Shown here: piece by piece, positions 1 through 42,568 of the stretch
Position numbering within the stretch: the stretch's first letter is position 1
Layout: every line of letters begins with the position of its first letter
Source of the DNA: Bacteroidota bacterium
Lineage (GTDB): Bacteria; Bacteroidota; Bacteroidia; Chitinophagales; Saprospiraceae
DNA: 42,568 nucleotides
Reading direction: 5' to 3'
Assembly (NCBI GenBank): GCA_017858735.1
Contig: JAFMBH010000025.1
Location: 1-42,568 of the forward strand
The notes under the pieces: model-generated
Told to the model about the DNA's origin: nothing
Seen by the model: the letters and a program-made list of their open reading frames with translations, nothing else
The model's database searches: none
Position numbers and translations under genes: made by a program

Positions 1-3000
1 CGCCCCCGCGTCTGTCGAACTCCAAAAATATCCACCTTGTGACCTTCCCTCGAACCTTCCATAGGTTCCAATCCTACTGCTCCTGTAACCCCCAGGCAAC
101 GCGGAAAAACCACTTTCGTTTGTTGCTCCAGTGTTAGGAGTACCCCATAAAGATGTTCCTAATGATTTCATTTTACCACCAGCTTGAGATGAACTACCTA
201 AATGATTTTCTACATTGGACCATCCAACCCTTGAAGGCACATGCCAACCAGTTGGACATATACCTTTGGAATTAACTGCTGCATACCAGTTATACATATA
301 TCCATAGGTTGTCAGATTATCTAAACTATTCCCATAAATAGTTCTTGCTCCAGTTGTAAGCGTTCCCCATGTCTGACCTGAACCATCACCAGAATTTCCA
401 CCTGAAGCATCCAAAGGAATGATTGTGCCATCTCTATACTTGGTAACTCTTAAATTCTCCTTTGTCCAACACTGTGTTCCTATTTGTACCGTGTTATAAA
501 TGTTCCCGTCTATATCCGTTACTGTAGAAAATCCAGGACATGGCACTCCCTGAATAGTAATAAATGACACTTCATTTCCATACCCAGTACCTGCACTGTT
601 CGTAGCATAGGCACGAACATAGTAAGTGGTATTTGGGCTAAGACTAGTTATAGCGGAAGTAAAACTACCTGTGCCTGTCCCATCAATTGTTTTTGTGTTT
701 AAAGTTATAGTTGGCATCGAGCTAGTGGACCATACAACACCCCTCTCTGTTACACTTGCACCACCGTCCGAAGTTACATTACCGCCTGTTACAACACTGG
801 TTGCCAATATGGAACTGGCAGCTGTGGTGGTTAAAGTTGGCAAAACTACTGGCGTTAGCGTCACAAAACTATCTAACCAACTATAAATAGCAGGGCTTCC
901 CGAACTAATAATTGCATAAGCTCTATAATAATACTTTGTAGAACCCATTAATTCTGTTAAATTCGCATCGAAAATACCCGTTCCTGTGTAGTCAGAAGCC
1001 AACACTTTATTATTACTGATGGTTGGAAAACCTGATGTCGCATAAACTATGCCACGTTCTGCAATGGGTGGACTTGGTGGTCCAAATTGAAATACAGAAT
1101 TTTCTATAACTTCACCACTACAAATGGCACTCGTTGTCGTTATGGAACTTGCTCCTAAAAGATTAACAGCATAGGTAACAGGTAGATAACCTATCGTTGA
1201 AAAACTATCTAACACTCCATACCCAGTACCTGCGCTATTTGTCGCAAACCCTCGAAAATAATATTTTGTTGAGGCATTCAAACCAGTAAGGTTAACACTA
1301 AAGGTCCCCGTTCCTGCACTTCCAGCAATCCCTTTTGAACTATTGAGGTCAGGGAGTCCTGAAGTGGAAAATACTATACCACGTTGTGTCACCGCTGCGC
1401 CTCCATCAGCAGTGACATTACCAGTAATTACAGCATCAAATGCCGAAGCATTATAACTTATAGTATTTACCGTTGGAATAGCAATAGGTGTTAAGGTCAC
1501 AAAACTATCCAACGTACCATATCCAGTACCCGCGCTATTTGTGGCGTAAGCTCTAAAATAGTATTTCGTAGAACCTGTTAATCCTGTAAGATTAACAGTA
1601 AAAGTGCCTGTTCCAGATGTTCCCGCAACTACTTTACTATTTGATAATGAGGGTATGCCTGAAGTGGCATAAACAACACCCCGTTCTGTAACAGTAGCTC
1701 CTCCGCCTGAAGTTACACTACCACCTGTTATAGCACTTGAAGAGAGAATGGAACTGGCGATTGTCGTAGAAACAAGTGATATGGATATAGGTACAATTGT
1801 ATCTTTTAAACAACGTACTGAGGCACCAACATTTTTACTCAATAAACTTTTTCCCAAAGTAGGAAAGCCTTCTCCTTGATTCTTAATATTTACAAACCAA
1901 ACATTTACCGGGTCTGTCATGAAAGATGGACCTGAAGGTCCGAAAAATGGAACTACTACCTCAGTAACATTTATGAAAAATGCTTCTTTATTTATGTTCT
2001 GAAAACCATTACTTCTAGTTCCACCAGGAAGGGCAGAAAAACCACTTTCATTTGTTGCGCTTTCATTTGGAGCTTGCCAAAAGGAGGTTCCAGTTGTTCT
2101 CAACTTTTCACCAGCTACATGAATTCCGCCTAAGTTTGAATAAAGGAAATTCCAATCACTTTCTGTAGGTACATGCCAGCCTAAAGGACATAATCCCTTA
2201 GAATCACTGGCTGCATACCAATTATACAAATATCCATAAGTGGCAAGATTATCTAAACTATGTCCGTATATCGTTCTTGCTCCAGTAGTTAGCGTTCCCC
2301 ACTGTTGACCTGATGATGGGTATGGATCTCCCGAGATTCCACTAGAGGTATCTTTTAGAATTAAAGTACCATCTTTATATCTGGTTACCCTTAAATTTTC
2401 CTTTGTCCAACACTGTCTTCCAATAGATACCGTATTATAAATATTACCATCTATATCTTTTATAGTATCTGATGTACAAGAGTTTAAAGGAGTATTCAAA
2501 CTATCTAACGTACCAAACCCAGTGCCTGCGCTATTCGTAGCGTAAGCTCTAAAAAAGTACTTGGTAGATCCTGTTAATCCTGTCAAATTAACAGTGAAAG
2601 TGCCCGTTCCTGATGTTCCCGCAACTACTTTACTATTTGATAAGGACGGTATGCCCGATGTAGCGTAAACAACACCCCGTTCTGTTACCGTTGCTCCGCC
2701 GTCCGAGGTCACATTACCACCTGTTACAGCACTGGTTGCCAGAATAGAACTGCCGGGAGTAGTGGTCAAAGTAGGTAAAACAACTGGCGTTAGCGTCACA
2801 AAGCTATCCAAAGCACCATACCCTGTACCTGCGCTATTTGTGGCGTAAGCTCTGAAATAGTATGTGGTAGATCCTGTTAATCCTGTCAGATTAACAGTGA
2901 AAGTGTCAATACCCGCAGTTCCCGCAACTACTTTATTGTTTAATAATGACGGTATGCCTGAGGAGGCGTAAACGACACCACGCTCAGTAACCGTCGCTCC

Positions 3001-4527
3001 TCCGTCTGATGTCACATTACCACCTGTCGTAGCACTGGTTTCCAGAATGGAACTGGCGGGAGTGGTGGTTAAAGTGGGTAAAACTACTGGCGTTAGCGTC
3101 ACAAAACTATCTAACGTACCATATCCAGTACCTGCGCTATTTGTGGCGTAAGCTCTAAAATAGTATTTCGTTGAGCCTGTCAATCCTGTCAGATTAACGG
3201 TATAAGTGCCCGTTCCTGATGTTACTGCAACTATTTTACTATCTGATAATGACGGTATGCCTGATATGGCATAAACGACACCCCTCTCTGTAACAGTAGC
3301 TCCTCCGTCTGAAGTCACATTACCACCCGTCGTAGCACTGATTTCCAGAATAGAACTGGCGGATGTGGTGGTTAAAGTGGGCAAAACTACTGGCGTTAGC
3401 GTCACAAAACTATCTAACGTACCATATCCAGTACCTGCGCTATTTGTGGCGTAAGCTCTAAAATAGTATTTCGTTGAGCCTGTCAATCCTGTCAGATTAA
3501 CGGTATAAGTGCCCGTTCCTGATGTTACTGCAACTATTTTACTATCTGATAATGACGGTATGCCTGATATGGCATAAACGACACCCCTCTCTGTAACAGT
3601 AGCTCCTCCGTCTGAAGTCACATTACCACCCGTCGTAGCACTGATTTCCAGAATAGAACTGGCGGATGTGGTGGTTAAGGTAGGTGAAGAAACTGGCGAA
3701 GCTGTTGTAATTGTTATAGGATTTCCATAACCTATGCCCAATCTATTTATTGCGTAACTTCGGACGTGATAAGTAGAAGATGCATTGAGCCCCTTCAATA
3801 CGCCAGAAAAATTTGCATTTCCTCTTCCTGCCTTCAGTCTTGAATTATTGATCGTCGGATTTGGAGAAAGGCTGTAAACAAATCCTTTTTCGGAGATACT
3901 ATCACCACCATCAGAGGAAACTATTGCTGATATTTGTGCCGTATCAATAGCATTAGGGCTTGATGAATAGGTAATCAGTGTTGGAATACTACCATTTGAA
4001 TATGTATCAATCCAACTTTTTAAAATCTCTACATCTTCTTTTTTGGCTGGATTAAAATCCAGGTTTTCGGCAAGAATGGAGGAGTCAGCAAAATGATTTC
4101 CTGTTATACCTCTTCCTTTTAATCCTAAAGCATAATTAGATATTGAAGCATAAGGCACTGAAACCAGAGGTTGTAACAACATCCTGGTATAATTACTACC
4201 TCCAGATGGATCATATTCAATTTTTATGAATCCAGCGGATAATTGTGAAAATAAGGCGACATTTCCTACGCGATTTGTACCCGCACCAATAGGTATATTT
4301 AATAGTCCGGTAGCATCAGATGTTAACACCTGCCTTTCCGAATAGATTGGAAAATCGTTTTCTGACTTTAAAATACTGATTTTTAAACCAATAGTCCTAT
4401 TTACATATATATTTCCATTCTGATCTGCCAGATATAATTGTAACTTAAACTGATTATTGACTTGTGCTTGCAGACAAAGTCCCAATAGAACGAAATAGAA
4501 TAACCAACGTAACTTTAAATTTTTCAT
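1..4527 (-). CDS. Large exported FISUMP protein with FN3-like repeats (3' end outside window)
   Basis: The frame stays open from an ATG at 4527 to base 1, giving 1509 codons without a stop, so the C-terminus is missing. The N-terminus is a signal peptide (MKNLKLRWLFYFVLLGLCLQ, then AQ). Residues about 23-150 form the beta-rich leader common in FISUMP proteins, ending near SVPYAS. Five FN3-like repeats of about 101 residues follow (roughly 184-677), then a FISUMP domain (about 685-905; DIDGNIYNTV, GLCPLGWHVP, SALPGG, RCLKD), four more repeats (about 909-1322), and a second FISUMP domain from about 1331 that runs off the window. FISUMP is a widespread domain of unknown function in secreted Bacteroidota and Fibrobacter proteins. 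It is the last visible gene of a three-gene run, 9 bases after its neighbour. A surface or adhesive role is inferred; no enzymatic motif was seen. Confidence 0.85.
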   Translation of the reverse strand, partial: MKNLKLRWLFYFVLLGLCLQAQVNNQFKLQLYLADQNGNIYVNRTIGLKISILKSENDFPIYSERQVLTSDATGLLNIPIGAGTNRVGNVALFSQLSAGFIKIEYDPSGGSNYTRMLLQPLVSVPYASISNYALGLKGRGITGNHFADSSILAENLDFNPAKKEDVEILKSWIDTYSNGSIPTLITYSSSPNAIDTAQISAIVSSDGGDSISEKGFVYSLSPNPTINNSRLKAGRGNANFSGVLKGLNASSTYHVRSYAINRLGIGYGNPITITTASPVSSPTLTTTSASSILEISATTGGNVTSDGGATVTERGVVYAISGIPSLSDSKIVAVTSGTGTYTVNLTGLTGSTKYYFRAYATNSAGTGYGTLDSFVTLTPVVLPTLTTTSASSILEISATTGGNVTSDGGATVTERGVVYAISGIPSLSDSKIVAVTSGTGTYTVNLTGLTGSTKYYFRAYATNSAGTGYGTLDSFVTLTPVVLPTLTTTPASSILETSATTGGNVTSDGGATVTERGVVYASSGIPSLLNNKVVAGTAGIDTFTVNLTGLTGSTTYYFRAYATNSAGTGYGALDSFVTLTPVVLPTLTTTPGSSILATSAVTGGNVTSDGGATVTERGVVYATSGIPSLSNSKVVAGTSGTGTFTVNLTGLTGSTKYFFRAYATNSAGTGFGTLDSLNTPLNSCTSDTIKDIDGNIYNTVSIGRQCWTKENLRVTRYKDGTLILKDTSSGISGDPYPSSGQQWGTLTTGARTIYGHSLDNLATYGYLYNWYAASDSKGLCPLGWHVPTESDWNFLYSNLGGIHVAGEKLRTTGTSFWQAPNESATNESGFSALPGGTRSNGFQNINKEAFFINVTEVVVPFFGPSGPSFMTDPVNVWFVNIKNQGEGFPTLGKSLLSKNVGASVRCLKDTIVPISISLVSTTIASSILSSSAITGGSVTSGGGATVTERGVVYATSGIPSLSNSKVVAGTSGTGTFTVNLTGLTGSTKYYFRAYATNSAGTGYGTLDSFVTLTPIAIPTVNTISYNASAFDAVITGNVTADGGAAVTQRGIVFSTSGLPDLNSSKGIAGSAGTGTFSVNLTGLNASTKYYFRGFATNSAGTGYGVLDSFSTIGYLPVTYAVNLLGASSITTTSAICSGEVIENSVFQFGPPSPPIAERGIVYATSGFPTISNNKVLASDYTGTGIFDANLTELMGSTKYYYRAYAIISSGSPAIYSWLDSFVTLTPVVLPTLTTTAASSILATSVVTGGNVTSDGGASVTERGVVWSTSSMPTITLNTKTIDGTGTGSFTSAITSLSPNTTYYVRAYATNSAGTGYGNEVSFITIQGVPCPGFSTVTDIDGNIYNTVQIGTQCWTKENLRVTKYRDGTIIPLDASGGNSGDGSGQTWGTLTTGARTIYGNSLDNLTTYGYMYNWYAAVNSKGICPTGWHVPSRVGWSNVENHLGSSSQAGGKMKSLGTSLWGTPNTGATNESGFSALPGGYRSSRIGTYGRFEGRSQGGYFWSSTDAGA
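565..1800 (-). repeat. Second array of four FN3-like coding repeats
   Basis: Four units related to the 2497-3708 array lie between the two FISUMP domains of the same gene. The unit ending near 1500 (TVTERGVVYA, STKYYFRAYATNSAGTG) is closest to the first array. The next (about 1196-1498; AAVTQRGIVFS) and third (about 867-1195, slightly longer) are more diverged. The last (about 565-866) is again close to the consensus. Boundaries are approximate. Confidence 0.75.
2497..3708 (-). repeat. Four tandem ~303-bp in-frame repeats (FN3-like units)
   Basis: Four consecutive 303-bp units, each encoding about 101 residues. Hallmarks are GGNVTSDGGATVTERGVVYA near the start and GLTGSTKYYFRAYATNSAGTG near the end. 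The two units nearest 3.4 kb are almost identical: 3080-3375 matches 3383-3678 base for base (296 bp). The other two differ at scattered sites. A fifth, more diverged unit lies just upstream (about 3720-3975). The pattern is that of recent unequal recombination within a coding region. Confidence 0.9.
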
Positions 4528-4536
4528 TGCTGCATT

Positions 4537-7500
4537 TTATTGAGACACTAAAACTAAAGATCCCCTTGCTGACCAGGTGTTTGTTTCAATTTTATAGAAA
4601 TAAACACCATCATTATTAAGCATCATTTTATTCAATTTAAATTGATGTTCCCCTCTCTCAAGAATTTCCTCCATTTCTACTATTTTCTGTCCCGTAGCCT
4701 GAAAAACAGTTATCCGAACCCTTTCCATATTTGGAATCCAGAAAGCAATGACAGAAGATTCAAAAAATGGATTTGGAAAGGCTGGATATAAACGGGGCTG
4801 CTGGCTTAATTCCTCCAGTCCATTATTAAATTCAAGTTCCATTGGAAAGGCAATACCCCTTTGATAACCTTCTGCAACGGTTATCCTACTGTTTAAAAAT
4901 AATCTTTCACTTAATATTCCTTCTTTTAATATCTGAACAGGTAATTCAAGAATTATTTCATCTTTTTCTATGGGTTTTGCCAGACTGAAGGTAATCATCC
5001 CCTGATTCTCAAAAACGGCAATTCGATCTTCATAAATTTCTTTTATCTGGCTTACATCCAATTTTAAATAATTCAGATCCAGTTGAATGGTAAATTGTAA
5101 ACCATTGATATCCTCAAAATCTTTAGGTGAAAAAGGGATATTCATTGTTTTTCCAGGAATCAACTGTTTATCGTCCGTGGTCACATTAAAAATGAAATTT
5201 TGACGTTGGATACTATTCTCCTTATTATTGGCAGTTGCATTTCCAGTCAAATCACCAATCTTGATACCAATAAAATCAGATTTTGCACTCCCCTTTAGAT
5301 TATTTAGGTTAATAACCTCTGGAAAAATCGTTTGCCAGGGATTTTTAGGATTTGGAAATTCAAAGTTCTTTGGAATAAAACGCCAACTGAAGTTATTTGG
5401 AAATCTGGATATCTGACCTAATATTAATTTCTTGATTTGAATTAAATCACCTACGGATATATTCCTTGAGTTATTTGCATCTGCTGCAATCAAATAATAT
5501 GGATTAGGTAACTGACTTTTACCACTGAGATGATTTTGCAAATAAAGAAGATCCAGCGTAGAAACACCATTAAGTGGATTTTTATCCAGTTTGGAACTAA
5601 TCGTATAATCTAAATTATTAGTTAAACCAGTAAAATAAAAGGCACCATTAGAATTGGTCACACCTAATTTTTGATTTCCAGCATTACTAATTTTAAGCTC
5701 AACTTCCTGAATTTTTCGAAGATCAAAAGTTGCGACAGTCCCATTAATCTGGCTTTTACATGCTGCATCATTGATTCCCAAAACGGAATAAGAATCCATG
5801 AAAATAGTATCTCCCGCACAAGTTTCAATATCAGAATTTATTGGAACAAAAGAATAGAGCACCTGTTTTCCATCATTTTCTACATTCAATAAATTTTCTG
5901 TAATTTGAGAAACCTTGAATGCATTTACCACCTCACCGTTTTCAAATATCCCACCTAATAATCCATTATACTCTGCTTTAATGTAATATTTAAATGAACC
6001 GGCAGCTGGGTCAGAAATATTGAATTTTAAGGTATCATCTGCACATAAGGCTAAATCCAGACCAAGGTCAACCTTTAGGGCCGGTTTAGGTAAAACCGCT
6101 ACTTTTAGAATGGTAGAATCACTTTCATTACACTTAATACTATTGCCAACGAGGTTTATCAACGCCGTATCTGTTGTAAATCCTTTATTAGATAAAACCA
6201 ATTGTATGCTTCCAATCCCGGAAGTAGATTGATTTACATCATTAGCATTCAGTAGTTTCCAGGTATATTTTACGCTTGCATTTTCAATGAAGGGTATGTT
6301 TAGGTTACTACCGCTACAAATTTCTAATGTGCTGGCATCAACCTTCAGAGATACATTGTTGGAAAGTATTTTTAATGGTATGAGTGTAGAACAATTTTCA
6401 CCTGTTCTTTCAGCAAAACTTATGAAATAATTCCCACTTCCTGTTTGTGTGGGATTTAAGACAGCTTGCTTCTGTTCAAGATCCCTCCAAAAACCAATAG
6501 TATAATTTTGAACACCTGGGATACCTGCAACCAGGTTATTTAAATTTAACCGTTGAGGATCACAAATACTGGTATCTGGTAAGGCAGGTATTTTTACTTT
6601 GCTTTTAACTTCCACAGGTTGGGAATTAGTACACCCTTGAAATGAAGCTTCAATGGCATATTTACCAGGAAGAACCTGTTTTGCATTACTTACCTGGACA
6701 TTTTTCGCACCGTTTGCATCCAGATAAGCATACTTGTAAGCACCTGAAGATTGAACAATGACATTATCTGCGGATAAATTACCAAAGACTCCACAAACTT
6801 CAATCTCAGGAAGCACCTTAAATGAAGGTTTTGGCAACACGGTGACTTTAATTGATTTATTATTCAAGGTATTGCAACCAGGAATACCCAGGCTATAAAA
6901 ATAGGTCACAGAAACAGGAGTTTCTGTCGTTCCAAAATTATCAGAAATAACCCCTTTGCCACTTGAAGGCGTATTCAATCCGACGGATTCAAATCTATCT
7001 CTTACCCAAGAAAAGGTATAATCACTTTTAATTTTCGGGTCAAAATTGAAAGTACCGCCACTACAAACGGTTAAATTATCCGTTCCCAAGGTCAAATTTT
7101 CGCTAACAATTTCTTTTATGGTAATATTCTTGACAGAAGTACAACCCGATGGGTCTTTAGCCTGAATAAAATATTTTCCAGATATAACACTAGCGGGATT
7201 CGTTACCAACTTTTGTAGGGATTCATCTTCAAAATAAGCATAAGATAAACCTGGCTGAGAACCCGCTGTTATTTCCGATAACGTTAAATTACCTCTTTGA
7301 TCAGGACAAAAAGGTTTAGGCTGATTAACAATGAAAGTGAGTGGTGATCTTAGCAAAATTCTTGAAGAATTAAAGCAACCGGCATTATCTTGTCCCTTCA
7401 CAAAATATAGTCCCTCAGGAACACTTTCCGGGTTATTTACAGGATTGGTCAAACCTGCGTTATTCCAAAACGTGTAATTTAAACCAGCGGATGAGTTAGA

Positions 7501-8913
7501 TTTATCAATAGAATTTTCAAGATTTGAAAAGGGAGAACAAGAGACATTAGTTGTTAATATCTTTATGGAAGGTTTAGGTTTTACCACAACATTTATCCGA
7601 AAAACTTCATCTGTTGAACACCCTGTAGCGTTTAAATTTAATTCATAAGTATTTGTAATGGAATTATTTGTCTCATTAAAAAGTTTTTCATTAATTATAT
7701 TTCGTCCACTTATTCCAGTTAATTGATTTCTCCATGAGATGACGGCACCCGAAACATTGGACGTTAAGGGAATTTCAACATTTACCCCACTACAAATCTC
7801 CTGGTCCTCGGTTTTTAAAATTTTTGGTGTAGGTAAAACCCTAACTTCCAAGGTGTAATCTGTACCAAGACACTGAACACCATTTGAAACAATTCTTGGT
7901 TTAAATGTATAAAGGATATTCTGAACCTCCTCTGAAGCATTAAAAAGTGTTTCCTGAATACCGCCATTTAAGGTTACCCCTGCCCCTGAACCTCTCCCTC
8001 CCGTAATACTTCCATAAGTTGCTGTCCAATCATAAATTAATTCGGTAGATGAGGAACTCGTGGTAATATTTAGCACTTTGCCGGAACAAATTTCCTCAGC
8101 CGTCGCTATGAGTGCTGGTTTAGCATTTACTTTCAATTCTCTGACTACATTAATTTCCTCACTACAACCTGATTGTAAGGAAGTCACTGAAACTAAGGTG
8201 AATGTAGTACTTTCATTCAACGAACCTGTATTCAGGGTAATACCAGCGTTATTAGTCAACAAGGCCTGTTGTAACGGATTATTGCCTATTTTATAGCTAA
8301 TGGATGCAGCCTGACTGTTTGATAATGCAATATTAATGTTTCCACCTTCACATACTGTGGGTAAATTATCGCTAACTGTTATTCCCGGGATAGTTGAAAT
8401 ACTTACCGAACCATTCATAAACTCACTACAAGTTCTTCCTGTATATTGAGCCTTAACTGCATAATCACCAACCTCACTTAGTGTAAAGGAAATATCCTGA
8501 TTATCGGTACTACTTAAAATTTCTGTACCAGTAAAGACATTGTTTTTAAAAAGCTGGTATATGACTTGTTTTTCACCTGAAAGACTTATTGTCCTGTTTT
8601 CAGTAGGTTTCAGACAAATAACACCTGAAAGAGAAAGGTTTTTAATGATTGGTACCACACATTTAACAGGGCCTTGTAAAATGCCTCCTTTTGCAGATTG
8701 ATCCTCCCCTTTCATTGAACCATTTCCAATTTCTCCCAGAGAATATGAAACGATATGATTTCCATTTTTGTTAGTATTACCAGCAGCACCTAAAGTACTG
8801 CTGGTCTGAGAAAATACACTCTTGGACATCAACAAAAAGAAGAATGAACAAAAAAATAATTCAGCTAACCTTTTAGCTTTAATATGTAACGACGTTAATT
8901 TTGATAGCTTCAC
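4537..8913 (-). CDS. Giant secreted protein with Ig/PKD-like repeats, dockerin-like and cohesin-like segments and a type IX sorting domain
   Basis: 1458 residues. The hydrophobic N-terminus (LFFCSFFFLLMSKSVFSQ) is an export signal, and a shorter start at Met29 would leave little of it. Residues about 40-85 (VSYSLGEIGNG) match the segment often following the signal in type IX secreted proteins. The middle (about 90-1050) is a chain of Cys-containing beta-sandwich units with motifs such as EICSG and VCSGG. Residues about 1057-1110 look like a prealbumin-type beta domain, then dockerin-like calcium loops (NGVSTLDLLYLQ; ADANNSRNISVGDLIQIKKL, about 1115-1166), a cohesin-like beta domain (about 1237-1365), and a type IX C-terminal sorting domain (1375-1458; YPAFPNPF, GVYFYKI). 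Secretion through the type IX system to the cell surface is expected. It starts 11 bases after the hydrolase gene and ends 9 bases before the FISUMP gene, so co-transcription is likely. The ligand is unknown. Confidence 0.85.
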   Translation of the reverse strand: MKLSKLTSLHIKAKRLAELFFCSFFFLLMSKSVFSQTSSTLGAAGNTNKNGNHIVSYSLGEIGNGSMKGEDQSAKGGILQGPVKCVVPIIKNLSLSGVICLKPTENRTISLSGEKQVIYQLFKNNVFTGTEILSSTDNQDISFTLSEVGDYAVKAQYTGRTCSEFMNGSVSISTIPGITVSDNLPTVCEGGNINIALSNSQAASISYKIGNNPLQQALLTNNAGITLNTGSLNESTTFTLVSVTSLQSGCSEEINVVRELKVNAKPALIATAEEICSGKVLNITTSSSSTELIYDWTATYGSITGGRGSGAGVTLNGGIQETLFNASEEVQNILYTFKPRIVSNGVQCLGTDYTLEVRVLPTPKILKTEDQEICSGVNVEIPLTSNVSGAVISWRNQLTGISGRNIINEKLFNETNNSITNTYELNLNATGCSTDEVFRINVVVKPKPSIKILTTNVSCSPFSNLENSIDKSNSSAGLNYTFWNNAGLTNPVNNPESVPEGLYFVKGQDNAGCFNSSRILLRSPLTFIVNQPKPFCPDQRGNLTLSEITAGSQPGLSYAYFEDESLQKLVTNPASVISGKYFIQAKDPSGCTSVKNITIKEIVSENLTLGTDNLTVCSGGTFNFDPKIKSDYTFSWVRDRFESVGLNTPSSGKGVISDNFGTTETPVSVTYFYSLGIPGCNTLNNKSIKVTVLPKPSFKVLPEIEVCGVFGNLSADNVIVQSSGAYKYAYLDANGAKNVQVSNAKQVLPGKYAIEASFQGCTNSQPVEVKSKVKIPALPDTSICDPQRLNLNNLVAGIPGVQNYTIGFWRDLEQKQAVLNPTQTGSGNYFISFAERTGENCSTLIPLKILSNNVSLKVDASTLEICSGSNLNIPFIENASVKYTWKLLNANDVNQSTSGIGSIQLVLSNKGFTTDTALINLVGNSIKCNESDSTILKVAVLPKPALKVDLGLDLALCADDTLKFNISDPAAGSFKYYIKAEYNGLLGGIFENGEVVNAFKVSQITENLLNVENDGKQVLYSFVPINSDIETCAGDTIFMDSYSVLGINDAACKSQINGTVATFDLRKIQEVELKISNAGNQKLGVTNSNGAFYFTGLTNNLDYTISSKLDKNPLNGVSTLDLLYLQNHLSGKSQLPNPYYLIAADANNSRNISVGDLIQIKKLILGQISRFPNNFSWRFIPKNFEFPNPKNPWQTIFPEVINLNNLKGSAKSDFIGIKIGDLTGNATANNKENSIQRQNFIFNVTTDDKQLIPGKTMNIPFSPKDFEDINGLQFTIQLDLNYLKLDVSQIKEIYEDRIAVFENQGMITFSLAKPIEKDEIILELPVQILKEGILSERLFLNSRITVAEGYQRGIAFPMELEFNNGLEELSQQPRLYPAFPNPFFESSVIAFWIPNMERVRITVFQATGQKIVEMEEILERGEHQFKLNKMMLNNDGVYFYKIETNTWSARGSLVLVSQ

Positions 8914-8924
8914 TGTACCTTGCT

Positions 8925-11900
8925 TTAATTTTTAATACATCTTACGTTTAACCCTTCCCCGAAGTATGAATTCTCATAATCATTTACACCATAGAAATCG
9001 GTATATCGTCTTTTCGATAAATCTAAAATCCAATACCATGAGCCACCTGAATTAGAGGTATTGAATGGGTCAATAAATCCGGTAGGAATAGCTGAAAAAC
9101 CATTATCTTGCTTCAACAATTCAACTTCCGCGTTTCCGTTATAGTAATTTATCAAGGATTTCCAATCTGACTCCTTGGGAATTCTCCATCCCAAAGGGCA
9201 TAGTTTATCCGTTTTAATGGCGTGATAGTTATAAAAAACACCATAGGTATATTTATTCTCTATCGAATTATATAAATAATTAAATGACGGGGTAGCAGTT
9301 GCTTCGGAATTTACCCAGTCATTATTATTTCCAGCCCATTGTAAAGAAGAGCCATCATTAAATTTAGTGGTTATCAGATTATCTTTAAGCCAGGTTTGAT
9401 TCCCAATGGTTATCGTTCGATATTCATTTCCTTCTATATCTTTGACATTAGCCGGTGACGATGTTAACGATGTTTTTATTAAAATATAGTCTGATACATT
9501 TTTTCCTAATACACTTTTTGCATAAACACCCAGCCAATAAAACCTACCGGAGGTAAGTTTAGGCACCTGAACAGAAAAATTAGATCCACTTAAATTTTTT
9601 GAAGGAATATAATCTCCGTCATTTGGGAGTATTGAAAATAATTCAGCCCCTTCTTTGCCAATAACTAAACCTGTTTCTGAAATAATACCTCCACCACTAT
9701 CTTCAATTTCACCATGAATGGTCCAATTATCCTTTGCATTGGTGATTAAGTTTTTTCTTAACACTTTTGGTGAGTTAGAACTACCATTTTTAATACATCT
9801 AATGGATAAACCGTAACTAATATGATAATTAAAAACACCTTTGTTCATCGGCGCTGTAAAATTATATAATGCTGCATAAATTGCCCTTGAATCTGAAATT
9901 TTAGTGGAAGTCCACCAAAAAGCTGAAGAATTTGAAGTAAAAAAAGACCTTCTATGGCCCCCAGGAAGCGCACCAAAACCAGACAGGTTAGTTCCATTTT
10001 CATAAAGGTTTGTCCAACCACTCGTTGATTTTAACTGTTGAGCCGCTATGCTCAAATTTTCAAAATGATCGGCCAACGTTGACCATTCCCTTGAAGATGG
10101 AACATGCCAGCCCGTTGGGCATAAACCTCTCGATTCATCTTGAGAAACGGCGTACCCATTGTATAACTTGCCTAATTTCTGATTATACCCAACGTCATTA
10201 TTATAATAAGACCAGGCGGGGGCTGTTGTGCTTACCCATTGGGTACTATCAGTAATTCCAATGATAGGTGTACCGTCCATATACTTGGTCGTTTTTAAAT
10301 TTTCAGTGAGCCACATTTGACCACCAATAATTATAGGTGTATATGGATTACCGTCTCCGTCAATGATATTTTCAGGGTTTATCAAGGAGGTAATTGTCTT
10401 TTTTACGCCATCTAAATCTTCTTTAGTTAAAAGGACCTTAGAAGCATCTTTTTGAGCGCCATTCCCTGGTTCGGAACTTGAAGGATTTCCAACGAACATA
10501 TCATAAGTTAAAATTTTACCATTTAAATGTTCAGATCTTAAACTACCCAATGGGACAGATTTTGTCCACTTGCTAATATGAGCAGTAGGAACGCCTAATA
10601 AATTTTGGACACTTTGTAATACGTAATTACTTCCTCCATTAAGATCCACACTCATTTTTAAATAATTGGAAGCAGTATCCCATCTGATTGCTGAAAAATT
10701 AGCTGTATTTGCATTGAATTTAGTGCCCGAGCCTATATTAATAATTGCTTTACCATTTACGTCCGTATTTACATTAAACCTTTCCTGATATACTGCATTT
10801 GCGTCTTTTAAATATGGCATTATATCAACTTGAACTGCGACATTTTGATTCGAAAGGGCATCCCCTTTTCTATCCCGTGCCACAAATTCATAGTGTAAAA
10901 AATCAGTTACTACTGGAGGAGTGGTAAATTTTATGACATTTCCATAGCCTACACCTCTTGAATTTTTCGCAAAAGCTCTTATAAAATAAGTAGTATTAGA
11001 TTGTAAATCAGGAATTTCCAAATTAAATCTCTTTAATTTCAAGGTATCATTAAATGATTTGGCATATTGTAAATTAAGTAAAGAATCCAAACCATATACT
11101 AAACCACTTGAGGTGATTTCATCCCCTCCATCATTGACTATAAGACCTCCAGATTTCACTCTGTTTTTAGTAATATCAACGACTTCCAGAGTATTTAACT
11201 TAGGTACCGATATCCCTTTTTTAGCTAACTCTGCATTGAAGAAACTAACCGTAGAAGCAATAGCGAGATAACCACAAGCAACATGATTTTTTTGGCTTGA
11301 CAGATTAACTGCTGAAACATCAGTAGCACCTAATGATTTCATAGTAGATTCTGCTATGGTAGAATTAATTGAAGGAACAATTTCATCACTGGAACAATAA
11401 TATAATCTGGTTGGAATGAGTGGTTTCCAGGCAAAAACATCATTATCTTTTAGCGCAACATTAATAGGATGATTTGGATTGGTAATTAAATTCGAGTATA
11501 AACCACTTGCGAGCATGTCTCGCGCTAAAATTTTTTGATTTAAAATTAAGGCTTGTAATAAATTGGTATTCAATCCAATTAAACTGACCTTTTCCTCGTA
11601 TCTGTTTTGAATCAATACATCATAAGGTGATTTAAAAACTTCATTAATATTATTAAATAATTTATAAGGTTCTTTATATCCAAGAAATGTATGTGGTAAA
11701 AATGAAACATTTGTTACAGGATTATTGCTTGTAAGTCCTCCAATAATGGATTGTGAGACAGCATAAATACCACTTGAATGTGCTGCGGCCAATACATTAT
11801 ATCCCTCTATTGGGTTAGATTGCAGCCACCTATGTAAAGCCATGGAAGCATGTCCACCTTGAGAATAGCCTGCAACAAAATAATCAGATAGGATTTTTAC

Positions 11901-12410
11901 ATTATATAAATTTTCACTGGATTTAATGAATGCTTTAAATAAGTCCGCAGCAACCCATGTCTCAGAAGCTGCATGAATGAAAGGATGATATCCTGGATTA
12001 TCACCTAATCCCAAATAATCAGACATCAAAGTAACATAACCTGCCCCTCCAAAGGCAGCACCAATAATCCAATCACCTTTTAATCTGGAGGGTACGTCTT
12101 CCCTATCATTTGAAGTGCCATGTTGATAAACAACTATATTAAATTTATTTTTTCCATCTTGCGTCTGAGGAATCACAATTAAACCACTTACCGTCGTTTC
12201 ATTTCCTTGAAGATTTTTAGTGGTGTACAGAATTTTGTACAAATTAACACCAAATTTAATATCGTTGTCAGGACTTTGATTAATCAATGCCTTAAGTTCA
12301 CCAACGGTGTATGATTTAATCCACTTTGACGATGTAATCTGTTGAGAGAAAACAACTGAAACAAGAAACACCAGCATTATACTGATGAGTAACCTTAATA
12401 AGTTTACCAT
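8925..12410 (-). CDS. Secreted alpha/beta-hydrolase (lipase/esterase-like) fused to two FISUMP domains
   Basis: 1161 residues from the ATG at 12410, which places a clean signal peptide (LLRLLISIMLVFLVSVVFSQ) at the N-terminus; an in-frame TTG at 12497 would add 29 residues ahead of it and is not favoured. Residues about 45-395 are an alpha/beta-hydrolase resembling secretory lipases: YQHGTS for the oxyanion region, nucleophile elbow GYSQGG with Ser183, acid Asp342 in SSDEIVP, and His376 in KNHVACGY. An FN3-like unit (about 405-500), the beta leader of FISUMP proteins (about 505-625, LLGVPTAHI), a FISUMP domain (about 665-860; GLCPTGWHVPSS, ALPGGHR, SIRCIKN), another beta unit and a C-terminal FISUMP domain (about 965-1161; LCPLGWRIP, NVRCIKN) follow. 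It is the first gene of the three-gene unit. Esterase or lipase activity is predicted from the triad; substrate is unknown. No type IX sorting domain is visible at its end. Confidence 0.85.
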   Translation of the reverse strand: MVNLLRLLISIMLVFLVSVVFSQQITSSKWIKSYTVGELKALINQSPDNDIKFGVNLYKILYTTKNLQGNETTVSGLIVIPQTQDGKNKFNIVVYQHGTSNDREDVPSRLKGDWIIGAAFGGAGYVTLMSDYLGLGDNPGYHPFIHAASETWVAADLFKAFIKSSENLYNVKILSDYFVAGYSQGGHASMALHRWLQSNPIEGYNVLAAAHSSGIYAVSQSIIGGLTSNNPVTNVSFLPHTFLGYKEPYKLFNNINEVFKSPYDVLIQNRYEEKVSLIGLNTNLLQALILNQKILARDMLASGLYSNLITNPNHPINVALKDNDVFAWKPLIPTRLYYCSSDEIVPSINSTIAESTMKSLGATDVSAVNLSSQKNHVACGYLAIASTVSFFNAELAKKGISVPKLNTLEVVDITKNRVKSGGLIVNDGGDEITSSGLVYGLDSLLNLQYAKSFNDTLKLKRFNLEIPDLQSNTTYFIRAFAKNSRGVGYGNVIKFTTPPVVTDFLHYEFVARDRKGDALSNQNVAVQVDIMPYLKDANAVYQERFNVNTDVNGKAIINIGSGTKFNANTANFSAIRWDTASNYLKMSVDLNGGSNYVLQSVQNLLGVPTAHISKWTKSVPLGSLRSEHLNGKILTYDMFVGNPSSSEPGNGAQKDASKVLLTKEDLDGVKKTITSLINPENIIDGDGNPYTPIIIGGQMWLTENLKTTKYMDGTPIIGITDSTQWVSTTAPAWSYYNNDVGYNQKLGKLYNGYAVSQDESRGLCPTGWHVPSSREWSTLADHFENLSIAAQQLKSTSGWTNLYENGTNLSGFGALPGGHRRSFFTSNSSAFWWTSTKISDSRAIYAALYNFTAPMNKGVFNYHISYGLSIRCIKNGSSNSPKVLRKNLITNAKDNWTIHGEIEDSGGGIISETGLVIGKEGAELFSILPNDGDYIPSKNLSGSNFSVQVPKLTSGRFYWLGVYAKSVLGKNVSDYILIKTSLTSSPANVKDIEGNEYRTITIGNQTWLKDNLITTKFNDGSSLQWAGNNNDWVNSEATATPSFNYLYNSIENKYTYGVFYNYHAIKTDKLCPLGWRIPKESDWKSLINYYNGNAEVELLKQDNGFSAIPTGFIDPFNTSNSGGSWYWILDLSKRRYTDFYGVNDYENSYFGEGLNVRCIKN

Positions 12411-12458
12411 ATCAACAATACTATTGAATAAATTGAATTTTAAGTATAAATCGAGATG

Positions 12459-12486
12459 AAGAGAATCTTGTAAATTCAATTCTCTT
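12459..12486 (-). promoter_or_regulatory. Leader inverted repeat upstream of the surface-protein operon
   Basis: AAGAGAAT (12459-12466) and ATTCTCTT (12479-12486) form perfect 8-bp arms around a 12-base loop. It lies 49-76 bases before the hydrolase ATG, so it may fold in the mRNA leader. No U-tract follows, so it is not a simple terminator. Its function is not shown by the sequence. Confidence 0.35.
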
Positions 12487-12522
12487 TCAAGGCACAAAAT
12501 AAGCCTTTACAAAAAGGTGGAC

Positions 12523-12542
12523 AATACTCATAAATGAGTATT
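12523..12542. promoter_or_regulatory. 20-bp perfect palindrome, candidate operator
   Basis: AATACTCAT and ATGAGTATT are perfect 9-bp arms separated by two A/T bases. The site lies about 113-132 bases upstream of the first ATG of the minus-strand surface-protein operon and downstream of the yebC terminator, where an operator would be expected. No regulator gene is adjacent. It could also be a transcript hairpin. Confidence 0.4.
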
Positions 12543-12582
12543 TTTACTCCCATAACAATATAATTACGTTAAATTTAGAAAT

Positions 12583-12613
12583 AAAAAAAGCCTCGGGGTT
12601 TTTCCCAAGGCTT
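12583..12613 (-). terminator. Rho-independent terminator of the yebC-family gene
   Basis: Read on the minus strand: AAGCCTTGGG, a six-base loop, CCCGAGGCTT, then a run of T. The stem is 10 bp with one G-U pair, 34 bases after the yebC-family stop codon. It insulates that gene from the downstream surface-protein operon. Confidence 0.8.
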
Positions 12614-12646
12614 ATTTTTGATAAAAATTTATCGAACTTAATCTTT

Positions 12647-13360
12647 TTAATTCATATCCATATTATGGAAAACATTCAGGACATCCTCGTCCTCTTCCAT
12701 TTTTTCAATTAGATTCACTACGTCTTCCACTTGTTCGTCTGTTAATGACTTTGTATGACTTGGAATCCTGTAAAATTCTGATTGTTCTGGTTCAATTTGC
12801 TTATTTTCCAATGCCTTTTGAAGTTTTCCAAAATCTTCGAACTCGGTGATCAGTACAATCTGGTCGTCTTCAATTTTTATTTCCTCTAAGCCATGATCGA
12901 TTAATTCCAATTCCAGTTCTTCTAAATCGAAACCCGAATTTTTAATTCTGAACACCCCTTTTCTATCGAACATAAAACTGACAGAACCAGAAACACCGAG
13001 AGAACCACCGAATTTTGAGAAAACGTGTCTTATATTGGCAACGGTTCTATTCAAATTATTAGTAGCAGCCTCCACAACAATAGCCACCCCGTGAGAAGCA
13101 TATCCTTCATAAACCACTTCATCATAATCTTCTGCTTCTTTAGACGTAGCTTTTTTGATAGCGTTTTCAACATTCACCTTAGGCATATTGGCGGCCTTAG
13201 CATTATTTACAGCCATTCTAAGGCGAGAATTATATTCAGGGTCTGCGCCACCACTTTTAATAGCGATAGCAATCTCCCGTCCAATTTTAGTGAAGGTTTT
13301 CGCCATATTGGCCCAACGCTTCATCTTTCTATTTTTTCTATACTCAAAGGCACGTCCCAT
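12647..13360 (-). CDS. yebC: YebC/PmpR-family (TACO1-like) protein
   Basis: 237 residues, the usual length for the family. The N-terminus has the expected charged start followed by KTFTKIGREIAIAIKSGG and NSRLRMAVNNAKAANMPK. The central part carries YEGYASHGVAIVVEAATNN and the glycine-rich FGGSLGVSGSVSFMF, all family hallmarks. The family includes DNA-binding transcriptional regulators, and members have also been linked to relief of ribosome stalling; which applies here cannot be told. It is a cytoplasmic single-gene unit with its own terminator and is divergent from ccmE across 146 bases. Confidence 0.93.
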   Translation of the reverse strand: MGRAFEYRKNRKMKRWANMAKTFTKIGREIAIAIKSGGADPEYNSRLRMAVNNAKAANMPKVNVENAIKKATSKEAEDYDEVVYEGYASHGVAIVVEAATNNLNRTVANIRHVFSKFGGSLGVSGSVSFMFDRKGVFRIKNSGFDLEELELELIDHGLEEIKIEDDQIVLITEFEDFGKLQKALENKQIEPEQSEFYRIPSHTKSLTDEQVEDVVNLIEKMEEDEDVLNVFHNMDMN

Positions 13361-13479
13361 ATATAATTATTTAGGGCTGCAAAATAAGGAGAAATTTGTT
13401 CAATTTAAAATCCAACCTCTATTAATACAACTTTTACAACATTGTGACGATTAATTATGTAATAGTAATGTATTGAGGT

Positions 13480-13487
13480 TAACTTTG
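13480..13487 (+). promoter_or_regulatory. Possible Bacteroidota -7 promoter element for the ccmE operon
   Basis: TAACTTTG matches the Bacteroidota -7 consensus TAnnTTTG and sits 19 bases before the ccmE start codon. A well-spaced TTTG-type -33 element is not obvious, so the call is tentative. Confidence 0.4.
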
Positions 13488-13506
13488 CAAAGAAAAATTC
13501 TAGCTT

Positions 13507-13905
13507 ATGAAGAGGATGTATATTTTAGCGATGGTCTTGATTGGTGTGTCCATCTTTTTATTGTTCAATGCGGCGGAAGACATGAGTACTTATGCTACGT
13601 TTTCTGAAGCAATAAACAACGAAAGCACGGTGAAAATTGCTGGTAACCTGTCCAAGGATAAAAAAATGGACTATAACCCGGAAAAAGATCCTAACTACTT
13701 TAGTTTTTTTATCAAAGATTCTAAAGGAATGGAAAAAAAAGTTATTTTATTTGCCGCAAAGCCTCAGGATTTTGAATTATCAGAACAAATCGTTGTCACG
13801 GGGCAGATGAAAGGGGAGGTTTTTTACGCTTCAGATTTGCTTATGAAGTGCCCGTCAAAGTATAAAGACGAAGAAATTTACATTAAAAGCGAAAAAAGGA
13901 GCTAA
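13507..13905 (+). CDS. ccmE: CcmE-like cytochrome c maturation haem chaperone, CxxxY type
   Basis: 132 residues: one N-terminal membrane anchor (about 4-21) followed by a small beta-barrel domain with KIAGNLSKDK and VTGQMKGEVFYASDLLMKCPSKY. In CcmE the haem binds covalently to a histidine in HxxxY just after this barrel. Here the corresponding motif is CPSKY, with Cys115 and Tyr119, as in the cysteine (CxxxY) CcmE variants known from archaea and some bacteria. The next gene, 5 bases on, encodes a CcmF/CcsA-type haem lyase, which supports a role in passing haem to apocytochromes on the outer face of the inner membrane. Confidence 0.85.
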   Translation: MKRMYILAMVLIGVSIFLLFNAAEDMSTYATFSEAINNESTVKIAGNLSKDKKMDYNPEKDPNYFSFFIKDSKGMEKKVILFAAKPQDFELSEQIVVTGQMKGEVFYASDLLMKCPSKYKDEEIYIKSEKRS

Positions 13906-13910
13906 TTATA

Positions 13911-16763
13911 ATGGATCAAATCAACTATGTTGGAGAACATTTATGGGCAGGAAAACTTGGTCATTTTATTGTTCTCGCTACTTTTATTAGTAGTATTTTA
14001 AGTGCTGTTTCCTACTATTTCTTTGTGAAAAAAGAGGAAAAGGGATGGTTAATACTTGGCAGAAGTGCCTTTATCACTCATTCGATAGCTGTTTTTTCTG
14101 TGATTGGATTAATCTTTTTTATCATGATAAAGAAGTATTATGAATATCAGTATGTCTGGACGCACGTCTCAGACGAGCTTCCTATGCAATATATTTTTGC
14201 CGCTTTCTGGGAAGGTCAGGAAGGAAGTTTTCTGCTTTGGATGTTTTGGAATGCCATTTTAGGATTAATTATTCTTAGCAGAAGAAATCAGTGGGAAAGT
14301 TCTGTACTGGCTATTTTTGCCGTAGTACAGGCAGTTCTCAGCAGCATGATTTTAGGCGTTTACGTTGGCTGGGATACCTTTAGTATAAAATTGGGAAGTA
14401 GCCCCTTTCAGTTATTAAGAGATACAATGGATGCGCCTATTTTCGGGCAGGCCGATTATTTGGAACTCATTAAGGGTAACGGTTTAAATCCTCTTTTGCA
14501 AAATTATTGGATGACTATCCACCCTCCTACCCTTTTTCTTGGTTTTTCATCTACCCTGGTACCCTTCGCTTTTGCATTGGCAGGATTATGGGTTAAAGAT
14601 CATCAAAACTGGCTAAAACCTGTTTTTCCCTGGGCATTGTTTAGTGCCGGTATTTTAGGTATTGGCATTTTAATGGGTGGCGCCTGGGCTTATGAAGCAT
14701 TAAGTTTTGGTGGTTATTGGGCCTGGGATCCAGTGGAGAATATGTCTCTGGTTCCCTGGTTGATTCTCATTGCAGGTATTCATACCCACCTAATAACTCA
14801 GAGTACGGGGCAATCTCTTAAGAGTACTTATTTCTTCTATTTGTTAAGTTTTGCCCTGGTGGTTTATTCCACCTTTTTGACCAGAAGTGGTATTTTAGGA
14901 GAGACATCTGTACACGCTTTTACAGAAATGGGATTAGAAGCTCAACTTCTTTTCTTCTTAGGTATCGTTTTTGTTATCCCATTTTTACTGCTATTATTAA
15001 GGTATAAAACGATTCCTACCCCTGAAAAAGAAGAGGCACTTAGCTCTAAGGAATTTTGGATATTTATGGGTAGTTTGGTCCTTTTCTTTTCCAGTGTTTT
15101 GATTGCTGGCTCCACTTCTTTGCCTGTTTTCAACAAAATACGTCAAATTTTTGAACCTACCTATCTGGGAAGTGTCATTACAGACCCCATACCCCACTAT
15201 AATAAGTATCAAATATGGATTGCCTTATTTGTCATCATACTTTCTAGTGCTGCCCAATATTTAAGATTCAGAGAAATAAATTGGGCAAAAAACAGAAATA
15301 AATTTCTGATCAATACGGGTATTCATCTTCTGATTAGTTTAGTTCTGTTCTATCCTTCTTATCAGTGGCTTCAACTTACTGCATGGCAATATAATCTGCT
15401 ACTTTTTGCCAGTTTATACGGCGTCGTAGCAAATCTTGCGGTATTAGTATCTTACTTTCAAACCAAGACAAAATGGGTAAGTTCAGTCATCAGTCACACC
15501 GGCTTTGGTTTAATGATCATAGGCATTCTTTCATCGGGATTAAATCAGAAAATCATTTCAAATAATCCTTTCATAATGGATGGATTAATTGAGGGCGCAA
15601 GCGATGAAAGTCTTAGAAAAAACATCCTTATTTTTAAGGATGCTCCCATGCGAATGCAACAATATGAAGTTAATTATCAATCAGATAGCTTAGATAATTA
15701 CACCCGTTCTTATACTTTAAAGTTTGTAGAACACAATAAGGACAACCAAAGGATTGATAGCTTTAACTTAAAGCCTACGGTTATTTATGATAAATCATTT
15801 ACAAAAATAGCCGCTTCCAATCCAGCTACCCACAGGTATTGGGACAGAGATATTTTCACTCACATTGCTTCATTACCACAAGTGGAAATGGATATGGAGT
15901 TAAGGAAGCAAAAGGAGGATAGTTTAAAATATAATGCGCTGAATATTTCTTTAAATAAGGCATTTGTCCATGCTGACACGCAATATATTGAAGACCAGGA
16001 TACCCAAGTCGTCAGGAAATACAATATCTTAATAACCAATGTAGATTTCGCACCAAGTCACCCAGAATATAAGCCGCAAAAAGGTGATCTTGCCATAGGG
16101 ATTGACATGAAAATGGTTCGCGACGATGATGATAAGGTCATTTATGCAAAACCTGTTATTGTCCTGAGAGAAAATCTTTTGTACAGTTATCCTGTTCAAA
16201 TCAATGAATGGAGCACCAGAATAAGATTACCCGAGCGTGTTTTTGAAGATTTATACACCTTTGAAGATGATTTAACATACAAAGCATTTAGACTGGGCGT
16301 AAATGAAAGTATGGTTCAAAATGAAAATGAGATTATTTTCGAAGGTTATGTCAGAAATCCAGTAACGCCTGACTATAAGCCAGAAGAAGGTGACCTTGCC
16401 GTCGGTGCCAATTTGATGGTAAAGAGTAAGAATGGAAAATCCTATAGAGTAATGCCTGTTTTTCTCATAAGAAAGGGAGAGCCGCTCAATGTAAAAGCGG
16501 AAATTCCTGCATTAGGCATTCACCTTCGTTTTCCATTATTGGATCCAAAGACGGAAAAGGCTGAAATTTCTTATGCCTTTGCACCAAAGAAAAATAATCC
16601 TATTGCTATTGATTTCTCTACTGAAGCGCTCCGGTCTGATTATATTGTGCTTGAAGCCATTGAATTCCCAGGGATAAATTTATTCTGGGGAGGAAGTAGT
16701 TTAATGATGTTAGGGCTTTTATTAGGTATGCTGATTAAACTAACGAATAAAATCAAAGATTAA
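13911..16763 (+). CDS. ccmF: CcmF/CcsA-type cytochrome c haem lyase, extended
   Basis: 950 residues, clearly longer than proteobacterial CcmF. Many transmembrane helices fill residues 15-550. The tryptophan-rich WWD haem-handling segment is at about 257-286 (GGYWAWDPVENMSLVPWL), and candidate haem-ligand histidines include His57, His204, His291, His293 and His529. A large soluble, presumably periplasmic domain spans about 555-920 and contains two similar units (717-774 and 819-876) marked by YKPQKGDLAIG and YKPEEGDLAVG. A final helix covers about 922-943. The expected role is attaching haem to CxxCH motifs of c-type cytochromes, fed by the neighbouring CcmE. Its stop overlaps the next start by one base, implying translational coupling. 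Confidence 0.88.
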   Translation: MDQINYVGEHLWAGKLGHFIVLATFISSILSAVSYYFFVKKEEKGWLILGRSAFITHSIAVFSVIGLIFFIMIKKYYEYQYVWTHVSDELPMQYIFAAFWEGQEGSFLLWMFWNAILGLIILSRRNQWESSVLAIFAVVQAVLSSMILGVYVGWDTFSIKLGSSPFQLLRDTMDAPIFGQADYLELIKGNGLNPLLQNYWMTIHPPTLFLGFSSTLVPFAFALAGLWVKDHQNWLKPVFPWALFSAGILGIGILMGGAWAYEALSFGGYWAWDPVENMSLVPWLILIAGIHTHLITQSTGQSLKSTYFFYLLSFALVVYSTFLTRSGILGETSVHAFTEMGLEAQLLFFLGIVFVIPFLLLLLRYKTIPTPEKEEALSSKEFWIFMGSLVLFFSSVLIAGSTSLPVFNKIRQIFEPTYLGSVITDPIPHYNKYQIWIALFVIILSSAAQYLRFREINWAKNRNKFLINTGIHLLISLVLFYPSYQWLQLTAWQYNLLLFASLYGVVANLAVLVSYFQTKTKWVSSVISHTGFGLMIIGILSSGLNQKIISNNPFIMDGLIEGASDESLRKNILIFKDAPMRMQQYEVNYQSDSLDNYTRSYTLKFVEHNKDNQRIDSFNLKPTVIYDKSFTKIAASNPATHRYWDRDIFTHIASLPQVEMDMELRKQKEDSLKYNALNISLNKAFVHADTQYIEDQDTQVVRKYNILITNVDFAPSHPEYKPQKGDLAIGIDMKMVRDDDDKVIYAKPVIVLRENLLYSYPVQINEWSTRIRLPERVFEDLYTFEDDLTYKAFRLGVNESMVQNENEIIFEGYVRNPVTPDYKPEEGDLAVGANLMVKSKNGKSYRVMPVFLIRKGEPLNVKAEIPALGIHLRFPLLDPKTEKAEISYAFAPKKNNPIAIDFSTEALRSDYIVLEAIEFPGINLFWGGSSLMMLGLLLGMLIKLTNKIKD

Positions 16764-17041
16764 TGAGATTACTGGCCAATATTCCTCATCCTTTATTAAA
16801 AATCAGCATTTTTACAAATGATAACCGATTCACCCTTAAGTTTGAATCGGGTTTGTATGAGCAGACCTACAAATTTAGAGATGGAGATGGATATGACAAT
16901 GTGGACGCAATCATTCAATTAGTTACAGACCAGTTTTGTATCGATGTGCTACAATTGTTAAACTTGCAACACAAAATGAAATTAAGCCATACGTCTAATC
17001 TTCATTCTTCAAATGAACCTGATTTTCCAGTTATAATCTAA
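16763..17041 (+). CDS. Small hypothetical protein
   Basis: 92 residues; I do not recognise the family. The start codon shares one base with the ccmF stop, and a GTG-initiated ABC ATPase gene begins 6 bases after its stop, so the gene sits tightly inside an operon, which supports it being real. The first part is a mixed beta pattern (LLKISIFTNDNRFTLKFES), followed by a helical stretch (YDNVDAIIQLVTDQF). No signal peptide, membrane segment, metal motif or catalytic motif is visible. A cytoplasmic role is likely. Confidence 0.65.
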   Translation: MRLLANIPHPLLKISIFTNDNRFTLKFESGLYEQTYKFRDGDGYDNVDAIIQLVTDQFCIDVLQLLNLQHKMKLSHTSNLHSSNEPDFPVII

Positions 17042-17047
17042 TATCGC

Positions 17048-17701
17048 GTGATAGAAGCAAAAGGAATCGTAAAAAATTATGGGAATTTACGCGTTTTAAA
17101 AGGGGTTGATATCCTGATAAAAAAAGGTGAAGTTGTCGCTATCACTGGTAAATCTGGTGCTGGAAAAAGTACACTGCTTCACATACTTGGGACTTTAGAT
17201 CAATCTGATGAGGGGACTATTTTATTTGAAGACAATGATATAAGTAAATACAACAACAAGGAGTTGGCTAAATTTCGAAATAGTGAGATTGGATTTATTT
17301 TCCAGTTTCACTATTTGCTACCAGAATTTACCGCGCTTGAAAATGTATGTATTCCAGGGTTTATTGCAAAAAGACCAGAAAATGAAGTAATTGAAGAAGC
17401 AAAAAAATTACTTGATTATCTCGGATTAACTGACCGGATGCAACATAAACCCGGGGCATTATCAGGTGGTGAACAGCAGAGAGTATCGGTAGCCAGAGCG
17501 TTAATAAATAAGCCATCCGTTATTTTTGCGGATGAACCCAGCGGAAATTTGGATATTCAGTCTTCCCAAGAGCTTCATTCCTTAATTTTCAAACTACGAA
17601 ATGATTTCAATCAGACCTTTGTTTTGGTTACTCACAATACTGATCTGGCAAAAATGAGCGATCGGTGTTTGGAAATGAGAGATGGACAAATTTTAGTGTA
17701 G
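17048..17701 (+). CDS. lolD: LolD-like ABC transporter ATP-binding protein
   Basis: 217 residues starting at a GTG; no ATG is available upstream because the previous stop is 6 bases away. All ABC ATPase motifs are present: Walker A GKSGAGKS (34-41), Q-loop with Gln86, signature LSGGEQ (138-143), Walker B VIFADEP (158-164) and switch His196. The Q-loop context FQFHYLLPEFTALENV is typical of LolD, the ATPase that powers release of lipoproteins from the inner membrane with LolC/LolE. The permease genes are not in this window; in Bacteroidota they are often elsewhere. A MacB- or FtsE-like ATPase is the alternative but fits less well. Confidence 0.85.
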   Translation: MIEAKGIVKNYGNLRVLKGVDILIKKGEVVAITGKSGAGKSTLLHILGTLDQSDEGTILFEDNDISKYNNKELAKFRNSEIGFIFQFHYLLPEFTALENVCIPGFIAKRPENEVIEEAKKLLDYLGLTDRMQHKPGALSGGEQQRVSVARALINKPSVIFADEPSGNLDIQSSQELHSLIFKLRNDFNQTFVLVTHNTDLAKMSDRCLEMRDGQILV

Positions 17702-17713
17702 TATAAAGTATTT

Positions 17714-18316
17714 ATGAATCATAGTGCCCTATTTATATTTGGATTACAAAACGATTTCTCTTCCCTTGGCAATGCCTCCATCGAAGGATTTGAAAATATC
17801 TCAGATAAAATAGAAGCTATTTCATCTTTATGGACAAATTTGGTGGCAATAAATGAAAACCACCCTGCTGATCACGTCAGTTTTGCTGCATGTCATCCCT
17901 GGCGTAAACCTACTCAGGTGATTAAAATTGGAAATATCAGTCAATATTTGTGGCCAATTCACTGTGTCTCCGGTACAATGGGTGTTTTTAATCCTCCCTG
18001 GTTGAAAAATAAAAATCCGTTTATCGTTGAAAAGGCGAATGTAAAAGAAATTGATATTTTCAGTGCTTTTGATGTTTCAAATTTGGCCACACCCTCTCTA
18101 TCAGAATATCTAAAAAACCACCAAATAACACACCTTTACCTTGCTGGTTTTCCCTTAGAATATGAGATTAAAGAAACCTGTATAGATGCGCTTCGTTTAG
18201 CATATAAAGTAACTTTGATAACAGATTGTATATTATCTTTAGACTTCAATAAACAACAGGGCATTTATGATGAATTGCTTGTGTTGGGTGCAAATATCAT
18301 TCCTTATCCAGTTTAA
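17714..18316 (+). CDS. Nicotinamidase-fold (isochorismatase-like) protein lacking catalytic residues
   Basis: 200 residues aligning along the whole length of nicotinamidase PncA: GLQNDF near the start, HPADHVSFA, YLWPIHCVSGTMG in the middle. PncA uses an Asp-Lys-Cys triad. The Lys is kept (Lys107), but the Asp before QNDF is Gly10 and the nucleophilic Cys position (family pattern GxATDYCV) is Glu151. The metal site is partly kept (His50, His83, with Glu48 where Asp is usual). The fold therefore seems preserved while amide hydrolysis is unlikely. It lies between lolD and rocD, 9 bases before rocD. A regulatory, binding or different enzymatic role is possible; it should not be labelled a working pncA. 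Confidence 0.75.
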   Translation: MNHSALFIFGLQNDFSSLGNASIEGFENISDKIEAISSLWTNLVAINENHPADHVSFAACHPWRKPTQVIKIGNISQYLWPIHCVSGTMGVFNPPWLKNKNPFIVEKANVKEIDIFSAFDVSNLATPSLSEYLKNHQITHLYLAGFPLEYEIKETCIDALRLAYKVTLITDCILSLDFNKQQGIYDELLVLGANIIPYPV

Positions 18317-18325
18317 ATAATTAAC

Positions 18326-19570
18326 ATGCAAACATTAACTGACGCTACATCTGAAGTATTTATTTCACAGGAAGATAAATACGGCGCCCATAATTATCAT
18401 CCCCTGCCCGTTGTTTTAAAAAAAGGAAAAGGGGTTTATGTATATGATGTGGAAGACAAAAAATATTATGATTTTTTGTCTGCGTATTCAGCGGTTAATC
18501 AAGGACATTGTCATCCTAAAATCGTAGATGCACTCATAGAACAAAGTCAAAAACTGACCTTAACTTCAAGGGCATTCTACAATGACCAATTGGGACCTTA
18601 TGAGGAATATATAACTAAATATTTTGGTTACGACCGGGTACTACCTATGAATACGGGGGTTGAAGGTGGGGAAACAGCCATTAAACTTTGTAGAAGATGG
18701 GGATATGCTGTCAAAGGCATTGCGGAGAATCAAGCAAAAATTATTTTTGCCGAGGGCAATTTTTGGGGTAGAACGCTGGGAGCTATTTCCTCTTCAACAG
18801 ATGAATCCAGCAGAAAACAATTCGGACCATTTATGCCGGGCTATGTAATCGTCCCATACAACGATCTTTCAGCATTAGAAAAGGAGCTCCAAGACCCTAA
18901 CGTAGCAGGATTCATGGTTGAACCGATACAAGGAGAGGCTGGCGTAGTCATTCCCGATGCCAATTATCTTAAAGACGCCTACGAGTTATGTAAGAAGCAC
19001 AATGTACTATTTATCGCCGACGAAGTTCAAACTGGCATTGGACGAACAGGTGCTAAAATTTGTTGTGATCATTTTGGATTCAAACCCGATATTCTCATCT
19101 TGGGAAAAGCCCTTTCCGGTGGCGTTTTACCCGTTTCAGCGGTGTTAGCGAGTGATGAAATTATGCTGACGATAAAACCAGGAGAACACGGTTCAACTTT
19201 TGGTGGAAATCCATTAGCCTGCGCCGTGGCAACCGCTGCATTAAAGGTAATGGAAGATGAAAAATTAGCTGAAAATGCTATGAAAATGGGTGCGTTATTT
19301 AGATCTATCTTAACAAAGGAACTCCTTGGTAGTGTCCCTTTTGTTAAAGAAATCAGAGGAATGGGTTTATTGAACGCCATCGTCATTGACAAAGATGAGG
19401 ATACAGAAAAAGCATTAAAAATATGTTTAAAGATGGCAGAAAACGGACTATTGGCTAAACCTACCCATGGACATATTATTCGTTTCGCCCCTCCATTAAT
19501 CATAAATGAAAAGCAAATTAAAGAGGCTTGTTCCATCATTTCTGAGACTATTAAATCAGAATATTTTTAA
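18326..19570 (+). CDS. rocD: Ornithine aminotransferase
   Basis: 414 residues, the usual length for ornithine--oxo-acid transaminase, a class III PLP enzyme converting ornithine and 2-oxoglutarate to glutamate semialdehyde and glutamate. The N-terminal [51 protein letters not shown] with the PLP-contacting Asp232, [10 protein letters not shown] with Schiff-base Lys261, and [13 protein letters not shown] are all characteristic of this subgroup rather than acetylornithine transaminase. The enzyme is cytoplasmic and links arginine/ornithine with proline and glutamate metabolism. It begins 9 bases after the nicotinamidase-fold gene and may be co-transcribed with it. Confidence 0.95.
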
Positions 19571-19681
19571 AATATTTCCATTTCATACAATTTATTGGGT
19601 TTAAATTTCATTTAGATTTTTGAATCCTTTCATTACATTGATTCCAATTTAACCATTGCGTTTCAGTTTAAATATTTTTTC

Positions 19682-22600
19682 ATGAAAAATAGCATTTTTG
19701 TCGTTTTATTTTTAGGGGCCATTTCTCCCCTATTTTGTCAAGAAAGTCCTTTTCTTTACAATGTTCAAAATAAAGTAAACAAAGCGATAGAAAACTATCA
19801 AAATGGTTCTTACTCATTGGCGTACAACGTTTTAAATGAAGTATTATCTGAGGATCAGTTTGCCAGTGATCCACGTTGGAAAGAAATAAAGGTATTAGCT
19901 AAACAATATATGCTACAAAGTGCTATTGCATTGGAAAGACCTGATGCGGAACTAGCGGTAATTACCTATATTAAAGAAATAAGTCCCGATGTATCTGCGC
20001 AGGCTTTAATAATAAATCTGGCTGAATATTTTTACAATAAGAAAGAATTTGAAAAAGCATTGACCTATTATGCTAAAGTTTCACCTAATAGATTAAATAA
20101 TTCTAATGCCGAATACTTAAATTTCCAAATTGGTTATTCCTATTTTGCCCTTGAAAAATGGAAAGAATCTATTACTGCGTTTAAAAAAGTAGTATCCAAT
20201 AAAGAAAGTAAATACTTTGGGCCTGGTAATTATTATCTGGGCATGGGCTATTTTAAAGAAAAAAACTACAAGGATGCATTATCCTCTTTCAAAGCTATCG
20301 AAAATGTTAAAAGCTATAAATATTTAATCCCTTATCAAATAGCTCAAATCTATTTTATTCAAAAAAATTACGATGAAGTTATTCGATTTGGTATGCCTAA
20401 ATATGAAGATTCACAGATTAAAAATAAAAAGGAATTAGGACAATTGATTGGACAGTCTCTGTTTGAAAAAAAAGAATTTACTAAAGCGCTTCCTTATTTA
20501 CAGGCTTATGCAGAGGGAAATACAAAACTAAAAGATGAAGAGTTATATCAATTAGGTTTTTGTCTTTATGACGCCAAAAAATATGGTGAAGCAGCAGAAA
20601 ATTTATTGCCCCTAAGTGATGCTGAAAATATTTTAGGCCAAAATGCCCTATTCTATTTAGCCGATTGTTATTTGAAAACAAATAATTCTCAAGATGCCTT
20701 GTTAGCCCTTGATGCAGCAGCCAGACTTGATTTTGATCCGATTATTCAACAGGAAGCGTTATTTAACCATGGCAAATTAGCTTATGAGCTAAAAAATGAC
20801 CGGGAAGCATTGAATGATTTAAAGTTAATCCCAAAAGATTCTCCCCATTTTAGCGAAGCGCAGTCCATCATAAGTAAGGTATTACTCTCATTTCGGGATT
20901 ATCAGGAAGCGGGTAAACTTCTCGTTGAAATGCAAAAAAAGAATGGAGGGAAAGAGCTAAATGAGGCAAACCAAACGATTAACTTAAATTTAGGTATCCA
21001 ATATCATCAAAAAAAAGATTTTAAACAGGCTCAATCCTATTTATTAAAATCATTGGAAACACCTGTTAAGCCAAATTTAGAAGCTATTTCCTTATATTGG
21101 TTAGCTGACGTATCCAATAGAGAAAAGAAATATGCGGAAAGTATAAGTTATTTAAACAGATATTTTTCCAAAACTTCTACAAAATTACCTGAAGAAACTT
21201 CTATCGTTTCTGCAAATTATTTACAAGGTTATAATTTTCTGAGAAGTGAAAAAATGGATAATGCCTCTTCCTATTTCCAAAAAGTAGTTGATGCATTTGA
21301 CAATAATAAAAAGAATTACACCAGACCTGAAATCAATCAACGTATTTTAGGTGATGCAACCCTTCAACTTGCCAACATATTTTTAGTTTCCAGAAATTTT
21401 GAAAAGGCAAGTAGATACTACAATGAAATCATTCAAAAGAATTATGCTGCCGTTGATTATGCCATGTATCAAAAAGCAATTATTGAGGGATTTAAAGGAA
21501 ATACCCTCGGTGAAATTACCCTTTTGGAGAGTTTAGTGAATAAATATCCTAAATCTGGACTTGCCGATGATGCTTTATTGCTTATAGGCCAAATTAGTCA
21601 GGAAATAAATCAAACGCAACAGGCTATAAAGGCTTACGAAAGATTAGTTAGCCAATATAACAATACTTCTGAAAAAGTTTGTGAAGCATTTAATGGATTA
21701 GGTACCAGTTATTACAATCTGGATAACTTTACTGAGTCTATAAAAAACTTTAAAAAAGTATTTAGTTTCAATTGTAATTCATCTGATAAAGATTTAGCGC
21801 TTAGTGGATTAGAAGAAGTTTATTTAAATAAACTCAATAAACCTGATGAATTTATAGCGTTCAAAGCAAGTATACCCGGCTATGAGGTAAATGCAAATGA
21901 GCGAGAAACGATTGCCATTAGATCAGCGGATATCCGTTTTGAAAACCAGGATTACAGAGGTGCGGTAGAAGGATACACAAATTATTTGAAACAATTCCCA
22001 TCCGGAACAAATAGAGCTAAGGCCTTCTTCTTCAGAGCTGAATCATACATTAAAATTCAGAATTATACCAATGCAGCTCAGGATTATGAAGCGACGGTAG
22101 CCCTTCATCCTAATTCTTTTTCAGAGCGAGCTTTAGAAAAAGCAGCCCTTACTTATCTAAATCTTAAAAACTACACTAAAGCATTGGCTAACTTTAGATT
22201 AATGGAAACCAGGGCTTCGGAAGAGGATAAAAAGATTGAGGCTCAGGTCCAAATTATTGTTTGCGCTTATCAATTAAAGGACCGCAGTATTTTAATGGAA
22301 TACGCCGATAAGATTCAACGAAACCCTGTGATTTCTCAATATGAGAAAACCGAAGCTAATTACTACTTAGGCAAACTATTGGTAGAGTTAAAAGAATTTA
22401 ATCAGGGTATAAGCGCTTTAGAGCAAGTGAGCAAGCAACCTGATGCTGCACAAAAAGACGAAGCAAATTACCTGATAAGTCAATATTATTTATCCCTGAA
22501 AGATATTGCGAGAGCCGAACAATTTAGTATGGCCGGATTTCAGGAGTACATCAATGCCTATTGGGCGGCAAAATGTGGTTTAGTTTATGTGGATACTCAA

Positions 22601-22741
22601 ATTGAGATTAAAAAATATATAAAGGCAAAGATTGTATTGGATCAACTTGAGGCTGATTTTGCTCAGGAAGATGGCATTTCCAATGAAATAAATGCCAGAA
22701 AAGAAACTTTACGCAAAATTGAAGCAAACACAAATAAATAA
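19682..22741 (+). CDS. Large periplasmic or surface-exposed TPR protein
   Basis: 1019 residues. An N-terminal signal peptide (FVVLFLGAISPLFCQ) is followed by tetratricopeptide repeats over nearly the whole chain, recognisable as pairs such as FQIGYSYFALEKWKESITAF, LGMGYFKEKNYKDALSSF and LGTSYYNLDNFTESIKNF. Such TPR solenoids scaffold protein complexes. The following gene, 4 bases downstream, is an outer-membrane barrel protein, so the TPR protein probably works with it at the periplasmic face of the outer membrane (inference). A 111-base AT-rich gap after rocD probably holds its promoter, but no convincing element was found. Confidence 0.85.
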   Translation: MKNSIFVVLFLGAISPLFCQESPFLYNVQNKVNKAIENYQNGSYSLAYNVLNEVLSEDQFASDPRWKEIKVLAKQYMLQSAIALERPDAELAVITYIKEISPDVSAQALIINLAEYFYNKKEFEKALTYYAKVSPNRLNNSNAEYLNFQIGYSYFALEKWKESITAFKKVVSNKESKYFGPGNYYLGMGYFKEKNYKDALSSFKAIENVKSYKYLIPYQIAQIYFIQKNYDEVIRFGMPKYEDSQIKNKKELGQLIGQSLFEKKEFTKALPYLQAYAEGNTKLKDEELYQLGFCLYDAKKYGEAAENLLPLSDAENILGQNALFYLADCYLKTNNSQDALLALDAAARLDFDPIIQQEALFNHGKLAYELKNDREALNDLKLIPKDSPHFSEAQSIISKVLLSFRDYQEAGKLLVEMQKKNGGKELNEANQTINLNLGIQYHQKKDFKQAQSYLLKSLETPVKPNLEAISLYWLADVSNREKKYAESISYLNRYFSKTSTKLPEETSIVSANYLQGYNFLRSEKMDNASSYFQKVVDAFDNNKKNYTRPEINQRILGDATLQLANIFLVSRNFEKASRYYNEIIQKNYAAVDYAMYQKAIIEGFKGNTLGEITLLESLVNKYPKSGLADDALLLIGQISQEINQTQQAIKAYERLVSQYNNTSEKVCEAFNGLGTSYYNLDNFTESIKNFKKVFSFNCNSSDKDLALSGLEEVYLNKLNKPDEFIAFKASIPGYEVNANERETIAIRSADIRFENQDYRGAVEGYTNYLKQFPSGTNRAKAFFFRAESYIKIQNYTNAAQDYEATVALHPNSFSERALEKAALTYLNLKNYTKALANFRLMETRASEEDKKIEAQVQIIVCAYQLKDRSILMEYADKIQRNPVISQYEKTEANYYLGKLLVELKEFNQGISALEQVSKQPDAAQKDEANYLISQYYLSLKDIARAEQFSMAGFQEYINAYWAAKCGLVYVDTQIEIKKYIKAKIVLDQLEADFAQEDGISNEINARKETLRKIEANTNK

Positions 22742-22745
22742 TTCT

Positions 22746-24359
22746 ATGAAAATATTCCTTGTTTTTTCAATGATACTTTTTACCTGTCATTTTGTTTCTG
22801 CACAAGGCAAAGAACAAATGGAAGTCATAAAAGATTATAAGGCTGATATTCCTGAAACACCTCGTTTTGAATTAAATGCCAGTTTTCTTCCTTCTGATAC
22901 AAGTGGTAGAAAGCAAAAGTATAACTTACTATTACGTCCTTTCGAGGTTTCATATATAACCCCTAATCTTAAGCCTTTAAGAATGATCAGTGAGGAAAAT
23001 CCTGAAAATTTCCCTGGATTTTTGTCTCTGGGTCTTGGATTACCCTTGAACAGAGCGCTTATAGGTCATTATGCTTTGTCACCAGATCAGCAATCTATGG
23101 TAAGTATAGATGTAGAGCATCGTGGTATGAATAACCATAAGGCAGTGGAGAATCAAAGGTATTCTCAATCTTTGGGTATTGTAAAAGCAGAAGTCTTTAC
23201 AAAAGCCGGATATACTATTTCAGGAGATTTCAATATCGCCCAGCAGAACAGGTATTTTTATGGTTACAATCAATATAACATTGAAAAAAATAAAACATCA
23301 ACCTTTTTGCCAGCTGATGTAAGACGTCAATTTCAGGATTTTGGAGGGAAAATTTCATTTTATAATCATTTACCGACTGTTGGTAAATTTGATTATCGTG
23401 CCGATTTGGCTACCTATTCCTTTGGCGACAATCTGAAAAACAAGGAAAATGGACTTCAAGCACAATTTAATTTGGCTTATAATCTTTCAGAATCTAATGT
23501 GCTATCGGTAGGATTATTAAGTGACCTTACAAAATATAGCTTTGAAACGGATACGGCACAAAGATTAAATCAATTTTTCATAGCCCCGTCGTACTCTTTT
23601 CATTCTGATAAATTTAAAATCAATGTAGGGGCAAAACTTGGATTAAATAATGGACAGACCGTTATTCTTCCAAATGTAGAGACGGATTTTCAAATAATGG
23701 CCGACAAGTTATCCATCTTTTTAGGGGTAAAAGGGGCTATTGAAAAACAAAACTTCAGACTCTTAGCCACTGAAAATCCTTTCATTGCAAATAATATATC
23801 TATTGAGAATGCTAATAATACGGACATATATGCCGGAATAAAAGGGCAAACCGGAGGTATCTCCTTTAGGATTGAGGGAAGTCACAGATCTGTTGATAAT
23901 CTGGCATTATATTTAACCAATAGAGATAGTATTCCAAGATTTGATGTGGTGTACGATACCGCCAGAATTCTATCCTTTGGTGGTGAAATTATGTACCAGC
24001 TACAAGAGGGAATAAATATTAGAGCGGCAATAAAACAAAGAATTTACCAACTAAATACAGAGTTAAAAGCCTGGCATTTGCCTTCATTTACCGCTATGTT
24101 CGGGGTAGGTTATACTAAAAACAAAATAAAGCTAAACCTGGATGTAAACTCCGAAAATGGAGTTCCTTATCTTGGTTCTGAAGGCCCATTGAATTTAGAT
24201 CCACTCATTGAGGTAAATCTAGGAGGTCGTTACAGCATAACGAAACAAATGGAAGCATTTATTCAACTCAACAATCTTTTAAATAATAAACGCCAAAGGT
24301 GGCAATATTATGAAAATTTTGGCATCAATTTTCTGGCTGGTTTACAGATGAGATTTTAA
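22746..24359 (+). CDS. Outer-membrane beta-barrel protein paired with the TPR protein
   Basis: 537 residues from the ATG at 22746, chosen because it gives a clean signal peptide (MKIFLVFSMILFTCHFVSAQ); an upstream in-frame start at 22692 would overlap the TPR gene and bury that signal. After a short N-terminal segment, alternating polar and hydrophobic strands with aromatic ends run to the C-terminus, which finishes as YENFGINFLAGLQMRF, ending in Phe as in outer-membrane barrels. The ending resembles TonB-dependent receptors, but there is no plug or TonB box, so it is better called a barrel of unknown function. It converges on kduD with a 9-base gap. Confidence 0.75.
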   Translation: MKIFLVFSMILFTCHFVSAQGKEQMEVIKDYKADIPETPRFELNASFLPSDTSGRKQKYNLLLRPFEVSYITPNLKPLRMISEENPENFPGFLSLGLGLPLNRALIGHYALSPDQQSMVSIDVEHRGMNNHKAVENQRYSQSLGIVKAEVFTKAGYTISGDFNIAQQNRYFYGYNQYNIEKNKTSTFLPADVRRQFQDFGGKISFYNHLPTVGKFDYRADLATYSFGDNLKNKENGLQAQFNLAYNLSESNVLSVGLLSDLTKYSFETDTAQRLNQFFIAPSYSFHSDKFKINVGAKLGLNNGQTVILPNVETDFQIMADKLSIFLGVKGAIEKQNFRLLATENPFIANNISIENANNTDIYAGIKGQTGGISFRIEGSHRSVDNLALYLTNRDSIPRFDVVYDTARILSFGGEIMYQLQEGINIRAAIKQRIYQLNTELKAWHLPSFTAMFGVGYTKNKIKLNLDVNSENGVPYLGSEGPLNLDPLIEVNLGGRYSITKQMEAFIQLNNLLNNKRQRWQYYENFGINFLAGLQMRF

Positions 24360-24368
24360 TATAAAAAA

Positions 24369-25133
24369 TCAACGACCCATCCAGCCACCATCGACGGTTA
24401 AAATAGTACCGTGAACATAATTCGCTGCATCAGAAGCTAAAAATATAGCTGGTCCTGCAAAATCGGATGGTTTACCCCACCGGTTTGCAGGAATCCGTTG
24501 TAAGATAGAGGTACTTCTATCTGGATCATTTCTCAGGGCATAGGTATTATCTGTTTCAATATAGCCAGGGGCAATAGCATTTACATTTACCCCTTTACTT
24601 GCCCATTCGTTGGCCAAAGCTTTGGTTAAAGAGGCGATGCCCCCTTTAGCTGCCGCATAACCCGGCACATTAATACCCCCTTGAAAAGACAATAAAGAGG
24701 CTATAAATATTATTTTGCCTTGTCCGTTTTCTATCATTTTAGCTCCTAAGGCTCTACTTAAAATAAACTGTGCCGATAAGTTTATTTCTAATACTGAATC
24801 CCAATATTCATCAGAATGATCTACAGCAGGGTTTCTCAAAATAGTACCTGCATTATTGACAAGAATATCAATGACCTTATGATCTTTTGACACTATTTCC
24901 AGGAAAGTATAAAGTTGGGACCGGTCAGCAAAATCACATTGGTAGGCATAAAATTTTCTACCTAAAGCAATAACCGATTTTTCAATATTGGATTGCTGCA
25001 GTTCTAAGGTAGCAGAAACACCTATAATATCAGCACCAGCCGCTGCGAGACCTTCCGCAATAGCAAATCCAATACCCCTTTTACAGCCTGTAACTAAGGC
25101 CACTTTACCTGTCAAATCAAAAATTGGCAACAT
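24369..25133 (-). CDS. kduD: 2-dehydro-3-deoxy-D-gluconate 5-dehydrogenase
   Basis: 254 residues, a short-chain dehydrogenase/reductase. The NAD(H)-binding motif is TGCKRGIG (15-22), the structural motif is NNAG (93-96), and the catalytic set is Ser146, Tyr159 and Lys163 (YAAAKGG). KduD reduces 2,5-diketo-3-deoxygluconate to 2-keto-3-deoxygluconate in breakdown of unsaturated uronates made by polysaccharide lyases. The gene starts 6 bases after kduI on the same strand, which makes this assignment much more specific than the fold alone. It is cytoplasmic. No kdgK or kdgA homologue is present in the window to finish the pathway. Confidence 0.93.
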   Translation of the reverse strand: MLPIFDLTGKVALVTGCKRGIGFAIAEGLAAAGADIIGVSATLELQQSNIEKSVIALGRKFYAYQCDFADRSQLYTFLEIVSKDHKVIDILVNNAGTILRNPAVDHSDEYWDSVLEINLSAQFILSRALGAKMIENGQGKIIFIASLLSFQGGINVPGYAAAKGGIASLTKALANEWASKGVNVNAIAPGYIETDNTYALRNDPDRSTSILQRIPANRWGKPSDFAGPAIFLASDAANYVHGTILTVDGGWMGR

Positions 25134-25139
25134 ATATAA

Positions 25140-25985
25140 TTATTTAAGTTCCATTGGATTAACTTTATCCATATCACTATATTCCAGATTTTCACCACCC
25201 ATACCCCAAATAAATGAATAAGCGGCAGTCCCTACGCCAGAGTGGATAGACCATTCTGGTGAAATAACAGCTTGATGATTATGGCAAATCAAATGTCGGG
25301 TATGATCGGGCTCTCCCATTAAATGAATAAGAATCTGATCTTTAGGAATATCAAAATAGAAATAAACCTCATTTCTTCTAATGTGGGTATGTGGAGGAAA
25401 GGTATTCCAGATACTTGGAGAGAGAAGGTCAGTCAATCCCATAACCAATTGGCAGGTTTGCAATCTTTCCTTTACAATGATTTTATAAATATTTCTACGG
25501 TTAGCCGTTTCAAAATCACCCATTTCAGCGGGAACCACCTCTTTTATAGGTATAAATACATCTGGATAAACAGCGTGAGCCAACACTGAATTAAGATAAA
25601 ACATAGCAGGATCAGCTTCGTTTTCAGACGAAAAAACAATATGCTGTTTACCTCTACCAATATAAAGGGCATCCTTTTTACCCAATTCATGCGTTGTGCC
25701 ATCCACTTCAACTGTGCCCTTGCCACCTACATTTATGATACCCAACTCCCTTCTTTCCAAAAAGAAATCAGCTTTAGTTATTTCCTCGAAAGACAGTAAT
25801 TCAAGCTTTGATTTCACCGGCATTACCCCTGCTAATACAAAGCGATCTTGAAGGGAATAAACTAATTCTATATGATCAGGTTGAAACAAATTAGATACTA
25901 AAAATTTAGATCTTAAATCATCTGTTCCCATATTGCGGACTTCATTAATGCCACTTGAAAATCTAATTTGGTATGAATTTGACAT
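25140..25985 (-). CDS. kduI: 5-dehydro-4-deoxy-D-glucuronate isomerase
   Basis: 281 residues, about family length. The cupin-like metal site is intact: His199 and His201 in PPHTHIRRNE, Glu206, and His248 in PEWSIHSGVG, matching the zinc ligands known for E. coli KduI. The C-terminal SFIWGMGGEN is also characteristic. The enzyme isomerises the ring-opened form of 4,5-unsaturated uronate to 2,5-diketo-3-deoxygluconate, the substrate of the adjacent kduD. It heads the kduI-kduD pair and is divergent from the TonB-dependent receptor gene across 106 bases. Confidence 0.95.
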   Translation of the reverse strand: MSNSYQIRFSSGINEVRNMGTDDLRSKFLVSNLFQPDHIELVYSLQDRFVLAGVMPVKSKLELLSFEEITKADFFLERRELGIINVGGKGTVEVDGTTHELGKKDALYIGRGKQHIVFSSENEADPAMFYLNSVLAHAVYPDVFIPIKEVVPAEMGDFETANRRNIYKIIVKERLQTCQLVMGLTDLLSPSIWNTFPPHTHIRRNEVYFYFDIPKDQILIHLMGEPDHTRHLICHNHQAVISPEWSIHSGVGTAAYSFIWGMGGENLEYSDMDKVNPMELK

Positions 25986-26091
25986 AAAACGAGGTATTTA
26001 TGAATATTTAAAATGAAATTCGACCGAAAGTAAATAAAATAAAATTAATTTAGAGGAAATAGATTTTGAATTCGCAAAAAATTAGATTTCA
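25986..26091. promoter_or_regulatory. Divergent intergenic region between kduI and the TonB receptor gene
   Basis: A 106-base AT-rich spacer that must carry start signals for both directions. It holds a weak palindrome AAATTAATTT (26042-26051), but no clear TAnnTTTG element and no strong operator. Shared control of the two sides is possible but not shown. Confidence 0.4.
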
Positions 26092-28494
26092 ATGAATAGA
26101 AGCATTACTTTTAAAAGGATTGTTTACCTTTCTTTTATTTTATGTTTGCCATTAATCACCAATGCACAAATCAAGTTGCAAATCATAAAGGGAACGGTAA
26201 AGGATAGAACGACAAAAAATCCATTAGCGTTTGCCACAGTAAATGTGGAGAAAAGTGAAAAACAAATAGGAACAGTAACCGATGAGAATGGAAATTTCAT
26301 ATTGACAGGTGTTCCTGTTGGCAGACAAAGTATCAGATGTACTTATTTGGGATATGCTACTTTTCTTTCAGAGGAATTCATATTAACCTCTGCCAAAGAA
26401 ACGGTTATAAACATTGAACTTCAGGAGGAAATTCAGTCTCTTTCAGCGGTAGAAGTGGTAGCATCTCAAAATACCAATTCCCCGGTGAATGAATCGGCTA
26501 TGGTCAGTACAAGATCCTTTTCCGCAGAAGAAACAGAGAGAATGCCGGCAGGGGTAAATGATTTAGGCAGAATGGCCATATCCTATCCTGGGGTTACGAG
26601 AGGAGGCGATGATACAGAAAATGACATTATTATCAGAGGAAATTCTTCTTTTGGTATGCTTTGGCGATTAGAAGGAATAGATATACCTAATCCAAATCAC
26701 TTTGCCAGACCTGGAACATCGGGCGGTGGCGTTACCGTTTTTAGTGCTCAATTACTTTCAAGATCCGATTTTTCCACAGGAGGCATGTCTGCAGAATATG
26801 GCAATGCGTTGTCCGGAACATTTGATGTTCATTTTAGAAAAGGAAACATGGAAAAAAGAGAGCATCGGGTTAAAATAGGCTTATTAGGTCTTGATTTTGC
26901 CACTGAAGGTCCAATAAAATCTCAACAGGCTTCCTATCTGATAAATTATAGATATTCTACCTTAGGTTTACTTAATAAAATGGGATTCCAACTTATTGGA
27001 GAAAGAGTTTCCAATGATTTTCAGGATTTATGTTTTAATATAGCCTATCAAAGTAAAGACAAAAAAACTTTCTATACTCTATTTGGAATGGGCGGTTTAA
27101 GTGTTGAAAATTACACCCCGGTCGTAGATCCTTTAGAAAGGAAACCTGGTAATTCCAATCATTGGGAAGACAGAATACAGGGAAGTAATATGGGTGCTGC
27201 CGGCTTTACTTTAACCAGACTCATTAATAAATCTTCCTTTATAAAAGCAGTTCTCTCCGTGAACTCCAGTCATATTTTTAGACAATATGATACTTTATCA
27301 TTGAAAGATGAGCGTTATAGATATAATACCCAAAAATATCTGGAAGACAGAATTTCAACTTCGGTTACCTATCAGAAGAAATTAGGTGATGGAACAACCT
27401 GGAAGAGTGGCATCATGTTTCACCAGATTTTCTTTGATTACAATGTCGAAACTGCACCAAGAAGGTCGCTTAGTGATGTTACGCAACAAATAAACAATAG
27501 AAAAAATACAGTATTTGGCAACGGTAGCACCCAACAGGGTCAGATATATACACAAATTTCTAAAAGATTAACTGAAAAGGTTACTTTACAAACAGGATTG
27601 CATTATTTGCATTTCTTTTTAAATAATACGTCAAGTATTGAGCCAAGAGCAGCCATTTCATATAAGGTCGCCCAAAACCAAACTTTAAATTTAGCCTTTA
27701 GTAGATTAGGTAAAATGCTTCCCTTAGCTTCTTATTTTTACAGCCAGAAAGTAGGCAATGAAATTGTCCAACCCAATAAGGATCTTAGGCTAATTCAAGC
27801 AAATCATCTCATTTTAAGCTATCAAACAGTTAGCAAGTCTCAGATAAAATTTAGTTTAGAAGGATATCTTCAAACATTGGGTAAAGTTCCCGTTGAATTA
27901 AATACGGAATCATTGTATTGGATGCTGAATAATCAAGACCAATTTCCGGAATTTTCAGTAGTCAGTAAAGGCAGAGGATTAAATTATGGTCTTGATGCAT
28001 TGGTTGAAAAGTTTTTCAGCAATAAAATTTACTTTTTAGTGACCGCTTCTACTTTTCGTTCACAATATTCTCCATTTAATCAGCAATGGTACAACTCAAA
28101 ATTCAATACCAGATTTACAAGCTCCTTAACTTTTGGAAAAGAATTTACTTTTAAAAACCAATCTGTCTTACAGGGAGGTTTCAGGGTTTTATACAATGGA
28201 GGGTTCAGATATTCACCTTATGATCCCGTCCTTTCTGCAAAAACCGGGCAATATGTTCCATTGGAGGGTAAGGAATGGACTTCACAGGTAACCCCCTATT
28301 TTAGAATAGACAGCAGGATTGCCTATCGTTTTAACAAAAAAGGATTTTTCGGGAATCTTTCTCTGGATATTCAAAATGTTACTAATCACCGAAATATTTC
28401 CTTTGTTTCTTATGATGCTGTTGCCAATAAATTAAACTTCACAAGATTCGGCGGTGGATTCATACCCGTGTTAAGCTTTCAAATGGATTTTTAA
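26092..28494 (+). CDS. TonB-dependent receptor without SusD partner
   Basis: 800 residues. Signal peptide (YLSFILCLPLITNAQ), then a carboxypeptidase-regulatory-like beta domain (about 33-112; GTVKDRTTKNPLAFATV, LTGVPVGRQSIRCTYLGY), a plug domain (about 130-250; FSAEETERMPAG, DNDIIIRG-like NDIIIRGNSSFGMLWRLEG) and a C-terminal beta-barrel ending in an aromatic residue (QMDF). It lacks the N-terminal STN signalling domain seen in the SusC of the same locus and has no adjacent susD. It probably imports a ligand through the outer membrane using TonB; the substrate is unknown. Position between kduI and the sigma factor gene suggests membership in the polysaccharide locus, but it may be an independent unit. 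Confidence 0.9.
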   Translation: MNRSITFKRIVYLSFILCLPLITNAQIKLQIIKGTVKDRTTKNPLAFATVNVEKSEKQIGTVTDENGNFILTGVPVGRQSIRCTYLGYATFLSEEFILTSAKETVINIELQEEIQSLSAVEVVASQNTNSPVNESAMVSTRSFSAEETERMPAGVNDLGRMAISYPGVTRGGDDTENDIIIRGNSSFGMLWRLEGIDIPNPNHFARPGTSGGGVTVFSAQLLSRSDFSTGGMSAEYGNALSGTFDVHFRKGNMEKREHRVKIGLLGLDFATEGPIKSQQASYLINYRYSTLGLLNKMGFQLIGERVSNDFQDLCFNIAYQSKDKKTFYTLFGMGGLSVENYTPVVDPLERKPGNSNHWEDRIQGSNMGAAGFTLTRLINKSSFIKAVLSVNSSHIFRQYDTLSLKDERYRYNTQKYLEDRISTSVTYQKKLGDGTTWKSGIMFHQIFFDYNVETAPRRSLSDVTQQINNRKNTVFGNGSTQQGQIYTQISKRLTEKVTLQTGLHYLHFFLNNTSSIEPRAAISYKVAQNQTLNLAFSRLGKMLPLASYFYSQKVGNEIVQPNKDLRLIQANHLILSYQTVSKSQIKFSLEGYLQTLGKVPVELNTESLYWMLNNQDQFPEFSVVSKGRGLNYGLDALVEKFFSNKIYFLVTASTFRSQYSPFNQQWYNSKFNTRFTSSLTFGKEFTFKNQSVLQGGFRVLYNGGFRYSPYDPVLSAKTGQYVPLEGKEWTSQVTPYFRIDSRIAYRFNKKGFFGNLSLDIQNVTNHRNISFVSYDAVANKLNFTRFGGGFIPVLSFQMDF

Positions 28495-28596
28495 ACCTTC
28501 TTATATTTTAAAAATTAAAATAATTAACTTTTTCTTTCTATTTGACTAAGTAGTTGACCGGAAAAAATTGTCTCAATAAAAACTGCTTTTACCCAA

Positions 28597-29250
28597 ATGG
28601 AACAGGAAAAATCACAACGTAAAAAAACATTGGGAGAAGAAGGAATGATTGATCATCCTTCCTCTCAAGATTACATTGAAAAATTTCCACTTAGGGATGA
28701 AACAGAAGGAGAAGAATTTGATTTATTGATTCGAAAAAAATTTGAAGTAGATCCTACTGCTGCCTGTTCTTTATTATTCAGAAAGTATTATGGTGGTTTA
28801 TGTAGTCATGCGGTTAGATTTATATATTCAAAGGAAATAGCGGAGGATATCGTTAGTGACCTATTTTTTGATTTTTGGAAAAACAAAAAATATGAACTCG
28901 TTCAAAAATCTTACAGTGCCTACTTATATAAATCGGTAAGAAACAGATGCTTAAATTATTTGAAATCAAATCTAAACTTACATTCAAAAATTAGTTTAGA
29001 AGATGCAAATGACATTCAAATTGAGGAATTACCAGAAGATATTTTATATCTGGATGAATTAATAAAAAGAATAAATGATGCAGTGAATAAACTCCCCCCA
29101 ATATGTAGAAAAGTATTTTTATTGCACCGTTTTGAAGGAAAAAAACAGAAAGAAATCGCAGAAGAACTGGGCTTATCCATAAGAACCATTGAAGCACATA
29201 TTTACAAAGCGCTACAATTGTTAAAATTGGTAATATTGGAAAAAAATTAA
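28597..29250 (+). CDS. FecI-like extracytoplasmic-function sigma factor
   Basis: 217 residues, an ECF sigma-70 factor of the Bacteroidota-expanded type. Region 2 lies at about 55-125 (LLFRKYYGGLCSHAVRF, AEDIVSDLFFDFWKN) and region 4 at about 155-213 (LPPICRKVFLLHRFEGKKQ, EIAEELGLSIRTIEAHIYKA, a helix-turn-helix). The first 50 residues are an unusually charged extension; Met17 is a possible later start. It is followed 26 bases on by a FecR-type anti-sigma gene and then by susC with an STN domain, the standard layout of substrate-sensing trans-envelope control. It probably directs transcription of susC onwards. Confidence 0.93.
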   Translation: MEQEKSQRKKTLGEEGMIDHPSSQDYIEKFPLRDETEGEEFDLLIRKKFEVDPTAACSLLFRKYYGGLCSHAVRFIYSKEIAEDIVSDLFFDFWKNKKYELVQKSYSAYLYKSVRNRCLNYLKSNLNLHSKISLEDANDIQIEELPEDILYLDELIKRINDAVNKLPPICRKVFLLHRFEGKKQKEIAEELGLSIRTIEAHIYKALQLLKLVILEKN

Positions 29251-29276
29251 ATATAAGCCATTGACAAAAACATTAT

Positions 29277-30266
29277 ATGGTAACTAAAAGCATTTTATTT
29301 GAATATTTTACTGGAAATTCAAGTGTTCTTCAAAAAAGGATGATTGAAAATTGGCTTGAAAATGAGAAGAATAGAAACCTATATTACGAGTGGTTGGCTG
29401 AATGGGAGAGCGAATACCCTCAATATGTGACAGATGTTGAAAATAAACTAGACGAATATTTGTTTAAAATAGAAAATACAAATAAACGTAAATTAACTAT
29501 CACATATAATTATGAATTAAAACCATCCTTTAAAACACAACGTTTTTTAGGTTATGCCGTTGCTATTATTTTAGTCATTTCCTTGTTTGTTTCAATACTA
29601 CCCGTCAGCTATATTTTCAACAAACAAATTACCACGGATTATGGTGAAATAAAACAAGTAAGGTTACCTGATGGAAGTGAATTAACCTTATATTCAAATT
29701 CGAAACTTACATGGAATAGGTTGAATTTTGAAAACCAAAGAATTGTTTATTTAGATGGAGAGGCTAATTTTGACATCAAATACAAGCATGACGCTACAAA
29801 ATTCAAAGTAAAAACAAAAAACGAGGTAACTATCATTGTTTATGGTACTGAATTCAGATTTTTCACTAGAGAAAGAGGATCAAAAGTTGAACTTAACAAA
29901 GGGGTTATTAAATTACATTACAAGGAAGGAAAAAGCAAAAAGACCATCGCTCTTAACCCGGGTGAATCTATTTCTCTTAATAAGGAGAACAGGCTTACAG
30001 AAAGAAGTACATTTAATCCATCGAGAAACATTGAGCTTAAAAAGCATCGGTTTGTATTTGATAACACCCCTTTATCAGAACTAAAAAACCTCATTTCTGA
30101 AAATTTCGGATTAGGAATAATCATACCAGACAAAGAAATAGAGAAACTAACATTAACCGGAACTTATACCGGAAACAACTTAAATGAATTAATTAATTCA
30201 TTATCAGCTGTTACTGGCTTAAATTTTTATAGACATCATGGACGAATTTATATCGTACCTTATTAA
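29277..30266 (+). CDS. FecR-type anti-sigma factor
   Basis: 329 residues. A cytoplasmic N-terminal part (1-88, with paired Trp residues EWLAEWESEYP that usually contact the sigma factor) is followed by one membrane helix (about 89-113), a periplasmic FecR domain (about 120-215; EIKQVRLPDGSELTLYSNS, DGEANFDI) and the C-terminal DUF4974 region (about 257-329; FVFDNTPLSELKNLIS, LTLTGTYTG). The family holds its partner sigma factor inactive until the outer-membrane transducer signals ligand binding. The partner sigma gene is upstream and the transducer SusC is 22 bases downstream. Confidence 0.93.
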   Translation: MVTKSILFEYFTGNSSVLQKRMIENWLENEKNRNLYYEWLAEWESEYPQYVTDVENKLDEYLFKIENTNKRKLTITYNYELKPSFKTQRFLGYAVAIILVISLFVSILPVSYIFNKQITTDYGEIKQVRLPDGSELTLYSNSKLTWNRLNFENQRIVYLDGEANFDIKYKHDATKFKVKTKNEVTIIVYGTEFRFFTRERGSKVELNKGVIKLHYKEGKSKKTIALNPGESISLNKENRLTERSTFNPSRNIELKKHRFVFDNTPLSELKNLISENFGLGIIIPDKEIEKLTLTGTYTGNNLNELINSLSAVTGLNFYRHHGRIYIVPY

Positions 30267-30288
30267 TTTTAACTTGTAAACATTATTT

Positions 30289-33200
30289 ATGAAGAAAAAG
30301 CATTACCTCATTATCGGTTTGATACTCATCATGGGGAGTATTGATACCGGATTTGCCCAGTTATCGGCTGCGGTTCGAGATCAACCCGGAAATAATTTAA
30401 TCTCTGAATCAATCTCAAAATCATTGAAAGTTGTTCTGATTGAATTAGGGAATAAGTATGGTACCGACATTCTTTTTATGGATAAGAATCTGGCGGGAAT
30501 AAAGGTTAACGTGAATGAAATTGATTTTTCAAAACCTTTCGAGACAAATTTGAATATTCTACTGTCACAAACAGAGTTGAAGTTTAGAACGACACCGTCG
30601 GGTGGATATGTTATCACCAACAAAGACATTAAACAAAATGTGAAATCGCCCAAAGATAATGGTGGTGGAGAGTTTAAAAAAGGATTTTCGGAAATAAGCC
30701 CACTGATCCAGGAAAATGCTGGCACAATAATAAACAATAACCTTCCGTCAGTAAGTATTTCAAAACCTGAGGTGAAAGTAACAGGTACACTGACTGATGC
30801 TGAAACAGGTTCAGCCTTAATAGGTGCTACCGTACAAGTTAAAGGAACTACTAATGGGACATCAACCGATCTTGACGGAACTTATTCCATAGAAGCACCT
30901 GATGGAAATGCCGTATTAGTATTCTCTTATATTGGTTATGTCAATCAAGAGGTAGTTATTGGAAATCAATCTACTATTAATGTTAGTTTAGTTCCAGATG
31001 TACAATCATTAAATGAAGTAGTTGTGGTTGGTTATGGAGCTGTTAGAAAAACCGATTTAACGGGAGCCGTTGAACAGTTACAATCAAAAGATATTGTACG
31101 GGCAAATCCTGTACAAGCAGCTCGCGCCATTCAGGGACAAGTTGCCGGCGCAACGGTAACCAAAACCAGTAACAGACCTGGCGCAGGTTACAGTATTACC
31201 ATTAGAGGAGAGAATACAATCAATAACTCAACCCAACCTTTAGTTGTTATTGACGGATTAATGGGTGGTGATATTAACTCCATCAATCCTAATGACATCC
31301 AATCAATGGATGTATTAAAGGATGCCTCCTCTACAGCAATTTATGGAGCAAGAGGTGCCAATGGAGTAATTATCATCACTACTAAGAAAGGTTTGTCGGG
31401 TAAGCCAAAGGTAAGTTATGACAGTTATGTGGGTATGAAAGTACCAGAACACATACCACGGCTCATGAATACTGCAGAATTTTACAAAGCAACTTTTACA
31501 GACAGAGTATTAGAAGGCTCAGTAGGAGCTAAATTTACATCTGCTGAAACTGCAGCCATAAAAGAAAATCGTACTACAGATTGGGTTGATTTAATTACGG
31601 ATCCTGCTTTACAAACCAGTCAAAATTTAAGCGTTTCCGGGGGTAATGATAAGACAACCTACAGATTTTCAGGAGGTTTCCTAAATGAAAATGGAAATGT
31701 ACTTCATACTGGATTTAAGCGTTACAATCTAAACGCAGGTTTAGATAGTAAACTGGGAGAACGTTTTAAAGTTGGATTTACTTCTTATATTACTTATAGC
31801 GACCAAAACGTTGGATCTCGGGAATCTTTAAGAAATGCTTACAGAGCCAGACCAACTGGAACCATATACTATAGTGACCTAGCCAACCCATCTGAAAATG
31901 GAGATTTAGAAGTAGATGGTTTAGCAGTTTGGATGGGAATAAATGATAAGCAGGTTAATAACCCCGTTCTGGATATTGATCCCAAAAGATCTAAACTTCA
32001 AACTACCTCTGCGGTAGCCATGGCTAATGCTTATGCAGAGGTTACTTTACTTAAGGGTTTAACTTTTAGATCTTCTTTATCAGCTTCCTACACCGGCACA
32101 AGATTAGGAGATTATAGAGGACAGTGGACAAAATCACAATTGGCTAATAAACCAAGAGCCCAGGTAGATAATTCTATTCAAGGTAATTACACTATAGATA
32201 ATATTCTAAACTATAATTTTGAATCTGGAAAACATAAATTAACCTTTACGGGCTTACAGAGTGCCTTTTACCAACGAAATGAAAATTATTCCATTTTTGT
32301 AAGAGATTTACCATATAATTCTGATTGGTATGCCGTAAATACCGCTGCCACTATTGGAAGTATTGGAAGCTCCCTAATTGAAAGATCTATTCTTTCGTAT
32401 ATGGGCAGGGTAAATTACACATTTAACGAGAAATACCTTGTGACTTTAACCGGGCGTTCCGATGGAGCTTCTCAATTAGCAGAAGGCAATAAATGGGCAT
32501 TCTTCCCATCTGTTGCTGTTGGATGGAGATTAGCAGATGAAGGATTCATTAAAAATTTAAATCTTTTCTCTAACCTTAAATTAAGGGCTAGTTATGGTCA
32601 AGTGGGCAATGCGGGTGTTAATCCTTACAGCACCCAAGCCAATTTAATAAATACAGGTTATGATTTTGACGGTTCGCCTGCTTTTGGTTTCGCACCTCAG
32701 AATCTTGCAAATAAGGATTTGAGATGGGAACGAAGCACTGAGTTTAATCTTGGTATTGATTTTGGTTTTTTTAAGAATAGAATTTCTGGTACCTTAGAAT
32801 TATATAATAGAAAAACAGAGGATCTAATCCTAAATCAAAGAATACCTACTGTTTCTGGATTTACTCAGGTGATTGCCAATGTTGGTGCCATTGAAAATAA
32901 AGGGATAGAACTTACGCTGAATACAGCCAATATAGTAACCACCGATTTTTCCTGGAATACCACCTTTGCCTTCACACAAAATAAAAATAAGTTACTGGAA
33001 CTATATGGCGATGGTCAATTGGTTGACAAAGGTAATCGTTTGTTTGTTGGTTACCCGATCAGAGCTAATTTCGATTATCAATTTGACGGTATCTGGCAGA
33101 CAAGTGAAAAGGATCAGGCAGCTTCATATAAACAGGTTCCAGGCTCTGTAAAGGTAGTGGATCAAAACGGGGATGGCATTATTTCTTCTTCTAATGCTAT

Positions 33201-33696
33201 TGATGACCGTGTATATTTAGGTACTCAACTGCCTAACTGGATTTTGGGGGTAACGAATAGATTTAAATATAAAAATTTAGATTTTTCGTTTTTCACCTAT
33301 TACAGGAATGGAACTCAATATAGAAATAATACATTAGCCGGAACGTTTGGTGAAATAGGTAGCGCGAGGTATAATAAACTGGCAGGATTGGACTATTGGC
33401 GAAGTGATAACCCATCCAATACCTTTTTTGGGGTAGTTGCGGCTAATCCTTACAGAAGCGCTATTTTCTATCAAAACGCAAGTTTCCTTAGAATATCAGA
33501 TATCACCTTAGGCTATAATTTTTCACCTAAAGTTTTAAGTGCTCTCAAAATGGGTAGTGCAAGAATTTATGGACAGGTATCAAATCCCTTTGTTTTTAGC
33601 GATTTTACTGGCTTTGACCCTGAATTTAACTCTGCTATTTATCAAGATGATGTTCCATCCATGATTTATACTTTTGGTGTTAGCATCAGTTTTTAA
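30289..33696 (+). CDS. susC: SusC/RagA-family TonB-dependent glycan importer with STN signalling domain
   Basis: 1135 residues. Order: signal peptide (1-23, ending GFAQ), STN domain (about 38-112) which receives or sends the signal to FecR, carboxypeptidase-regulatory-like beta domain (about 162-237; TGTLTDAETGSALIGATVQV), SusC signature EVVVVGYGAVRKTDLTGAV (243 onward), plug (about 255-368; STAIYGARGANGVIIITTKKG) and the outer-membrane barrel to the C-terminus (FGVSISF). It forms the transport channel for oligosaccharides together with the SusD lipoprotein encoded 16 bases downstream. The STN domain makes it a transducer as well as a transporter. The symbol is by family; substrate is not shown. 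Confidence 0.95.
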   Translation: MKKKHYLIIGLILIMGSIDTGFAQLSAAVRDQPGNNLISESISKSLKVVLIELGNKYGTDILFMDKNLAGIKVNVNEIDFSKPFETNLNILLSQTELKFRTTPSGGYVITNKDIKQNVKSPKDNGGGEFKKGFSEISPLIQENAGTIINNNLPSVSISKPEVKVTGTLTDAETGSALIGATVQVKGTTNGTSTDLDGTYSIEAPDGNAVLVFSYIGYVNQEVVIGNQSTINVSLVPDVQSLNEVVVVGYGAVRKTDLTGAVEQLQSKDIVRANPVQAARAIQGQVAGATVTKTSNRPGAGYSITIRGENTINNSTQPLVVIDGLMGGDINSINPNDIQSMDVLKDASSTAIYGARGANGVIIITTKKGLSGKPKVSYDSYVGMKVPEHIPRLMNTAEFYKATFTDRVLEGSVGAKFTSAETAAIKENRTTDWVDLITDPALQTSQNLSVSGGNDKTTYRFSGGFLNENGNVLHTGFKRYNLNAGLDSKLGERFKVGFTSYITYSDQNVGSRESLRNAYRARPTGTIYYSDLANPSENGDLEVDGLAVWMGINDKQVNNPVLDIDPKRSKLQTTSAVAMANAYAEVTLLKGLTFRSSLSASYTGTRLGDYRGQWTKSQLANKPRAQVDNSIQGNYTIDNILNYNFESGKHKLTFTGLQSAFYQRNENYSIFVRDLPYNSDWYAVNTAATIGSIGSSLIERSILSYMGRVNYTFNEKYLVTLTGRSDGASQLAEGNKWAFFPSVAVGWRLADEGFIKNLNLFSNLKLRASYGQVGNAGVNPYSTQANLINTGYDFDGSPAFGFAPQNLANKDLRWERSTEFNLGIDFGFFKNRISGTLELYNRKTEDLILNQRIPTVSGFTQVIANVGAIENKGIELTLNTANIVTTDFSWNTTFAFTQNKNKLLELYGDGQLVDKGNRLFVGYPIRANFDYQFDGIWQTSEKDQAASYKQVPGSVKVVDQNGDGIISSSNAIDDRVYLGTQLPNWILGVTNRFKYKNLDFSFFTYYRNGTQYRNNTLAGTFGEIGSARYNKLAGLDYWRSDNPSNTFFGVVAANPYRSAIFYQNASFLRISDITLGYNFSPKVLSALKMGSARIYGQVSNPFVFSDFTGFDPEFNSAIYQDDVPSMIYTFGVSISF

Positions 33697-33712
33697 TCTT
33701 GACCTAAACTAA

Positions 33713-35581
33713 ATGAAAATGAAAAAAAATTATAAATTAAGATTCTCAATTCTTGCTTTTTCCCTGGTTACCCTCATACACACAGGTTGTAATGAAGATT
33801 TCCTGGTAGAAAAACCCGTAACTTCTTTAACGACGGATGTTTATTATAAAACAGCCACTGGATTTGAAGATTTAGTAAAAGCGTGCTACCCATTACTTCG
33901 AAATATTCATCAGAACAGACACCTTGTTCTTCAGGGAACAGATATATTCTCTTCTCAAGGAGGATGGAATCCATCTGCAGTTAATGGGAAAGAAAATTTA
34001 CCTGCTTTATGGGATGTTCATGATGCACGGTTTAATGCTGAAGTGGCGGAAATCAGAACACTTTGGCAGTTACTTTATGCTGAAATAGCGAGAACAAATA
34101 CCGCTATTACCCGTGCGGAAGGTATCACTACTATGGCCACAGCGCTTAAGGACACCCGGGTTTCTGAAGCAAAATTCCTACGAGCTTTATGTCTATTTTA
34201 TGCAGTTCAACAATGGGGAGATATTCCGATGCCCTTAGCAGAAATTACTACAGCCAGTAAAGATTATCCAAGAGTAGCTGCTGCTGAAGTTTACAAGCAA
34301 ATCATAACCGATTTATTGGATTGTGAGGCTAAAATACCCGTAAACGCTTCAAATTATGGGAGAATTAATAAAGGTGCTGTACAGTTTCTATTATCGAGAG
34401 TATATCTAACGAGAGGTTGGAATTTCAATAATTCTTTGGGTGGTTCCAATGCTGATTTTGATTTAGCCTTACAATACGCTGATAAAGTCATAGATGCATT
34501 TCCCTTAGCAGCAAACTACAAAGACCTGTTTCCAAAAAGAGATGATAATCCTTTAAAGCAATATACAGGGGCTCAAAATGATAAGAATCCTGAAATAATC
34601 TTTGCCGTTCAGTATAACGCAAACGTTCTAACTAATAAAACAGATGCAGCTTTTCCACAAGATGCAGCAGGTGGTAATGATTTACATTCTAAATTTGGGC
34701 CAAGTGGTGAAGGGTTTGTAGGTACAAAAGGAAGAACATCAGATTATAACCGAACTTTAAGCATTCACAATATAAATACTGCAACCTATCGTTTTTTTGA
34801 TCCAGTGAATGATACCCGCTATGCTCATAATTTTGTTAGTGTCGGTTATGCTTTGAATGCCGTCAAAGATTACAGAGTTTTACCTTTATCAAATCCAAAC
34901 CTAAGAGTTAGTTTTAATTCAGGTGACACCGTTTTATTATGCAGACCTTGGAATAATCCTGCTACAACGAAAGAAGAAAGAGGCATTGATTTAGGTGGAA
35001 CCAAAAAATATGCGGTAGTTAATACCGATGAGTACGGAGGTGGGTACCCTATTGATAATTCAGGATTAAATATCCAGGCACCATTAATGTGGAAATTCTG
35101 GCAACCCGGTATTCCTTATGGTGATGCTTTTGGAACATTCAATGAAGCAATATTTAGATCGGCAGAGGCCTATTTAATTGCCGCAGAAGCAATAGTAAAG
35201 GGAGCCAAAGGTGGCAAACTAGGTGGCGCTGATGTGTATTATAACAGAGTTTTAGATCGTGCCCTAGGTACAAAAAAAGGAACTGATCCAAAATGTGCAG
35301 CTTCTCCTGAAAACCAAAAATCTCTGGCCACAGCTTCATATCGTGCAACAGCAGCAAATATTTCCATTGATCTAATTCTTGATGAGAGAGCAAGAGAACT
35401 AATGGGTGAATATAGCCGCTGGTTTGACCTGAAAAGAACGGGAAAATTGGTAGAGCGTATAAAAAAATACAATCCTTGGGTTAAAGGACAGTCGATCTCA
35501 GACAAACATAATTTGAGACCCATTCCACAAAGTGAAATTGATTTATCTTTTCCATCGATCAAGCAAAATCCTGGATATTAA
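33713..35581 (+). CDS. susD: SusD/RagB-family glycan-binding outer-membrane lipoprotein
   Basis: 622 residues. A hydrophobic N-terminal signal ends in LIHTGC, with Cys26 the probable lipidation site; the lipobox is somewhat unusual because His is at -3. The sequence after it (NEDFLVEKPVTSLTTDVYY) is a typical SusD start. TPR-like helices follow (SEAKFLRALCLFYAVQQWGD, NKGAVQFLLSRVYLTRG, FRSAEAYLIAAEAIVKGAK) and the C-terminal ILDERARELMGEYSRWFDLKRTG is a strong family signature. It caps the SusC channel and captures glycan at the cell surface. It is followed by a strong terminator. Confidence 0.95.
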   Translation: MKMKKNYKLRFSILAFSLVTLIHTGCNEDFLVEKPVTSLTTDVYYKTATGFEDLVKACYPLLRNIHQNRHLVLQGTDIFSSQGGWNPSAVNGKENLPALWDVHDARFNAEVAEIRTLWQLLYAEIARTNTAITRAEGITTMATALKDTRVSEAKFLRALCLFYAVQQWGDIPMPLAEITTASKDYPRVAAAEVYKQIITDLLDCEAKIPVNASNYGRINKGAVQFLLSRVYLTRGWNFNNSLGGSNADFDLALQYADKVIDAFPLAANYKDLFPKRDDNPLKQYTGAQNDKNPEIIFAVQYNANVLTNKTDAAFPQDAAGGNDLHSKFGPSGEGFVGTKGRTSDYNRTLSIHNINTATYRFFDPVNDTRYAHNFVSVGYALNAVKDYRVLPLSNPNLRVSFNSGDTVLLCRPWNNPATTKEERGIDLGGTKKYAVVNTDEYGGGYPIDNSGLNIQAPLMWKFWQPGIPYGDAFGTFNEAIFRSAEAYLIAAEAIVKGAKGGKLGGADVYYNRVLDRALGTKKGTDPKCAASPENQKSLATASYRATAANISIDLILDERARELMGEYSRWFDLKRTGKLVERIKKYNPWVKGQSISDKHNLRPIPQSEIDLSFPSIKQNPGY

Positions 35582-35612
35582 TAGCTAAAGACTATTTTTT
35601 ACTTGTATATTT

Positions 35613-35645
35613 AGAGAGGAAGAAAAAATCTTCCTCTCTTTTTTA
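35613..35645 (+). terminator. Rho-independent terminator after susD
   Basis: AGAGAGGAAGA (35613-35623), a five-A loop, and TCTTCCTCTCT (35629-35639) form a perfect 11-bp stem followed by TTTTT. It ends the sigma/FecR/susC/susD transcript, or limits read-through into the lyase-like and GH92 genes that start 17 bases later. Confidence 0.9.
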
Positions 35646-35661
35646 GCCTAAAATTTTCCCT

Positions 35662-37359
35662 ATGAATCGTAGAACATTTGTTAATACCAGCCTTTTAGCT
35701 GTTTCAGCATTACCTTTTGGTAACCTTGATTTTTCAAAAGTAAGCAAACCAGCATGGATCTTGGAATGGATAAAAATTCAAGATAAACAGCTTCCTAATT
35801 ATCAAAAATATAAAGTTGTTCAAAAGGAAAACAAATATTTTGGTGGATACATGGATGACGCTGAACTGCCAAATCCGCATTCAACGGCTGGTTTTATTGG
35901 GAAGGCGTGTATGCTTTGGACTTGCGAGGAATCTGTGTTTTACCAACAACCTTCATTAGTACCTGACATTGAGTTGGCGCTGATAAGTTTGCTAAAAATG
36001 CAACACGCTGATGGCACCATAGATCTTCTTTCTACCAATTTTCACTCCACACCGGATACTGCATTTGTACTTGAAAATATTATTCCAGCTTATATTTTCA
36101 TAAAGGAAAGTAATCTGAAGAATACAGAAAAAATACTCAGTCTATTAAAGCAATTCATTTTAAATGCGGCTGAAGCCTTAAGCATTGGAGGAATCCATAC
36201 TCCAAACCACCGATGGGTTGTATGTGCTTCATTAACCAGAATTAATGAATTATTTCCCAATGAAAAATACATAAACAGAATAAATCAATGGCTAGCGGAA
36301 CATATTGATCTCGATCCTGATGGGCAATACACCGAAAAAAGTACCAATGGCTATTCACCCATTGTAAACAGGTCACTCATTACTATGGCAGTCGGTTTGA
36401 ATAAACCAGCGTTACTTGATGCCGTCAAGAAAAATCTAATCATGACTTTTTACTATGTTCATCCTAATGGTGAAGTAGTCACAGAGGCATCAAACAGGCA
36501 AGACAAAGGGACGATTGGAAACATGCATAAATATTACCATGTATATCGATATATGGCCCTTAAATTTCAAGACGGTACCATGGCATCCATGTGCCGATTG
36601 ATTGAAAAAACGAGTACACCAGAACAATTAGCTGGATTTTTGGATATATTTCTTGAGGATCCAGGCCTTTGGCAGGAACTTCCTCCTTCAAAGCCATTGC
36701 CCACCAATTATTCCAGGGAATTTCCCTATTCTGGTGTAGTGCGTATCAGACGTGAAAATTGGGATTGCACCTTGCTTTCAAATAATACCAGTTGGTTAAC
36801 TTTCCATAAAGGGAATGCGGTGCTGCAAGCCATGAGAATAGCTACCTCATTTTTTGGAAAGGGACAATTTCAAACAGCTAAAATAAAGGCTGTTGATAAA
36901 GATTGGGTATTACAAAATTCATTAGAAGGACCTTATTACCAACCTTTAGATGCGGACAAGATATCGCCGGACGGTGATTTAGATAAAATGCCAAGGACCT
37001 TACGTTTACAAAGCGAGGTACAAAAATTAAACTATTTAGTTAAAGTGACCGAGCTTCCAACCGGCGTTGAGGTTGATTTTGATATTTCAGGAACAGATGG
37101 CGTTCCGGTTTCTCTTGAACTTATATTCAGACAGGGAGGCATTTTTTCTGGCGTTTCTCCCATACCAAATAAAAAAGATGCTTATTTATTTCCTTCCTCT
37201 ATTGGCAGTTATACGGTTGGAAACGATCAAATCACCTTTTCACCTGGAATGATTTTACACAAAGGTGTCCAGCTTCGTGGTGCATTACCAGCTATGGAAT
37301 CACCTACGGTTTATTTGACTGGCATAACCCCTTTCAAACATAAAATAACCCTTTCCTAG
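35662..37359 (+). CDS. Putative polysaccharide lyase, heparinase-like toroid plus beta-sandwich
   Basis: 565 residues. The N-terminus (NRRTFVNTSLLAVSALPFG) carries a twin-arginine-like export signal. Residues about 30-330 look like an (alpha/alpha) toroid; about 350-565 are beta-rich. Candidate catalytic groups resemble those of heparinase-II/III-type lyases: Asn182-His183-Arg184 in HTPNHRWVVCAS, Tyr223 and Tyr231 in the segment around STNGYSPIVNR, and His289/Tyr291-Tyr292/His293 in NMHKYYHVYRY. Such lyases cut uronate-containing glycans by beta-elimination, and the products are what kduI and kduD nearby process. I cannot place it in a numbered family. It could instead be a related toroid glycoside hydrolase. 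It follows a terminator, with the GH92 gene 34 bases on. Confidence 0.6.
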   Translation: MNRRTFVNTSLLAVSALPFGNLDFSKVSKPAWILEWIKIQDKQLPNYQKYKVVQKENKYFGGYMDDAELPNPHSTAGFIGKACMLWTCEESVFYQQPSLVPDIELALISLLKMQHADGTIDLLSTNFHSTPDTAFVLENIIPAYIFIKESNLKNTEKILSLLKQFILNAAEALSIGGIHTPNHRWVVCASLTRINELFPNEKYINRINQWLAEHIDLDPDGQYTEKSTNGYSPIVNRSLITMAVGLNKPALLDAVKKNLIMTFYYVHPNGEVVTEASNRQDKGTIGNMHKYYHVYRYMALKFQDGTMASMCRLIEKTSTPEQLAGFLDIFLEDPGLWQELPPSKPLPTNYSREFPYSGVVRIRRENWDCTLLSNNTSWLTFHKGNAVLQAMRIATSFFGKGQFQTAKIKAVDKDWVLQNSLEGPYYQPLDADKISPDGDLDKMPRTLRLQSEVQKLNYLVKVTELPTGVEVDFDISGTDGVPVSLELIFRQGGIFSGVSPIPNKKDAYLFPSSIGSYTVGNDQITFSPGMILHKGVQLRGALPAMESPTVYLTGITPFKHKITLS

Positions 37360-37393
37360 TAAAATCAATTTTTCAATAAATTTTCCTATTAAC

Positions 37394-39769
37394 ATGAAAA
37401 ACACCCTATTTTTTGTCCTTGTGATACAAACTATTCTGGGAAATATTTATCTGTCCGGTCAGGCTAATAAAATGCAACCGGTTGATTTGGTATATCCATT
37501 AACGGATGCTGCTAACTCAAGATGGTTCTTTTTTAATTCTGCAACCAGACCTTTTGGTATGGTCAATTTAAGTCCTGATAATGCCATTGATGCCGATTGG
37601 AATGCAGGATACAGATATGAAAAGGATAGTATCAAATGTTTCAGCCACATACACGGCTGGCAATTATCCGGTATTCCTGTTTTACCTACCACAGGGGAAT
37701 TTAAAGGACATTTAGGTTCCGATACCTACGGATCTGTTTTTTCTCATAATAAAGAAACTATAAAGGCAGGATATCATCAGGTTTACCTGGAAACCTACAA
37801 AATAAAGGCTGAACTAACTTCAACAACCCGCGTAGGATTCCATAAATACACTTTTCCAGCAGCTGAAAAGAGTCAAATTTTATTTGATTTTTCTACTTTT
37901 CTCGGTCCATCAGATACCCAATATGGATTAATCAGGAAGATTTCCAATACAGAAATTGAAGGCTATGCTGTCATGGCTCCTACCATTCGACGACCAAAAA
38001 CAGTGACCGTTTTTTTTGTTGCTCAATTTGATAAACCATTTAAATCGTTAAGAACTTGGCAATTGGGTAAATTATTGGGAGAAAGTGACCTCATTGAAGG
38101 AGAGAAAATAGGTGGTTATGTTGATTTTTCCACAACATCTGGTGACATAAGGAAAATGAAAGTGGCTATTTCTTATGTCAGTGAAGCGCAAGCACGATTG
38201 AACCTAGAAAATGAGCTAAACCATTGGGATTTTGAAAAAGTAGAGGCGGAAAGCAGAACAGATTGGAACAACTGGTTAAGCAGAATAACTATTGAAGGAG
38301 GTACTGAAACAGAACAAACGCGCTTTTATACCGACTTATGGCATGCATTGCAAGGGAGGCGGATTATTTCCGATGTAAATGGGAAATATTCCGATATGAC
38401 TGGACCCGTTCGGATCATTAGACAAATACCTTTGGATGCTAATGGGAAACCAGCTTACAATCATCATAATTCAGACTCCTTTTGGGGTGCTCAATGGACT
38501 TTAAATACGCTTTGGCATTTGGTTTATCCGGAAGTAACTGAATCTTTTGTTAACTCAATGATAAAAATGTACGAGGATGGCGGACTTATACCCAGAGGCC
38601 CCGCAGGTGGAAATTATACTTATGTTATGACAGGTGCAGCGACAACGCCATTCATTGTCAGCGCCTATCTAAAAGGAATAAAGGGCTTTGACATTGAAAA
38701 AGGATATGAAGGATTAAGGAAAAATCATTTCCAGGGTGGTATGATGAGTAAAATAGGCTATGAACACAACACCTTTAAAGGGGGAGGTATTGAGTATTAT
38801 ATGGAAAAGGGCTTTGTGCCCCACCCTTTAAGTAAAATTAAATATGGCTTTCATCAAGATGGATCCACTCAAACACTGGAATATGCTTATCAGGATTATG
38901 CCTTAGCCCAGTTTGCCAAAAAATTGGGAAAAACAGAAGATTATCAACTTTTCATGAAAAGAGCCACTTACTATAAAAATATTTGGAATGCAGAAATAGG
39001 TTGGATGTGGAATCGGACAATAGATGGAAAATGGGGAGAGCCCGTTGATATTCTCAGATACGATAATGGATGGGAGGAAGGAAATGCAGCGCAATATACC
39101 TGGTTTGTTCCACATGATGTACAGGGATTAATCTCTTTAATGGGAGGTAAAGATAAATTTAACGCCAAATTAAATACCTCCTTTCTTGAAGCAGAAAAAC
39201 ATGATTTTACTTCAGGGAAATCACACGATAAAGAGTTACTTGAAAAACTAAGAAAGGTTTACATAAATTATGGTAATCAACCAAGTATTCAAACTGCCTA
39301 TTTGTTTAACTATTCAGGGGCTCCCTGGTTAACTCAATACTGGTCCAGAAAGGTCGTTGAAAAAGTTTATAGTGGTTTATCACCTTATTACGGTTACAGC
39401 GGAGATGAAGATCAAGGATTGATGGGCAGTTTAGCCGTTTTAATGAAATCGGGTATTTTTTCCACCAATGGCGGCACTTCCGAGAGCCCATTTTATGAAA
39501 TTAGCAGTCCTGTATTCAATAAAATAACTTTTCATTTACATTCAGATTATTATAAGGGAAAAAGTTTTACCATTGAGGCTCCAAATAATAGCGCAAAGAA
39601 TTTTTATATTCAATCTGCCACCTTAAATGATAAACCATTGGATAAACCATGGATTTTACATGAAACGGTAACAAATGGCGGAAAATTAATTCTTAAAATG
39701 GGCAGCACACCGAATAAAACATGGGGAATTAAACCAGAACAAGCCCCCCCTTCCATGACAAGTTTTTAA
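37394..39769 (+). CDS. GH92-family glycosidase with non-canonical active site
   Basis: 791 residues, the family length, with a signal peptide (LFFVLVIQTILGNIYLSGQ). The two-domain GH92 layout is visible: N-terminal beta-sandwich (about 28-280; TRPFGMVNLSPD, CFSHIHGWQLSG) and catalytic toroid (about 300-690; GGLIPRGPAGG, YLFNYSGAPWLTQYW, YYGYSGDEDQG). GH92 enzymes are calcium-dependent exo-alpha-mannosidases. The base aspartates are kept (Asp671 and Asp673 in DEDQG), but the usual acid Glu of the GNEP motif is Gln629 (GNQPS), and the usual LWDT motif reads FWGAQW at about 363-368. It may therefore act on substrates with a good leaving group such as mannose-phosphate, or on another sugar. It converges on a regulator gene with an 8-base gap. 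Confidence 0.85.
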   Translation: MKNTLFFVLVIQTILGNIYLSGQANKMQPVDLVYPLTDAANSRWFFFNSATRPFGMVNLSPDNAIDADWNAGYRYEKDSIKCFSHIHGWQLSGIPVLPTTGEFKGHLGSDTYGSVFSHNKETIKAGYHQVYLETYKIKAELTSTTRVGFHKYTFPAAEKSQILFDFSTFLGPSDTQYGLIRKISNTEIEGYAVMAPTIRRPKTVTVFFVAQFDKPFKSLRTWQLGKLLGESDLIEGEKIGGYVDFSTTSGDIRKMKVAISYVSEAQARLNLENELNHWDFEKVEAESRTDWNNWLSRITIEGGTETEQTRFYTDLWHALQGRRIISDVNGKYSDMTGPVRIIRQIPLDANGKPAYNHHNSDSFWGAQWTLNTLWHLVYPEVTESFVNSMIKMYEDGGLIPRGPAGGNYTYVMTGAATTPFIVSAYLKGIKGFDIEKGYEGLRKNHFQGGMMSKIGYEHNTFKGGGIEYYMEKGFVPHPLSKIKYGFHQDGSTQTLEYAYQDYALAQFAKKLGKTEDYQLFMKRATYYKNIWNAEIGWMWNRTIDGKWGEPVDILRYDNGWEEGNAAQYTWFVPHDVQGLISLMGGKDKFNAKLNTSFLEAEKHDFTSGKSHDKELLEKLRKVYINYGNQPSIQTAYLFNYSGAPWLTQYWSRKVVEKVYSGLSPYYGYSGDEDQGLMGSLAVLMKSGIFSTNGGTSESPFYEISSPVFNKITFHLHSDYYKGKSFTIEAPNNSAKNFYIQSATLNDKPLDKPWILHETVTNGGKLILKMGSTPNKTWGIKPEQAPPSMTSF

Positions 39770-39777
39770 CAAATGCC

Positions 39778-40401
39778 TTAGTTGGAATCTTTATTTGATA
39801 AAAAGAGAGCTATGAGTTCACCTTTACTATTTATCTCTAATTTACGATAAATTTTTTGAAGATGAAATCTTACGCCATCAATAGAGATTCCAACTTTATC
39901 GGCTATTAATTTATAGCTTAATCCCGAACTTAATTCCTTAGCTATGTTTATCTCTTTCTCAGTTAAAACTTCCTCAATGATGCTTTTCTTTTGAAAATTT
40001 TTGATCATTAGGGGTAGTAAAGTCATACTTACACTATTTCCTAATGTGAACATGGCTTCAACGTGATGAGCAAATTCCTGTGCGGTTTCACTTTTAAGGC
40101 AAAAGCCATTTGCCCCAGCTTTAAATGTTTCAAAAATCCTGAAAGAATTTTCCGGCTCTGTGATTACTAAAATATTAATCCAAGAAAATTTTCTCCTTAT
40201 CTCAGATAATGGATTATAGTTATCCCCTAATGATGGAAGTAAAGTAGTAATAACCAAGGTGTTATTTTTATCATTTTGCAAAGAAGTATCATCTAAAGAA
40301 AATAATAATGTATATTCCGGATAACCCGATAATACTACCTTCATTTTTTTCTCCAGGGATTGATCATCCAGCAAAAGAATAATATATTTATCCCTTTCCA
40401 T
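39778..40401 (-). CDS. LuxR-type response regulator with degenerate receiver (copy A)
   Basis: 207 residues. The N-terminal part (1-120) is a receiver-like domain with acidic pair LLDDQS near the start, a conserved switch Thr (NILVITEP) and Lys (GANGFCLKSE). The phospho-acceptor position, normally Asp in a VLMDxxMP context, reads LVITTLLP, so a Thr replaces it. The C-terminus (about 145-200; LTEKEINIAKELSSGLSYKLIADKVGIS) is a NarL/LuxR helix-turn-helix. Without the Asp it probably does not work by ordinary phosphotransfer. Its start overlaps the end of the membrane AraC-type gene by 14 bases, implying coupled translation. It is a near-duplicate of the gene at 41665-42294. No histidine kinase is seen nearby. 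Confidence 0.85.
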   Translation of the reverse strand: MERDKYIILLLDDQSLEKKMKVVLSGYPEYTLLFSLDDTSLQNDKNNTLVITTLLPSLGDNYNPLSEIRRKFSWINILVITEPENSFRIFETFKAGANGFCLKSETAQEFAHHVEAMFTLGNSVSMTLLPLMIKNFQKKSIIEEVLTEKEINIAKELSSGLSYKLIADKVGISIDGVRFHLQKIYRKLEINSKGELIALFLSNKDSN

Positions 40402-41518
40402 TATTAATATAATTTTTTGGAAAACAACTCATAATCGCAAAGAAAGTATTGTTAAAAGTTTTAACATTTTTAAATCCAGCATTTTCTGCCAGTTTTACTA
40501 TGTTATTGATTTCTAAAAATCCATCTTCTAATAATGTAATTGCATAAGAAATCCTTAAATTAGTTATGTAAGCATCATAATTTAAACCCTTTATACTAGT
40601 TAAATGAAAAAGAATCAGGTCAGATTCAATGCCTGTTTCTTTGATTAAATCTTTAATGGTAAAATCAGTTGATAAATAGGCTTTTGATGTATTTTCCCAA
40701 TGTACAAGTTTCTCCTCTATGACTAAAGGGTCTATTGATTTGATTCTATTATCTAAAAGGGACGCCTCATTTAAAGTTGCCTTTGCAAGTAAAGGATAAC
40801 CTGTCATGAGCGAAGGATATAAAGCGAGAAAAATAAAGAAAAGGAAAGAGATTATGATAGAAAATAAAGTGGTCCAGTTTACCAAGATACTTTTATCTAA
40901 TTCTATGAATCCAATGATTAAATAAGATAAATTTATGATTACCCAAGAGCTCAAAAAATAAAAATAAAAATTATTTATTTTTTTCTTGTTAATATCCTCT
41001 TTGTTGATTTGTTGAAAATTCTTGTAAATTTTCAGCAAATATAACCCCGAAATAAGACCCAAAGAATGACGGATTATTCTCATTAAACTAACCCAAAAAT
41101 AACCCATAATTACCTCCTTATCCCATCCTTTTACAATAAAATCACTGATGTTTATTAATTGCTCTGGTTTAGTTAAAAAGATATGAAAATAAAGGAAGTT
41201 GAATATTCCCAGCAAGATTGGAATAAATAGCGGAAAATGAAATATATGAAAGATATATTTACCCTTCATTAAATAAATAAAAAAAACAAACATCACTAAA
41301 GGGGTGGCATTAAGAAGGATAGCAGGCCAAAGCGTGAAATAGAAGTATAAATTTACATCCCCTAAATTTCTAAGAAGCACCTGAACATTACTAAAGAAAA
41401 AGGAGGTATATAGGAAAATTAGAAAAATTTTAAAGGCTCCTTTAGGAAACTTTATTATCATCCAAATTAATGAGATAATTAGGATAATTAGATTAAAATA
41501 TATAAAGATTTTTGTCAA
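40388..41518 (-). CDS. Seven-helix membrane protein with C-terminal AraC-type DNA-binding domain (copy A)
   Basis: 376 residues. Seven hydrophobic helices can be drawn at about 4-22, 30-49, 57-84, 93-115, 137-162, 183-204 and 215-236. A soluble C-terminal domain at about 280-372 has the two helix-turn-helix units of AraC regulators (IKDLIKETGIESDLILFHLT; NNIVKLAENAGFKNVKTFNN). It is thus a membrane-embedded DNA-binding protein, presumably sensing a membrane or external signal. The start is a TTG at 41518; the first ATG (Met20) would cut off the first helix, so TTG is preferred. It overlaps and probably drives the response-regulator gene downstream. Ligand and target are not evident. Confidence 0.8.
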   Translation of the reverse strand: MTKIFIYFNLIILIISLIWMIIKFPKGAFKIFLIFLYTSFFFSNVQVLLRNLGDVNLYFYFTLWPAILLNATPLVMFVFFIYLMKGKYIFHIFHFPLFIPILLGIFNFLYFHIFLTKPEQLINISDFIVKGWDKEVIMGYFWVSLMRIIRHSLGLISGLYLLKIYKNFQQINKEDINKKKINNFYFYFLSSWVIINLSYLIIGFIELDKSILVNWTTLFSIIISFLFFIFLALYPSLMTGYPLLAKATLNEASLLDNRIKSIDPLVIEEKLVHWENTSKAYLSTDFTIKDLIKETGIESDLILFHLTSIKGLNYDAYITNLRISYAITLLEDGFLEINNIVKLAENAGFKNVKTFNNTFFAIMSCFPKNYINNGKG

Positions 41519-41664
41519 AACATTTAGATTTTAACAAAAGTACAAAACAGGATTAGATAGTGCATAAGTATTTTCTTAAAAATTCTATAAAAATAAAGAA
41601 TACACCAAATAATTAGGTGGAATATAAGAAAGGCTTAAGGGAAGCGGACTAATTTAATTGCATT

Positions 41665-42294
41665 TTAAGACTCGTTGGAATCTTTATTTGATAAAAAGAG
41701 GGCCATTAGTTCACCTTTACTATTTATCTCCAATTTACGGTAAATTTTTTGCAAGTGAAATCTTACGCCATCAATAGAGATTCCAATTCTATCGGCAATC
41801 ATTTTATAACTTAATCCAACACTTAATTCTTTGGCTATGTTAATTTCTTTTTCAGTTAAAACTTCCTCAACGATACTTTTCTTTTGAAAATTTTTGATCA
41901 TTAAGGGGAGTAAAGACATACTTACACAGTTTCCTAATTTGAACATTGTTTCAACATGATGAGTAAATTCCTTTGCGCTTTCACTTTTCAGACAAAAACC
42001 ATTTGCCCCAGCTTTAAATGTTTCAAAAATCCTGAAAGAATTTTCCGGCTCTGTGATAACTAAAATATTTATCCATGAAAATTTTCTCCTTATCTCAGAT
42101 AACGGATTATAGTTATCCCCTAAGGATGGAAGTAAAGTAGTGATAACCAGTGTATTATTTTTATCATTTTGCAAAGAAGTATCATCTAAAGAGAATAATA
42201 ACTTATATTCCGGAAAGCCCGATAATACTTCCTTCATTTTTTTCTCCAAAACAGAATCATCCAATAAAAGTATAATATTCTTATTTCCGTCCAT
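41665..42294 (-). CDS. LuxR-type response regulator with degenerate receiver (copy B)
   Basis: 209 residues, a tandem copy of the gene at 39778-40401. By eye about 22 of 207 positions differ, most near the ends; residues 32-103 are identical. Like copy A it has the acidic pair (LLDDSV), the switch Thr and Lys (CLKSES) and an intact LuxR helix-turn-helix, but Thr instead of Asp at the phosphorylation position (VITTLLP). The C-terminus is two residues longer. Its start shares one base with the stop of the upstream AraC-type gene. The copy A unit begins 146 bases downstream. Confidence 0.85.
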   Translation of the reverse strand: MDGNKNIILLLDDSVLEKKMKEVLSGFPEYKLLFSLDDTSLQNDKNNTLVITTLLPSLGDNYNPLSEIRRKFSWINILVITEPENSFRIFETFKAGANGFCLKSESAKEFTHHVETMFKLGNCVSMSLLPLMIKNFQKKSIVEEVLTEKEINIAKELSVGLSYKMIADRIGISIDGVRFHLQKIYRKLEINSKGELMALFLSNKDSNES

Positions 42295-42568
42295 TATTTA
42301 TTATAATTTTCGGGTAAACAATTCATAATAGCAAAAAAGGTACTATTGAAAACCTTGACATTTTTAAATCCAGCATTTTCTGCCAGTTTTACCAGATTAT
42401 TGTTTTCTAAAAAGCCCTCTTCTATCAATGAAATTGCATAAGAAATTCTTAAATTAGTAATGTAAGCATTATAATTTAAGCCTTTTATGCTAGTTAAATG
42501 AAAAAAGATGACATCAGATTCAATGCCTGTTTCTTTTATTAAATCATTTATGCTAAAATCTGTTGAAA
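42294..42568 (-). CDS. Membrane AraC-type regulator, C-terminal part only (copy B, cut by window edge)
   Basis: The visible 90 residues plus stop correspond to the AraC DNA-binding domain of the gene at 40388-41518 (IKETGIES, HLTSIKGLNYNAYITNLRIS, LVKLAENAGFKNVKVFNSTF). Most positions match copy A; the C-terminus is shorter, ending CLPENYNK. The membrane part must lie to the right of the window. The stop TAA overlaps the next ATG by one base. Confidence 0.85.
   Translation of the reverse strand, partial: STDFSINDLIKETGIESDVIFFHLTSIKGLNYNAYITNLRISYAISLIEEGFLENNNLVKLAENAGFKNVKVFNSTFFAIMNCLPENYNK

Follow-up and report, generated by a model that had tools for sequence, protein, structure and literature searches.

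The right end of the window, by which we mean the whole stretch of DNA analysed (contig C49, 42568 bases, from a draft genome of 4.23 Mb in 222 contigs), encodes a membrane protein with an AraC-type domain in overlap with a NarL/LuxR-type regulator that lacks the phospho-acceptor Asp. The reading preferred here, with a probability of about 0.45, is a kinase-free two-protein unit in which the AraC-type domain of a membrane sensor would dock onto the pseudo-receiver LuxR-type protein and control it by contact. The features concerned are as follows.

40388..41518, minus strand: AraC1, a 376-residue membrane protein with probably seven helices, a C-terminal AraC-type domain and a TTG start (open reading frame, HTH_18, AF2 model, profile match)
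40820..41515, minus strand: membrane region of AraC1, residues 2-233 (AF2 helices with weak pLDDT, six hydropathy segments, loop charges)
40397..40729, minus strand: AraC-type domain of AraC1, residues 264-374, with an eroded signature (model, fold search, residue comparison)
39778..40401, minus strand: RR1, a 207-residue NarL/LuxR-type regulator without phospho-acceptor Asp, overlapping AraC1 by 14 bases
40027..40401, minus strand: pseudo-receiver domain of RR1, residues 1-125 (Asp replaced and first acidic position aligned as Leu, T81, F100 and K103 being retained)
39787..39975, minus strand: LuxR-type (GerE) DNA-binding domain of RR1, residues 143-205 (GerE profile match)
41519..41664, minus strand: gap of 146 bases between RR2 and AraC1, putative promoter region of the second unit (sequence, alignment with genomes G001 and G006)
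41665..42294, minus strand: RR2, the second regulator copy, 209 residues, 89% identical to RR1
42294..42566, minus strand: last 90 codons of AraC2, the remainder lying at the end of contig C72 (HTH_18 28.7 bits, below the cut-off)

The two consecutive copies of a two-gene unit that the earlier note had seen here on the minus strand are confirmed. They match at 88% over 300 bases and at 85% over 269, with a spacing of 1893-1894, and chance similarity is implausible judging by these match lengths. Extension to the right, as had been suggested, supplied the missing part of the second copy: the end of contig C72, which shares an exact 55-base overlap with the end of the window, holds codons 1-299 of AraC2, and a co-directed ROK-family gene precedes them there. 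The joined order is thus ROK, AraC2, RR2, AraC1 and RR1, and then a convergent GH92 gene, the last member of a cluster that also contains an ECF sigma factor, FecR and SusC/SusD-type genes. The same gene order is found unbroken on a single contig of the sister genome G001 (locus L046; the neighbours were identified by eye), and the tandem thus holds without the joining of the two contigs. A third, more distant pair is located at the end of contig C166, and copy numbers are minimum values, given that contig breaks fall within these repeats. The genes had also been called translationally coupled; the overlap stands (14 bases for AraC1/RR1, 1 base for AraC2/RR2), and from it we infer coupling. 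Shared transcription of the two genes is likewise expected because they overlap. Upstream regions, aligned and inspected by eye, yielded no convincing shared operator.

The genus set comprises seven genomes (G000 to G006, the window's own and six more), all of them drafts of 160-430 contigs. In these, each of the 17 regulators of the family, two of which are split over two contigs, shares 1-14 bases with a membrane gene of the same strand; contig ends truncate four of the pairs (G000 two, G005 and G006 one each). Two types can be distinguished. The A type, to which the window copies belong, has seven copies (two each in G000, G001 and G006, one in G005), and the B type has ten (three in G001, two each in G002 and G006, one each in G000, G003 and G004), with up to five pairs in one genome (G001). 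The members carry the taxon labels Saprospiraceae, Haliscomenobacteraceae, Haliscomenobacter or Bacteroidota. Six of the ten B-type pairs lie directly behind a co-directed open reading frame of at least 483 codons and two behind another pair, the remaining two being located behind a 262-codon frame at a distance and at a contig end. Five large neighbours were scanned: four hold matches to dockerin and to a type 9 secretion tail, the latter scoring below the cut-off in two cases, and the fifth, which is not directly upstream, holds Fib_succ_major; a PKD-like domain appears in two of the scanned neighbours.

Co-occurrence of the two families as neighbours across Bacteroidota, the check proposed in the earlier note, was not borne out, the pair being found in one genus only as far as searched. 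With the regulator profile, no full-length family member scores worse than 8e-92, and the next regulators come at 2e-34; with the membrane profile, near-full-length members score 6e-104 or better, followed by a generic protein of the genus at 2e-17 and, outside the genus, by matches from 3e-14. A set of 148 genomes (the window's own, six of the genus and 141 others) held no pair beyond the genus. Of 395 genomes of the class, the window's own, which was among them, was the sole one with matches at 1e-35 and 1e-17, and 395 genomes of the phylum, again with the own included, yielded no other pair. Seven other genomes of the phylum hold regulators at 1e-36 to 1e-38, and the three of these seven that were inspected show an Asp motif and adjoining frames that look kinase-like by eye. 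At E 0.01, a membrane-type and a regulator-type frame occur together in 0 of 55 related loci outside the genus, with flanks of mostly ~1.5 kb; the positive control at 1e-10 recovered, as expected, 17 frames of each kind from the pair loci, most of them being profile rows. A scan of genome contigs with two short peptide patterns, which can miss distant relatives, gave 31 loci: 11 of this genus, six generic regulators and 14 that match mainly in the GerE region. Deep conservation of the pair is not indicated, since it was not found outside the genus. The pair itself is well supported.

Regarding the membrane protein, the AF2 model of AraC1 shows eight helices before residue 233, seven of which are counted as spanning, the one at 118-130 being taken as a short outer helix and left out. 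Hydropathy gives six clear segments and misses helix 5, so that the seventh helix depends on the model, which is weakly scored in the membrane part (pLDDT 45-75 per ten residues); the loop charges agree with an N-out/C-in orientation. The seven helices claimed previously are thus clear for six, and AraC1 is probably a seven-helix protein as modelled. Its membrane part has no Pfam or NCBIfam match. A likeness of the membrane model to animal GPCRs was not significant (E 0.17 and up) and was not used. Seven-helix AraC proteins that stand alone, of the same family and order, are homologous to AraC1 over 356 columns that include the membrane part (hhalign probability 99.8). Unlike the pair, these proteins have no such regulator within ~1.5 kb of flank per side in 23 AraC-centred loci.

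The C-terminal domain has the double helix-turn-helix fold of AraC-type proteins, according to HTH_18 matches, model and fold search. HTH_18 scores 25.6 bits against a cut-off of 33.6 in AraC1, AraC2 being likewise below, and is matched by 15/15 family members at E up to 0.1. The model is fairly confident here (pLDDT 67-92 over residues 261-370), and the best fold matches are the AraC-type DNA-binding domains of YesN and AraT (E 0.007-0.009, probability 1.00), none reaching E 0.001 or below. In contrast, the residue signature of the helix-turn-helix is eroded. The comparison involved 15 of the 18 membrane genes (the split AraC2, the C166 fragment and a broken gene on contig C89 of G005 were left out) and 21 of the 23 standalone loci, L076 and L084 having been dropped as not multi-helix; these 21 keep the usual AraC signature. 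The Ser of the first helix-turn-helix (HTH1), present in 20/21 relatives, is found in 0/15 family members, where it is replaced by Leu, Ile or Asn next to Phe or Tyr, and the HTH1 Asn of 21/21 relatives is kept in six of the 15 (5/9 of the B type). The first Lys of the FKK motif (20/21 relatives) is absent from all six A-type members, while Lys or Arg occupies this position in 8/9 of the B type; the HTH2 Pro (21/21 relatives) is kept in 6/6 of the A type and 0/9 of the B type, and the GF residues are retained in 15/15. We take the altered positions to be those that face DNA. The 15 members carry a net charge of -8 to 0 on their last 105 residues; the 21 relatives average +3 and range from -4 to +9, so that the two ranges overlap.

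The most serious alternative draws on this domain. ToxR/TcpP-like membrane regulators act as co-activators at the same promoter, and the membrane AraC protein and the LuxR protein could likewise both bind DNA at one promoter, with an altered AraC specificity. The modelled domain, its matches to YesN and AraT, the purifying selection acting on it and the basic residues at FKK in the B type all speak for such co-activation, which we nevertheless consider unlikely given that the HTH1 Ser is gone from every member, the A type has lost FKK and the last 105 residues never carry a positive net charge. DNA binding by the membrane protein, which the earlier note had assumed, is therefore doubtful, and it may persist to some extent because the B type keeps the FKK basic residues (8/9) and the HTH1 Asn (5/9).

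Somewhat less likely still is a regulator that is always active, with the membrane protein setting its amount through control of the operon and making no contact with it. The overlapping genes, which imply shared transcription, would suit this arrangement, and PMC12632262 has among its classes of models one in which a constitutively active pseudo-receiver varies in amount. However, it would require DNA binding by the AraC domain, and it leaves the overlap with a membrane partner in 17/17 cases unexplained.

The regulator combines a receiver and a GerE domain in one protein, as NarL-type response regulators do, and resembles VraR, LiaR and NarL over its full length in both sequence (VraR 6e-20, NarL 1.5e-19) and fold (model pLDDT 85, LiaR 7.6e-11). 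GerE is above the curated cut-off in all 17 regulators (44.4 bits versus 23.5 in RR1), and the LuxR-type DNA-binding domain is intact as judged from its sequence. Response_reg, on the contrary, scores 20.3 and 20.5 bits in the window regulators against a cut-off of 30.2. As had been noticed for the window, the phospho-acceptor Asp is missing, and this holds for all 17 regulators of the seven genomes. Residues 52-53 (VITTLLP in the window) are T,T in 7/7 A-type members and T followed by N (five), Q (four) or K (one) in 10/10 B-type members; alignments place the Asp site at residue 52 or 53, no member has Asp at either, and the claim is limited to the absence of Asp because of this disagreement over the site. 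Outside the genus, 20 of the 21 nearest regulators keep the Asp (the filter on open reading frames retained 21 of 23 loci, and the dropped L024 and L037 both show the motif). T81 and K103 do not vary among the 14 full-length rows, and F100 hardly does; the two acidic positions are Asp-Glu in the B type and Leu-Asp then Asp in the A type, and the T+1 residue is Glu or His. Most receivers have Ala or Gly at T+1, and a pseudo-receiver has the receiver fold but lacks some residue that phosphotransfer requires, according to the parts of PMC12632262 consulted; by this definition the regulator holds a pseudo-receiver.

The absence of a kinase was also upheld. HATPase_c has no match on C49, C72 or C166, nor on any of the pair contigs of the seven genomes, several of which are only 4-6 kb, so that no cognate histidine kinase of the two-component kind accompanies the pair there; a kinase just past the contig ends may exist, given this shortness. 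Control of the regulator by an unlinked histidine kinase or a heterodimeric response regulator partner, with the membrane protein as a separate input, could be accommodated by the 11-16 HATPase_c matches per genome elsewhere (not all of which need be kinases), the retained active-site Thr and Lys and the short contigs. Nevertheless, such control is improbable for a family that lacks the Asp in 17/17 members and HATPase_c on its pair contigs, while 20/21 of its nearest relatives keep the Asp.

The dN/dS values, from 13 hand-picked comparisons of the 91 possible among 14 pairs, with a few synonymous distances near saturation, are 0.02-0.15 for the LuxR domain, 0-0.27 for the receiver, 0.09-0.37 for the AraC domain and 0.15-0.50 for the membrane part, which places all domains under purifying selection. 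On the AraC domain, such selection fits DNA binding equally well. Decaying two-component remnants multiplied by assembly error, to which the seven draft genomes with contig breaks in these repeats and one broken B-type membrane gene in G005 (an extra copy on contig C89 with an in-frame stop, beside insertion-sequence-like frames and with no regulator found) might point, are very improbable and largely refuted already by dN/dS below 0.5 in every domain, the open reading frames and the unbroken tandem of G001.

Diversification of inputs, proposed earlier from the duplication, is supported for the B type by the faster membrane half and a recombinant G005 copy, and the difference in the A type is small, with one orthologue pair opposite. 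In B-type paralogues the membrane half diverges fastest, with mean identities of 40-52% for the membrane helices and outer loop 2, 63% for the AraC domain, 69% for the receiver and 82% for the LuxR domain. The A type shows a small spread (membrane part 69-87%, AraC 82%, receiver 85%, LuxR 91%). Copies a and b of G001 share 53% identity in the membrane protein versus 91% in the regulator, and the two window copies 80% versus 89%, while the orthologues A.G000.1 and A.G001.1 show the opposite (92% versus 86%). Partner distances correlate at 0.88 in the B type (nine pairs; 13 of 5000 permutations as high) and at -0.09 in the A type (five pairs; 62 of 120 permutations), where regulators may have been exchanged between copies. 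In the A-type membrane gene of G005, the first part is 97-100% identical to copy 2 of G000 and the rest nearly 100% to copy 1, the switch falling at nt 502-525, where 24 bases are identical. The overlaps in these assemblies, at 55 bases, exceed the length of this stretch, which argues for real recombination, though misassembly may also account for the switch.

Overall, the earlier observation is confirmed and its interpretation partly supported. The pair overlaps in every case found, the Asp is missing, the unit is duplicated, the LuxR domain is intact and the AraC signature is eroded. In the contact mechanism, the membrane helices would sense a signal, the cytosolic AraC-type domain would dock onto the pseudo-receiver and hold or release the regulator by direct contact, and the regulator would act on nearby genes for surface proteins or glycan use and possibly on its own operon; the unit would thus resemble a membrane one-component regulator whose DNA-binding task has been passed to a diffusible partner. 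We count in its favour the 17/17 overlaps, the Asp loss with Thr and Lys retained, the lack of HATPase_c on the pair contigs, the strong GerE domain beside an eroded AraC domain, the charge shift, dN/dS below 0.5 and the faster B-type membrane-half divergence; against it stand the B-type basic residues at FKK and HTH1 Asn, the overlapping charge ranges, the purifying selection on the AraC domain, the lack of a partner correlation in the A type, the A.G000.1/A.G001.1 orthologues, the short pair contigs and the genus-only distribution. The contact between AraC-type domain and pseudo-receiver, which we infer from sequence, is its weakest step. A fuller scheme is more tentative: a seven-helix receptor would act by contact with a diffusible transcription factor, its AraC domain having become a docking domain and the regulator having lost its phospho-site, while the receptor half multiplied and recombined and the output changed less, so that many inputs would converge on one output controlling surface proteins.

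The component parts are of known kinds. ToxR, TcpP and CadC are membrane one-component regulators, in which a membrane sensor is joined to a DNA-binding fold. The pair likewise has a putative membrane sensor joined to such a fold, whose DNA binding is doubtful here, and no kinase on its contigs; unlike them, it shows a multi-helix membrane part and an AraC fold, and its output protein is a separate one of the LuxR type. From VraR, LiaR and NarL the regulator differs in lacking the Asp and a linked kinase on the pair contigs. With the pseudo-receiver regulators WhiI, NblR and CmrT it shares a receiver fold missing a phosphotransfer residue and, unlike them, it is always encoded overlapping one membrane protein, as far as the consulted parts of PMC12632262 describe them; no pair of a pseudo-receiver and a membrane protein of this kind is named in those parts. 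Literature searches of open-licence PMC papers found no description of the fixed pair.

In this family every pseudo-receiver found has a fixed membrane partner, which can be put to the test as such, and the copies, up to five per genome in G001, offer natural divergence and one recombinant. The membrane protein may also be a candidate case of a DNA-binding domain turned into a protein-binding one.

Among the A-type pairs, those of the kind seen in the window (39778-42294), the regulator of one copy is equally close or closer to the regulators of other copies than to its own orthologue. This suggests that A-type regulators have been exchanged between copies. The membrane genes of the two copies differ in their start codon, which is TTG in copy 1 and ATG in copy 2 in the window genome (G000) and in two congeners, G001 and G006. 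The copy 1 starts are located as follows:

Window 41518, minus strand: start of the copy 1 membrane gene
Locus L015, 17087: start of the copy 1 membrane gene

In the congener G005, the sole A-type membrane gene (L052 247-1377) appears to be recombinant; on sequence comparison, its 5' part resembles copy 2 of the window genome and its 3' part resembles copy 1. The membrane gene of the second type, B, in this genome (L132 1800-2705) is interrupted by an in-frame stop and adjoined by insertion-sequence-like ORFs, and no regulator partner was found for it. In another genus of the family (L023 3-2115), a multi-helix ORF with the appearance of a histidine kinase is overlapped by the gene of a NarL-type regulator in which Asn takes the place of the Asp.

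As for other genes of the window, positions 4537-12497 code for a couple of very large proteins; PKD/Ig-like domains are present in one and Fib_succ_major in the other. Proteins of this kind also occur close to the B-type pairs of other loci in the genus. No Pfam match at 1e-5 was obtained for a 555-aa protein (22692-24359) or a 565-aa protein (35662-37359). The following set looks like a glycan-use cluster that ends at the pair:

Window 24369-39769: KduI-like and short-chain dehydrogenase genes, TonB-plug receptor, ECF/FecR, SusC/SusD and GH92
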